From NCBI GenBank assembly GCA_030374765.1, contig JARGXX010000040.1:237795-301794 (forward strand): 64,000 nt of DNA, written 5' to 3'. Position 1 is the first letter of the stretch, and the number at the start of each line of letters is the position of its first letter. This document shows, piece after piece, positions 1 through 64,000 of this stretch. The stretch is from Agarophyton chilense (lineage: Eukaryota > Rhodophyta > Florideophyceae > Gracilariales > Gracilariaceae). A model generated the notes under the pieces. The model worked only from the letters and a program-made list of their open reading frames with translations, did no database searches and was not told the DNA's origin. A program made the translations under genes and the position numbers.

Positions 1-623
1 TGACATGGGAGAAACAAAAATCGATCCGATTTGTTTTGGGGATCTTTGTGTCTTCATGATGCGCATAGCACTCTGCAATAATTTACGATCAATATCCCCA
101 AACATTTTCTTTTGTTCCCTTCCCTGACGGCGGCTTGCCCGTCTGGAAAGGTCATTCAAACCTTCTGAAGCTTGGTCGTCTGCCTTACTTGCTCGCAATG
201 CTTCCGCTAATCTCTTTGCATCTCGGCCTTCAATATCTTCGCCCGTCAGTACGATGAAGTTGCTCATGTAAGGCACAAACACTTCGTTATAGAAGCGAAT
301 GATATCGCCTGTCTCTTCAGTCGTCGATTCCGGTCGTGGCCCACTATCATCGGCAGCATCTTCCGCCAACAAATGCCCGAAATCTCCGAGAAAAATGTTA
401 TGGGACACTGGTGGAGAATTGCTCCGAAATGTAGGATCACTTGTGTGCTCCAATTGATTGTAGTGCCACACGATATGGCGGAACTGCAGTTGGATATGTT
501 GGATCTTGGCCACGCCATCTATCACAAACAGGATGATCAAGTCAATATGTCTGTTGACTGTCAAATTCCATCTGCACCACAGAGCATACTGCACGCTTTT
601 CCACACTGCCGAACGAAGGTTGG
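1..623 (-). pseudogene. RBR-like protein, B-pocket and C-terminal part (copy A)
   Basis: The minus strand encodes the second cyclin-like fold (B pocket) of a retinoblastoma-related protein. Recognisable pieces are NRHIDLIILFVIDGVAKIQ, LQFRHIVWHYNQLEH and DIIRFYNEVFVPYMSNF, which follow the order and spacing of metazoan and plant RB pocket B. RB proteins bind E2F/DP and LxCxE partners and restrain the G1/S transition; that is family knowledge, not shown here. The frame is cut by the window start on its C-terminal side. On its N-terminal side, at about 623, it meets an insertion that copy C lacks. The rest of the gene resumes at 3318. The lesions described for 3318-5407 make it a pseudogene. 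Confidence 0.85.
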
Positions 624-1010
624 TTTGGGTGTCCAAATCAGGGGATCGCAGGCAAGAGAGAGAGAGCATTGCTAAGCAACGAGTGCGCGCGGTTGGCAGC
701 GTGCCGGGGCATTATGCGGGCGTACTGCTCGTCGCGCAAGACCGTAAGAAGGTTTTCCAGTGCGTGGTTGGGTTTGTTGAGCAAAGAGACGGCGTCCATG
801 ACGGCGCACATGAGCGTGGTGTGATGAGCGGTGAAATTGGGCTGATCGGATGCGCGCAGGGACGAGAGCAAGTCGGGAAGTAGGGCGGCGACTACTTCAA
901 AGTGATTTTCGTGAAGGTGATGGAGCACGGCAAGAAGCGCGGAAAGGATGGCGTGCGTATGAATGTCGACAGCTAGTGACAGGATGCCATGTAATGCGCA
1001 CGCGAGCACT
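624..1010 (-). pseudogene. HEAT-like helical repeat fragment (copy A)
   Basis: The minus strand encodes a fragment rich in Leu, Ala and His that reads as paired amphipathic helices (for example HFEVVAALLPDLLSSL and HTTLMCAVMDAVSLLNKPNH), typical of HEAT/ARM-type scaffolds. I cannot name the parent protein. A longer, better version is at 51581-52003. Relative to that copy, this one carries an extra dinucleotide in a CT run near 655-665, which shifts the frame so that it ends soon after LSLLPAIP. It sits directly against the RBR B-pocket exon and belongs to the 2.7 kb insertion in RBR. Confidence 0.55.
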
Positions 1011-1190
1011 TACGTGCCCTGACGCCCGTTCCAACTTGCATTCGTAGTTAGTGCCTTTACATGAGCAATTACTATTGTCTACATAAACACAGCAAGATGA
1101 ATCTGCAGGTCATCTGACTACACGGACGCCGGGGCACCCAAGTTGTCTAAGAAACATAGCTACAGTTGTTACCCCGCTCAATACTTAGTT

Positions 1191-3317
1191 ATGGGCCCAG
1201 CACCAGCCTCATCCTCCGGCACGCGCAGCCGTCCACGTTTTTCTTAGGACCTGAAAAACGTCCTGTGGACTGACGGCAAAGGCAACCAGGAAGATTACGC
1301 AAAGTCAGTGGCACTATAAGACTTCATTTCACGAGAAATTGCCCGACTCAAAATCGAACAAGATGGCGTTACCGATTCGCAGAACAATTCTGAAGAGCCA
1401 GCTGTATGGAAGGTCTCGAGATCTGCGTTCTACGATCAGTGACGAAGATGTTGCTTCAGATGAAGAAGCCGACAAGATCGTCAAAACCATCTATAAGTGA
1501 GATTCGCTGTCTGTTGTCAGTGAGGTTTATGGGAACTTTATCACGCTTCTGAATATGAAGGGCTCCGGCAATTAAACGTTCCCCAATTTCGAACTTAGAT
1601 TAGATGCTTCGGCGTCTAAGTTTCACGCTCAATCTGAATCCGCCAAGTTGCCAGAGTCGCTGACAGCCTTCATGCTTTTGAAAAACTCAGCTGTCGACAA
1701 TGGGCAGCGTGTCTCGGTGCTTGCGGCGACATCAACGAACAGCACTTTGACTGCTACTGCGACGACGACGGATTACCTCAACACTATGTCGTATGAGAAA
1801 ATGGCGTCTGTCTTTCGCCAGTGTGATGAAGTCCCTCATGCACACTCTATCGGCTCCCCACAGCCGCTTTCAATCGCTGCCAATGCAGCACAGCTCCTGC
1901 CGCGCAACTAGAACCGCCCCGACCGTCGCAACAAGGGTAGACTCCTTTCCATGCGCTATCCTTGTGACATTTTCAAGAAGTTTGGTCAACGGAAAAAGAA
2001 CCACAACCCGGATGGTTCCTTACCCTCCCATGTGCGCTGCCTCGACTCCCCAGCTCCATCGCTGAACACGTCGCCGCCGAACAAGTATGGACAGCAGAAT
2101 GATGCCCCGAAGAAGGTTGTTTCTTTTAACTGTGCCACCATGACCAGTTCAACGGCAGCTGTCTCCGCAAATCCCGCGCCTGCCCGTCTCGGTCCTCTCC
2201 TAGATGACGGCGCACCGTACAGTGCCAGCGGACAAGTCGAGCTGCATCTCCTGTCTATCGAACTCGGATTGGCTCCCGACACTCCACATGAAACGATTCC
2301 TGCATCGCTCAACGGCCACACCAGGTAGCAATATGACGTGGGTGCTCATGCAAGCCTCCAGCGCAGCATTCTTGGCTAGATAGTCCTGCGCGCCAAGTCT
2401 GACCTCGGAAATGACATCAACATCACCCACTTAGTGCTCGAAGGATCATCGCAGTGGGTGATCGGGAGAAATGTCACCCCCAAGGCGAACATTGTTCATT
2501 TTGGTATGAACGCTCTGTGCTTCGATGCCAACGGCGCGAACGATCCTTTGAAAATCGTTGATGACGGCTTCCTATCCTATATCTCTGTAGAACGCTTCGC
2601 ATCATCCAAAGGATACCTTGTATTTACTCTCTACTGTCTGTCCGCCGTTGCGCTCGAAAAGTCGCCGTGGGGCGATGTGGAGGCTATCATTGACAATGTG
2701 CACGCGCATGTTTGCGGCCACACCTGCTTTTCGGACTTCAAACTCTTGCTACAGCGCAACAAGCTGTGAAACCGCACTGTCGCCCAGTACGTGGCAGACA
2801 TGGTGAACGATTGCACAGTTTCACCTCCAACGATGAAGGTGTCGATCAGCTCGTTGAACTCGGCATTCAACGACCTCGTATGCATTGATCACTTGTTTCT
2901 GGATCAATTTTGCGTGCTACATTTAATGGACAATGTGTCCCGGCACTCCATTGCCCACGTGATCAAGTCCACGTCTATGCAGGAGGCAGTTACCGGGTTC
3001 GGGGCAAGTTGGGTGGCTCACTTCTGGCACCCACAAGCCACCAGAGGGGACAAAGCGTTTCTCCTTGGAGCATTTCGAGATCATTGCAAGCAGCTTCACA
3101 TCCCGCTCCATGCCGTGCCGCCCCGTCGCCATGCTAAAAACGCAACTAATTGAAAGAATAACATCATTCGCAATGTTTTCTTGAGGCTCAAGTCGGCAGC
3201 CAGCGCAGACATCAACGCTGATCGCTCTGCAGAGAGGGTAAGTCGGCGACGGCACTTGGCGGCGGTCTCCGACAACGCAAGCAGAGAGCGGCGCTTCTTC
3301 TCGTCGGGGCAACGGAG
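1191..3317 (+). pseudogene. Ty1/copia gag-protease-integrase fragment (copy A)
   Basis: A plus-strand copia relic of the same lineage as copia-2 at 36-41 kb. Gag starts with ATG at 1191 (MGPAPASS) and continues through LWTDGKGNQEDY, with a TAG 54 bases in. A decayed zinc knuckle (CDIFKKFGQRKKNHN) lies near 1957-2000. A protease-like motif LGPLLDDGAPYSASG follows near 2185. After it come a pre-integrase stretch with HVCGH near 2705 and an integrase core piece (VCIDHLFLDQF, RGDKAF, RRHAKN) near 2875-3140. It stops inside integrase, and no reverse transcriptase or LTR is seen. Several stops and frameshifts are present. I see nothing in the 180 bases between the HEAT piece and this gag start. Confidence 0.8.
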
Positions 3318-5407
3318 TGGGGCCAAGTCTTCCTAACAACTTTCCTATTCTAGTGCTTGCCAGGGTACACATCTTTTCAAAAAAGAACTCAAGAACTCTT
3401 GCTCTGGCTTCAACATCTCCGTACAGTCGTTCCGGACGCCCCATTTCTTTCAACCTTAGTGTGATCATCGCCTTTGTTTCTATACGTTGTCCTTCTTCGA
3501 TCTTCTGCTTTTGCGGCGTAATCGGGGATTTTTCTACACTTTCTGGCTGTTCATTATGTTCTGGTGACTGATCGGACATCTGTGTGTTCACCAACACTCG
3601 CTCCGTCAAATTTCTCTTTTGGTTAGAACGGGTTCTTCTCATCTTGCGTACAAAGGAAATCTCGACTATATGCTTGAAGAACTCGTACCAGAGGCGAGTC
3701 ATGTCTCCATGCCATCCATTCTAGAATACGAGCGTCACAGCTATTCGAATGATTAACCAAGCGATGTGGCATCTGTGGTACAAGGGTATAGAATGTTTAC
3801 AGCGCCTCGTAAGCTCAAAGGGTGATACATTGAACGCACGATAGGCAACTGTGAAAACGTGAAGATCCCTTCTACCCTAGGCATAGACAGCGGTATCCCA
3901 CGCGAAAGTGAGAAAGCTTTTGTGTAGGATGTAGTTGTGAAGTACATTGCTATTAAACTTTTCAGGCTGTTTGCGTAGCCGACGAAGTTCCTTCTCGAGA
4001 ATACCTTCGATGGTTGAGAAACAGATAGCCAGAGCTTCACGTTTGTACCGGGAATTATTCAGATCCGTAATCACGTCACAAGGCATCAGAGTACCGTCTG
4101 CCAACATCAATGATAGCGTATAATGGGCGACCACCCCCAGTGACCCTTCTCAGATCGTGCGATATAGCCACACTTTCTGGCGGGCATGTGAGACACGTTT
4201 CGCTTCGAGTTTCTGGTCGTTTCTGCTTCAGCTCACTGATCCATGTTGCAGATCGATTGTTGTCAGTGCCGGGAGTGAGAGCAATGTTTGATGATGGAGG
4301 TATAGGAGGCACGATAGTCGTACAGTGCGGCGTAACGACAGCTACTGTGGCCAGTGCCTCCAATGCATCAGGGTGAGTGGACAGATAGCGTGAGAAGCGA
4401 ACCGGGAATGACAGTGACGAATGCATGGCAGATTGAGTGCGCGTGCGACACGGCGTAGGCGGGCGGGCTTATGATGGGGTGACGGCAAAGTCGGAAGCCT
4501 TCCGAAGATTTCGGGGGCGTGGGGTAGGTGCTGCAGACTGGTTTTCGCCGTCCATACGACGTTTGCGATTGAGAGGTGTGGAAGGCTGTGATGAGGCTTT
4601 AGGCGTTGATGGTGCTGCGTGGGTAGTGGGCTGGGCCGGAGATCGTACGGGCACAGACGGGTCCTTGTTGCGTTTGAACAGTGCAGCGACGGATGGTTGT
4701 ACTGGGCGGAGGCTTTGCCACGAATTTGATGTTCCAGCGCATGAAGACTGACGTGGTAAGGGGAGCGAGAGTGGTAAAGCGGCAACGGCAGTAAGCTGTG
4801 GCGCGTGAAGAAAGATACGTTCGTCGCTTACAATACGGTCATCGACAGCGGTGAGTTGTTGTGCATACACTTCATCTATTGACTTGCCATGGGCATCGAT
4901 ATCATCTTCAGTAGCCTGAAAGAACGATAACCGAGTGAGGATAGCGGGGGGTAGGAGAGTTACAACTGCACGTGGGTGCCGCATGTTGCGATTGAAAAGG
5001 TCCTCGGGGGAGCGTGCGTTGAGTATGAACTCCGGAATGTGATGGACTTGGGCATTGGCGGCGGAGAGTAACTGTGTGATGGGAAGCTGGGTATCTGATC
5101 GGCGCGGTAGGCGACGGAGCGATGTAAAGAACACAGGCAGAGGTGTATAGATTCGGGGACCGGGGCTCGGCGGAGTTGTGGATGGTGTGCGCCAAATTAG
5201 CGATACGGGTGGGAAGGGCGAGGCTTTGAACGAGGAGGTTGATACAATCCGCCGGGGGGGACTGCGCTTGCTGTGGTTGCTTGGGCTGTTGGTGGTTGTG
5301 TTGCGAGTGAGTCTGTATGTGAGAGGGGGCGGGAGAGGGGGCAGAACAGCACACGTAAACGCTAATTCAGTGTCCCGAGAATACCGGGAAAATGGAAAGC
5401 AGCGCAT
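3318..5407 (-). pseudogene. RBR-like protein, N-terminal and A-pocket part (copy A)
   Basis: Read on the minus strand from about 5407 down. The end of the RB N-terminal domain shows QLPITQLLSAANAQVHHIPE and then DDRIVSDERIFLHAP, the counterpart of the conserved D-ERxFL motif. A Pro/Ser/Thr-rich linker follows, with TPKAS, TPLNRKRR and TPRPR as possible CDK-type sites. The A pocket shows NNSRYKREALAICFSTIEG and FNVSPFELTR, then RILEWMAWRHDSPLVRVLQ. The B pocket begins near 3400. The A pocket is broken by a frame change at the G-run near 4132, an in-frame TAG near 3880, a frame change near 3775 and another near 3640. All copies share these lesions. The gene continues at 1-623 beyond the insertion. 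Confidence 0.82.
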
Positions 5408-5510
5408 AAATCACACAACCAGCTGAAGAAGCCATATAGTGCACGTGATGAAGCAAATATGAGTTTGTCTGGCGTTAGTGGAGCCAACATGGATGGGAGA
5501 ACTTTTTGAC

Positions 5511-5704
5511 CGAAGGCTACTTTCTTGCATCGTGAGCGCTTGAATGGAAATGAGGCGGCTGCTCCCACAGGTAGACAGCGTTGGGCATGAGCACAGGACT
5601 TGTCAAGTCGAATTTGAATATCGGCTCCGAAACAAATTCGGACCACAGCTATTGCTTTTTTGTAGCTCTTGAGACCGCTACCATCAAAGCTCGGCCGGAG
5701 TTTC
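5511..5704 (-). repeat. Module X, left arm of a large imperfect palindrome (copy A)
   Basis: The minus strand of this block (coding-like LRPSFDGSGLKSYKKAIAVV, then FGADIQIRLDKSCAHAQRC) reappears in inverted orientation at 9118-9306, with roughly nine bases in ten matching by eye. The zinc-finger pair lies between the two arms, so the layout is X-Y...Y'-X'. The peptide is not recognised. The stretch 5408-5510 between X and the RBR frame shows no feature. Confidence 0.8.
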
Positions 5705-6478
5705 ACATCTGATCACTCGTGTGTTCAAAGCTGCAAAAGATACTTTTCGAGCAACGTTATACTAGTATGTATCGTTTTTGAATGGCAACGATACACGTGA
5801 GGGCTTTCCAACATGTACCTCTACCCCACTACAGGAGACAAGCCAGTGACCACCACAATCACTTACTGTCCAACTGTGTTGATATCTCGAATCACTTTGT
5901 TTCCTTCGACGACACCAACTGCGGCAACTGCACCCAGAGCAACGCCGAGCGCATTTCGTTCTGCTTGTTCGTGCCATCTGCACCAGCTTCTGATTTGCAT
6001 ACGCATGTGCGTCTCTTGGAACCCAACGAATGCTGTCGTATGACAGACACCAGCGTCTTGCCATGCGGTCGACATCCATGCTGCCATGCGCTTCCCTCTG
6101 TTTTGGAACGAATATCAACGGCTGTTCAGTCCGTGATTTTGTTGGAGAGCACAGCTCCTGAAGTTCTTTCTGTTCTGATTTATTGACACAAAACTGGTCC
6201 AAGATGATTCACACCGCGTTCAAATTTTGGTTTTCACAGAGGATGGAAACCAGTGTGCTCTTTGGCTGCGATGAGAGATGATGCTCCGTGACGAAAAACT
6301 TCGAGTACTTTCGGATACTAGATTGAAGTGAAACAGATCACACTTTTCAGTACTTGGACGCTGGTGTCGCCGGCGAACACCGAGCTACCTTGCGTCTTTG
6401 CCATCAACGTTGGTCGAGAAATATCGCCCTCTGTGTGTTGAAGCGTTTCTCTCACCGTTCGTTCTGTGTACTTTACAT
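5705..6478. other. Module W, unassigned multi-copy segment (copy A)
   Basis: About 775 bases repeated at 45439-46211, 50806-51580 and 58193-58966 with small differences. All four begin at the same base after a CACATCTGATCACTCG junction, which makes it a distinct mobile or captured module. Both strands have open frames of about 75-150 codons, and none is clearly favoured. The minus frame around 5863-6087 (ALGVALGAVAAVGVVEG, then NKVIRDINTVG) is the most protein-like. No domain was recognised. It lies between the X arm and the zinc-finger gene. Confidence 0.6.
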
Positions 6479-6550
6479 GCGTTTCACTCCTTGCGTCTTC
6501 CCTCGAAATAAGCAAGGCATCTCACACAACAAATAACCCAATCATTTAAT

Positions 6551-7788
6551 ATGGACAATGAACTTGTTGCACACCAGTTTTCGGGGTTTCTCAAGAGAAG
6601 GCGATTGCACTACACAAATCGCAGCAACCAAAACAGAAGAAGCTTAGATGAGTTTCCCCGCGCTCTCCGACTACCGCCGCTTGGAAACCCTCAAGCAGGG
6701 AGTCTTCCAAGCTTTCAATCTCTATTCGGCCGCTCGGAAGATTCAAGACTTCCATCCGGCCATCGATTTATTTCTCAACGACTACCGCCGCTTGGATTAT
6801 CTCAACTGGGAAGTTTTCCGGGTTTGGAATCTTCATTTGGCCGCCCAGACGATTCCAGACTTCCATCTCGCCATCAATTTAGATCTCTTCGACTACCGCC
6901 GCTTGGAAACCCGCAACCACAAAGTCTTCCGAGTTTCCAATCTCTATTCGGCCGCCCGGAAGATTCAAGACTTGGATTCGGTCATCAACCCACTTCTTGC
7001 GATGTCCGTCGGAGTGGAAGTGGAACCGCTCGTCCCGTGTCTCTCGAATGGTTTCAGAAAGCAAGGGGCACTCACCCCATTCTTGCACTCCAGTCCTACG
7101 GAAATGAACACTACACGGAAATCCCACACCAACACCGCCATGGGGAAACAGCGTGGCGAAGAAACAGTGTTCTGGAACTACCTCAGGAGCGCAAGAGTCG
7201 GGATGGAGGCGCCCCAGAGATTGCACAGAGATTTTGTTCAGATAGCATTCGCCAATCTCCAGTTCATGTGCCTTATCCTGCCCCGGAAGCGTCGTGTCTC
7301 GTTCAAGAAGTTTCCAACCGGTCTCCTGAGCACAACCTCCGTGAAGATTCGTTGTTGCCGATACGTACAGCTCCTGCTGGTTGCTCATCATTTCCAACCC
7401 ATCAACCAGGACTCGAAAAACTTGGCATCACAGGCTCCCGTACCAAACGTCCGAAGATTTTCCAGTGTGAGTGGTGTACGAAGTCGTTTGGTCGCAAGCA
7501 TCATAAGGTGCGACACATCCAAGCCATTCATCGAAAAGTGAGTTACTTCAGCTTTCACTGCGGATCTCAATCACGTCGGTCTTTTCTAACATTTCTCTTT
7601 GCAATTGCTTTTGAAACCATCTTCTTTGACATATTCATATTGGATCGGGTAGCCAGGTTTTGCAAAGAGCACTGATCGAATTCCACATGAAAACTGCTCA
7701 TTAAGCTTTCGAGCATTTGCAATTTAGGCTGTACAAGATCTACTTTACGGAGATGGAGGATAATTTGAGCCATGTATGCGCAGAGCAC
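6551..7788 (+). pseudogene. C2H2 zinc-finger protein with 37-residue repeats (copy A)
   Basis: The open frame starts at ATG 6551 and runs to 7675. Residues about 35-155 hold three 37-residue (111-bp) repeats of the type LPPLGNPQAGSLPSFQSLFG...EDSRLPSGHQ. A Ser/Pro/Arg-rich stretch follows, then one C-X2-C-X12-H-X4-H finger (CEWCTKSFGRKHHKVRHIQA...) near 7469-7534. Copy B shows that finger 2 originally followed; here 124 bp holding it are missing. The decayed fingers 3 and 4 remain at about 7665-7788 (HMKTAH; LSHVCAEH-like). Fingers of this type bind DNA or RNA, probably in the nucleus. A second frame on the same strand is also open from 6648 to 7541. The copy is broken and probably non-functional as the full protein. 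Confidence 0.75.
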
Positions 7789-7875
7789 CCCAATCGTCAC
7801 AGTTTACCAACGGGTGTGAGGAAAGTATAGCTTGCGACTCTAGCCGTAATGGAGTAAGTTATCTACAAGCTTCTA

Positions 7876-8679
7876 TCAGTGTTCTATCGCCTGAAGGTTA
7901 TGCTCAGGAGAACTGCTTGGAAACTTCTTGCGTGGAATACAACGCTTGCGGGGCAGAACAAGGCACGGGAACTGCATATTGGTGAATGTTTTCTGAAGAA
8001 ACCCCCTGTGAAATCTCTGGCGCTCCTTCTTCCAGACTATTATGTTCCTGAAGTACTTCCAGAACGTTGCCTCTTCGCCACACTTTTTCCTCATGGTGGC
8101 TGTTGTGTGGCATTTCCGTGGGACTGGAATGAAGTCTTGGTTGGGGTAAGCGCAACTTGCTTCCTGAGACAAATTGAGAGACACCGGACGAAAGGTCCCA
8201 CTTCTACTCCGTTGGACATCACAAGAACTGGATTTATGGCCAAATCCAAGTCTTGAATCTTCCGGGCGGCCAAATGAAGATTCCAAACTTGGGAGAGTTC
8301 TCGGTTGAGATGTTCTAAGCGGGTGTTCTCGGAGAGAGCTGGTTTGATACACGGATGGAAGTCTTGAATCTTCCGGGCGGCCGGAGATGGATTCTAAGCG
8401 TGGAAGACTGCCCGTCTGAGGGTTTCCAAGCGGCGGTAGTTTAGTTGGAGAGCGGGGGGGAAACCCATCTGGGAGTCTTCTGTTTTCGTTGCTGCGATTT
8501 GGGTCGTGCAGCCCACATGCCGAAAGGCCTTGTGAGTAATTAGTATACCTATCTTGATACCGCTGGCAATCGTAAACTGAGAGAAATTCTCTAGTACGCG
8601 AAATAACAAGACACGCATTATAAGCTGTCTTCTTTTCCACACTTTTCTCGCGTTCTATCAGGACGCAAGACCGGATCAT
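7876..8679 (-). pseudogene. Mirrored zinc-finger-related copy without fingers (copy A)
   Basis: A 267-codon minus frame matches the repeat-bearing N-terminal half of the plus-strand gene at 6551. It has two 37-residue repeats (KLPPLGNPQTGSLPRLES; FGRPEDSRLGFGHKSSSC) followed by the same Ser/Arg-rich tail (CAYPNQD, VPRKCHTTATM, SSSPEHNLQ). It stops before the region that encodes fingers. The two copies converge tail to tail, with arms of about 6605-7345 and 7885-8540. The extra N-terminus (MIRSCVLIEREKS) has no equivalent in the plus gene. The matching arrangement recurs at 47613-48485 and 60488-61291. Confidence 0.75.
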
Positions 8680-9117
8680 GTCCTCAAAAGACGGAGAAAG
8701 AAACCTCGGTCACGAAATCACAGGAAAGGGTGATGTAGTCCACACCACACGATAACAAAGAAGAAGCGAGCTGTCCTAAACATAGTAGCGTTGCTATATT
8801 TTTGTTACGTTGTGAATGGCAATTATTTCTTGGAAAGATTTTGCTCCGAGTGGCGGACGCATGTTGAGTGGTTCGAAACTCTGTCAGAATGGCGGGAGTC
8901 CACGCCGGCAACAGAATTGTTCACCTTACCCACCCCACTTGAAGGTGAACGATTGAAGCGGCAACCCCTGCATCTGCAGGCCGTTGTTGTTCGAATATTT
9001 TCTCTCTCAGGACACGGAATGACGCGCCCAGAGGGCACCAGAAATCCTTCAAATAAAAGGCCCATGTACCTCGCGCCCAGCTTGCAGTGGCATCATCTTC
9101 ATCTAGCACGTGAATAC
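8680..9117. other. Spacer without recognised gene (copy A)
   Basis: The only open frames are short and overlap on both strands, and none resembles a known family. Copy C carries about 280 extra bases here (48617-48890), so the region has been edited by insertion or deletion between copies. Confidence 0.5.
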
Positions 9118-9306
9118 CCCGGCCGAGCTTTGATGGTAACGGTCTCAAGAGCGACAAAAAAGCAATAGCTGTGGTCCAAATTCGTTTCGGAGCCGACATT
9201 CACATTCGACTTGACAAATCCTGTGCTCATGCCCAACGCTGTCTGCCTGTTGGAGCAGCCGCCGCATTCCTGTGCAAGCGCTCACGATGCAAGATAGTAG
9301 CCTAGC
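9118..9306 (+). repeat. Module X, right arm of the palindrome (copy A)
   Basis: This is an inverted copy of 5511-5704. The plus strand encodes the same peptide (KAIAVVQIRFGADIHIRLDK, then SCAHAQRCLPVGAAAA) and then ends at a TAG. With the inner arms it defines an imperfect inverted repeat spanning 5511-9306 and centred near 7800-7850. Module W is present only on the left side. Confidence 0.8.
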
Positions 9307-9550
9307 ATCGCATTATCTGCCAACCACTACAATGTATTAGCATTTCATCCAACCGTTTAGAACCAGCACCCAGCCCACTGGTGCTCACCCCGACGCAGTA
9401 ACGCTACTGAAGCTATTCTCTTCTCTCCACTGCACTACAGAGTGCCCCGATCTGGTACGTTTTGAAGAATTGAGTTGAGTACCTGTACAATTTTAAACAA
9501 TATCGCAATGCCCATGTCTATCTATGCCACAGGCACCAGCGATACGCTGT

Positions 9551-9790
9551 ACCGCTGTGAAACACGTACAACATCCATCAGTGACGTACAGATTGACATA
9601 ACCAGTACGTCACCTTAAGTGTCCGGAAGGTCGCATAGTATCCCTATATAAATCCGGCACGTTATCCTCGGAGCTCTTCCGAGAGCTCCAGGCAGACCCT
9701 TTGTGCCGACTATTTCTTGTGTTGAGATCGCTCCCCACACTGCACACGTATGAACTTCAACAACATGTCCGAAGCTCAACTTACAACCGC
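9551..9790. mobile_element. Solo LTR with 5-bp target duplication (copy A)
   Basis: A 230-bp unit at 9556-9785 begins TGTGAAACACG and ends CAACTTACA. It is flanked by ACCGC on both sides (9551-9555 and 9786-9790). Copy C, at 49531-49535, has a single ACCGC with continuous flanks on both sides. That is the empty site and proves insertion rather than deletion. TG/CA termini, the 5-bp duplication and the absence of coding sequence fit a solo LTR left after LTR-LTR recombination. No matching full element is in this window. The same insertion is at 62168-62397 in copy B. Confidence 0.88.
9581..9689 (+). promoter_or_regulatory. Putative LTR promoter: inverted TGACGTAC sites, TATA box, hairpin
   Basis: Inside the solo LTR, GTGACGTAC (9581-9589) and GTACGTCAC (9605-9613) form an inverted pair of bZIP/CRE-like sites. 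TATATAAAT follows at 9645-9653. A perfect 8-bp stem, GGAGCTCT/AGAGCTCC with a TCCG loop, lies at 9670-9689, near where transcription would begin. The order fits a Pol II LTR promoter read on the plus strand. Assignment rests on motifs only. Confidence 0.5.
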
Positions 9791-11488
9791 ATCCTTGCAC
9801 ACAGGCCTTGTATCATTGTGTGATGCATGAAGACCAAACCAAGTTCTATCAGAGTGCAGTGAAAGAAACAGAAGACTTTTGAATACACCATGTCAATGAT
9901 GATCGCGTAGAAACAGTCGGCCTTGGGTTGGGAAACAAAAGAGCACGGCGTTGAGCGTGCAAGAATGAAGCGACGAAACAAGAATCCGTGCTGGGCAAGT
10001 GCTACCGCGGGAGCCTCTCGGCATTTCAGAGCTTAAGATGTCTTATTACACTGCATTTTGGTTGTTAGTCTTAATCTCGGGTCTATATTCAACCATTTAT
10101 TGAAGCTTTCTTACAAGTACCTTTCAACAACGAACAACTCTTCTACTCTTAAAATTTCTGTTGCCACGAAAACTTAGTGCAAAATAAATATCTACTTATG
10201 ATAAGCTGCTACGCAACCATAGCAGCTAATGCAGTTTGCAATTCATATTAGTACAGAGATTCTGGGCACAATTCAGACTTTTTTGGGGCACAAGCTTCAG
10301 TATACAATCTGGCCCTTCATGCTGCGCGTGGGTGCTGCTGGAGCTTACGGTGTCGCCACCGTGTGGAGAAAGGAACTTGTGCGCACTTGATGCAGAAGAC
10401 GAAAGCCACAGTTTGAATAATAAGTCAATACTCAAACGGCGGCATTGGTGGTATTTTCATTCCCCAGAACTCTCACATCTGTATCAAGGGTCCCATCCGT
10501 ATTGCACTCGGTTCACGTTTTGGAACGTAGAGCCGTCCCGAGCAGTCTACTCCCAGTGAATCAGTCACGTTCTTTAACGCTGTGCAGACATTGTGCATCC
10601 TTCCAGCCAATCACTCAAAAAAAGTATGAAGTTTCTTGTATGGAAGAGTGCCTATTCCGAGAACATTGCTTCCTAGCGATAAGAGAATCGGCGGTGTGCG
10701 CGTACTGATTGTATTAAAAGCGGTGTGACGATGATTCGAAGATCTGAATGAACTGGTCTGTCCGATCAATTTCAAAGACAACGTAAACATGACCGGTCGC
10801 GAAGAGTGATCAAGGAACATGAAAAAAATATCGTTGCATGTGTAACAAATAGAGCCCTTGACGTCGAGCACGGTTTTCGCCCAGCTCCTGTCAGTCCTGT
10901 GTGCCATCAGACTGGACGGTGATCCGAATCCAAGCTGTCCGCTGTCGGCAGCGATGCTGTGTCGGAGCAACTGCGAAATATGCTGCAACGAACTGCAGTT
11001 TGTGCGAACCAAAGCACTCTTTAAGCAGCCACCGAGTCTGCTGCTCTCATTTCTACGAGGTTGAGATAACTGGGCCTTTTCCCGCCACAATGACGGAATT
11101 CTGTCTACTGGCTTTTAGCGATTTGAAAATGGGGGGGAGGAAAACAATTTCGTAGATGAAAAATGCGCCACACAGCTGTAACAAAATCTTGCGCACAATC
11201 GCAGGCCTTTCCTAGCGACATAAGTAGGAGATATTCTTGAGTTAGGCGCAAACGGCACTCATAAAGCGCTTCAGACTGACGGCTCATAGACCTCACGCAA
11301 AGCATGCCACAGTAACTATGAAAATTACGGTTTGCAAATGTTATGGAACCTTCATCGCTACGGTTAGGCTGGCGCCTTGCTGTAAATATATCCATATAGA
11401 AATAGCAGGGATTTACTAATGTGCCAGCCTAATGCGTTGTTGGAAATTGTATGTGACCAATCAGGTACACCTACATATACTTCCTGAC
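9791..11488. other. Unassigned stretch after the solo LTR (copy A)
   Basis: No recognised gene. The longest frame is minus, 10611-11090 (159 codons; HISQLLRHSIAADSGQLGFG near its middle). In copy B two single-base losses near 63685-63695 shorten it, so selection on it is doubtful. The sequence 10020-10240 is AT-rich. Confidence 0.5.
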
Positions 11489-11640
11489 TGTGACGGACAA
11501 GGGTGGTCGTTCTCTTTACTCTCGGGTGCGACGCCGGTCGAGACTATGTCTAGTGCAGTGTTGCACGTGTGTGTCGTGTGTGTGCAGTCTAGCTGCGCTG
11601 AAAAACTGCCATCAGCGTGGGTTGTTTGTGCAGTCTAGCA
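11489..11640 (-). repeat. copia-1 3' LTR (152 bp)
   Basis: This matches 16139-16244 but has 46 extra bases between two copies of GTGCAGTCTAGC (about 11583 and 11629). The other LTR has one copy, which suggests loss of one repeat unit by slippage or recombination. The end at 11640 (AGCA) is supported by the adjoining purine tract. Confidence 0.75.
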
Positions 11641-12240
11641 TTTCCCTGCACGATGATGGTAGTTTGGGGGTGGCGGCACGATGTTGAGGGCGTTTCGAAG
11701 TCGAGTGAACGTCTGTTTCTTGAGCGCTTTCGTCAGAATGTCTGCGAGCATGGATATGGTGGGGGTGTGCTGGATAAGGATGCGCTTGCTTTTGATGAGG
11801 TCATGGAGGTAATGTCTGCGGAGGTGGCAATACTTCCGGTGCTTGGTGGGGGCCGTTTGGTATGCTACCAAGATTGGGGCATTATTGTCCATGTGTAGTA
11901 GAGTCGCGGACTTCTGGGAGTAGCCGATGTAACACAGCAGTCGGCGCAGCCACATTGTTTGCTGAGAGGCCGCTGACGCCGCATGATACTCTGCTTCGCA
12001 TATCGATAGAGCGATCCTCTTCTGCTTTGTCGATTGCCACATTACTGGGCTTTTTGTTAAGAGGTGTACTATTTCAGAGTATGACTTTCGATCTGACGCA
12101 TTTGCGAAACCGCGTCTGCGTATGATACTAGAGTGGAAGGGTCGGCCTGCTTGTAGAGAATTACGTGGCTTATTGTGCCTTTGAGGTATTTCAGGGAGTA
12201 GCGGAGTTGTTCCCAATTCTTTTGTGTTGGAGTTTTCATG
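11635..12240 (-). pseudogene. copia-1 RNase H domain
   Basis: Minus frame with the conserved copia RNase H stretch: SPVMWQSTKQKRIALSICEA, EYHAASAASQQTMWLRRLL, and HRKYCHLRRHYLHDLI near the end, then an ADILTKAL motif and a stop inside the LTR edge. It would degrade the RNA of the RNA-DNA hybrid during reverse transcription. It follows the reverse transcriptase part with a frame change near 12240-12390. Confidence 0.85.
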
Positions 12241-12292
12241 TTGGTAGCCAGGCGGCTTATAATGTGGGTTATGTCCTGTCTTGTGGAATCAG

Positions 12293-13058
12293 CTACATAG
12301 CGAAGCTCTCCAATTCTTTGGCGGTATGCGAATTCTTTCTCCGGTGGCAGTGGTGCAGATTGGTCGGGTGGCTTTTTGGGGTTTGGTTCGATTTATGGGG
12401 TTGGCTTGGGACTACAGTGGAGAAGGTTGTGTTTTTCGAGAATTGCACGGATGGTATGAGGTTGGGAGATGTGGATGGCACAGTTCGGGAATCTTTCAAT
12501 GCGCCAATTGAGAAAGAGTTTTGGTGGGCCTAGTCGTCGTATCTTGTATCTGGACCGGAGAGTGTCGTAGAGATCATCTATCATGGACTTTATTGGAGCA
12601 GCCGCTAAGAAGTCATCGATGGTCACGCTTATTATGATGGAGCCGTCCGATGTGAGGCGGAGGAAGAGGCAGGGATCGCTGTTAGTTTGAATGTAGCCTT
12701 TGCTTTTCAGGAATGATGCTAATGCCTCGAAGTATATGTGGGAGGCAGGAGGGATACCGCACAGGTTTCCTTTGAGTATCCCAGCTCGGCCCTTGTGTTT
12801 GTAGGAACCATCGAAGCGAGGGATTTGTCGCACGAATACAGGTGTGGAGTGTTCATATCGTTCGTGGAAGAATGCAGATGATATATCAAACTGTTCTAGT
12901 TTAAGATGGAAAGCGGCAGCTAGACACATAATGGATCTGGTTGAGGGGCATTCAGCGGTGTAAGTTGTGACGCGGTCTGGATCAAAGTGTACATGTGGGA
13001 GCATGCAGTCGCCTTGCACGTTGCATCTTGCTTTGTGTCTTGTTGTAGAGCCATCATC
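12293..13058 (-). pseudogene. copia-1 reverse transcriptase
   Basis: Reverse transcriptase of the RVT_2 (copia) type. The upstream part of the domain (HDGELETLDKHETTEWIPNS) lies at the end of the integrase frame. Here follow the first catalytic aspartate in EQFDISSAFFHE and the YxDD-equivalent VTIDDFLAA, then RRLGPPKLFLNWRIE. An in-frame TAG near 13058 separates it from the preceding frame, and a frame change follows near 12393. Confidence 0.85.
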
Positions 13059-14230
13059 CTATCGTTTGTAGCGGTAGGTCATTTTCAGTGGAATGGTCTT
13101 GGTTTGTGGTGGTAGTTCAGAGTTTGGAATCCATTCAGTTGTTTCGTGTTTGTCTAGTGTTTCTAGTTCGCCATCATGCGCTGCAGCCCAGTGGTTTGCG
13201 TCGGTGTATCGCTTGGCTTGGTCGGTGGTTTGGGGAGGTGGCGTGTTGGGTGTGATGGTAAGAGGAATCGGTTGCGGGATGGGTAATACTGACATGAAGG
13301 CCTGTTTATTCCCTTGTGGCCGGTGGTAAAGGGCGTCGAGATGGTGGAAGTAGGGGCGGAAGTCGATAGAGCGGAGGTGCGTATATTGGTTGGTGTGGAG
13401 GTTGATAGCCAATATACGGGTCTGTGAGATGTTGTACATGAAACGAGCAGGATCTGTGCGGGCTTCAAATTTGGTTTTCTGTTGATGGTAGTTGGGTAGG
13501 GTGCCGAATTGTCCAAATGAAAACATGCGTGTGAGTTCGGGTGTGCTTTTGTGCCAGATTTGGAAAGGTGTCTTTCCTGTGGCGTCATGGAGGGTAATGT
13601 TGTATTTATAGACCACATCTTTCTTGGCATCCTCCCAGAATGTCTCGTTGAGTTGGGAGTGGTGGAGTTCTGCTTGGGTTGCTGTCACGATGGTTTGGTT
13701 TACTCTTTCAGAGAGCGAATTCTCTTGTGGTTTATGGGGAGTGGTGGAGCTGTATTGTATGCCGTGTTGGTTGTACAATGCGTTCATTTCGTTGCTCTGA
13801 AATTCTCCGGCGTTGTCCGAGCGGTAGATGGATGGTGGTTGGCCCTGTTGAGCACTGATGTAGGCGATGGCTATAGGGGGTTGTTTGTTTGGCGTTGCTG
13901 CGCTCTGGTATGAAGAATATGATGAGAAATTTACTTGCGATGTCCAGGTAGCTTACGTAGTGTGGGTTTCCGTGGCGGGAGCGTGGTTTAAAGGGGCCAC
14001 ATGTATCGCTGCTTATGTATAAACCTAATGTGTAGTTGTGGTGTTGGGTTTTGTGTACAAGGGGTTTCTGTTTCGCAGTTGGGCAGGTGGAGCACGTAAT
14101 AGGAGGAGGCGTATTTCGGAAGGTTGTGGGTAGTAGGGGGACCGTTTTCGAATTGGCCATACGATGGATCTTGTTGAGGCTCATGTGGTTGAGTGTGACG
14201 TGCCAGTGGTAATATGAATGTGCTGTTGGA
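13059..14230 (-). pseudogene. copia-1 integrase
   Basis: A pre-integrase HHCC zinc region (HWHVTLNH near 14205, then CSTCPTAK near 14085) leads into the catalytic core. The core aspartate in YISSDTCGPF, the second in SDNAGEF (about 13800) and the glutamate in PQENSLSERVNQ (about 13700) are all present. A frame change near 13785-13850 splits it. It would insert the cDNA into the genome. The catalytic triad looks intact despite the frameshift. Confidence 0.85.
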
Positions 14231-14460
14231 TTGAGGTCGGGAGCGGGATATGTTGGTGGTATTTAGTTCAGACGCGGGGTGGTAGTTGGTCTTGGGTGTT
14301 TCTTGGATCGAAACGCTGGGGTTTGGCGTAATATGAGCGGGTTTTTGGGGCCGGAATATGGTATGGTTTTGGGTTGTGCGGGGCGCTTGCGCCGTGTGAT
14401 TGTTCGGGCGCCAGAGGCATTGGGGGATTTAATGGTATGCAGAGTATAGGAGTGGTTGTT

Positions 14461-15141
14461 CTATGGAACGGTGGCGACTATGAGGGGCAACTGTGGTTTT
14501 TGTAAGTTTAGGATAAAACATTGGCGTGGAGTGAAGACCACTGCGCCGGACTTACGTGCGGTGTCATGAACGGAGAGAAGGTTGGTATGGAGGGCATTGG
14601 TTGCAACGCACGTGACTTGCAGTGGGTCATGTTTGTTGCTCAGGCGGATCTGAATTGGACCAGCATGGGTGCATGGGGTTAAGTGGTTAGCGGCGGTGCG
14701 TGTGGAAACGTTTGATATTGGTGATAATGATTGAGGGGGGGTGTGGATGTGTGTGGGGTGGGCAGCGAAGTCTAATGCGAACATACCTTCGATATCATTT
14801 TGTTCGTCGTTGCGTTGAATTGGTTGAAGGTCCGGTTCGTGGGGTGCAGGGTTGGCTAGGTAAGCCGCGTATGCCCAGTTTGGAGGCAGAGCGGGGGGGA
14901 ACGGGTTCAGGTTCGGGTGGATGTAGGGGACTTGGACGGGGTGTGGCATCGCTACGACTTGGTTGGCTTGCGGGGCACGTGGCAGGGCTTCGTTCTTGAG
15001 AGGTTGTCCTGGCTGGTTGAATTTTGGATGGCGTATATCCCTGCACTGTTCATCAGTGTGGCTAGGCGGTACTCGCATGAACTGTTGGTGGAATGTACAG
15101 GGCCAGAATGCTGGCTGAGGTGGCTGGCAACGTGGAGGCAT
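14461..15141 (-). pseudogene. copia-1 gag C-terminus and protease region
   Basis: The frame opens with a Cys/His cluster (C-X2-H-X9-H-X4-C within WPCTFHQQF...SHTDEQC) resembling the unusual zinc binding region of CoDi-like copia Gag. A Pro-rich linker follows, then FALDFAAHPTHI near 14740. The last looks like a retropepsin active site in which the usual DSGA reads DFAA. If so the protease is inactive. Confidence 0.65.
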
Positions 15142-15150
15142 TCGGGGCTG

Positions 15151-15807
15151 TTAGTATGGTTGAGGTGCAGCTCGGGGTTGTTGGGGAAATTGCACGGTTG
15201 TGTAAAGCGTAGATGACAGGGGGGGCGATACGGGCGTGCTATACGACCTGAGGAGGTGGAAATGATGCAGGAAATCTTTCACGGTTGGGGGGTTGATAGC
15301 AAGGTGTTGTCGTCCGACGTCAACGGTGCTGGGGTTGTACCGGAGACTGTCTATGAGTAATTCCATGGTAGTGGTTTCGTCCGTGATGTTGGGGAACTTT
15401 GAGGCGATCATTCGGGCTCTTATAGAGTTGTGATTGGATACCTAGTCATCCATAGAAATGTCCGGAGTAAGGTGCAGAGATTCTGCCTCCGATTTCAAGT
15501 ACTTCTGATCTGCGGCAGTTTTTGTCTGCAGATGTTGTATTATTGAATCGACTAGGTTGTTTGGGGTGGGGTCACTTCCTATGCTCAGGAGGTTTAGGAT
15601 GTCTGGTGGAACGGTTCATAGGATGGGTGCCCTTAGTGTGTGCTTTCTTTTGTTGTGTGTCTCTAACTGTGCAGGGTCAACGGGAGGGACTGGATTTTGG
15701 CGGATGTTATCAGCGGCATCAATAGTTGTTGCAGTAGATTTTAGCGCCATTTTCCAGTAGACAGGGTTGTTGCCGTCAAGTTTGGGGACATGATGTTTTG
15801 TTTCCAT
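15151..15807 (-). pseudogene. copia-1 gag N-terminal part
   Basis: Starts METKHHVPKLDGNNPVYWKM, the usual opening of copia Gag (KLDGxNYxxWK), 330 bases inside the 5' LTR. A second segment at 15151-15411 (ITDETTTMELLIDSLRYNPS) is in another frame. Capsid-type protein for the virus-like particle; broken by a stop after residue 63 and by frameshifts. Confidence 0.7.
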
Positions 15808-16138
15808 GGCTGAGTTATGAAATTTTGTTGTGCGATCTGTAGGGATGTGTCTGTCACTATCGGTGATCAGAGCGTTTTTGTAGAGTTCAAGTATATGACC
15901 GTTGTTTGCTTTGAGAAGCTCACGGCGTTTGAGTCTGTTCGATCGAGCGGTTGAGAATTCCGTTTTAAAAGACTGTTGTGTGGCGCCGTGCTGATTTGGG
16001 GAATAGAGAAAAGTGCGTGGTGACGGTAAATAGTCGCAGGACGTGTTAAGTAAAGGAGGAAGATCGAGAGAAGAAAGGGTGTGATGACGAGAAGAGAAGA
16101 AATTGGAGTGGAGTCAGCGTATCGTGGGTTCCATAATC

Positions 16139-16244
16139 TGTGACGGACAACGGTGGTCGTTCTCGTTACTCTCGGGTGCGACGCCGGTCGGGACAATGTC
16201 TAGTGCAGTGTTGTATGTGTGTGTCGTGTGTGTGCAGTCAAGCA
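16139..16244 (-). repeat. copia-1 5' LTR (106 bp)
   Basis: About nine bases in ten match the left LTR over 106 positions, from TGTGACGGACAA to CAAGCA. Unusually short for a copia LTR. Its sister has a 46-bp internal extension. Confidence 0.75.
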
Positions 16245-16904
16245 CTGAAACAGTAAATTTCTGGTTCTCTGCTATGATATATTTTATATAGTCTATATAA
16301 GGAGAATTGTCTTCCCAACTTTTACATTTCCCTCATCACGTTCACAACCAAGAAAACTACCTTTACTTTTGATCAACATTGTTTAACATCTCTACGCTCA
16401 TCTTTGACATCTGGACGCCGGTCGCCGAATCAACACAACAGCAAACAAGATCAAAACAGTTTAATACGCGTCTGTAAGACTTTTTGGGTCCCTCGACCTC
16501 TGGAGCTCCCAATATTCACAGAACTACGGATTACATATGCTAAACCTGTCGTAGAACTATAGATTACAACTCATGCAGAAGTTTACCTGTTCGATGATCC
16601 AATTCAGCACAAAGTAGATACACGATACCATGTCTCAGGTAACACGGCAACAAATCCCATGCATATTGTCCGCCTCAAGCAGGAAGACACGGCCTTCACA
16701 CTCACCTCTTTTCGTAACTTATTTATCCTGTCCACTTGTTTGAATGATTTGAAACAAGCAATCAAATTCAACGGAAATATTACCGGTTGGCAGCACGAGC
16801 TGGATTGCTTCAGTCATAGGGCGGTCTGCCTTAATGGAAGGATCAGTATAGTTACACCTGTACGGAATCCATATCATGGGGGAAATTTCCTCGGTTTTGA
16901 AGTC
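16245..16904. other. Spacer right of copia-1
   Basis: AT-rich. TATATTTTATATAG and TATATAAGG occur near 16276-16300, but no supported gene follows. The plus-strand open frame beginning at 16659 overlaps the antisense copia relic and is probably a shadow. Confidence 0.45.
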
Positions 16905-18666
16905 TTATCGGATGATTTTGACACCTCCACGACTGGATCGATCAGTCGTATTCCTGCATGTAGAAAGCGTTATGCATACATCTTCGAATTCTACTACAAT
17001 CCAAAAATCCTTCTTGATACCACAAAGAACTTGCATTGCTTTGGTGAAAACCTTCTCTTCGTCTATAGTTTCGCCTGTGGCAAGGGTTTCAGCAGATCCG
17101 ACGGACTTAACTGGGTGTTGAGATTTATGATAGGACCAGCTGAGTGTGTGGAAAACTTGATGGATAGACAAGCTCCCAAACAGTACACTTACCAAGAGTC
17201 CAGGTTTTCCATTATTAATACTTTTACTGGCATCAGAGAACACAACCAGTGACATTTCATACTACTTGTCATCTGAAAGCTTACTGCACCTAATCAATGA
17301 TCCACGTCTATTGAGGTTTTCCATCACCTTGTTTTTTGACAAAATGTCTCTCACTAGTGGCATAAGATTTTTTGCTGAAGCGAAAAAGAAGCATAAGCAC
17401 AAAATGGCGAAGCAGAAATCCCTAACCACCCAATCTAACAGATGATTGAGTGAGAAGCAGATGCCTAAATCCTATTGAGAAGCTTTTCAAAATTTTTGCG
17501 TCTTGGTCTGCTGACCTTATACTTTTTGTAGCTTAGCAACTTTTCCTCACCATCTACAGTGATAGTACCGTCATCGTACTGCTGAACAAGAAGTCCATGA
17601 AAGTTCAGTTGTGCTGGTCTGTTGACAACAGTGCCGAGTTGGTGCTCTTCAGATATTTTCCTGACCACTGCTGACATTTTCTGCCCTGACGATGCATAAA
17701 GAATGTCATCGACCCGCTTGACAGTCTAGATACATGTTCGGCTGTTGCTGATTCGATAGAACAGCTGTTAAACGTAGAATAATTGCTGAAACCCTAATCC
17801 ACGAAGTACGTTGTGGCTAAGATGCTGCCACTTCGCTGCTGCACATGCAAGTCCGTGTGCGGCGGACAGAAGTAACCAGTAATGGTACTACTTTGTGTTG
17901 CATTCTCTCGCTGTGATCAGGTAGACGTCTCTCTGAGCCTCAGTCTGCAAAACGGCGCTCTTCTTATCGATTCTTGCTGGTGTCCAATTGAAGATCACTG
18001 CAGGGAAAAGCAACATTCGAATTCCAACCGGGGCGCATTTGGCAGAGTCCGTATTAAGCATTTCTCTGTCTCTGTCTTTGCTCTCATGCGAGGCCATGCG
18101 GGCTTTCAGTGTAAAACGATCATCCTCATACCTTTTCACCTTGTAGATTACATGACGAGACACATTGTTTACATTCGAAGGAACGTTTGAGACAGGGATA
18201 TCTTTGACAATCCTCTATAACGACTTATCTTCTTTGGCGGACGCATTTTCGGTTGCGTGAGAAGGGGGTCCCTGAGTCTGGTGAATCATGAACTACGTTG
18301 CCCTGAAAGCCTCGTAGTGATTACGAGTGACTTCCTTCAGTACTGCGAAGTTCCTGTCCCGGGAAAAGTTGCACTTCTGCTCCGTTTAGTACCTCCTTCT
18401 GCGTTAAATATCCCTGTAATACTGCTTTTGATCTCACCAATGCACCCTAATCTCGTCTCCAACACTTGAAAATTGCTGTCCGATGGAGCAATTTTTTCTT
18501 CTGGAAACTGATGTACTGAAGTGTGGGTATGTACGGTTTCAGTGTCAAAGTATTCGTCTAGATTGTGCTCCGTCTCCATAATTTCATATACACGGGTTCT
18601 GCCCATGCCGTAGATGGTATCCTGCACAGCGGAAGCTATGTTGCTGACGGGGCTTAAGACCCGCAC
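16905..18666 (-). pseudogene. copia-3 relic: reverse transcriptase and RNase H pieces
   Basis: Minus-strand fragments collinear with copia-2. First 18337-18666 (a linker-like piece). Then 17888-18163, with IYKVKRYEDDRFTLKARMA and AQRDVYLITARE, matching the start of the copia-2 reverse transcriptase. Then 17465-17677, weakly like the palm-thumb part. Last 16905-17255, RNase H (VVFSDASKSINNG, VKSVGSAETLATGETIDEEK). No gag, integrase or LTR was seen. Strongly decayed and only distantly similar to copia-2. Confidence 0.7.
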
Positions 18667-18735
18667 AGCAGAGTGTAGGGAAAAGGGAAAAACGTCAGGT
18701 AAAGATCGTACTGATTCGTAGTCTCGACAGCAAAT

Positions 18736-19181
18736 TGTAACGCAATGACGGGTGGGTCAGCGTACAGGTATCGACCGGTGGTAGCGTGGTAGAGCGGGTC
18801 CTAAGGTTCGAATTCTTGACGGCGGCACTCCCAGTGTACTTGGTGCAATGGGCTGGCGTTTACTGCGTAGTCTTACAGGTTGGAGCTACGGAAACGATGG
18901 CTTGAAGACCAATTGGTGGACCGAATATACCAAAGGGGGTTACTTAGTATCCTAACGGTGCCTATTTTACTCTAAGGGAGAAGCGTCGCTCGAGCCAAGT
19001 AAATAGTACTGGCGAGGCGCTGGGATCTCCCTGATACTGGAATGCTAATCTATAACAATAATTAAAATTAATTAATAATCTCCCTGAGTCGAGCTGAGGT
19101 CGGCCAGTCGACGTGGCGTCTGTAAGATTCCTCAGGGCCCGGCGGTTTACAGAGCTCAACCGTTATCGTCGCTCCTTAACA
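18736..19181. repeat. About 445-bp LTR-like repeat, left copy
   Basis: This matches 25502-25947 in the same orientation over its whole length. It begins TGTAACGCAATG and ends CTTAACA. Flanks CAAAT (18731-18735) and CAAAG (19182-19186) agree at four of five bases, so this copy may be a solo LTR. It has an AT-rich core (19055-19080). A tRNA-like GGTTCGAATTC box is present, but its spacing to any A box is too short for a SINE promoter. Confidence 0.6.
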
Positions 19182-19737
19182 CAAAGAGCACAATATAAGG
19201 CAAACCTCAGATGCAAATTCATTGCAATGCCCTTTAGGGTTGCTTTCAGCGTGGCTGCTGAAAGCATTTATTAATAGTGCTTGAAGAGGTACTAATGATA
19301 GTTCTAGCAAGAGCAATTACTAACGAGAGGCAACCGAAAAAACTGCTGATGCCTACCATCGAATTCAAGACAGAAAAGCAGAAATAAAGTCTCATGACCA
19401 GTATCGAGAACAGAATGCATATTCATGCCTTTGTATAATATGCACATGACAAAGCAGCACGCACTCCGTTAGCGCTGAAAGAATTTGAATACGTCGGTCA
19501 TCATAGTGCGCGATGTCGTGGAGTCGGTCGATACAACAGGGCCCTATGAGTTGTGACGTGCAAGCGTACGGAGGTCACTTCGATATAGACGAAACAATAG
19601 AGCGGTTACGTTGAGTTTCCGTCTTCTCCAATTCATCCATGTATCCGGAAACCAGAATAGGGACATCCCCGCGTAGACTGTTCAAAGTTATCCAGTCCGT
19701 TTCCTCGTCAGAGAATCAGCGTCATTTTTGAAGTAAC
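19182..19737. other. Spacer without recognised gene
   Basis: No open frame of note and no similarity to other parts of the window was seen. Confidence 0.5.
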
Positions 19738-20558
19738 TCAATATTCTCTTATCGGCATTTGATATTTTAGAAAACGGTCAATAACCAACAGTTCATTTTC
19801 TTGAGAGGCAAGATAGTGTCTAACTTCTTCAGTGACTTCGAAACTTTTGTTTCGAGAGAATTTCAACCTGCGACCGTGTAACTCTTCCTTATGACCGTCA
19901 TGTGAAGACTCGAAAAGGATGATATACTCGTTTCGACATTCGAGTACGCAATATGGTCCAACCCACTTGAGTGATTGTTTTTTAGTCCGCTCACGCTGCA
20001 GTACACCCCGAAGAATGGAGTAACCCTTGGTAAATATGATTCCGTCCAAGGCGAATTGCAGCTGTCTAATGCGGTATAGTTGAGCCTTTTTTAATGTCTT
20101 TGAGTTCAAGAACTCCCACTTTCTCACCAACTTTCCGGTGAATAGCAGTAAGCGGCGAGTCCTGGTTATGATCAGTAAACACCGTCAAAGACAACGGTTA
20201 TCGAGTCGGTAAATATCGGATTGTTCAAAGCATATTGTACAACTGGCAAAATACTGGGGCAACAGCTTTTCGGGAGCTGGTACTCAGAAAGAAGAGCACG
20301 AGATACGCTTAGGAGCTCTGGGCAGACTACTTCAACACTTCCATTTGACCAAGTGCAACACGCCAACGTGGAATGATGAGATGGCTTGGTCCTTTTCTTC
20401 AGAACACGAACGACTTCGTTCTTGAAACGAGAGCCGCGTTTACAGACCCCCTTGTTAGACAGACCAAACGCTGCAAACCTGTTTATCAAAAAATTTTGCT
20501 GCGACTTCAGCTGTGATTTCGGTCGTGGTTGTGAGCCAAAACTAACCGCTGTGATCAT
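19738..20558 (-). pseudogene. Chromovirus A relic: integrase C-terminal region
   Basis: Two minus frames (20172-20558, 19738-20130) parallel the second chromovirus at 22931-23970. They show RFAAFGLSNKGVCKRGSRFK, then SEYQLPKSCCPSILPVVQYA near 20250, then WVGPYCVLECRNEYIILFES and LHGRRLKFSRNKSFEVTEE. The part corresponding to the chromodomain is not recognisable. It is a fragment of a Ty3/gypsy pol 3' end, without gag, protease or reverse transcriptase. Confidence 0.7.
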
Positions 20559-22930
20559 TTTTGACTACCAGAACATACAAAAAGCCATCCTCTCCACGTG
20601 ACATGTAGCAAAAGTCGAAGTAAAACAATTCATTAGGTTGTAGACATGCAGTTTGTGAAATTAAAGCTACAAACTGGGAAAAGTGATTGATTCGAATCCA
20701 CATTAAATACGGTTTTCTACATGTGCATTACGAAAATGCCGAGAAGTTTTTAAATGCTCACCGCATGAAATCTAGGCTTAACTAGAATTCCGAAAACACG
20801 GAAACATTGTTCAGCAGGGCATTGCATTCCCTCATATGAACTATCCGGGTTTAGTAGAGAAACACAACCGTTTCTCAGCTGCCTCAACTCTGAGCACATT
20901 CGGAAGCAGCATATTCTAAGCTGTAATCGGGTGCGAGTCTTCTTTCTCTCTCACCATTTGTGGATTGCACTTGTACCCAGAAGTTCAAATATGTACTTTG
21001 AACTTTGTCTTATGCACGGGGCCCTCTCTTTCTGTAGCTTTCGAAAGAACATATCATCTTTAACCGCTGCACCTTTTGAACAGTCGAGATTGAAATTCTG
21101 GCAACAAAAAACCTGTTTCGCTTGGTGATACTTGTTTTCCTTTCCTAGCAAACCCCAACATCCTTTTTATCGGTACTCTCAACGCATATTCGAAGGCTAG
21201 CGTGAAGACAAAGAAGCGGAGGAGGCGAATCATGTCTCAGAGCCAAGATCTTTCGAAAGCTCAATACGTGATCGAAGTGAAGTTCCATGCCTATTCTTTC
21301 CGTTTCAATCTACGCACCTGATGACCTGCTACCCCGTACAGAGAGGCTATTAGTTGTTCAGAAAAGTCCAACATATAGACATCTTTTGTTTTAGTGGAAA
21401 GGATGGAATGTCGTGCGTATCAAATACGTAATTCAGTAGGGCGTACTCTTTTCCGTGCACCCGCCATCAGCATTACACAGAACGTGACATAGAAAATCGA
21501 TCCATCACTACGAATTCACGCCATTTGGTTGAATCACTGGACTATGGAATGATACTTTCTAGAGATTCCCATTTCGGAACAAAACTCTGCGGCACGAATT
21601 CATTGGAATTCCATACCACAGGAAAAAAAGTTGCAACTAAAATTGGAGACGAGAGCAATCAAGGACTGCACTATCAGCCTACAGGAACAAACAACCCGGA
21701 ACAATTCACGACACCAAAGCCCCGTATAACAGCAGAATTAACATCTCAGATAAATTCCAGACACTCTGAGAAGGCCAGTGAACTTTAATCTGGCGCGAAG
21801 TAGTTCGAAATAGAGTAAATCAAAAAGTTCGACACTTTCTTGAAGTCATCAATGATGAGATGGTATTAATTTTGACATGTGACTTTGTCTATTTCGAAAC
21901 TTCTTGCATACTCCTTAAAAATGTCTATCTGTTTCATGACAGCAGGTGATAATTAATTCGCTTTCTTGATGAATCGTGTCTATGTTTAAATTAATGAAAA
22001 TCCGTAGGAAATGTAATATTAAACTTCCCAAACGGAGCTGAAAGGACACCATGGTACAAAACAGTTGCTGCTACGCCCACGCTTTGTACTACTCGTCGGT
22101 AAACCTCAGACTTGCGCCTGCAAAACTGTCAACGTCTGTCAGAATGAAGTGGGCTTTGGGAGTTGATGACAACAGAGCTCTAAACAGTAGAAGTCATAAT
22201 ATCAGAACTCAAATGCTAGGTCTTCTCCTTCCGAACAGGAGTTCAAACTGCTCTTCAATCAAAGTTTTCCTACTTTGAGTTGGGGCGCTTTCGAGCACTT
22301 CATATATGTCTATCAAGCACTAGATTCCGTCTTCCGCCCACTCGGTTCAATGCAGGAAGCGCAATTCCATTTTGGACATATACGACTTCAGCTTGTTCAA
22401 CAATTTCTGTCTCGTGTGAAAGATCGTCAGGACAGTGATCAATAACTTCGTTGGCGATGAAATGGCTATAAAATTGCGTATGAGATCTTGAGGCATGCTA
22501 TGAAGAACTTTGGTGTTGTTGACATGTCGCGATTCGCGCTCGTCGCACCTGACGCAAAAGGATGGGCACCAAGAGAGGTTCCGCGCTGTGTCTGATGCCC
22601 CCAGACTCTTTGACAAATTCTGGTATTCTTTACTATATAGTAGTCTCTGGTGCTCTAAGACCAGCTCGTAGGTTGCGTTTCTAGATTTTCTATGATGCGT
22701 GCGCTGCGTAGGTTTCGCTGTCGTCCAGCAGCTGTCTACTTCGAGGTCCTATGCAGTCCAAGCGCCCGCATCTCACTCCCGACTGCAGTCCACTCTGGGC
22801 TGAAGTTGCGCTATTTCATCCCAGTTTCGCAGCACTCTGCTTTGGGGTGCACCTACGCATCCCAGATGTGCTCGTGGGTGGTCAACAGTCCCCCTATGAC
22901 CAATTTTTCGAAAGGAATATGGAAGATTGG
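20559..22930. other. Long spacer without recognised gene
   Basis: AT-rich DNA with only short open frames. The longest are plus 21525-21788 (87 codons) and minus 22347-22616 (89 codons, with WCPSFCVRCDERE). Neither could be assigned. It may hold decayed remnants of the neighbouring chromoviruses. Confidence 0.5.
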
Positions 22931-23473
22931 TCATAAAAAGTTGACCGGTCTCTTTTGTCGTGTTGTACCGTCCTTCCTTACTTGTTCCAGATATTCTTCT
23001 ACCAAGTCTGGTACATCGCGCTGTAGCCTTTCCAATGGGACCCAGTATGTTTCGCTGTCTTCAAAGCCTTTCCATTTGACCAAGATGTCCAATATGCCGT
23101 CTTCCTTTATGATATTCTGGAAATCTTCGAACACTAGTAGCTCGTTTTCTTGATAATAGAGGTGATTTAGAAGTTCTTTGGTGATTTGAAAATTCTTGTT
23201 CCGGTAAAACTTTAACCACCGGCCGTGCACTAGTTCCTTCTTTCCTGAAAGCAACTGTTCAACTTCGAATATGTATTCAACATTGCAGCTTGTCACTCGA
23301 TATGGACCTGTCCAGTGTAGCGAGAGTTTCCTTTTAACTTTCTTCTGTAGCAATTCTTTCAACACAAAGTCGCTCTCAGAAAATTTCACGTTCCGTACTC
23401 CCGTTTTCCTCTTGGGTGATTCTACCGCTGCTTTTCGTTTCCCGTTAGAATCTGTGGCGACTTCCCGGTGCAT
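22931..23473 (-). pseudogene. Chromovirus B integrase C-terminus with chromodomain
   Basis: A 180-codon open frame. Its first half is the gypsy integrase GPY/F-like module (LSLHWTGPYRVTSCNVEYIF). Its second half is a chromodomain: DILVKWKGFEDSETYWVPLE, then RDVPDLVEEYLEQV. Two of the aromatic-cage type positions (W, Y/W) are visible. Chromodomains of chromoviruses direct integration to marked chromatin. The ATG at 23473 is internal to a longer integrase that is frameshifted upstream. Confidence 0.85.
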
Positions 23474-23503
23474 GAGCTTTATTGCTTCTCTACGCCGGTT
23501 GAA

Positions 23504-24214
23504 TTATCGCAATTGCCTAATCTGTGCCTCGGTGATGGACAAAATTTCCGACTCTCTTTTGCCTTCAGTGAGTCCGGCGAACGGGCTGTCCTGCTTCAGC
23601 CCGGTAAATACTTCGAGTGGATATCGATTCTTCAATCGCTTCAACGGGGAGTTATTCAGTGCTGACTGCACCAGTGACACCACACTGGGCCATGAGGCGA
23701 ATGGAAGCTGAAACTCTGACAGTAGTTCTTTTGCCGCTCTTGCTAGCTCTCTGCACACTACCTCAACTATGCCGTTGCTTCACGATGCGTAGGACAGGGT
23801 GTAGTATGCTGAATGTGCAAATGATCCTTGAGACTACGTGTCACTGTGTTCTTAAAATGACTGGCTTGATAGGAGACCCATATCCTCGAAGTTCCGAAGG
23901 CGGCCAACCATTTTATAAGAAGTTCAGCGGTTACTTCAGCCGTTGCTTCGGTTGTAGGTACGAGCCATAGATAGCCAGAGAAGTCGTTTTTGATCACCAG
24001 AACGTAGATGTGATGTTTTTCTCCTTTTCCAATGTAGCAGTAGTCGAAATGGATTACTTCGTTGGGTTTCGTAGAGTGAATTGCAAACCATACAGGCCTT
24101 GGCACGGTAAATCTTGGTCGAATAGCGAGGCAGTGGATACAGGATGCCACGGAGTCGTTCACATCTTTGTCCATACAGTCCCACCAGAAGTGTGTCTCGA
24201 TGTCTGCCTTTCAC
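23504..24214 (-). pseudogene. Chromovirus B integrase core
   Basis: Frames 23767-24174 and 23504-23758 give CIHCLAIRPRF (zinc CxxC), VIHFDYCYIGKGEKHHIYVL (first catalytic Asp), KNDFSGYLWLVPTTEATAE and then WVSYQASHF. The usual TDxGxxF second Asp reads SYQASHF, so the catalytic aspartate is lost. LLSEFQLPFASWPSVVSLVQ follows. At least one frame change occurs near 23765. Confidence 0.8.
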
Positions 24215-24309
24215 ACTTCCTTTGCTCGGTGTCCTGTGGATCCGGTGTGTGCTGCGATTAAAACTATTAGCTTAAAAAGTGTGCCTAACTTCCGAACCCA
24301 TATAAGCCC

Positions 24310-24600
24310 TCAACTGTTTCGCCAAATGCCTTGATTCTGCTTTAAACTGCCGGGTGGCTTCTCTGGACTGCTACGTTGTGTGTTCTCCAGGTCTTTGAGT
24401 TTTGGCCAGTCGAGTTTCGGTTTCAGTTCGGGGCTTATTGGCGCCATGAGAACAGTCTCGCATGCCCTCAGAGTGGCTACTTTGACTTTGTCAGGACTTT
24501 TTGAGGCCCAACGTGTCATAATATCACCCCAAACATTCCGTTTCTCCGGTAGATGCTGTATGATATACCTGAAACGTTTGAGCTTCATTGCCCATCTCAT
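24310..24600 (-). pseudogene. Chromovirus B RNase H tail
   Basis: MRWAMKLKRFRYIIQHLPEK followed by NVWGDIMTRWAS is the end of a gypsy RNase H (the 'RW...L..F.Y.I.H..G..N..AD..SR' pattern, with D and R kept). It is joined directly to the protease region at about 24600. The whole reverse transcriptase and most of RNase H are missing, which indicates an internal deletion. Confidence 0.75.
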
Positions 24601-25025
24601 TAGCTTGCTAGCCGTGTGGCGTGATGTGCCGGGGGTGCAATTGTGTCTTCTTTTGTGTCTCTGTAGGATACACCACTGCAGTTACCCTTCTCAGTAGGTA
24701 CACTGAGGCGGCTGATACGCATACCATTGATCGCCGGGCCGACCTTCTCGAGGTGGTCGTCTAAGTTGAATTCTATTTCATTGAGTAGGGGGCGTCCAAG
24801 AATCACCCCTTTCATACTCTGATCCGTAATGAAGAACTCTACTCCATGCGGAAGTATAAGTATCTTGGTCCTGAGCAGGGTTATAAATAGGGGCACCGCC
24901 ACCCTTTGCTTTGATGTGAACACCATGAGGGCTTCTTCATTGCTCTCAAAAGCAGTCTCGAGTTCGATGGACTCAGGGAGATTGATGACTTCCAAGTTGC
25001 TTCCTGCAATGACTTGCTTCATCAA
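24600..25025 (-). pseudogene. Chromovirus B protease/linker region
   Basis: ILILPHGVEFFITDQSMKGV followed by ILGRPLLNEIEF matches the C-terminal half of gypsy retropepsins (ILGRPxL). The N-terminal DSGA-type active site would lie near 25040-25060 (minus strand ADYSAIS with a frame change); it is not convincingly intact. Confidence 0.6.
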
Positions 25026-25103
25026 GTCTTTTGAGATAGCACTGTAGTCGGCAAAAGAGTCTCTAATTGTGACTGCAGCGCCTCTTTCGTCGATTAAAAT
25101 GTT

Positions 25104-25501
25104 TTACCTTTCATTGCTGCTCGGATGGCTTGACAAACGGGCGACTTTGATGCTTCTCTTCCCCTGCTTCTCTGCGAATAAATCGTCCAGGAGCTGCTTC
25201 CGTTCATCAGCAAAGGTAATACTACAGTCTTGGATACGGTGCTTTTTGTCGCAGTTCCTGTTCAGGCAAGGCCTCGTCCACACAGTACCGTCTGCGGCGG
25301 TTTTCTGTGCTCCTGAGTTCGAAGAATCTCGTTTCGAACGTTTTCGACTGCGCTCTATATCTTCGGGTTCACTCTTCTTCGAAACGTTTCCTCCGTCGCG
25401 CTCGTGTCTCCGCTTTATCTGCACTCGTGCAGTTTCGCCGTTATGCACTTCGACGAAAAGAGCGCTGGCGCGTTTCATAAAATAGGATATGCTTTCCTTC
25501 T
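25104..25501 (-). pseudogene. Chromovirus B gag, zinc-knuckle end
   Basis: A Lys/Arg/Glu-rich segment (EPEDIERSRKRSKRD) is followed by a CCHC knuckle (CLNRNCDKKHRIQDC) near 25258. The nucleocapsid end of Gag is therefore present, but the capsid part is missing. The frame runs straight into the LTR-like repeat at 25502, so that repeat either inserted into gag or marks a deletion. Confidence 0.65.
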
Positions 25502-25947
25502 TGTAATGCAATGACATGTGGGTCAGCGTACGGGTCTCGACTGGTGGTAGCGTGGTAGACCGGGTCCTAAGGTTCGAATTCTTGATGGCGGCACTCCCAG
25601 AGTACTTGGTGCAATGGGCTGGCGTTTACTGCTTATTGCTACAAGTTGGAGCAACAATAACGATGGCTTGAAGACTAATTAATAGAACTAATATACCAAA
25701 GGGGGTTCTTTAGTATCCTAACTGTGCCCACCTTCATCTAAGGGAGAAGTGTCGCTCGAGCCAAGAGAATAGTACTGGCGAGGCGCTGGGATCTCCCTGG
25801 CACTGTAATGATAATGTATGACACTAATTAAAATAAAATAATAATCTGCCTGAGTCCAGCTGAGGTCGGCCAGTCGACGTGGCGTCTGTAAGATCCCTCA
25901 GGGCCCGGCAGCTTACAGGGCTCAACCGTTATCGTCGCTTCTTCACA
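25502..25947. repeat. About 445-bp LTR-like repeat, right copy
   Basis: Direct copy of 18736-19181, beginning TGTAATGCAATG and ending CTTCACA. Flanks CTTCT and TATCT agree poorly. No tRNA-type primer site lies just inside it, so it is probably not the 5' LTR of chromovirus B. Confidence 0.6.
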
Positions 25948-26379
25948 TATCTCCCTCCTTAGGATTCGGCCATTACGGCGAAGTCAAGATGGCCTCATCA
26001 TTGACCGAGGGGACGCGATCTCTTTGTCGCTCCCAGTACCATTGGGCGCGACGGGACGTCGCGTGGTCATCGCATGCGGGGATGCGACGAAGCGTGAGCT
26101 GACCATTGGCGCCGAAGGAAAATTAATTTGCTTAAGGACTGAAACTCCCGCGCGCCGTAGACACTGGCCATAGGTACATCGCCGGCGTATTCCTCGTGGT
26201 GCGGTATCCCGGTCGTCCCTTGGCTTATTCTCCCCTGACCGTCATTGGGGCCTTCCTTAGTCTTTGCTCTTCCTTTGGCGACCCAATGCGCTTCGTCTAC
26301 TGTGGTTTACGCCTGTCAGTACTTTCAGGTCAATTCCATTCGTCTTCTCATCGCGGTAATTTTTCATTAGTCGCGCGCG

Positions 26380-26976
26380 ATGCCAAACTCGCCTTATAAG
26401 CCCGTCAGATACGCTATTCTCCCTCCGGAATATGTCGCTTCCGTCGGCTCTCCTATCCATTTCCCGGCTGACCAGCCTGTGGGGAGCGGCATTATAGCTT
26501 CGAAAAACCAAACGGGGAGCTTCTCGGGATACCAAGTGGCTTACGAACGTCACGGGGACTGCTACGACCATACAGTCGGACGGAATCCGCAAGTAATGCG
26601 TCATATCATTCTTCCGTACTCAGTAGAAGAATCCTAAAGGTTCGGTCATATGTATCTCGGTGCCCGAAGGTTTTCCAAAATACCCGATTTTTGGAAGGGC
26701 AGCATGAATGCGCCCAGCGTCTCGTAATATAACCGATGGTTTCATTGTCCTGTGGATCTACGTTCGGCGACGCTATATTGCACCTTAATCCAAGCGGACA
26801 TGCCGTACGTCCGCTGCGAGGAGGAAGCCCAATACCAGTTCAGGGTGACCAAACTCCTTTCGGACCTATACAAGGAGTTCATCCCGCCTCATGTGCGATT
26901 TCCTCCGGCGGGTCACAACCTTTTGGCGCTTATATGCTTCCGGCCGCTGTATGACCGCCTGTTTTTGGATGTCTAA
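26380..26976 (+). pseudogene. Degraded open frame of unknown origin
   Basis: One plus-strand reading frame is open at 26380-26637 (FPADQPVGSGIIASKNQTGS) and again at 26752-26976 (ADMPYVRCEEEAQYQFRVTK, ending CFRPLYDRLFLDV). Only two stops lie in the frame between them, and the codon content is protein-like throughout. The gypsy element inserted about 30 bases after its last stop. I do not recognise the family; it could be a host gene remnant. The stretch 25948-26379 shows no feature. Confidence 0.35.
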
Positions 26977-27003
26977 TAGGGTCTATCGGAACGAGATAAA
27001 CGA

Positions 27004-27008
27004 GCCCG
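27004..27008. repeat. Target-site duplication GCCCG (left)
   Basis: Identical to 36120-36124 and immediately outside the two gypsy LTRs. This fixes the element borders. Confidence 0.9.
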
Positions 27009-27590
27009 TGTCGTACAATCACCTCTGGGGTCTGCTACTGTCTTGTCTCAGGAGCATGTTGACGCTCAACCTCAGAAGGTAGACATGATAAAGCTTGATG
27101 GTAACAGGTCACCGTGAAAACCCGCAGGGGCAAACGGCGGGGCAACTAGCCTACACCGTGTAGGTGAACGATGGTAGGCGTCGACGCGCGGTAAAACCTA
27201 TGTGTTAGTTGAGAAACAATGAACCAAAAGATATAGTTGTGACCCAAGTGGGGTCTGTCTTTATCAGACTAGGGTGGAGGAGGTGCAGTTCCCTATATGC
27301 AGTGGACTGCACCCTCCAGATCACCCGGAAGGTGCCAGCAAGGCACGGTCTCTGACCTAGTTTCAGAGACCTGGCCAGCACTGGCTACAGTGCCAGGTGG
27401 CCACTCCACTACTGAATTACTAACAATCACTCAACCAGAAGGTACATGTCAACACTACACGTGGCTAACAACACCTAGATGGTAACTCGCCCGGAGCTGC
27501 GTGGCCGATGATCCCTCGCATCCATCACCTACAAGGTCAGTGTAGTATATCGACAACCTCAAAGGTCAAACCTTCTGCCACTATACGACA
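27009..27590 (-). repeat. Gypsy 3' LTR (582 bp)
   Basis: Begins TGTCGTACAATC and ends CTATACGACA, so its ends are a 6-bp inverted repeat (TGTCGT/ACGACA). It is the fuller of the two LTRs. The other lacks about 208 bases corresponding to roughly 27207-27414 here. Confidence 0.92.
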
Positions 27591-27602
27591 GACCCCCTTC
27601 CT
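27591..27602 (-). other. Gypsy polypurine tract
   Basis: Read on the minus strand, AGGAAGGGGGTC lies immediately before the 3' LTR, the expected place and composition for the plus-strand primer. Confidence 0.7.
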
Positions 27603-28346
27603 ACCCGTGAGACACGCCCCGTGTCTCCTTCCACCAAACCATAAAGGTATAGAGAGCGACAGCAGCCCGGGCATCGGAGTGGTATCCGCCAGCGGTTGCT
27701 CACGGTGCGCGACGCGCGATCCCTTGTGGTTCAAAAATCGGTGCCAGTGTCGGTTGGGGAGTGCGAGTGATGACGGCGGCGGACGAATTGAGCGACAACC
27801 ATCCAGGTAGGGACTGTCATGAGGACGATGCAGTGTCAATAGCGCGCTCGCGGACACCTTTTCGGCTGTTGGACCCTGCGTTCTTGCAATTCTGCTTCTG
27901 CATAGCCCATCGTTCAACCAAGTTGGTATCGCACCTTTTTCGGTTGCTCAAACTTAATATTCCTCCTAGGTACCTGCGCGTGCCGTGCCCTCTGGGTGTT
28001 CCCACGGCTTGGCAACCCTTCAGGTATTGCTGTCCTTAATTGGCGGCATCGCGACCTTAACCGTGCTGTGCAGCTTTCCTTGAAGGTTCACTGGCTTCTC
28101 GACCTTTAAGGTTTCGTGTACCTTTTAAGGATTGATTCTTGGCGCCTGTTGGGCCTGAGCCTGCGTCGATACAACCATTGAGGTATTGACCTGGGTCCGT
28201 GGCGGAAGCTTCCGGTTGTGAGACCTTATTGGTGTTGAGCGCCCCCGTTGGTAATCGCGCGACCTTTCTCGGGTTTTTCATTCCGGTTTACCTTTAAGTC
28301 TATCACAGGATCGCGACGCCTCCACGCTCGCGTTTGAACCCATTCG
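27603..28346. other. Gypsy 3' noncoding region
   Basis: Between the polypurine tract and the antisense frames. No supported gene. It is dense in ACC-N5-GGT motifs (27638, 27798, 27917, 28015, 28102, 28174, 28223). Confidence 0.6.
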
Positions 28347-28874
28347 GTGCCACGGCGACGCACCTTGCGCCGCATCGTGGATTCGCTACCGAAAACTCGA
28401 AGGGGTGGGTCGTCCCCATACGCAGCACCAGCGCTCGAGAGACGTGAGGTGCCGGTTACCATTGAGGTTGAAGAATTAGGCGATTCCGAGGGGATTGATA
28501 CCCCTGAAGTTATGCCTTTAAGGTCGGATTGGTCGCGCTCCACGATACCTCAAAGATCAGGAACCCCTCGCGCCCGTACGATGGCAACTGTTGCACCTGA
28601 AAGATCGATGTCGGGACTACCGGAAAGGTTGGATACGTTTGCCGTCTCTTCGGAACGTACTGAGGAGGCCTCACCTCAGAAGGGTAAATACCCGCTGGAG
28701 GATACTCGCCGATTTGGTTACAAGAACATCGTTCAGGGGACCGATTATACCGTGAAGGATTTGGACTCGTATCTCGAGCAGAGCGAGAATTACCATTGGG
28801 ATTCCCATCAAGGTTGGGAGGTTTTCGATCGTGCGACTTGGACACGACTAGACACCTGTTGGTCGATATGCTGA
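28347..28874 (+). CDS. Antisense ORF in gypsy 3' region, first part
   Basis: A 175-codon frame opposite in sense to the retrotransposon genes (MPRRRTLRRIVDSLPKTRRG at the start). A basic N-terminus is followed by an acidic and Ser/Thr/Pro-rich part and an aromatic segment (RFGYKNIVQGTDYTVKDLD). No family recognised. The next antisense frame (28926) is in the same phase with two stops between, so both may come from one ancestral antisense gene. Antisense ORFs between integrase and the 3' LTR are known in some plant Tat-type gypsy elements; homology with those is not claimed. It could be spurious. Confidence 0.4.
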   Translation: MPRRRTLRRIVDSLPKTRRGGSSPYAAPALERREVPVTIEVEELGDSEGIDTPEVMPLRSDWSRSTIPQRSGTPRARTMATVAPERSMSGLPERLDTFAVSSERTEEASPQKGKYPLEDTRRFGYKNIVQGTDYTVKDLDSYLEQSENYHWDSHQGWEVFDRATWTRLDTCWSIC

Positions 28875-28925
28875 TCCCTTCCCGTCCGAGCCGTTACCTC
28901 AAGGTCGTAAGTCGCCTCTAAGGGT

Positions 28926-29564
28926 ATGACTCCTACTCAACCGAGCTCCTCGCGGGTTGCTGGTCCAGTTCGACCTCTTTTGGAGGGTATTGCTAATCCT
29001 CCGCCCCACCCTATGATGGATTCTCCGGCCGTGGTTGGTTTGTTAGCTCGAATTCGCCAGGCTTGCGTCACCAACTTTCAAAGGGCTGGGCGTACCTCCG
29101 TGGTTGCTGCATTAACACTCCTTGAAGGTTTGCCGCCGTGCCATACGAAATACATGAAGACGCTGAACCAACTTGGTGAGTTACGGAATCAGTTTCAGTT
29201 GGACATGTACCAATTGGCCACCAGTCAGGTTGCCATTCTGGCCAGCGTCTCTGCTGCTGCGCCATCTGATCCTTTGACGGATCCCCTTCTAGGTGCTAAC
29301 TTGAACCCTGCGGTTTTGCAACCCGCTCTGGCGGGTCCTTCCGTTCAACCTATGTTGGTTTCAACTCCTCTCCCCAGTAGCGGGGCTACCGCTCCTTCGC
29401 TACCTTCTATGTCGATGGCTCCTAGCATTCCTGCCAGTTCTCCTTCGCGGGTAGCCAATAAAACGGGTCCTCCGAGGTTCGATCGCGTAGAGCTACAGCT
29501 CTGGGCTTTCGGGCTGAGGTGCCTACCTCGATGCGATGTTGACCCGTTTCAGGTGCTACCGTAA
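28926..29564 (+). CDS. Antisense ORF in gypsy 3' region, second part
   Basis: A 212-codon plus-strand frame overlapping the integrase end by about 140 bases. Pro/Ser/Ala-rich ends surround a predicted helical centre (AVVGLLARIRQACVTNFQRA; LGELRNQFQLDMYQLATSQV), reminiscent of a coiled or oligomerising region. Function unknown. The long open length in a region without sense coding, and the same phase as 28347-28874, support a real gene. No promoter was identified. Confidence 0.42.
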   Translation: MTPTQPSSSRVAGPVRPLLEGIANPPPHPMMDSPAVVGLLARIRQACVTNFQRAGRTSVVAALTLLEGLPPCHTKYMKTLNQLGELRNQFQLDMYQLATSQVAILASVSAAAPSDPLTDPLLGANLNPAVLQPALAGPSVQPMLVSTPLPSSGATAPSLPSMSMAPSIPASSPSRVANKTGPPRFDRVELQLWAFGLRCLPRCDVDPFQVLP

Positions 29565-30180
29565 TACGGTCAATTGACATCGTATTCGGTATTCCATCTT
29601 GTTCAACGGTAACGGTGTGGTCTGATGCCTTCAATACCTTATAAGGTCCCACTGATTTGGGTAGAAGCTTCGAATTGATATCTCTATCAATAGCTTCATC
29701 GCCCGCTTCATCACCCGGTCGTGGTCTTTTACCTGAAGGTGGGTTGTCTATATAGACATATTGTCCCGAAGATGCAGAGACCCCTTTGGTTACCCTACGG
29801 TCGTAGTCGGCCTTACACCGCTTCTGGGCTGCAGTGAGGCGGCTCTCTGCATTTTTGAGAGCCCTCCTCAACCTCACAAGGGTATTTCGCTTGACCTGGG
29901 CAGGGGTCAGTGCGCCAGCTGCAGTGCTGGTGGTATGATCTCCCTGCACTACAATACCTGGGTGGTGTCGCGAAAGAACTAAACCAAATGGAGTGGTCTG
30001 CGTTGACCGGTGTACCTGAAGATTATAGGAGTAGGTGAGCGGTTGCACCAGCTCATCCCAACCAGTTTGGTGCTCTTCCGTATAGTGTCGTAGCCTTGAT
30101 ACCAATATGTGGTTAAAGCGCTCGACCTGTCCGTTCGTCTGCGGGTGGTAGGCAGTAGTGAAATAGTGCTTGATACCCAA
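29422..30180 (-). pseudogene. Gypsy integrase C-terminal half
   Basis: Holds the third catalytic residue in AYHPQTNGQVERFNHILVSR, the helical C-terminal part and a GPYKV-type module (LPKSVGPYKVLKASDHTVTV). It ends at a stop after KENWQEC. It is in a different frame from the pol frame that ends at 29979; a one-base change near 30185 separates them. No chromodomain, unlike the chromoviruses at 19-25 kb. Confidence 0.85.
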
Positions 30181-32437
30181 GTAACCAAGAGGTTACAGAC
30201 TGCTTCGAAGAACTTTAATGCCAGGTTTGAACCATTATCGGTAAGGAAGTACAGTTTTGCACCATACGGGTAGACCCAATTGTTGAGGAACGCGATCGCC
30301 GGCGTTGTTAACTTCGTATCCTTTAAAGTAATCGCTCCCGTGAGCTTCGAGATCCTGTCGGTGATCACTAGAATGTGCTGATACCCATTCTTGGTCTTGG
30401 GAAGTGGTCCTAGAAGGCCTTTCGCAACAAACTCCAGCCGACCCGCTGCTGGAAACAGCTTGAGGTATTTTCGATGCTTTTGAATACCACCGCGGGTACG
30501 AACATAGGATTCGCATTGACCTACAAAGGTATAGATATCATGGGCCATATGAGGCCAGTAGAACTGTTGCCTCAAGGTGTAATATATACTGGTGGCACCG
30601 GGGTGTCCCGATAGTCGCAGGGAGTGCGCGAGATACAAGACTTTCGGGCGAAGCGCTTTCGGAACCACATTTTGAAGGCCACCATCCAAGGTTGACCTTC
30701 TCACGATGTACCCATTGTGGTCCGCATCGAATTGTGATCCTTTGAAACCAATTTGGTCATCCATTTTTCTGCAGTACGCATCCTGGACCTGTTCTCGTAG
30801 GAATTCCTCGCGGGTTACGGGCATGAAGTTCGTTTCCTCTAGGGTCGGTATCTTAGTTGCGATGTCGTTGTTCCGCAAAGCACCACTTTCAGGTAAGTAC
30901 CAACATCCTTCTAGGTGTTCGCCGGTACCATTTTGGTTTGATGATACCCAAAAGCAAGGGATATCATCGTCCACAGGTTCTGTCTCTAACCCTGAGGAGT
31001 TTAAGCGTGACATAGCATCAGCTATGTTGTGCTTGATACCTGGACGGTATTGTCCGTCGTATTCAAACTCCGTCAGTCTCAACCTCCAACGGGCAAGTCT
31101 ACCAGAGGCCTCTGCGAGTCCGAGGATCCACCTTAAGGCGTTGTGGTCCGTGTGCAACGTAAAGCGCTCACCATACAGGTATGGACGGAGCATCAACATG
31201 CTCCACACTACTGCGAGACATTTCTTCTCGGTTACCGTGTAGTTCTGCTCCGCCTCATTAATAGCGTTGCTGCAGTCCCCTATAAGTAATTTGTCTCCGT
31301 TGTGCTGCTCCTGCATGAGACAACATCCAATTTGGGCATGGGATGCATCCGTATCCAGCGTGTACGGTAGACCTGTTTTCGGTAACGCTAAGATTGGCGG
31401 GGACAAAGGCGCTCGTTTCAATTCCTCAAAGGTATCCATTTCGTTGTTCGATAGATTCTCAAACCGTTCAGGTTCACCTTTCTGGAGCTTCTTGTTGAGG
31501 GGAACCGCTATTTTCGCGAATCCCTTCACGAAGCGACGATAGACGTTGCATAAACCTATAATGGATCGTACGTCTGTCTGGTATCGTGGCACTTTGACCT
31601 TCTGTACGGCTCTAGTATTACTCGGCGCAATCTCTAGGGTACCAGGGCTTATGATGTGGCCCAGGTATTCAACCGTTCTGGTAAAGAAGACGCATTTTCG
31701 TAGCTTCAGCGTCACCCCCGCCTCAGCTAGGAGGTTTAGTACGGTGCGCACGTGAGCAAAATGCTCTTCTACCGATCTGGAGTAGATGATTACATCATCG
31801 ATGTATACCAAGGCGGTTGTCCACTTACCCTTCGAAAGGATGATGTCCAGCGCCCTTTGAAAGGTGGCTGGAGCATTGCGCAACCCGAATGGCATCCGCG
31901 TGAAGCGAAACAAACCTGAATGCCACATGAAGGTCGTTTTTTCTCGATCTGTTTCACCTACAGGTACCTGCCAATAACCACAATTGGCATCCAACATGGT
32001 AAATATCTGCACATCTCCCATGGATTCGATGCACTCATCCATTCTAGGTATCTGGTACGAATCCCTGACGGTCACGCTATTGAGCCCCCTGTAGTCCACA
32101 CAGAACCTCATACTGTTATCCCCTTTCTTCTGAACCAGAACCACGGGACTAGCCCAATCTGCGTTGGCTAGTTCAATTACACCTTCTTGGAGCATTCGCT
32201 CCATTTCTTTGAGTTCTACTTCTCTCGCCTTCGGACCTGCGCGGTATGGTTGCTGATAAATAGGCTTCGAGTCCGGGAGGAGCTCGATGCGATGCTGTGT
32301 GGCCTTTATTTGGCCCAGATGGCCTGACCACGTCGTTTTGAACTCCTCCAGAAGGTCGATAATACGGCCCCGCAGTTCGCCGTTTTCTTCACCGATCTGG
32401 ATTGCATCTTCCCATTGCTGCTCAGGGTCAGGTTCAT
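29979..32437 (-). pseudogene. Gypsy pol: reverse transcriptase, RNase H, integrase N-terminal half
   Basis: Long open frame. The reverse transcriptase shows FCVDYRGLNSVTVRDSYQIP, FTMLDANCGYWQVPV, FRFTRMPFGLRNAPATFQRA and the catalytic LVYIDDVIIYS (about 31785). RNase H shows YTLDTDASHAQIGCCLMQE, YTVTEKKCLAVVW and FTLHTDHNALRWI. The integrase zinc region (SGHPGATS; QCESYVRTRG) has its last Cys replaced by Tyr. In the core the usual MDLLGPLP reads AKGLLGPLP, so the first Asp is lost, while LTDNGSN keeps the second. The first ATG in frame is 32204, but the domain starts upstream (YQQPYRAGPKAREVELKEME). Confidence 0.92.
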
Positions 32438-32475
32438 CTTACTTGTCTACCGATTCCTTATCGGTTAGCTCTGGG

Positions 32476-32838
32476 TTAAAGTTGGTGTTTATCGATACCT
32501 TTGCAGTTGTGGACGCATTTGCGCACCCCCCCTTCCTTATCGAAGGCGACCTCGCCGAGATCAGTGTGAGCTACGGTGAAGTCCCCTTGTGATGCCGGTA
32601 GTGCGATGCCAACATTGGTATTCTTCGGCAACTTCACGTTGTGACTGCTGAAGTTGCTGAGACACACCTTAAAGGGTTGATTTGGGATGCTGTAGACAAT
32701 CCCGTTGGCCATCAAGGTGAGGTATCGATGTGCTAACCTCGGATGGTTTTCTAGTATGACCAGCCCTGGGGTCGCACACGACACCGGTACCAATATTTGG
32801 TGCAATGGCGGGATAACAACCTGTTTGGTAAGGCGCAC
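32476..32838 (-). pseudogene. Gypsy protease-reverse transcriptase linker
   Basis: A 120-codon frame (VIPPLHQILVPVSCATPGLV; LTLMANGIVYSIPNQPFKVC; NVKLPKNTNVGIALP) matching the beta-rich spacer found between protease and reverse transcriptase in many gypsy polyproteins. A stop at 32476 and a frame change separate it from pol. Confidence 0.65.
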
Positions 32839-32901
32839 TTTGTTGGAGACCGTTTCGGTGGATATCGTCTTCTTCGGTTTAAAGAACCATCCCCGTTTGG
32901 T

Positions 32902-33389
32902 TTACGTATTACCTACAATGGCAATTCGTCCCCCGTGACGTAGGGTGACGGTACGGGAACCAGGAAGAATTGCTTTGACATGTCTGTCAATGAAGTTCGT
33001 ACCTAGTAGGCAGTCTGTTGGTAAACGGTAGACAAAAAAGAATTGCAGTCTTACCTTGAGGTGTCCGAGCTGCACCAAGTGGTGAGCATACCTCGAAGGT
33101 TTAATGGGCACTCATTTGCATCCACCAGCGGGTTTTTGTCGGAAGGTCAGCTCAAGTTCCGAAGTACCGCCTCAGGTATGACGCGGGAGTTCAGGACGTT
33201 TGGGCCGGCCACAGTATTCCACACGCAGGTGACCGGGACCGCAAGGCGATCGGATAAACACATTGAAGCACGTACTTTATAGTTGTTGTACTTCATAAGA
33301 CAAACCGGAACTGGTTGTGACGTGTTGTCTTCCACCTTCAAGGTTCTGGGTATCGATTGGCCTTCCAATTGAAGGTTGCGTTCGGCCAT
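32902..33389 (-). pseudogene. Gypsy aspartic protease, active site lost
   Basis: Two overlapping frames. The first (33147-33389) carries the active-site region as VWNTVAGPNVLNSRVI. By comparison with the family's DTGAGPN, the catalytic Asp is Asn and the Gly is Val. The second (32902-33111) has the C-terminal YRLPTDCLLGTNFIDRHVKA part. Retropepsin would process Gag-Pol; this copy cannot. A frame change lies near 33111-33147. Confidence 0.8.
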
Positions 33390-34303
33390 TACGCCAACCG
33401 TTCGGTGTTTTCCTCCTGTACGGGAGGGGTTGAGTCCAAGTTTGGTGTTTCCTCGATGGTATTGACCTGTACCGGTGTACGGGGTTGGAACCTATTTGGT
33501 GCTTGCGTTGAAGACTTATAGAGGCGTTGGTGATTCTGCATGCGAGTCTGAGTCAACTGGTCACTCATCGCTGGGGGTAAATTAGCGCAATTGCTTGCCA
33601 AAGGGTCTGTCGCAATACAGAACTAGCAAACGAGGCCTCCAGTTTGGGGGTCTCGCGTTACCATTGAGGGGGGCTTCGAAACCTGGTTGGTAGGAGAAGT
33701 GGCGTAGGATGTGGGTGGCGAGTTATGGGAGCTTGTTCCCTGCATCCTCTGCGAGCTCATTGCACTTGGCGGCGATTGTACCGAGTTTGGTGTACGCGTT
33801 GACGACCAATTCCCTACCGTCGAAAGTTTCGAGAACCGCCCCTGGGTCGCTACCAAGTGGATAGCGGTCCCTGTAGGTACTTCGATGTGCCAGCTGCACT
33901 CTGAGGTTGTGGTCTCTTCAATTTCCAAGAAGGACCTTTTCGATTTTTCCTTCGAGGTTTGAGGAATGGCTGGTCTCTTTCCCAGCCGAAGAGTATCTCC
34001 AAGGCCCTGGGAGTATCGAGCCAGCCCATTGTATTCTACCTTTCGGTTAATGGCCAAGTAGTTGCGTACCTGGCAACGGATCGCTTTGTCGACATTGTCA
34101 GCCAATAGCGACCTTAACCTAGAGGTAGTGAACACATTACCACAGCGGGTTGCCAGATTCCACAGCGCGAGCGAAAACTTCGATTCGGTTTTCCCAGACC
34201 TTTGATGGTAAGCGAGGACTTCCGAATAAGTCTCTTGGATAACCTCATCGGTGGCGTATGTTTCCAAAAGGAAATTGACCACCTCTGGGTATGACTCCAA
34301 CAT
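33390..34303 (-). pseudogene. Gypsy gag, capsid C-terminal part
   Basis: 33623-34303 is open. It shows the helical capsid-type segment VIQETYSEVLAYHQRSGKTE with FSLALWNLATRCGNVFTTSR and the Ser/Pro/Thr-rich tail. Another short frame (33389-33601) completes it before the protease. A frame change near 34303-34373 links it to the upstream gag half. No classic zinc knuckle was seen. Confidence 0.7.
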
Positions 34304-34372
34304 CTCTGTGCCATCCTAATCCATCGCTAAGGTATTGCCGCGGAGCCTTCCCTGCAGCAAGTAGTATGCTTG

Positions 34373-35697
34373 TCATTTCAGGTAAAACTGAAATAGCCAC
34401 ATAGCAGCGCCCTCGGAAAAACCATTTTGGTCACATGCAAGCTTGAACTTCTGTAGAAACTCAATCACCGCAATAGGATCCGTAATTGTGAAGGTTGTGT
34501 CACCCATTTGGAAGCTGAGCTTCTTGTGGTGCTTAGTAATCTTCTGAGCAACCTCTTGGGTGTATTCAGACGACTTGTTGATCAACCGATAGTTCCTGTA
34601 GTCAACCGCTTTGGTGAACATATCGTTCAAGGGTTGGTGCACCTCCAGGTCTATTTCGGTGTCCGACTCAGAGTCGGACGACTCATTGTATCGCTTCTTA
34701 CCTTTTCGGTTCTTTTTCGACGACTTCTTCGTCGACCTGTTCGGTTTCTTCTTCTTCTTACCTTTACGGTCATCATCCGACGATGAACTCGTATCGGAAC
34801 TGGAGTCCGACGAGTCCGGGTCTGAATCATCCCCTCGATTATTTCCCGTCTTCGTCCTCCGCTTCTTACCCTTTCGGTTTCTTCGTCGCTCATCCAACGA
34901 GTCAGACGAATCTTCCTTGGGATCACCTCCGTGGGTATCTTTAGAACGAAACCAGTAATTGGTGGCAGATAAATGTCTTGAGGATCTAAATTCCCCGGGA
35001 CCTCTTGACTCTGCTTCGGACCTTGTAGGTACTCACTTTCAGTCGGTAAGTGTTTGGAATGGGTGTAATGACCCATTTAGAACCCTTGTTGTATGCGCTT
35101 TGCAATGTTCACCTGTGTAGGTCGGGATTCTGCGAATCCCTCGGAAACCCCAAGGTCTTGCCCCGCGCGGTAAACATGCTCCCTAGCATCTGTAAAGAGG
35201 TACTGTTTCACCATTTCTGGTATCCTGTCCGATAGCTCTTGAGCTGCTCGGTCAACCACAATACGGGTAAATGCATCGGCGTCCATTGAGGTCGGAACCA
35301 TCCGGGTATCCGACTTCTCCTTTAAGGTTAATGCATCCTCGACCGCGAGGGTGACGAGCGCTTTCGCTTGCTCTTCGAGCTAAGGCCATAGCTCCTCGGC
35401 TGCAACCTAAATTGGTAATTCCCTTTGAGGTTCTGTTGCCATAGGCGGCGGACCATGTACCTTTACGGTTTTGTCCCGAGTGTGCTGGAGCAGCTCCTCG
35501 GGGTTCTCTAGAATCGGGTGAGCCGATGGGGCTCCTTTAATAGCTTTATGGCTTGGCGGGGCGCTCGCACCACGCGTATTCCGTTTAGGTTGTTCCATTT
35601 TTGACCAATAGTGGTATCCTGTATTGCTTTGCTGGATTTCCTGAAACCAAATAGGTGTACAAGCGTCCAATCCTTCTCGGAATCTCGTTTGAACCAT
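34373..35697 (-). pseudogene. Gypsy gag, N-terminal part with charged low-complexity region
   Basis: Pieces at 35407-35697 (starts MVQTRFREGLDACTPIWFQE, just inside the 5' LTR), 35077-35301 (AAQELSDRIPEMVKQYLF) and 34373-34897. The last has an Asp/Ser stretch and Lys-rich blocks (DRKGKKKKKPNRSTKKSSKK), then LSFQMGDTTFTITDPIAVIE leading into the capsid. Frames are broken by stops at about 35407 and 35077. The first ATG inside the LTR fits a gag start at 35697. Confidence 0.72.
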
Positions 35698-35724
35698 GAA
35701 GATACGACGAAACCTAAAAAAACT

Positions 35725-35742
35725 TTCTAAATCGGGAGACCA
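35725..35742 (-). other. Gypsy primer-binding site (putative)
   Basis: On the minus strand the 5' LTR is followed, after three bases, by TGGTCTCCCGATTTAGAA. It starts with TGG, complementary to a tRNA CCA end. The tRNA was not identified. Confidence 0.5.
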
Positions 35743-35745
35743 AAA

Positions 35746-36119
35746 TGTCGTACAATCACCTCTGGGGTTTGCTACTGTCTTGTCTCGGGAGCGTGTTGAC
35801 GCTCAACCTTAAAAGTTAGACGTGATAAACCTCGATGGTAACAGGGCACCGTGAAAACCCGCAGGGACAAACGGCGGGGCAACTAGCCTACACCGTGTAG
35901 GTGAACGATGATAGGCGTTGACGCGCGGTACAACCTAAATTACAATTACTAACAATCACTCAACCAGAAGGTACATGTCAACACTACACGTGGCTGACAA
36001 CACCTAGATGGTAACTCGCCCGGAGCTGCGTGGCCGATGATCCCTCGCATTCATCACCGACAAGGTCAGTGTAGTATATCGACAACCTCAAAGGTCAAAC
36101 CTTTTGCCACTATAAGACA
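35746..36119 (-). repeat. Gypsy 5' LTR (374 bp, internally deleted)
   Basis: Begins TGTCGTACAATC and ends TATAAGACA. Collinear with the left LTR except for a missing block of about 208 bases after GCGCGGTACAACCTA. As the 5' LTR would supply the promoter, the deletion may have silenced the element. Confidence 0.92.
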
Positions 36120-36124
36120 GCCCG
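36120..36124. repeat. Target-site duplication GCCCG (right)
   Basis: Identical to 27004-27008. Confidence 0.9.
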
Positions 36125-36185
36125 ATGATCGTTTGCGTCAATCCCTGGGGTTCTTCTTTTGTTGGCATCAGGTGGAGCTTCACTA

Positions 36186-36346
36186 ACACACAAATACAAC
36201 ATGTAAGCGTACGAAATACATTTCAAAAACTTTTGCCACGACATAATGTCAACGATTCATGGTACAGCCACTAAAAATACAAATACAAAAACATTGGGCA
36301 TTTGCAACAAGAGAAGGTGAATCGCATCAACAAGAACATTCTAATA
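36186..36346 (-). repeat. copia-2 3' LTR remnant
   Basis: ACACACAAATACAACATGTAAGCG onward matches 41011-41170 at roughly three quarters to four fifths of positions, ending at ACATTCTAATA. Only this core of the LTR is alignable. Confidence 0.6.
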
Positions 36347-36582
36347 CTCTTGCGTCTTCAACCAAAATGTTTCTCGGATCTTTTAGTTTCCGAAATATCC
36401 TGAGGGTTGAAGTTGAGTTTGTCAGTAAATAGCGTAAGCTGAAGAGCGTCTATCTTCTTTGTGAGTAGATCTGCAAGGTTGGAGTTTCCAGGAACCCAAG
36501 ATATTTTGTCCACTGCACCAGTCTGAAATTCATATTGGACGCAGCTAACTTCTCCGCGAATAGACTTGGCGATAGAGTTTTT

Positions 36583-37251
36583 CTACGTCAAGAGTGATGT
36601 GATTGAATCTTTGGATTCAACTGCAATTCTCAGTTTGACCTCCATATCTAACAGCTCCGGGTATGCCTTAGAGATAGTCCTGCCTTCATCAATGCCTTCA
36701 GAAACAGCAAAAATCTCGGCTGCTGGAACGCTTTTAACTGGGCGCTCTGCCTTGTGAAAGAGCCACGAGATGGTATAATCAATAGAACTGCTTTTCATTT
36801 CACCTACAAGTAGACCAGTTAGAACTCCAAGTTGACCACAAGCATCAGTACGTGATGCATCAACAAATACTAAGACGCTGATCTCATGCTGTTTGCTATC
36901 TGTCTGCCTAGGGTGTGCGATTGTTTTCCCAAGCTTTTTAAGCTTTGCAAAAAAAAATAACTGGTTGAACAAAATGGCAGACCTTAAGATCGGGTGCTTT
37001 TTGCTGTAGATAGCTCGCATAGAATGAGCAAAAAGGCGATGCAGCAGTTCCGATCCATCCAAGGGAACTGTTGGTTGAGGCAAATAATGACTTCTCAATC
37101 TGGTTGAGTGGTTCGTCAGAATGCTTGCGACGTTGTCTGGAGAAGGGATACTCAGTAACAGCTTCCATTTTGTCGTCGGCGTCAGTCTCAATGGTAAGGT
37201 CACCATTTTGAATAGTGTTAATCTCAAAGAAACGTAGCTTTCCTGGTCCAT
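36583..37251 (-). pseudogene. copia-2 reverse transcriptase end and RNase H
   Basis: RNase H recognisable in ISVLVFVDASRTDACGQLGV, YTISWLFHKAERPVKSVPAA and EIFAVSEGIDEGRTISKAYP. The catalytic Asp of the VDAS motif and the Glu of the AAE motif are present. The upstream portion overlaps, in another frame, the segment 36938-37435. Confidence 0.8.
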
Positions 37252-38170
37252 GCATCACATCACCAAACTTGAATCGTTTGTCAAATTCCATCATTCCACG
37301 TTTCACACCGTTGGCATCACATGCAACGTTCAAGTCATCTACAATTTTTGCGACAATTAGTCCCAACCTTCCGTTTTCTTTTTGAAAGAAGAGCTGGGGC
37401 ACGTGAGCTGACTGAGTGAGTCCAATTTCAAACATAATACTGTCGGACTGGTTCTACCATTTATCATTGGCATTTGCAAGCCCGTATGCAGCTGTCAACA
37501 ACAACCATAGATTAGTAGATTTCATTCGGCTTTCTTTGGGAGGGCGCACATAGACATTTCTCTGCGCCTCACCGGTCTGCAAAAATGCAGAGTTTACATC
37601 AGCCCTGCAAATGTTCCATCGGAATAAAGATGCTATGGACTCGAGAATCCAAAGACCTGTAGGTGGACACGTTATACAGTCTTTGCTTAGGACGATCCTT
37701 AAGTCATCTTCGCTACCATGAGGTGCTATTCGTGCTTTTAGCTTCAAAGAGCCATCGTCATTACTCTTCATTTTGTAAAGTGTGTGACTATTGATTATAT
37801 TTGAGTTCGGAAGAACTTCGTCGTGTGTGACAGGGCGCACAGTCTTGATGAAGGTTTCCTCTTCTAACTTGTATGCATTGAATAGAGGGTATTGGTGGAA
37901 CCCTTGTGCGTGGTGCTTGAGGAATGGCTTATTCCCAAAATGCTTTACCATTGACGACTGAACAGCTTTCTCAGTGCTAGTGACTTGTAAATCAGGCAGT
38001 GTTGGACTAGAGCTAGAGCTAGCTGTAAGTGCATTGTTGTAGTTCCAAACTTCCTTTATCATATCTAGGAGTTCTTTGTCGCCGTCCTCATAATAGGTGT
38101 TTAGACGACCATCTTCGTCTGCTGAATGCACAGTTCCTGGATAAAAATGCGCAGCCATGGGCCAGAGCAC
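36938..38170 (-). pseudogene. copia-2 reverse transcriptase
   Basis: Frame 37454-38170 has HTLYKMKSNDDGSLKLKARI, then the palm start NICRADVNSAFLQTGEAQRN. Frame 36938-37435 continues with LFFQKENGRLGLIVAKIVDD, where the YVDD box reads KIVDD, and KFGDVMHGPGKLRFFEINT. A stop near 37454 (ANANDKW*) breaks the two. Confidence 0.85.
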
Positions 38171-38276
38171 TGAAAAAATGTGTCCAACTGTCGGTTTATC
38201 ATACGGACAGTCCGTCGATAGTACATCATCAGCAGCTGCATTCTCATGATACGATGTAGCCTGGGAGTCAAAAAAT

Positions 38277-39468
38277 CTACTTGGTACTATAGTCCGGACT
38301 TGCTTCGGCAGTCGTTACAGGCAACGTGCCTGCAGAACTACGCTGTTCAATAGAGAGTTCATCTACCGAGCCCATTCCTTCCTGTACTAGTTGGGCGAAG
38401 CTCTCTTTAGAAAGTGCTGGCCAGGTATCTTCAAAGGCGGCAATAATTTCCCGACCCTTGCGTCCTGGAACGGTCACTGAGCGAGCAGCTCTGTTGACTA
38501 AGAGGATCGGTTTGGGATCCGTCCACTTTCCTCTCTTTTCATAGTCTTTCTTTTGGTTGACTTCAACAAAGTCACCAACTGCGATTGGTGGTTCAGTCAC
38601 AGAATTTGAGCGAAGAATTAGCGCTAGTTTGCGGCGTTCTTGTAGCTGGTCACGAGCAATGCGAACATCGTCAGGTATAGCAGTTTTGTTAGGCTCGGCG
38701 GCAATAGGATTTGAGAAGCCTTTCGCTAGTTCAAATGCAGACAAGGTGTTGTTACCGTAAAGATCGTTAGAAATACACAGAGGCTTGTATGCAGCTACTT
38801 TGGGGTCAAACTCGGAACCAGCATCCTCTTTTAGGTTAATAAAGATGCTGCGAAAGATGTTATGCTTAGACACTATCGCATTTTTCGAGTGCCTGCCAGG
38901 AGGCACTCGATGAATCGGTATTCCAAGCTTCTTGGCGTAGCGCTTGAACGATCCGACTTGGAAGGCTTTGTCTGCACGAATAGAGTCAGGGTACCAGAAC
39001 TGGGATAACCAGGAGGCTTCAAAGGCAAAAATAGCCTCTGTAAGACTTGTTGAAGTTACTACAAGAGCACTTGAATATCTTGTAATTAGATCCATCAAGT
39101 GCATTTGCAGCATCTCATCAAAAAAAAAGATCGACACATAAAACCTCGTTGTAGTTCTTAGAAAGGGAACTAATGGAGACCTTGAGACTGGGCTGCGGCA
39201 CCGCTGCGGAGCGACAAGCAGTGCAGCGATTGATCATTTCCGTGAGCTACGACTTTACGGTCTCAATCCAGATTCCATTCCTCTCTAGCAAGAGCTTGTA
39301 GTCACTATAGCTTGCATGGCCACATACGTGTTTGTAGGCCTTGTCTATAATCTTCTTTACATCACACCATGGTGTGGTGTCAAGAGTTACTGCAGAGGCT
39401 CGAAAGAGTAGAGCCGTCATTGCAGTGAGATGTAAAGATTCCCAATGCCGAGTAGCTAAGGAAGCCAT
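38277..39468 (-). pseudogene. copia-2 integrase
   Basis: The zinc region HVCGHASYSDYK (39247-39468) and CTACRSA are followed by the core: FFFDEMLQMHLMDLITRYSS, the second Asp in SIRADKAFQVGSF, and GRHSKNAIVSKHNIFRSIF. There the position expected to be the third catalytic Glu reads Val. The C-terminal region (VGDFVEVNQKKDYEKRGKW) is like the PyRE/CoDi-type SH3-like end. One frame break lies at 39140-39247. Confidence 0.82.
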
Positions 39469-39547
39469 TATTGATTATGGAAAGGTGGTCTCGGTGTCCG
39501 TGAGAGACGAACATAAGTGCATTTCTGCCTATGTGCTCGGTATTAGC

Positions 39548-39860
39548 TTATCGAGTCACGTTTCTTCCAATGACCCACTGGGGTGATCCGTCTAGAACAA
39601 GGTGCTTGATCCGAACTGAATTACCGTGGTCAGATGTCGCAGTGAGGGCAATTGATCCTAGTATGTGACGTGCTGAACTGGTGTGCCGGCCAGTTCCGTA
39701 CTGCCAGTGCGTGTGTCCGTTGAGTGCCAGGGGTATGGCATCTAGCTTCGGGTTAGCTGGCAATCCGATGTGATCGGCTAGTAAGTTCAGTTCTATTTAT
39801 CCAATTGCGGAGAACGATGCTTCGTCGTCAAGCAGTGGTCCGAGTTCGACCAGAGATGTA
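39548..39860 (-). pseudogene. copia-2 protease and pre-integrase region
   Basis: ELGPLLDDEASFSAIG near 39800-39845 occupies the place of the retropepsin active site; the related inserted fragment reads LLDDGAPYSASG. The rest (LPANPKLDAIPLALNGHTHW; VLDGSPQWVIGRNVTR) corresponds to the beta strands, the last resembling the ILG/VIGR motif. An extra Asp in DDGA is a lineage trait or decay. Confidence 0.65.
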
Positions 39861-40850
39861 TCGGTACTGGCGGATGAGCTAGTCAGAGTTGCCATATTAA
39901 ATGAGACAGTCTTCCTCTTAGACTTGTCTCTGCTGTGCTGATCATGGTAAGGTGTGTTTCCAGTGCAATTAGAGTGACGACCGTTTTCTTTTGACCCAGA
40001 TGGGGCATCAAATGACTTCATATGCGATGGGAATGAGCTGTCGGGATAGTGGTTGCGCCTCCAGTGTCCATATTTTCTGCATTCATCACAGGGATACTTT
40101 AAAATGGAAGATTGTCCCTTGTAACGGCTTCTGTGACTGCGAAGATGTTCTCGAGTATGGCTTGTTCTAGCAGAGCTGGCAACAAGCGATCCAATTTCGC
40201 TGTTTGGGGAGGTCTTATCGCAGTGCTTAATGACCGAGGCTACTGATTGATCCGTTATAGAGTTGATAAACTCTTCATTCGACGACTGCAAAATGAGGTT
40301 CTCATCAGATGATTCGCCTGCTGCCATAACGGAAACCCGTTTGGAGTCATCAATGGCGGAATTAGATAGTAGCATTAAAGCAGTAATGCACTCGGGTAGC
40401 CTGATAGTAGAAGATATGGAGTTGAACTTTGGAACTTGTGTCGAGAATCGAGACTCGAAGTTCTTCATGGTCTCGGTGCTGCAACGGCGAGTATTCCATA
40501 GCATATTGAGCGCGGGAAGCTTCACTTACTATAGAGAGGGCATCCTTCTGATATATATTGCCCACGAAGAAGTCTACTTCCCAATCTTCAATCAGCTCAG
40601 TCTGTGACATTCCAGTGCGAAGATCTTTTGCACGGCCATAAAATTGAGATTTGATACAAACAGCCTGCATTGCTGTCGGCATCTTGCTGCTATTAGAGTC
40701 TGGGAGAGTTTTGTGAAACGTCTGCCAGAGCTTGACTGCATCTTGATATTCTTCCTGGTCACCCCTCCCATCAGTCCATGGAGGGGATCTCACATCCCAG
40801 GAGAACTTGGTCCTAGACGAAAAGTTGGCTTAGAATGCTGGGCCCATCAC
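39797..40850 (-). pseudogene. copia-2 gag
   Basis: ATG at about 40850 (MGPA then a stop) begins as in the related fragment at 1191. SPPWTDGRGDQEEYQDAVKL and ESRFSTQVPKFNSISSTIRL with LPECITALMLLSNSAIDD follow. A zinc knuckle CDECRKYGHWRRNHYP (CCHH-like, near 40080) precedes the protease. Frames change near 40525 and 40362. Confidence 0.78.
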
Positions 40851-41010
40851 TAAAAAAAATTAGACTGCGCCTTCGTGCTTGGTCGAGCTAGTCGACTGAG
40901 AACGACAAATTCAAGTGCTTTCTGTCAGTGTAAAACAAATTCCACATTGAGAGAGAGGTCTCTACCTCTTCCCGCTGGTTTACCAACTACAAACATGGTG
41001 ATTTGTAAGG

Positions 41011-41170
41011 ACACACAATTACAACATATAAGCGTGCGCAATACATTACAAAAACTGTTGCCACGAAATAATATCAACGAGTCACGGTACAGCCATGAAG
41101 AATACAAATACGAAAAGATGGGGCGGTTGCATCAAGAGAAGGTCAGTTTCATCAACCTACCATTCTAATA
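41011..41170 (-). repeat. copia-2 5' LTR remnant
   Basis: Direct partner of 36186-36346. It lies about 160 bases upstream of the gag start. Confidence 0.6.
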
Positions 41171-42379
41171 GAAGCATTCACGTTAGTCGGTTATCACAGT
41201 TTTTATGAATATAATCCGTTCATTGTAACAATTCCTATCATTGTCGATGACAGTACACATTCATCTTTAGTGCTCAGTCTGCTTTTTCCCTTAATAAGAT
41301 TTCTACACCAATCGTGCATTTGACTAACTTTACTTCTTCAATCAACACTTTTCTTTGAAAAACAAAGTATTGAGAGTGCTACCAAATAAAAGAAGAAGCT
41401 TATTTATCTTCGTAATCATCTTCGAGAACTCATACAAGTGCGTACGTTAAGTTTTTTTCAAACTCTTTGTAAGATTTTAAGTTGTGGTCGAGATCTGTTT
41501 GGCTACGTTTCCCCTTTCCAAAACAGTTTTAACACTACAGTCAAAGAACGTGGTATTTCTTTGTCATCGCAGATATTTCGAAATATTTACAGTGCTTCCT
41601 TCCAGTTATCAGTAGTTGTTTCGTTATGAATATTTAAAGGAGCCTGCCAATTTGGGCAAACTGTATATCAGATGAGACGTTCAGTCTAACCAGAGCTAGG
41701 GCTGCCCGCACATGGGAAGAGAGGCGGCCTGAGCCGGAAGCAGCCACTAGTATTGCGTGCTTTTTCTCAGCCGTTCCACTGGCTTTGGCTCAGCCGTGCC
41801 ATCGTCTCATAACTCGCTTCGGCACGAGAACTCTCAGTAAAAATAATAGAGAAAGCTGGCCGCTGCTTCCAACTGCGAACAGATCCAGCACTGTTTGTGC
41901 AGCCAATGAGAAAGGAGCCACTGACGTCTTTTCATTGGCTGCCCGCCGTAGTAGGAACGGTCAGGTGGTCGCCGGCGCCTCCACTTAATGAGCCCGAGAA
42001 TCGCGACGCTCCCGTACTTAATCCCGGACTCTGTTCACATCCTCGTATGGTGCGACTCACACATCTTCAGTCGTAGCTTCAGTCTCAGCTTCACTCACAG
42101 CTTCAGCCGCAGCTTCAACAGCACCTCGAGCAAATAGCTTCAGCGGGTTTTTGCAGTGTTCCCAAGCGCGACTCAAACAACTATCTCAGTCGCAGCTTTA
42201 ACAGCAGCTTCAGCTCCAGTGTCAGATTCTTCAGCCAAGGAAATGTTTGAGCTTTTGCCTTCGTATCGTCTTTCGGACGAAATACCCATGAAAGCACCCA
42301 GAGACCAATAGCCCATTTTACAAGCCGAGGGGATGCTTCGGCTATGAGATGCTCGCTTGAGCTTTACCATCTTGTGAAT
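41171..42379. other. Spacer between copia-2 and copy C
   Basis: No supported gene. 41171-41640 is AT-rich. 41690-42000 is GC-richer and unassigned. A degenerate short-repeat patch is listed separately. Confidence 0.5.
42064..42222. repeat. Degenerate AGCTTCAGYCNC short repeats
   Basis: About nine GCTTCA/GCTTTA-cored units (for example GTAGCTTCAGTCTCAGCTTC, CACAGCTTCAGCCGCAGC) in two patches, 42064-42150 and 42190-42222. Unit length is around 12 bases, imperfect. It may encode Ala/Ser repeats in one frame, but no gene was found around it. Confidence 0.6.
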
Positions 42380-45074
42380 CTCAGAACTGCCCTCGGTTGT
42401 AATCGGATATGTACATTTCTACGGAGCGCTACAACTATCTACTGCACCAAACTCACCTTCAGACCTCCATGTCGTCCCCATCGGCACCTTGCGACACATT
42501 ACCATCTTCCGCATCTCCTGAATCGGTCTCTGTACTGCTCACAACTCAACTTGATCTTCCGATGACTTCTTGCACCTCCCGCCGCACTGCGGTACATCTT
42601 GCGTCGGCAACCGGCCCATCGAAACTCAGTGGTCGATACCGTCTTCTCTCCCAGCTTCTGTGACTCACTGCAACATTTCCGATAGGACTTTCCCCAAAGG
42701 CGAATGGTGACCGAGTACCCGGTGTCATTGAACCCAGATCGTTGCCTTGACTTCTCCGCACGCTGTGCTGTCAACTCAGAGCCATATTCCTCGTTGACGG
42801 TGACATGAGAGAAACAAAAATCGATCCGATTTGTTTTGGGGATATCTGTGTCTTCATGATGCGCATAGCACTCTGCAATAATTTACGATCAATATCCTCA
42901 AACATTTTCTTTTGTTCCCTTCCCTGACGGCGGCTTGCCCGTCTGGAAAGGTCATTCAAACCTTCTGAAGCTTGGTCGTCTGCCTTACTCGCTCGCAATG
43001 CTTCCGCTAATCTCTTTGCATCTCGGCCTCCATTATCTTCGCCCGTCAGTACGATGAAGTTGCTCATGTAAGGCACAAACACTTCGTTATAGAAGCGAAT
43101 GATATCGCCTGTCTCTTCAGCCGTCGATTCCGGTCGTGGCCCACTATCATCGGCAGCATCTTCCGCCAACAAATGCCCGAAATCTCCGAGAAAAATGTTA
43201 CGGGACACTGGTGGAGAATTGCTCAGAAATGTGGAATCACTTGTGTGCTCCAATTGATTGTAGTGCCACACGATATGGCGGAACTGCAGTTGGATATGTT
43301 GGATCTTGGCCACGCCATCTATCACAAACAGGATGATCAAGTCAATATGTCTGTTGACTGTCAAATTCCATCTGCACCACAGAGCATACTGCACGCTTTT
43401 CCACACTGCCGAACGAAGGTTGGTGGGGCCAAGTCTTCCTAACAAATCCCCTATTCTAGTGCTTGCCAGGGCAAACAATTTTTCAAAAAAGAAGTCTAGA
43501 ACTCTTGCTCTGGCTTCAACATCTCCGTACAGTCGTTCCGGACGCCCCATTTCTTTCAACCTTAGTGTGATCATCGCCTTTGTTTCTATACGTTGTCCTT
43601 CTTCGATCTTCTGCTTTTGCGGCGTAATCGGGGATTGTTCTACACTTTCTGGCTGTTCATTATGTTCTGGTGACTGATCGGACATCTGTGTGTTCACCAA
43701 CACTCGCTCCGACAAATTTCTCTTTTGGTTAGAACGGTTTCTGCTCATCTTGCGTACAAAGGAAATCTCGACTACATGCTTGAAGAACTCGTACCAGAGG
43801 CGAGTCATGTCTCCATGCCATCCATTCTAGAATACGAGCGTCACAGCTATTCGAATGATTAACCAAGCGATGTGGCATCTGTGGTACAAGGGTATAGAAT
43901 GTTTACAGCGCCTCGTAAGCTCAAAGGGTGATACATTGAACGCACGATAGGCAACTGTGAAAACGTGAAGATCCCTTCTACCCTAGGCATAGACAGCGGT
44001 ATCCCACGCGAAAGTGAGAAAGCTTTTGTGTAGGATGTAGTTGTGAAGTACATTGCTATTAAACTTTTCAGGCTGTTCGCGTAACCGACGAAGTTCCTTC
44101 TCGAGAATACCTTCGATGGTTGAGAAACAGATAGCCAGAGCTTCACGTTTGTACCGGGAATTATTCAGATCCGTAATCACGTCACAAGGCATCAGAGTAC
44201 CGTCTGCCAACATCAATGATAGCGTATAATGGGCGACCACCCCCAGTGACCCTTCTCAGATCGTGCGATATAGCCACACTTTCTGGCGGGCATGTGAGAC
44301 ACGTTTCGCTTCGAGTTTCTGGTCGTTTCTGCTTCAGCTCACTGATCCATGTTGCAGATCGATTGTTGTCAGTGCCGGGAGTGAGAGCAATGTTTGATGA
44401 TGGAGGTATAGGAGGCACGATAGTCGTACAGTGCGGCGTAACGACAGCTACTGTGGCCAGTGCCTCCAATGCATCAGGGTGAGTGGACAGATAGCGTGAG
44501 AAGCGAACCGGGAATGACAGTGACGAATGCATGGCAGATTGAGTGCGCGTGCGACACGGCGTAGGCGGGCGGGCTTATGATGGGGTGACGGCAAAGTCGG
44601 AAGCCTTCCGAAGATTTCGGGGGCGTGGGGTAGGTGCTGCAGACTGGTTTTCGCCGTCCATACGACGTTTGCGATTGAGAGGTGTGGAAGGCTGTGATGA
44701 GGCTTTAGGCGTTGATGGTGCTGCGTGGGTAGTGGGCTGGGCCGGAGATCGTACGGGCACAGACGGGTCCTTGTTGCGTTTGAACGGTGCAGCGACGGAT
44801 GGTTGTACTGGGCGGAGGCTTTGCCGCGAAGTTGATGTTCCAGCGCATGAAGACTGACGTGGTAAGGGGAGCGAGAGTGGTAAAACGGCAACGGCAGTAA
44901 GCTGTGGCGCGTGAAGAAAGATACGTTCGTCGCTTACAATACGGTCATCGACAGCGGTGAGTTGTTGTGCATACAATTCATCTATTGACTTGCCATGGGC
45001 ATCGATATCATCTTCAGTAGCCTGAAAGAACGATAACCGAGTGAGGATAGCGGGGGGTAGGAGAGTTACAACTG
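42380..45074 (-). pseudogene. RBR-like pocket protein, most continuous copy (copy C)
   Basis: A 345-codon frame (42771-43808) spans the A/B spacer (QSPEHNEQPESVEQSPITPQ), an uninterrupted B pocket (codons about 102-255: RVLDFFFEKLFALASTRIG, RHIDLIILFVIDGVAKIQ, DIIRFYNEVFVPYM) and the start of the C-terminal region (QIGSIFVSLMSPSTRNM). The TGA at 42771 replaces the CGA of copy B. Beyond it lies MTPGTRSPFAFGESPIG, like the RB C-terminal segment. Upstream, the A pocket has the same TAG and frame breaks as copy A. It starts at the module Z junction, so the N-terminal domain is truncated before SFFQATEDDIDAHGKSIDE. Confidence 0.85.
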
Positions 45075-45386
45075 TGCGTTGGTATTGGTGCAACTCGCTC
45101 GACACGGCGCATGTGATACGAAATACGGCGTTCTCAGGATTGTATGCTGCAATGAGACCGGACTGCGTGAGGCAGGCGAGCAGCAAATGGTAGGTTTAAA
45201 AATGGTGGTACCAGGACCCGGACGGAGATGAGAGCGAGGCCTTTGCAATGATGAACAAGAGCCATGCGAGGGTCGTGAAACAGAGGGGTGATTGTGAAGC
45301 AAACGGCGACCAATGAGAAAGCGTAGCTTTCTCCAAACGTTTGCTGCAACCATGAAGGCGGTGTGCGATGCACGACCGTATGGTGT
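45075..45386. other. Module Z, copy C-specific replacement
   Basis: Between RBR (ends ...VVTLLPP) and the remnant of X (SYKKA), copies A and B have about 680 bases of RBR N-terminal sequence and X; copy C has these 312 unrelated bases. One minus frame is hydrophobic and protein-like (SLVAVCFTITPLFHDPRMAL, then VHHCKGLALISVRVLVPPFL). Family unknown; helical repeats are possible. Confidence 0.6.
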
Positions 45387-45438
45387 TGCTTTTTTGTAGC
45401 TCTTGAGACCGCTACCATCAAAGCTCGGCCGGAGTTTC

Positions 45439-46211
45439 ACATCTGATCACTCGTGTGTTCATAGCTGCAAAAGATACTTTTCGAGCAACGTTATACTAGT
45501 ATGTATCGTTTTTGAATGGCAACGATACACGTGAGAGCTTTCCAACATGTACCTCTACCCCACTACAGGAGACAAGCCAGTGACCACCACAATCACTTAC
45601 TGTCCAACTGTGTTGATATCTCGAATCACTTTGTTTCCTTCGACGACACCAACTGCGGCAACTGCACCCAGAGCAACGCCGAGCGCATTTCGTTCTGCTT
45701 GTTCGTGTCATCTGCACCAGCTTCTGATTTGCATACGCATGTGCGTCTCTTGGAACCCAACGAATGCTGTCGTATGACAGACACCGGCGCCTTGCCATGC
45801 GGTCGACATCCATGCTGCCATGCGCTTCCCTCTGTTTTGGAACGAATATCAAATGCTGTTCAGTCCGCGATTTTGTTGGAGAGCAAAGCTCCTGAATTCT
45901 TTCTGTTCTGGTTTATTGCGACAAAACTGGTCCAAGATGATTCACATCGCGTTCAAATTTTGGTTTTCACAGAGGATGGAAGCCAGTGTGCTTTTCGGCT
46001 GCGATGAGAGATGATGCTCCGTGACGAAAAACTTCGAGTACTTTCGGACACTAGATCGAATTGAAACAGATCACACTTTTCAGTACTTGGACGCTGGTGT
46101 CGCCGGCGAACACCGAGCTACCTTGCGTCTTTGCCATCAACGTTGGTCGAGAAATATCGCCCTCTGTGTGTTGAAGCGTTTCTCTCACCGTTCGTTCTGT
46201 GTACTTTACAT
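45439..46211. other. Module W (copy C)
   Basis: Same module as 5705-6478, with substitutions that extend the plus frame at 45516 to 163 codons. Confidence 0.6.
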
Positions 46212-46283
46212 GCGTTTCAATCCTTGGGTCTTCCCTCGAAATAAGCAAGGCATCTCACACAACAAACAACCCAATCGTTTAAT

Positions 46284-47525
46284 ATGGACAGTGAACTTGT
46301 TGCACACCAGTTTTCGGGGTTTCTCTAGAGAAGGCGATTGCACTACACAAATCGCAGCAACCAAAACAGAAGAAGCTTAGATGAGTTTCCCCGCGCTCTC
46401 CGACTACCGCCGCTTGGAAACCCTCAAGCAGGGAGTCTTCCGAGCTTCCAATCTCTATTCGGCCGCCACGAAGAGTCAAGACTTCCATCCGGCCATCGAT
46501 TTGTTTCTCAACGACTATCGCCGCTTGGAATATCTCAACCGGGAAGTCTTCCGGGTTTCGAATCTTCATTTGGCCGCCCAGGCGATTCCAGACTTCCATC
46601 CGGCCATCAATCTAGATCTCTTCGACTGCCGCCGCTTGGAATATCTCAACCGGGAAGTCTTCCTGGTTTCGAATCTCTTTTCGGCCGCCCGGAAGATTTA
46701 AGACTTGGATTCGGTCATCAACCCACTTCTTGCGATGTCCGTCGGAGTAGAAGTGGAACCGTTCGTCCCGTGTCTCTCGAATGGTTTCAGGAAGCAAGTT
46801 GCGCTTACCCCAACCAAGACTGCATTCCAGTCCCACGGAAATGAACAATACACGGAAATCCCACACCAAAACCGCCATGGGGGAACAGCGTGGCGAAGAG
46901 GCAACGTTCTGGAAGTACTTCAGGAACATAATAGCCCGGAAGAAGGAGCCCCAGAGATGGCACAGAGATTTTCTTCAGGCAAAATTCACCAATATGCAGT
47001 TCATGTGCTTTGTTCTGCACCGCAAGCGTTGTATTACACGCAAGAAGTTCCCAACCAGTCTCCTGAGCACAACCTCCGTGAAGATTCGTTTTTGCCGGAG
47101 AGTAAAGCTCCTGCTGATTGCTCGGCTTTCCCAAATCATCGACAAGGACTCGAAAAACTTGGCATCACAGGCTCCCATACCAAACGTCCCAAGATTTTCC
47201 AGTGTGAGTAGTGTACGAAGTCGTTTGGTCGCAAGCATCATAAGGTGCGACACATCCAAGCCATTCATCGAAAAGTGAGTTACTTCAGCTTTCACTGCGG
47301 ATCTCAATCACGTCGGTCTTTTCTAACATTTCTCTTTGCAATTGCTTTTGAAACCATCTTCTTTGACATATTCATATTGGATCGGGTAGCCAGGTTTTGC
47401 AAAGAGCACTGATCGAATTCCACATGAAAACTGCTCATTAAGCTTTCGAGCATTTGCAATTTAGGCTGTACAAGATCTACTTTACGGAGATGGAGGATAA
47501 TTTGAGCCATGTATGCGCAGAGCAC
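46284..47525 (+). pseudogene. C2H2 zinc-finger gene (copy C)
   Basis: Collinear with 6551-7788, but the first ATG frame is stopped after GFL (TAG near 46326), and a frame change near 46845 separates the three 37-residue repeats from the finger. TGG in finger 1 has become TAG (47213-47215). It lacks finger 2, as in copy A, so finger 1 and the decayed fingers 3/4 remain. Clearly non-functional. Confidence 0.75.
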
Positions 47526-47612
47526 CCCAATCGTCACAGTTTATCAACGGGTGTGAGGAAAGTATAGCTTGCGACTCTAGCCGTAATGTAGTAAGTTATC
47601 CACAAACTTCTA

Positions 47613-48485
47613 TCAGTGTTCTGTCGCCTGAAGGTTATGCTCAGGAGAACTGCTTGGAAACTTCTTGCGTGGAATACAACGCTTGCGGGGCAGAACAAGG
47701 CACGGGAACTGCATATTGGTGAATGTTTTCTGAAGAAACCCCCTTTGAAATCTCTGGCGCTCCTTCTTCCAGACTATTATGTTCCTGAAGTACTTCCAGA
47801 ACGTTGCCTCTTCGCCACACTTTTTCCTCATGGTGGCTGTTGTGTGGCATTTCCGTGGGACTGGAATGCAGTCTTGGTTGGGGTAAGCGCAACTTGCTTC
47901 CTGAGACAAATTGAGAGACACCGGACGAAAGGTCCCACTTCTACTCCGTTGGACATCACAAGAACTGGATTTATGGCCAAATCCAAGTCTTGAATCTTCC
48001 GGGCGGCCAAATGAAGATTCCAAACTTGGGAGAGTTCTCGGTTGAGATGTTCTAAGCGGGTGTTCTCGGAGAGAGCTGGTTTGATACACGGATGGAATTC
48101 TTGAATCTTTCGGGCGGCCGGAGATGGATTCTAAGCGTGGAAGACTGCCCGTCTGAGGGTTTCCAAGCGGCGGTAGTTTAGTTGGAGAGCGGGGGGGAAA
48201 CCCATCTGGGAGTCTTCTGTTTTCGTTGCTGCGATTTGGGTCGTGCAGCCCACATGCCGAAAGGCCTTGTGAGTAATTAGTATACCTATCTTGATACCGC
48301 TGGCAATCGTAAACTGAGAGAAATTCTCTAGTACGCGAAATAACAAGACACGCATTATAAGCTGTCTTCTTTTCCACACTTTTCTCGCGTTCTATCAGGA
48401 CGCAAGACCGGATCATGTCCTCAAAAGACGGAGAAAGAAACCTCGGACACGAAATCATAGGAAAGGGTGATGTAGTCCACACCAC
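47613..48485 (-). pseudogene. Mirrored zinc-finger-related copy (copy C)
   Basis: A 290-codon minus frame, equal to 7876-8679 plus 23 more N-terminal codons (MVWTTSPFPMISCPRFLSPS) because the upstream stop differs. Two 37-residue repeats, no fingers. Confidence 0.72.
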
Positions 48486-48605
48486 ACGATAACAAAGAAG
48501 AAGCGAGCTGTCCTAAACATAGTAGCGTTGCTATATTTTTGTTACGTTGTGAATGGCAATTATTTCTTGGAAAGACATTTGCTCCGAGTGGCGGACGCAT
48601 GTTGA

Positions 48606-48926
48606 GTGGTCCGAAACTCCGCCACCATGGCGAAAGTCCACCGTGTGCGCCAACCAATCTGCGGATTATTTGATATACTTGCTTGCACCAGAGGCTGTCG
48701 ATGGTCAAATTTAGCAAATCTGGAGATAAGATGCGCCTGCAACTGCACGCGGTCGCAACTGTACAAATGCGCCCTGAAATGGTTTCAGCGCAGCTTGGCC
48801 ACAGAACAGATAAAACTCCGACCAACTTCCACACTAGCTTCGACCGTTGAAAAGGATCAGGCGGCGAGCGCGGAGCCCGCGCCCGCAACAGCATTGTTTA
48901 CCTTACCCACCGCACTTGGAAAGTGA
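48606..48926 (+). other. Copy C-specific segment with open frame
   Basis: About 280 bases here have no counterpart in copies A and B. One frame is open for 106 codons (HRVRQPICGLFDILACTRGC, then RWSNLANLEIRCACNCTRSQ), rich in Cys and Arg. Unrecognised; may be an insertion in C or a deletion in A/B. Confidence 0.35.
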
Positions 48927-49530
48927 ACGATTGAAGCGGCAACCCTTGCGTCCGCCGGCTGTTGTTGTTGGAATGTTTTCTCTCTCAGGACACGGTCTGA
49001 CGCGCCAAGAGGGCACCAGAACTCCTTCAACTAAAAGGGCTATGTACCTCGTGCCCAGCTTTCAGTGGCGCAATCTTCATCTAGCACCTTGGACGTCCCG
49101 GTCGAGCTTTGACGACAATGGTCTCGAGAACGGCGACAAACGTAGTAGTTGTGGTCCAAATTCGTTTCGGAGCCGCCATTCAAGTTCGACTCGACAAATC
49201 CTGTGTTAATTCCCATCGCTATTTGTCTGTAGGATCAGCCGCCCCATTCCTATTCAAGCGCTCCCGATGCAAGATTGTAGCCTAGCATCGCCTTACCTGC
49301 CAACCACTACAATGTATTTGAATTTCATCTAACCGTTTAGAACCAGAACCCAGCCGACTATTGCTCATCCCGACGCACTAAGGTTACTGAAACTACGCTC
49401 TTGTCTCCACTACACTACAGAGCGCCAAGCTCTGGTACGTTCTGAAGAATTGAGAAGAGTACCTGTACAATTTGAGACAAGAAAGTCATGCCCAGGTCTC
49501 TCTATGCCACGGGCACCAGCGACACACTGT

Positions 49531-49535
49531 ACCGC
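49531..49535. other. Empty site of the solo LTR
   Basis: CTGTACCGCATCC is continuous here, while copies A and B have ACCGC, the 230-bp LTR, and ACCGC again. It dates the LTR insertion to after the split of C from A/B. Confidence 0.88.
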
Positions 49536-49830
49536 ATCCACGCACACCGGCCTTGTATAATTGTGTGGTACATGACGATCAACCCAAGTACTACCAGACT
49601 GCAGTGAAACAAACAGAAGACTTGGAATAACTTACACCCAGTCAATGGTGAACGGGCATTGGCGCGCATTTCTGATTTTCGGCATGAACCTAAGCGCGTA
49701 GGGACACAGCATAAAATCAAAAGCAGTGGGCACTGGGTTGGGAAACCAAAGAGGACGGCGTTGAGCGTGCAGGAGGGAAGCGGCAAAACCAAAACCTGTG
49801 CTGGACAAGTGTTAATACATGCTACTGACC

Positions 49831-50573
49831 TGTCGCGATACCATCACGAGATTTCACAGAAAACCCTCGAACTGTTTTACAACAGCACTGTTGTGGGCTC
49901 TATGAATATCAACCGTACTGCTGGAAGAGTACGCTGAATTTCTCAGAAGAATTTGTGTTTTCCTGAACAACGATGAAGGACATGGACGCCCGATGTGGAA
50001 TGTCAGTTAAGCCTAAGCCAAAAGGGCACGCCACAACGATCGAAAAGACCCCGGCCTCGATCGAGCAAACCAAAGTCGATGGCAGAATAGACAGGAGCGG
50101 AGAAAGATGATCAAGCCCCGGCCTGTGCTGAACAACTATTTATGAGCGTTCCAAATCTACAGCGGTTGCCCTACGAGATGTGAGACAGTCAGTACACTAA
50201 ACTGTTTTAAATGTGCACCGTTTCGGCCAACTTTGAGCACGCATATACGGCCCATTGATCGCATTCTCACCCACCGGGACATTTTAAGTTTCCAACAAAT
50301 GATGTCACACTGGCCAATCCGTTTCCTCTTTAGAACACTTGCTGGAGTGTCACCTGCAAAACTGCTTGATATCCACATTTGCGCCAGCTCATGAATACAG
50401 TTTGCTTTCGCTACGCTCGGGAGGAAGTATACCAGTACGGAAGGTACGCAATCCCCGTAGACAAACGCAAGTGCTGCACGTAAACAGTTGCCCATCTGCC
50501 AGTTTCAGATACGCTGCCGAATCAGCATCTGTTCAGATGCAGTCGAGGGACAAAGAGGTTGGAGACGGAAAGG
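49831..50573. other. Spacer without recognised gene
   Basis: Unique within the window. Open frames up to 112 codons on both strands overlap each other; no family recognised. Confidence 0.45.
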
Positions 50574-51580
50574 TTACGGTGCACGTTTCTGTGCTTGGGG
50601 CACAGTCGCCAACAACATGTACATTTTACCAAAGCTGATATCATCCATCACGTTAAGCACTATCTGTCTATGGATGTCCATTATTGCTTCCAAAGCGCAC
50701 AGCTTTCCATCAAGCCTAAATTCCGTTCCCCCGCTAAGTAATCGCTCCCAATTCTGTAAACTGCACCCACAACGCAAATTCTGTACCATCTTCGAATCGC
50801 GTTTCACATCTGATCACTCGTGTGTTCATAGCTGCAAAAGATACTTTTCGAGCAACGTTATAGTAGTATGTATCGTTTTTGAATGGCAACGATACACGTG
50901 AGAGCTTTCCAACATGTACCTCTACCCCACTACAGGAGACAAGCCAGTGACCACCACAATCACTTACTGTCCAACTGTGTTGATATCTCGAATCACTTTG
51001 TTTCCTTCGACGACACCAACTGCGGCAACTGCACCCAGAGCAACGCCGAGCGCATTTCGTTCTGCTTGTTCGTGTCATCTGCACCAGCTTCTGATTTGCA
51101 TACGCATGTGCGTCTCTTGGAACCCAACGAATGCTGTCGTATGACAGACACCAGCGTCTTGCCATGCGGTCGACATCCATGCTGACATGCGCTTTCCCTC
51201 CGTTTTGGAACGAATATCAACGGCTGTTCAGTCCGTGATTTTGTTGGAGAGCACAGCTCCTGAAGTTCTTTCTGTTCTGGTTTATTGACACAAAACTGGT
51301 CCAAGATGATTCACACCGCGTTCAAATTTTGGTTTTCACAGAGGATGGAAACCAGTGTGCTCTTTGGCTGCGATGAGAGATGATGCTCCGTGACGAAAAA
51401 CTTCGAGTACTTTCGGATACTAGATCGAAGTGAAACGGATCACACTTTTCAGTACTTGGTCGCTGGTGTCGCCGGCGAACACCGAGCTACCTTGCGGCTT
51501 TGCCATCAACGTTGGTCGAGAAATATCGTCCTCTGTGTGTTGAAGCGTTTCTCTCACCGTGCGTTCTGTGTACTTTACAT
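50574..51580 (-). pseudogene. Module W with extended 3' side (copy D)
   Basis: 50806-51580 equals module W. Unlike the other copies it continues leftwards into a protein-like minus frame: FEDGTEFALWVQFTELGAI, then after a frame change GTEFRLDGKLCALEAIMDIH and RQIVLNVMDDISFGKMYMLL. This suggests that W is a fragment of a longer gene read on the minus strand and truncated at 5705 in the other copies. Not identified. At 51580 it is joined to the HEAT fragment. Confidence 0.4.
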
Positions 51581-52070
51581 CATCAACTCGACCATCAGAA
51601 TCACGCCGTTCGTCATGCCGCTTGGACAGAAATTGCGCGCTTGCTCCATGATGCCACTCCGCATCCGCGCCTGGCGCACGCCATCCTTTCCCCGCTTCTT
51701 GCCGTGCTCCATCACCCTCACGAATATCACTTTGAAGTAGTCGCCGCCCTACTTCCCGACTTGCTCTCGTCCCTGTGCGCATCCGATCAGCCCAATTTCA
51801 CCGCTCATCACACCACGCTCATGTGCGCCGTCATGGACGCCGTCTCTTTGCTCAACAAACCCAACCACGCACTGGAAAACCTTCTCACGGTCTTGCGCGA
51901 CGAGCAGTACGCCCGCATAATGCCCCGGCACGCTGCCAACCGCGCGCACTCGTTTCTTAGCACTGCTCTCTCTCTTGCCTGCGATCCCCTGATTTGGACA
52001 CCCAACCCAACCTTCGTTCGGCAGTGTGGAAAAGCGCGCAGTATGCTTTGCGGTGCAGACGGAATTTGAC
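51581..52070 (+). pseudogene. HEAT-like fragment fused to an RBR B-pocket piece (copy D)
   Basis: Plus-strand version of the HEAT fragment, longer at its N-terminal side than copies A/B (HNAVRHAA-type start, WTEIARLLHDATPHPRLAHA). It keeps the frame through LSLACDPLIW, where A and B are shifted. Near 52004 it passes into the same RBR B-pocket junction as in A/B (LRSAVWKSAQYALRCRRNLT in one frame), and it ends at 52070. Orientation is opposite to copies A and B. Confidence 0.65.
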
Positions 52071-53444
52071 AGAACTGCCTTCGGTTGCAATCGGATATGT
52101 ACATCCCTACGGAGCGCTACAACTGTCTGCTGCACCAAACTCACCTTCAGACCTCCATGTCGTCCCCATCGGTACCTTGCGACACATTACCATCTTCCGC
52201 ATCTCCTGAATCGGTCTCTGTACTTCTCACAACTCAACCTGATCTTCCGATGACTTCTTGCACCTCCCGCCGCACTGCGGTACATCTTGCGTCGACAACC
52301 GGCCCGTCGAAACTCAGTGGTCGATACCGTCTTCTCTCCCGGCTTCTGTGACTCACTGCAACATTTCCGATAGGACTTTCTCCAAAGGCGAATGGTGACC
52401 GAGTACCCGGTGTCATTGAACCCAGATCGTTGCCTTGACTTCTCCGCACGCTGTGCTGTCGACTCAGAGCCATATTCCTCGTGGACGGTGACATGGGAGA
52501 AACAAAAATCGATCCGATTTGTTTTGGGGATCTTTGTGTCTTCATGATGCGCATAGCACTCTGCAATAATTTACGATCAATATCCCCAAACATTTTCTTT
52601 TGTTCCCTTCCCTGACGGCGGCTTGCCCGTCTGGAAAGGTCATTCAAACCTTCTGAAGCTTGGTCGTCTGCCTTACTTGCTCGCAATGCTTCCGCTAATC
52701 TCTTTGCATCTCGGCCTTCAATATCTTCGCCCGTCAGTACGATGAAGTTGCTCATGTAAGGCACAAACACTTCGTTATAGAAGCGAATGATATCGCCTGT
52801 CTCTTCAGTCGTCGATTCCGGTCGTGGCCCACTATCATCTGCAGCATCTTCCGCCAACAAATGCCCGAAATCTCCGAGAAAAATGTTATGGGACACTGGT
52901 GGAGAATTGCTCCGAAATGTGGGATCACTTGTGTGCTCCAATTGATTGTAGTGCCACACGATATGGCGGAACTGCAGTTGGATATGTTGGATCTTGGCCA
53001 CGCCATCTATCACAAACAGGATGATCAAGTCAATATGTCTGTTGACTGTCAAATTCCATCTGCACCACAGAGCATACTGCACGCTTTTCCACACTGCCGA
53101 ACGAAGGTTGGTTTGGGTGTCCAAATCAGGGGATCGCAGGCAAGAGAGAGAGAGCATTGCTAAGCAACGAGTGCGCGCGGTTGGCAGCGTGCCGGGGCAT
53201 TATGCGGGCGTACTGCTCGTCGCGCAAGACCGTGAGAAGGGTTTCGAGTGCATGGTTGGGTTTGTTGAGCAAAGAGACGGCGTCCATGACGGCGCACATG
53301 AGCGTGGTGTGATGAGCGGTGAAATTGGGCTGATCGGATGCGCGCAGGGACGAGAGCAAGTCGGGAAGTAGGGCGGCGACTACTTCAAAGTGATTTTCGT
53401 GAAGGTGATGGAGCACGGCAAGAAGCGCGGAAAGGATGGCGTGC
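51677..53444. repeat. Inverted repeat HEAT-RBR, about 395-bp arms
   Basis: Left arm 51677-52070 and right arm 53048-53444 are reverse complements with few differences by eye. The 977-bp spacer holds the RBR C-terminal region. A transcript through it could form a long hairpin. Confidence 0.8.
52071..53111 (-). pseudogene. RBR-like protein, B pocket and C-terminal region (copy B)
   Basis: Open on the minus strand to 52234 without the copy C nonsense codon. B pocket (RHIDLIILFVIDGVAKIQ; DIIRFYNEVFVPYM), then a Ser/Arg/Lys-rich stretch (EGLNDLSRRASRRQGREQKK), then QIGSIFVSPMSPSTRNMA and DLGSMTPGTRSPFAFGESPI, resembling the RB C-terminal region with SP/TP sites. The open frame runs in from HEAT-side sequence at 53157, so it is an accidental chimera. 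Confidence 0.85.
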
Positions 53445-53498
53445 GTATGAATGTCGACAGCTAGTGACAGGATGCCATGTAATGCGCACGCGAGCACT
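53112..53498 (-). pseudogene. HEAT-like fragment (copy B)
   Basis: As 624-1010, with the same CT-run frameshift. Small differences (53231-53250: GAGAAGGGTTTCGAGTGCATGG) separate it from copy A. Confidence 0.55.
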
Positions 53499-53678
53499 TA
53501 CGTGCCCTGACGCCCGTTCCAACTTGCATTCGTAGTTAGTGCCTTTACATGAGCAATTACTATTGTCTACATAAACACAGCAAGATGAATCTGCAGGTCA
53601 TCTGACTACACGGACGCCGGGGCACCCAAGTTGTCTAAGAAACATAGCTACAGTTGTTACCCCGCTCAATACTTAGTT

Positions 53679-55805
53679 ATGGGCCCAGCACCAGCCTCAT
53701 CCTCCGGCACGCGCAGCCGTCCACGTTTTTCTTAGGACCTGAAAAACGTCCTGTGGACTGACGGCAAAGGCAACCAGGAAGATTACGCAAAGTCAGTGGC
53801 ACTATAAGACTTCATTTCACGAGAAATTGCCCGACTCAAAATCGAACAAGATGGCGTTACCGATTCGCAGAACAATTCTGAAGAGCCAGCTGTATGGAAG
53901 GTCTCGAGATCTGCGTTCTACGATCAGTGACGAAGATGTTGCTTCAGATGAAGAAGCCGACAAGATCGTCAAAACCATCTATAAGTGAGATTCGCTGTCT
54001 GTTGTCAGTGAGGTTTATGGGAACTTTATCACGCTTCTGAATATGAAGGGCTCCGGCAATTAAACGTTCCCCAATTTCGAACTTAGATTAGATGCTTCGG
54101 CGTCTAAGTTTCACGCTCAATCTGAATCCGCCAAGTTGCCAGAGTCGCTGACAGCCTTCATGCTTTTGAAAAACTCAGCTGTCGACAATGGGCAGCGTGT
54201 CTCGGTGCTTGCGGCGACATCAACGAACAGCACTTTGACTGCTACTGCGACGACGACGGATTACCTCAACACTATGTCGTATGAGAAAATGGCGTCTGTC
54301 TTTCGCCAGTGTGATGAAGTCCCTCATGCACACTCTATCGGCTCCCCACAGCCGCTTTCAATCGCTGCCAATGCAGCACAGCTCCTGCCGCGCAACTAGA
54401 ACCGCCCCGACCGTCGCAACAAGGGTAGACTCCTTTCCATGCGCTATCCTTGTGACATTTTCAAGAAGTTTGGTCAACGGAAAAAGAACCACAACCCGGA
54501 TGGTTCCTTACCCTCCCATGTGCGCTGCCTCGACTCCCCAGCTCCATCGCTGAACACGTCGCCGCCGAACAAGTATGGACAGCAGAATGATGCCCCGAAG
54601 AAGGTTGTTTCTTTTAACTGTGCCACCATGACCAGTTCAACGGCAGCTGTCTCCGCAAATCCCGCGCCTGCCCGTCTCGGTCCTCTCCTAGATGACGGCG
54701 CACCGTACAGTGCCAGCGGACAAGTCGAGCTGCATCTCCTGTCTATCGAACTCGGATTGGCTCCCGACACTCCACATGAAACGATTCCTGCATCGCTCAA
54801 CGGCCACACCAGGTAGCAATATGACGTGGGTGCTCATGCAAGCCTCCAGCGCAGCATTCTTGGCTAGATAGTCCTGCGCGCCAAGTCTGACCTCGGAAAT
54901 GACATCAACATCACCCACTTAGTGCTCGAAGGATCATCGCAGTGGGTGATCGGGAGAAATGTCACCCCCAAGGCGAACATTGTTCATTTTGGTATGAACG
55001 CTCTGTGCTTCGATGCCAACGGCGCGAACGATCCTTTGAAAATCGTTGATGACGGCTTCCTATCCTATATCTCTGTAGAACGCTTCGCATCATCCAAAGG
55101 ATACCTTGTATTTACTCTCTACTGTCTGTCCGCCGTTGCGCTCGAAAAGTCGCCGTGGGGCGATGTGGAGGCTATCATTGACAATGTGCACGCGCATGTT
55201 TGCGGCCACACCTGCTTTTCGGACTTCAAACTCTTGCTACAGCGCAACAAGCTGTGAAACCGCACTGTCGCCCAGTACGTGGCAGACATGGTGAACGATT
55301 GCACAGTTTCACCTCCAACGATGAAGGTGTCGATCAGCTCGTTGAACTCGGCATTCAACGACCTCGTATGCATTGATCACTTGTTTCTGGATCAATTTTG
55401 CGTGCTACATTTAATGGACAATGTGTCCCGGCACTCCATTGCCCACGTGATCAAGTCCACGTCTATGCAGGAGGCAGTTACCGGGTTCGGGGCAAGTTGG
55501 GTGGCTCACTTCTGGCACCCACAAGCCACCAGAGGGGACAAAGCGTTTCTCCTTGGAGCATTTCGAGATCATTGCAAGCAGCTTCACATCCCGCTCCATG
55601 CCGTGCCGCCCCGTCGCCATGCTAAAAACGCAACTAATTGAAAGAATAACATCATTCGCAATGTTTTCTTGAGGCTCAAGTCGGCAGCCAGCGCAGACAT
55701 CAACGCTGATCGCTCTGCAGAGAGGGTAAGTCGGCGACGGCACTTGGCGGCGGTCTCCGACAACGCAAGCAGAGAGCGGCGCTTCTTCTCGTCGGGGCAA
55801 CGGAG
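53679..55805 (+). pseudogene. Ty1/copia gag-protease-integrase fragment (copy B)
   Basis: As 1191-3317, with no differences noticed in the compared open frames. Confidence 0.8.
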
Positions 55806-57895
55806 TGGGGCCAAGTCTTCCTAACAACTTTCCTATTCTAGTGCTTGCCAGGGTACACATCTTTTCAAAAAAGAACTCAAGAACTCTTGCTCTGGCTTCA
55901 ACATCTCCGTACAGTCGTTCCGGACGCCCCATTTCTTTCAACCTTAGTGTGATCATCGCCTTTGTTTCTATACGTTGTCCTTCTTCGATCTTCTGCTTTT
56001 GCGGCGTAATCGGGGATTTTTCTACACTTTCTGGCTGTTCATTATGTTCTGGTGACTGATCGGACATCTGTGTGTTCACCAACACTCGCTCCGTCAAATT
56101 TCTCTTTTGGTTAGAACGGGTTCTTCTCATCTTGCGTACAAAGGAAATCTCGACTATATGCTTGAAGAACTCGTACCAGAGGCGAGTCATGTCTCCATGC
56201 CATCCATTCTAGAATACGAGCGTCACAGCTATTCGAATGATTAACCAAGCGATGTGGCATCTGTGGTACAAGGGTATAGAATGTTTACAGCGCCTCGTAA
56301 GCTCAAAGGGTGATACATTGAACGCACGATAGGCAACTGTGAAAACGTGAAGATCCCTTCTACCCTAGGCATAGACAGCGGTATCCCACGCGAAAGTGAG
56401 AAAGCTTTTGTGTAGGATGTAGTTGTGAAGTACATTGCTATTAAACTTTTCAGGCTGTTTGCGTAGCCGACGAAGTTCCTTCTCGAGAATACCTTCGATG
56501 GTTGAGAAACAGATAGCCAGAGCTTCACGTTTGTACCGGAAATTATTCAGATCCGTAATCACGTCACAAGGCATCAGAGTACCGTCTGCCAACATCAATG
56601 ATAGCGTATAATGGGCGACCACCCCCAGTGACCCTTCTCAGATCGTGCGATATAGCCACACTTTCTGGCGGGCATGTGAGACACGTTTCGCTTCGAGTTT
56701 CTGGTCGTTTCTGCTTCAGCTCACTGATCCATGTTGCAGATCGATTGTTGTCAGTGCCGGGAGTGAGAGCAATGTTTGATGATGGAGGTATAGGAGGCAC
56801 GATAGTCGTACAGTGCGGCGTAACGACAGCTACTGTGGCCAGTGCCTCCAATGCATCAGGGTGAGTGGACAGATAGCGTGAGAAGCGAACCGGGAATGAC
56901 AGTGACGAATGCATGGCAGATTGAGTGCGCGTGCGACACGGCGTAGGCGGGCGGGCTTATGATGGGGTGACGGCAAAGTCGGAAGCCTTCCGAAGATTTC
57001 GGGGGCGTGGGGTAGGTGCTGCAGACTGGTTTTCGCCGTCCATACGACGTTTGCGATTGAGAGGTGTGGAAGGCTGTGATGAGGCTTTAGGCGTTGATGG
57101 TGCTGCGTGGGTAGTGGGCTGGGCCGGAGATCGTACGGGCACAGACGGGTCCTTGTTGCGTTTGAACAGTGCAGCGACGGATGGTTGTACTGGGCGGAGG
57201 CTTTGCCACGAATTTGATGTTCCAGCGCATGAAGACTGACGTGGTAAGGGGAGCGAGAGTGGTAAAGCGGCAACGGCAGTAAGCTGTGGCGCGTGAAGAA
57301 AGATACGTTCGTCGCTTACAATACGGTCATCGACAGCGGTGAGTTGTTGTGCATACACTTCATCTATTGACTTGCCATGGGCATCGATATCATCTTCAGT
57401 AGCCTGAAAGAACGATAACCGAGTGAGGATAGCGGGGGGTAGGAGAGTTACAACTGCGCGTGGGTGCCGCATGTTGCGATTGAAAAGGTCCTCGGGGGAG
57501 CGTGCGTTGAGTATGAACTCCGGAATGTGACGGACTTGGGCGTTGGCGGCGGAGAGTAACTGTGTGATGGGAAGCTGGGTATCTGATCGGCGCGGTAGGC
57601 GACGGAGCGATGTAAAGAACACAGGCGGAGGTGTATAGATTCGGGGACCGGGGCTCGGCGGAGTTGTGGATGGTGTGCGCCAAATTAGCGATACGGGTGG
57701 GAAGGGCGAGGCTTTGAACGAGGAGGTTGATACAATCCGCCGGGGGGGACTGCGCTTGCTGTGGTTGCTTGGGCTGTTGGTGGTTGTGTTGCGAGTGAGT
57801 CTGTATGTGAGAGGGGGCGGGAGAGGGGGTAGAACAGCACACGTAAACGCTAATTCAGTGTCCCGAGAATACCGGGAAAATGGAAAGCAGCGCAT
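55806..57895 (-). pseudogene. RBR-like protein, N-terminal and A-pocket part (copy B)
   Basis: As 3318-5407, with the same TAG and frame breaks. A few replacements relative to copy A: VHHIPE is VRHIPE, NNSRYKR is NNFRYKR, YTPLP is YTPPP. Confidence 0.82.
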
Positions 57896-57998
57896 AAATC
57901 ACACAACCAGCTGAAGTAGCCATATAGTGCACGTGATGAAGCAAATATGAGTTTGTCTGGCGTTAGTGGAGCCAACATGGATGGGAGAACTTTTTGAC

Positions 57999-58192
57999 CG
58001 AAGGCTACTTTCTTGCATCGTGAGCGCTTGAATGGAAATGAGGCGGCTGCTCCCACAGGTAGACAGCGTTGGGCATGAGCACAGGATTTGTCAAGTCGAA
58101 TTTGAATGTCGGCTCCGAAACAAATTCGGACCACAGCTATTGCTTTTTTGTAGCTCTTGAGACCGCTACCATCAAAGCTCGGCCGGAGTTTC
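57999..58192 (-). repeat. Module X, left palindrome arm (copy B)
   Basis: As 5511-5704. Inverted partner at 61730-61918. Confidence 0.8.
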
Positions 58193-58966
58193 ACATCTGA
58201 TCACTCGTGTGTTCAAAGCTGCAAAAGATACTTTTCGAGCAACGTTATACTAGTATGTATCGTTTTTGAATGGCAACGATACACGTGAGGGCTTTCCAAC
58301 ATGTACCTCTACCCCACTACAGGAGACAAGCCAGTGACCACCACAATCACTTACTGTCCAACTGTGTTGATATCTCGAATCACTTTGTTTCCTTCGACGA
58401 CACCAACTGCGGCAACTGCACCCAGAGCAACGCCGAGCGCATTTCGTTCTGCTTGTTCGTGCCATCTGCACCAGCTTCTGATTTGCATACGCATGTGCGT
58501 CTCTTGGAACCCAACGAATGCTGTCGTATGACAGACACCAGCGTCTTGCCATGCGGTCGACATCCATGCTGCCATGCGCTTCCCTCTGTTTTGGAACGAA
58601 TATCAACGGCTGTTCAGTCCGTGATTTTGTTGGAGAGCACAGCTCCTGAAGTTCTTTCTGTTCTGATTTATTGACACAAAACTGGTCCAAGATGATTCAC
58701 ACCGCGTTCAAATTTTGGTTTTCACAGAGGATGGAAACCAGTGTGCTCTTTGGCTGCGATGAGAGATGATGCTCCGTGACGAAAAACTTCGAGTACTTTC
58801 GGATACTAGATTGAAGTGAAACAGATCACACTTTTCAGTACTTGGACGCTGGTGTCGCCGGCGAACACCGAGCTACCTTGCGTCTTTGCCATCAACGTTG
58901 GTCGAGAAATATCGCCCTCTGTGTGTTGAAGCGTTTCTCTCACCGTTCGTTCTGTGTACTTTACAT
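58193..58966. other. Module W (copy B)
   Basis: As 5705-6478. Confidence 0.6.
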
Positions 58967-59038
58967 GCGTTTCACTCCTTGCGTCTTCCCTCGAAATAAG
59001 CAAGGCATCTCACACAACAAATAACCCAATCATTTAAT

Positions 59039-60400
59039 ATGGACAATGAACTTGTTGCACACCAGTTTTCGGGGTTTCTCAAGAGAAGGCGATTGCACTA
59101 CACAAATCGCAGCAACCAAAACAGAAGAAGCTTAGATGAGTTTCCCCGCGCTCTCCGACTACCGCCGCTTGGAAACCCTCAAGCAGGGAGTCTTCCAAGC
59201 TTTCAATCTCTATTCGGCCGCTCGGAAGATTCAAGACTTCCATCCGGCCATCGATTTATTTCTCAACGACTACCGCCGCTTGGATTATCTCAACTGGGAA
59301 GTTTTCCGGGTTTGGAATCTTCATTTGGCCGCCCAGACGATTCCAGACTTCCATCTCGCCATCAATTTAGATCTCTTCGACTACCGCCGCTTGGAAACCC
59401 GCAACCACAAAGTCTTCCGAGTTTCCAATCTCTATTCGGCCGCCCGGAAGATTCAAGACTTGGATTCGGTCATCAACCCACTTCTTGCGATGTCCGTCGG
59501 AGTGGAAGTGGAACCGCTCGTCCCGTGTCTCTCGAATGGTTTCAGAAAGCAAGGGGCACTCACCCCATTCTTGCACTCCAGTCCTACGGAAATGAACACT
59601 ACACGGAAATCCCACACCAACACCGCCATGGGGAAACAGCGTGGCGAAGAAACAGTGTTCTGGAACTACCTCAGGAGCGCAAGAGTCGGGATGGAGGCGC
59701 CCCAGAGATTGCACAGAGATTTTGTTCAGATAGCATTCGCCAATCTCCAGTTCATGTGCCTTATCCTGCCCCGGAAGCGTCGTGTCTCGTTCAAGAAGTT
59801 TCCAACCGGTCTCCTGAGCACAACCTCCGTGAAGATTCGTTGTTGCCGATACGTACAGCTCCTGCTGGTTGCTCATCATTTCCAACCCATCAACCAGGAC
59901 TCGAAAAACTTGGCATCACAGGCTCCCGTACCAAACGTCCGAAGATTTTCCAGTGTGAGTGGTGTACGAAGTCGTTTGGTCGCAAGCATGATAAGGTGCG
60001 ACACATCCAAGCCATTCATCGAAAAGTGAGTTACTTCAGCTTTCACTGCGGATCTCAATCACGTCGGTCTTTTCTAACATTTCTCTTTGCAATTGCTTTT
60101 GAAACCATCTTCTTTGACATATCCATATTGGATCGGGTAACTCAGGTGCGTCCCTTTGTCTGCCCCGTATGCTCGCATCAATTTCACCGGAAACCGAACC
60201 TAGAAAGGCATTTGAGTACTGTTCACTGCGTTGAGGCGGGGTTCAATTGAGAGATTTGCGGCATCCGGTTTTCGCAAAGAGCGATGGTCGAAACCCACAT
60301 GAAAACTGCTCATTAAACTTTTGAGCGTTTGCCATGTAGGCTGTACAAGATCTACTTTACGGAGATGGAGGATAATTTGAGCCATGTACGCGCAGAGCAC
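59039..60400 (+). pseudogene. C2H2 zinc-finger protein, fullest copy (copy B)
   Basis: Open from ATG 59039 to 60250 (403 codons). Three 37-residue repeats, a Ser/Arg/Pro region, finger 1 (CEWCTKSFGRKHDKVRH), then a 120-base stretch 60026-60145. That stretch starts GTGAGT and ends CTCAG, so it looks like an intron that happens to be open. Finger 2 follows (CPVCSHQFHRKPNLERHLST). After the TGA, a third finger (ICGIRFSQRAMVETHMKTAH, whose first Cys codon has become the stop TGA) and a decayed fourth (LSHVRAEH, second Cys now Tyr) are in the same frame. The ancestor therefore had four C-X2-C-X12-H-X4-H fingers. A two-finger product is conceivable. Confidence 0.75.
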
Positions 60401-60487
60401 CCCAATCGTCACAGTTTACCAACGGGTGTGAGGAAAGTATAGCTTGCGACTCTAGCCGTAATGGAGTAAGTTATCTACAAGCTTCTA

Positions 60488-61291
60488 TCAGTGTTCTATC
60501 GCCTGAAGGTTATGCTCAGGAGAACTGCTTGGAAACTTCTTGCGTGGAATACAACGCTTGCGGGGCAGAACAAGGCACGGGAACTGCATATTGGTGAATG
60601 TTTTCTGAAGAAACCCCCTGTGAAATCTCTGGCGCTCCTTCTTCCAGACTATTATGTTCCTGAAGTACTTCCAGAACGTTGCCTCTTCGCCACACTTTTT
60701 CCTCATGGTGGCTGTTGTGTGGCATTTCCGTGGGACTGGAATGCAGTCTTGGTTGGGGTAAGCGCAACTTGCTTCCTGAGACAAATTGAGAGACACCGGA
60801 CGAAAGGTCCCACTTCTACTCCGTTGGACATCACAAGAACTGGATTTATGGCCAAATCCAAGTCTTGAATCTTCCGGGCGGCCAAATGAAGATTCCAAAC
60901 TTGGGAGAGTTCTCGGTTGAGATGTTCTAAGCGGGTGTTCTCGGAGAGAGCTGGTTTGATACACGGATGGAAGTCTTGAATCTTCCGGGCGGCCGGAGAT
61001 GGATTCTAAGCGTGGAAGACTGCCCGTCTGAGGGTTTCCAAGCGGCGGTAGTTTAGTTGGAGAGCGGGGGGGAAACCCATCTGGGAGTCTTCTGTTTTCG
61101 TTGCTGCGATTTGGGTCGTGCAGCCCACATGCCGAAAGGCCTTGTGAGTAATTAGTATACCTATCTTGATACCGCTGGCAATCGTAAACTGAGAGAAATT
61201 CTCTAGTACGCGAAATAACAAGACACGCATTATAAGCTGTCTTCTTTTCCACACTTTTCTCGCGTTCTATCAGGACGCAAGACCGGATCAT
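60488..61291 (-). pseudogene. Mirrored zinc-finger-related copy (copy B)
   Basis: As 7876-8679, with one replacement noticed (PNQDC instead of PNQDF). Confidence 0.75.
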
Positions 61292-61729
61292 GTCCTCAAA
61301 AGACGGAGAAAGAAACCTCGGTCACGAAATCACAGGAAAGGGTGATGTAGTCCACACCACACGATAACAAAGAAGAAGCGAGCTGTTCTAAACATAGTAG
61401 CGTTGCTATATTTTTGTTACGTTGTGAATGGCAATTATTTCTTGGAAAGATTTTGCTCCGAGTGGCGGACGCATGTTGAGTGGTTCGAAACTCTGTCAGA
61501 ATGGCGGGAGTCCACGCCGGCAACAGAATTGTTCACCTTACCCACCCCACTTGAAGGTGAACGATTGAAGCGGCAACCCCTGCATCTGCAGGCCGTTGTT
61601 GTTCGAATATTTTCTCTCTCAGGACACGGAATGACGCGCCCAGAGGGCACCAGAAATCCTTCAAATAAAAGGCCCATGTACCTCGCGCCCAGCTTGCAGT
61701 GGCATCATCTTCATCTAGCACGTGAATAC

Positions 61730-61918
61730 CCCGGCCGAGCTTTGATGGTAACGGTCTCAAGAGCGACAAAAAAGCAATAGCTGTGGTCCAAATTCGTTTC
61801 GGAGCCGACATTCACATTCGACTTGACAAATCCTGTGCTCATGCCCAACGCTGTCTGCCTGTTGGAGCAGCCGCCGCATTCCTGTGCAAGCGCTCACGAT
61901 GCAAGATAGTAGCCTAGC
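61730..61918 (+). repeat. Module X, right palindrome arm (copy B)
   Basis: As 9118-9306. Confidence 0.8.
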
Positions 61919-62162
61919 ATCGCATTATCTGCCAACCACTACAATGTATTAGCATTTCATCCAACCGTTTAGAACCAGCACCCAGCCCACTGGTGCTCAC
62001 CCCGACGCAGTAACGCTACTGAAGCTATTCTCTTCTCTCCACTGCACTACAGAGTGCCCCGATCTGGTACGTTTTGAAGAATTGAGTTGAGTACCTGTAC
62101 AATTTTAAACAATATCGCAATGCCCATGTCTATCTATGCCACAGGCACCAGCGATACGCTGT

Positions 62163-62402
62163 ACCGCTGTGAAACACGTACAACATCCATCAGTGACGTA
62201 CAGATTGACATAACCAGTACGTCACCTTAAGTGTCCGGAAGGTCGCATAGTATCCCTATATAAATCCGGCACGTTATCCTCGGAGCTCTTCCGAGAGCTC
62301 CAGGCAGACCCTTTGTGCCGACTATTTCTTGTGTTGAGATCGCTCCCCACACTGCACACGTATGAACTTCAACAACATGTCCGAAGCTCAACTTACAACC
62401 GC
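62163..62402. mobile_element. Solo LTR with ACCGC duplication (copy B)
   Basis: LTR 62168-62397, TSDs 62163-62167 and 62398-62402. Same insertion as in copy A, so it predates the A/B duplication. TATA box at 62257-62265 and hairpin at 62282-62301. Confidence 0.88.
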
Positions 62403-64000
62403 ATCCTTGCACACAGGCCTTGTATCATTGTGTGATGCATGAAGACCAAACCAAGTTCTATCAGAGTGCAGTGAAAGAAACAGAAGACTTTTGAATACAC
62501 CATGTCAATGATGATCGCGTAGAAACAGTCGGCCTTGGGTTGGGAAACAAAAGAGCACGGCGTTGAGCGTGCAAGAATGAAGCGACGAAACAAGAATCCG
62601 TGCTGGGCAAGTGCTACCGCGGGAGCCTCTCGGCATTTCAGAGCTTAAGATGTCTTATTACACTGCATTTTGGTTGTTAGTCTTAATCTCGGGTCTATAT
62701 TCAACCATTTATTGAAGCTTTCTTACAAGTACCTTTCAACAACGAACAACTCTTCTACTCTTAAAATTTCTGTTGCCACGAAAACTTAGTGCAAAATAAA
62801 TATCTACTTATGATAAGCTGCTACGCAACCATAGCAGCTAATGCAGTTTGCAATTCATATTAGTACAGAGATTCTGGGCACAATTCAGACTTTTTTGGGG
62901 CACAAGCTTCAGTATACAATCTGGCCCTTCATGCTGCGCGTGGGTGCTGCTGGAGCTTACGGTGTCGCCACCGTGTGGAGAAAGGAACTTGTGCGCACTT
63001 GATGCAGAAGACGAAAGCCACAGTTTGAATAATAAGTCAATACTCAAACGGCGGCATTGGTGGTATTTTCATTCCCCAGAACTCTCACATCTGTATCAAG
63101 GGTCCCATCCGTATTGCACTCGGTTCACGTTTTGGAACGTAGAGCCGTCCCGAGCAGTCTACTCCCAGTGAATCAGTCACGTTCTTTAACGCTGTGCAGA
63201 CATTGTGCATCCTTCCAGCCAATCACTCAAAAAAAGTATGAAGTTTCTTGTATGGAAGAGTGCCTATTCCGAGAACATTGCTTCCTAGCGATAAGAGAAT
63301 CGGCGGTGTGCGCGTACTGATTGTATTAAAAGCGGTGTGACGATGATTCGAAGATCTGAATGAACTGGTCTGTCCGATCAATTTCAAAGACAACGTAAAC
63401 ATGACCGGTCGCGAAGAGTGATCAAGGAACATGAAAAAAATATCGTTGCATGTGTAACAAATAGAGCCCTTGACGTCGAGCACGGTTTTCGCCCAGCTCC
63501 TGTCAGTCCTGTGTGCCATCAGACTGGACGGTGATCCGAATCCAAGCTGTCCGCTGTCGGCAGCGATGCTGTGTCGGAGCAACTGCGAAATATGCTGCAA
63601 CGAACTGCAGTTTGTGCGAACCAAAGCACTCTTTAAGCAGCCACCGAGTCTGCTGCTCTCATTTCTACGAGGTTGAGATAACTGGCCTTTTCCGCCACAA
63701 TGACGGAATTCTGTCTACTGGCTTTTAGCGATTTGAAAATGGGGGGGAGGAAAACAATTTCGTAGATGAAAAATGCGCCACACAGCTGTAACAAAATCTT
63801 GCGCACAATCGCAGGCCTTTCCTAGCGACATAAGTAGGAGATATTCTTGAGTTAGGCGCAAACGGCACTCATAAAGCGCTTCAGACTGACGGCTTCATAG
63901 ACCTCACGCAAAGCATGCCACAGTAACTATGAAAATTACGGTTTGCAAATGTTATGGAACCTTCATCGCTACGGTTAGGCTGGCGCCTTGCTGTAAATAT
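62403..64000. other. Unassigned stretch after the solo LTR (copy B)
   Basis: As 9791-11389. The minus frame at 63223 is cut to 133 codons by single-base losses. No recognised gene. Confidence 0.5.

Follow-up and report, generated by a model that had tools for sequence, protein, structure and literature searches.

The window, i.e. the whole stretch of DNA analysed (64,000 nucleotides), carries at positions 27009-36119 (9,111 b, minus strand) a single Ty3/gypsy LTR retrotransposon, hereafter family A. Two LTRs with TG...CA ends, a target site duplication (TSD), a primer binding site and a polypurine tract were all present. The boundaries of the original prediction proved exact, with LTR ends at 27009 and 36119 flanked by TSD GCCCG at 27004-27008 and 36120-36124. 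The features are as follows (N5, N4-7: ACC and GGT separated by 5 or by 4-7 bases).

27004..27008, no strand: TSD GCCCG, left copy (read from the sequence)
27009..27590, minus strand: 3' LTR, 582 b, TGTCGTA...TACGACA, 6 N5 sites (repeat search, sequence; density computed on 27013-27594)
27591..27601, minus strand: polypurine tract GGAAGGGGGTC, adjoining the 3' LTR (sequence)
27595..29421, minus strand: long 3' part without recognised gene, 13 N5 and 20 N4-7 sites
29422..30180, minus strand: integrase C-terminal ORF, 252 aa, in a frame different from that of the main pol ORF (ORF list; Pfam rve_3)
29979..32204, minus strand: pol ORF, 741 aa, with reverse transcriptase (RT), RNase H and integrase zinc domain, 9 N5 and 20 N4-7 sites (ORF list, Pfam)
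32476..32838, minus strand: ORF fragment, 120 aa, between gag and pol (ORF list)
33623..34303, minus strand: gag fragment, 226 aa (position and by-eye likeness to the family B gag ORF)
34373..34897, minus strand: gag fragment, 174 aa, many charged residues, 7 N5 sites (ORF list)
35725..35742, minus strand: primer binding site TGGTCTCCCGATTTAGAA (sequence)
35746..36119, minus strand: 5' LTR, 374 b, 6 N5 sites (repeat search, sequence; density computed on 35749-36119)
36120..36124, no strand: TSD GCCCG, right copy (read from the sequence)
27021..36095, no strand: 56 ACC-N5-GGT sites plus 18 N4, 22 N6 and 15 N7 sites (first start 27021, last start 36085)

Owing to an internal gap, the 5' LTR lacks about 210 b relative to the 3' LTR. 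The domain order RT-RNase H-integrase was derived from Pfam matches in the window, where the integrase core was below the cut-off, and in a second family, B, where it was above. The rve_3 match to the 252-aa ORF (E 7e-4) was likewise below the cut-off of that Pfam family. The chromodomain PF00385, a precomputed annotation in many relatives, was not detected in the window or in the family B integrase ORF by a Pfam scan. A repeat search revealed no direct repeats of at least 60 b in the element besides the LTRs. Tandem Repeats Finder returned only four rows for the element, each with about two copies of 10-12 b, and the motif is not in tandem repeats. No relatives of the element were found in viral contigs.

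The element is saturated with ACC-N5-GGT: 56 exact sites were counted (200 dinucleotide shuffles: mean 2.77, maximum 8), compared to 4 in the remaining 54.9 kb of the window. The saturation is stronger than originally stated, as the figures of about 50 sites and two expected have to be corrected to 56 and 2.8. ACC-N5-GGT had the top z score (19.4) of all 3+3 base pairs that occurred 10 or more times at gaps of 0-20. The N4 and N6 variants that had been noted before amount to 18 and 22 sites, and N7 (15 sites) was also clearly enriched, giving 111 dispersed N4-7 sites per family A element, with free spacer bases. N5 density ranged from 3.9 to 16.2 per kb across both LTRs, the 3' non-coding part, pol, gag and the 5' part. 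Codon phases of the sites were mixed, with every phase occurring; the predicted spread over LTRs, gag, pol, 3' non-coding part and all reading phases was thus confirmed by the counts.

Sites within genes were examined by a synonymous-codon shuffle test (500 shuffles) on ten ORFs, comprising five sense and two antisense ORFs of the window and three ORFs of family B. Codons supply part of the N5 count in some of them (synonymous-shuffle means 0.14-5.55), and N5 alone exceeded all shuffles in five of the ten ORFs and failed to do so in the other five. The N4-7 count, however, was above all 500 shuffles in eight of the ten, which is the outcome of the codon-preserving control suggested along with the original prediction. 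The pol ORF (29979..32204), for example, holds 9 N5 and 20 N4-7 sites vs 2.65 and 5.81 in synonymous shuffles, and the gag fragment at 34373..34897 holds 7 N5 sites vs 1.51. In addition, LTRs and non-coding parts are equally dense in sites. A codon cause of the saturation is refuted by the synonymous shuffles, and the probability that codon or amino-acid constraint, composition or chance accounts for it is practically nil.

Enrichment was also found in other copies, where the original prediction had asked for a count, and in family B, which shows about 70% DNA identity to family A where alignable. Family B is equally saturated, with 114 N4-7 sites in 7.1 kb, and site density in A and B is about one per 63-82 bp. 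Across the whole genome, ACC-N5-GGT occurred 36,542 times vs 21,482 for the reversed pattern; the corresponding numbers for ACC-N9-GGT were 19,435 vs 23,107. The motif was absent as a dense feature from the other elements sampled. No N5 excess was detected in the Copia loci (a single N5 site over 15 mostly near-identical loci totalling 56,196 b) or in the one distant gypsy fragment sampled, and N4-7 sites together reached 0.9 per kb in the Copia loci vs 12.2 per kb in family A. The Copia loci each hold 2-3 N4 sites (one locus 1) and 2-4 N8 sites, perhaps single conserved sites in near-identical copies. A Copia fragment from a EukProt transcriptome (GEZJ01003471) was 99% identical over 38% of the query, and a 45% match came from Chondrus crispus, which suggests that the host is a red alga. 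Elicitin and Zn2Cys6 searches returned no match, but as they also stayed silent in control genomes, they do not establish absence. Among the families sampled, a dense, family-specific short DNA motif is thus present in A and B.

The arms of the motif are under selection in A and B, and many sites are kept by it. N4-7 sites were kept between the two families in 22/38 and 23/47 cases vs 5/39 and 5/44 for control pairs, i.e. ACC/GGT at gaps 8-30 (p=4e-5 for 22/38 vs 5/39; p=1e-4 for 23/47 vs 5/44). Further, conservation at synonymous positions, a check named in the original prediction, was evident from third-codon-position identity between A and B, which was 20/27 and 27/35 in the arms, 8/28 and 10/33 in the spacers, and 243/560 and 234/547 in the rest. 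When arms were compared with lone ACC/GGT at third positions, the difference was weak in A (p 0.06; B, p 0.015). No selection on sites was visible against an old copy of about 90% identity, L042 (56/89 vs 56/93 control pairs), as expected for dead copies, yet no confirmation either. Site conservation against a nested A-like element was not significant.

Variants of the half-sites were counted in A and B together. One-sided changes were enriched (AAC, 40 vs 14.1 expected; TCC, 41 vs 15.9); of the variants changed on both sides, AAC..GTT occurred 5 times vs 4.5 expected, and GCC..GGC was raised (7 vs 3.3). AAC, TCC and CCC variants were raised on both sides in A, B and L042. Both half-sites in A and B tolerate the same substitutions, and do so additively; G-U wobble variants were not favoured. 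A DNA-binding dimer therefore fits these two families better than RNA hairpins. Of the earlier suggestion that the palindromic half-site pair points to a dimeric DNA-binding protein, the DNA-level signal stood, given the additive tolerance on both sides, the lack of G-U preference, the occurrence of all phases and the arm conservation; the protein itself stays putative.

We see an even chance that the sites in A and B are selected cis-acting dyads in double-stranded DNA, serving as family self-recognition sites for a putative protein. Each half-site is approximately (A>T,C)(C>A)C, and a distance of 4-7 (best 5) bases between the halves would suit a homodimer with a flexible joint. A protein would bind these sites, their density rather than their position may matter, and their role may be family self-recognition in the nucleus, be it in transcription, chromatin or anti-silencing.

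Some observations speak against this reading. Spacers of 4-7 bp rotate the half-sites by about 100 degrees round the helix, which is unusual for a rigid dimer. A dimer also gives no reason for the avoided complementarity of base pairs just outside the motif (30/225, 25% expected, p=2e-5). Near-misses that are depleted lack mirror symmetry (AGC..GGT, 1 vs 9.4; mirror, 8 vs 10.6), and GCC..GGC, a variant changed on both sides, is raised. The weak third-position result in A, the lack of visible selection against L042, the N4/N8 sites in Copia and the failure of any binding domain other than retroelement ones to reach its cut-off in the family B ORFs scanned belong here as well.

Two further gypsy families, C and E, contain other palindromes, whose arms are variable yet complementary. 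In family C, the inner pair of CC-N6-GG was complementary in 81/134 cases vs 34 expected, with all four pair types, and exact 4-bp stems with a 4-nt loop numbered 85 vs 27. In family E, stems of at least 4 with a 3-nt loop numbered 83 vs 23. In both families, counts of stem 4 with loops 3-5 were above every one of 100 synonymous shuffles. The half-site reading leaves this Watson-Crick coupling with free base identity unexplained.

These palindromes, together with the loop flexibility of 4-7, would be accounted for if the sites were dispersed hairpins in genomic RNA or single-stranded cDNA (stem 3-5 bp, loop 3-7 nt) that Gag recognises as signals for packaging or assembly. The stem would invariably be ACC/GGU in A and B, and of free sequence in C and E. 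We consider this explanation possible but rather doubtful. In line with it, A, B, C, E and L042 folded to lower energies than their shuffled versions (mean z from -0.21 to -0.84, both strands taken together), which was not the case for Copia or for the remainder of the window. Moreover, the gag ORFs of B and C, as read by eye, contain CX2CX4HX4C, which we take to be zinc-knuckle-like. However, the folding excess was of similar size on both strands, sense and antisense being alike or differing without constant sign. G-U pairs on the sense strand, tested as a mark of RNA packaging signals, were not enriched overall. The mismatches of family C lean the opposite way (inner pair, G-T/T-G 9 and A-C/C-A 15; outer pair, 5 and 14), and gap 9 of family E, with 21 G-T/T-G vs 2 A-C/C-A, is a local exception in favour of hairpins. 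In A and B, complementary stems changed on both sides were not enriched except GCC..GGC, the mismatched half AAC..GGT was enriched, a fourth pair was avoided, and stems of 4 or 5 did not rise clearly above synonymous shuffles. Stems were not conserved overall between C and E, nor were compensatory changes above control, which counts against fixed functional positions in these two families. RNA hairpins were rejected for A and B by the wobble and both-sides tests; a hairpin of single-stranded DNA, in which G-T pairs would have no role, is less firmly ruled out than one of RNA.

A mutational origin, in which template switching by reverse transcriptase perfects quasi-palindromes, would likewise produce lineage-specific positions and, in C and E, arms that pair strictly by Watson-Crick rules and lack G-U. 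This origin explains neither the single invariant ACC arm of A and B nor the third-codon-position conservation of the arms, and it needs a reason for the absent excess in Copia; its probability is slim.

Recognition seems to follow a different code from family to family, the palindromes of C and E differing from ACC/GGT. Tentatively, and with well below even probability, the selected dyads could be extended to one clade of gypsy elements as a whole, which would write a family-specific palindromic code over its full length, genes included, to be read at the DNA level by a putative co-evolving recogniser. The states of this code would be ACC-N4..7-GGT (A, B), CC-core palindromes with 4-base spacers (C) and short-spacer palindromes (E), with at least two switches in one genome. 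Each family might thereby tag its DNA as its own, either to evade silencing or to be expressed selectively. The reader in C and E would sense self-complementarity instead of fixed bases; we know of no transcription factor that does so.

Integration targets were considered as a further origin of the motif. TSDs are 5 bp long, and an integrase preferring ACC-N5-GGT around a 5-bp staggered cut would make the element a landing pad for nested insertions. Some integrases are known to favour palindromic targets centred on the TSD, as does that of Tos17 (ANGTT-TSD-AACNT; PMC6911290), where half-sites likewise flank 5 bp. Unlike in those Tos17 targets (PMC6911290), the motif was found here at none of four independent insertions with readable target (A, CGA-GCCCG-ATG; B, GGC-AGCCA-TTC; LTR of C, CTT-GGGAT-CAC and CTA-CCACC-ATG), and N4, N6 and N7 spacings are enriched too. 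This origin was rejected on 0/4 insertions, a small sample, and is very unlikely.

With regard to the putative binder, two antisense ORFs (28347-28874 and 28926-29564, plus strand) had been put forward as candidates. This was not supported: neither showed coding constraint, and they were rejected on the lack of frame bias, substitutions being even over the three frame positions (112/120/131 and 19/19/20). In-frame stops interrupted ORF 28926-29564 in 5/9 copies examined and ORF 28347-28874 in 0/6, most of the latter partial. No binding domains beyond retroelement ones reached the cut-off in the family B ORFs scanned. A host protein, or some unrecognised part of Gag or integrase, is a likelier candidate for the binder than a product of the antisense ORFs.

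VANDALs, the Arabidopsis elements used as a parallel in the original prediction, are DNA transposons. The logic of that parallel held, as in both cases a short motif reaches high density within one transposon family but is scarce in elements outside it, and related families differ (PMC5735166). Its anatomy did not: the VANC21 motif YAGTATTAY is not a palindrome, has a single orientation and is found mostly in non-coding DNA, often as tandem repeats, by which it spreads (PMC5735166). The present motif, in contrast, is palindromic with a gap, occupies genes as well as non-coding sequence of an LTR retrotransposon, stays outside tandem repeats and has a putative reader. VANC binder and motif change together, with different motifs in related families (PMC5735166).

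The repeated motifs of Sireviruses also occur in LTR retrotransposon families as many palindrome copies with family variants (PMC2829016). There they are palindromes with the constant core CGG-CCG, with or without intervening bases, in up to 32 units per element; the boxes are commonly >85% identical within an element, clustered in LTRs or beside env, and form CpG islands (PMC2829016). Sireviruses are Copia elements; the element described here, in contrast, is a gypsy element with the core ACC-GGT, and its 111 N4-7 sites are dispersed with free spacers, gag and pol included. Dispersed packaging signals of RNA viruses resemble the present sites in being many, short, degenerate and spread along the whole genome (PMC6281560), but they are RNA sites, and the G-U and strand tests do not favour RNA here. 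No published equivalent of a palindrome-saturated retrotransposon was found in the literature searched, most subscription journals lying outside it.

How a host or an element distinguishes transposon families by sequence is an open question, for which VANC is the clearest case known to us. The gypsy group described here has about a hundred sites per copy, in coding DNA too, kept at third codon positions between two families. Its compact motif could be used to fish out the putative reader, and its families form a natural series in which reader and motif may be followed as they change together. Should Gag prove to be the reader, these findings would amount to a case of dispersed assembly signals in an LTR retrotransposon.

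Finally, even spacing of sites as a general property was dropped because spacing in family B was not more even than random (CV 0.95); in family A it was (CV 0.76).

The original prediction had put about 50 exact ACC-N5-GGT sites (N5 sites) in this retrotransposon, with about two expected; 56 were counted in 9,111 b, compared with 2.77 in 200 dinucleotide shuffles (maximum 8). The predicted N4 and N6 variants, with the same arms ACC and GGT, numbered 18 and 22, besides 15 N7 sites. The window outside the element held four N5 sites. The element belongs to a Ty3/gypsy family, here termed A, and its LTRs, TSD, PBS and PPT were read in the sequence:

27009-36119, minus strand: LTR retrotransposon, family A
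35746-36119, minus strand: 5' LTR
27009-27590, minus strand: 3' LTR
Flanking 27009-36119 on both sides: TSD GCCCG
TGGTCTCCCGATTTAGAA, minus strand: PBS of the family A element
GGAAGGGGGTC, minus strand: PPT of the family A element

Family A pol matched RVT_1, RNase H and the integrase zinc domain in Pfam, with the domain order of Ty3/gypsy; the integrase core of the window's pol stayed under the Pfam cut-off. In the ORF listing, gag was fragmented and the integrase end lay in a different frame from the main pol ORF; the window copy looks broken. At least six further pol copies at 100% identity were listed in the genome (79.8 Mb, 135 contigs), on contigs C40, C42, C44, C45, C48 and C51, with 60 of 5,312 candidates scored. 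As the right flank of the window copy is shared with a copy on contig C54, and the left flank with a 96% identical copy in locus L041, these two are segmental duplicates and not new insertions. The window also holds near-identical ORF sets at 4469-8679 and 56957-61291, and at 42771-43808 and 52234-53157, offset by ~52.5 kb; contig C40 thus carries a segmental duplication. Among the ORFs in it, 59039-60250 appeared by eye to encode a C2H2 zinc-finger protein; a homologue search with it returned zero relatives at E<=1e-3.

Among 3-mer pairs with at least ten occurrences at gaps of 0-20, ACC-N5-GGT ranked first (z 19.4), and the pairs right under it were mostly words overlapping it. Sites had been noted across LTRs, gag, pol and noncoding parts, and every part was indeed dense: the 5' LTR was highest with 16.2 N5 sites per kb, and pol lowest with 3.9. 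Tandem repeats as their source were ruled out by a tandem-repeat scan. The earlier doubt about a codon cause was borne out: ten ORFs, namely five sense and two antisense ORFs of the window plus three from a related family, B, were each compared with 500 synonymous shuffles, and the N4-7 count was above every shuffle for 8 of them, the N5 count by itself for 5.

Related copies, to which the original prediction had pointed for confirmation, were likewise enriched. Thirty loci matched by the pol protein, the first being the window's own copy, contained 14-29 N5 sites per ~5 kb vs 0-3 for a control pattern. Family B, whose pol is 67% identical to that of A at the protein level, was dense too: its 10-kb locus L043, which also includes one end of an A-like element nested there, had 55 N5 and 39 N4 sites.

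C1:118373-137880 (L044:374 to L043:7881): family B element, TSD AGCCA, ~19.5 kb between LTR outer ends, further elements nested within

Genome-wide, N5 sites numbered 36,542 vs 21,482 for the reversed pattern, and N9 sites 19,435 vs 23,107. Other TE families were sampled within 297 kb beyond the window; a few of the loci overlap one another or the window itself, and copies inside one family are non-independent. Fifteen Copia loci, mostly near-identical copies, held one N5 site in 56,196 b, and 42 N4 and 44 N8 sites in total (~three each per locus); N4-7 density was 0.9 per kb in Copia vs 12.2 in family A. In most of these loci three N4 sites and some three N8 sites were kept, perhaps by chance, the copies being near-identical. 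A distant gypsy fragment (2.4 kb, 42% GC) had one N5 site. The 150 best Copia matches, many of them with ORFs of ~1394 aa, included dense clusters on contigs C2, C6, C25, C68, C75, C91 and C108 that look like centromeres. Copia matches also hint at a red alga as the host.

Conservation was assessed in aligned internal blocks of A and B (68-76% DNA identity). Both arms were retained from A to B in 22 of 38 sites vs 5 of 39 control pairs of ACC and GGT, set 8-30 bases apart (p 4e-5), and from B to A in 23 of 47 vs 5 of 44 such pairs (p 1e-4). The conservation at synonymous positions raised by the original prediction was seen over 615 aligned pol codons: third-position identity in the two directions, which have many sites in common and are non-independent, was 20/27 and 27/35 for arms and 8/28 and 10/33 for spacers; lone ACC/GGT gave 30/58 and 28/56, and all other positions 243/560 and 234/547. 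The contrast of arms with lone trinucleotides was weaker (p 0.06 and 0.015). Between A and L042, an old, ~90% identical copy, sites were retained like controls (56/89 vs 56/93; 57/78 vs 55/91), and the comparison with the nested A-like element was non-significant (12/20 vs 8/20; 12/12 vs 8/12). Selection is thus visible across the long A/B split but not in the recent past of old copies.

In A and B together, one altered half was tolerated at N5 (AAC 40 vs 14.1 expected, TCC 41 vs 15.9, CCC 25 vs 14.5), and changes of the inner C were depleted (ACA 5 vs 11.6, ACG 6 vs 13.0, ACT 4 vs 11.4). When both halves were altered alike the excess was gone (AAC..GTT 5 vs 4.5, TCC..GGA 4 vs 4.0), except for GCC..GGC (7 vs 3.3). 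With L042 pooled in, tolerated variants were raised on either side, mirror images of depleted ones were inexact, and wobble enrichment was absent (GCC..GGT 12 vs 10.5; ACT..GGT 6 vs 8.6). Such tolerance is what a pair of identical DNA readers would show, and A and B sites may be read as double-stranded DNA by a symmetric, spacing-tolerant pair of this kind. The pair flanking the motif was complementary in 30 of the 225 sites of A and B vs 25% expected (p 2e-5), so that sites tend to end at three pairs; spacers were rich in A and T, as first described. The antisense ORFs, originally named as candidates for the binder, were rejected, their substitution pattern being non-coding. In the family B ORFs scanned for domains, only retroelement domains came out above cut-off; family B gag had a single weak sub-threshold match, to CCDC106 (E 0.014). 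None of four readable insertion sites lay in a motif.

Two further gypsy families follow other rules:

L060-L065 and L067: family C, third gypsy family, pol 48-56% identical to A
L003-L008: family E, fourth gypsy family, ~70% DNA identity to C

An N5 excess like that of A and B was absent from C (5 sites in 8.8 kb, where N6 was mildly raised at 12) and from E (7 in 5.3 kb). At CC-N6-GG in family C the next inner bases were complementary in 81 of 134 cases vs 34 expected (A-T 15, C-G 14, G-C 28, T-A 24), and TCCG-N4-CGGA occurred 4,769 times genome-wide vs 618 for the reversed pattern. Exact 4-bp stems with 4-base loops numbered 85 vs 27 in C; family E peaked at 3-base loops (stem >=4, 83 vs 23; stem >=5, 32 vs 6). 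Stem-4 counts at loops 3-5 exceeded all 100 synonymous shuffles in both families, and stems of 4 and 5 in A and B mostly did not. No conservation of stems was seen from C to E: the fraction of pairs retained was 0.547 and 0.492 vs ~0.49 in the control, and compensatory changes were likewise not in excess (0.027 and 0.022 vs 0.035); twelve partly overlapping stems were shared in place, two places having compensatory changes. Wobble was overall unfavoured in both, except at gap 9 in E (G-T and T-G 21 vs A-C and C-A 2). In A, B, C, E and L042, folding was more stable than in shuffles on both strands, with mean z between -0.21 and -0.84, an excess absent from Copia (0.13 and 0.07) and from the window outside the element (0.02 and -0.07); strand differences were inconsistent in sign among elements. 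Judged from sequence, the free but complementary arms of C and E suggest that self-complementarity itself may matter, as it does for a hairpin; alternatively, a set of related dimers could be involved.

Given how dense the motif is, how specific to a family, and how well kept from one family to another, self-recognition of the family at the DNA level would be the most economical function. The nearest parallels to the A and B sites are the VANC motif system of Arabidopsis VANDAL elements and the repeated palindromic motifs of plant Sireviruses.

Solo LTRs of 914-916 b with 5-bp TSDs were found at L041:8038-8951 (GGGAT) and L044:2213-3128 (CCACC); since the same end followed by PBS-like sequence also occurs in L064, this is probably the family C LTR. 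Two pol searches each listed a protein of Cordylochernes scorpioides, a pseudoscorpion, at 42% and 38% identity, which may reflect contamination or transfer. 5S rRNA genes formed spaced arrays on the small contigs C56, C57, C101 and C102, some with weaker opposite-strand matches ~2.4 kb away.
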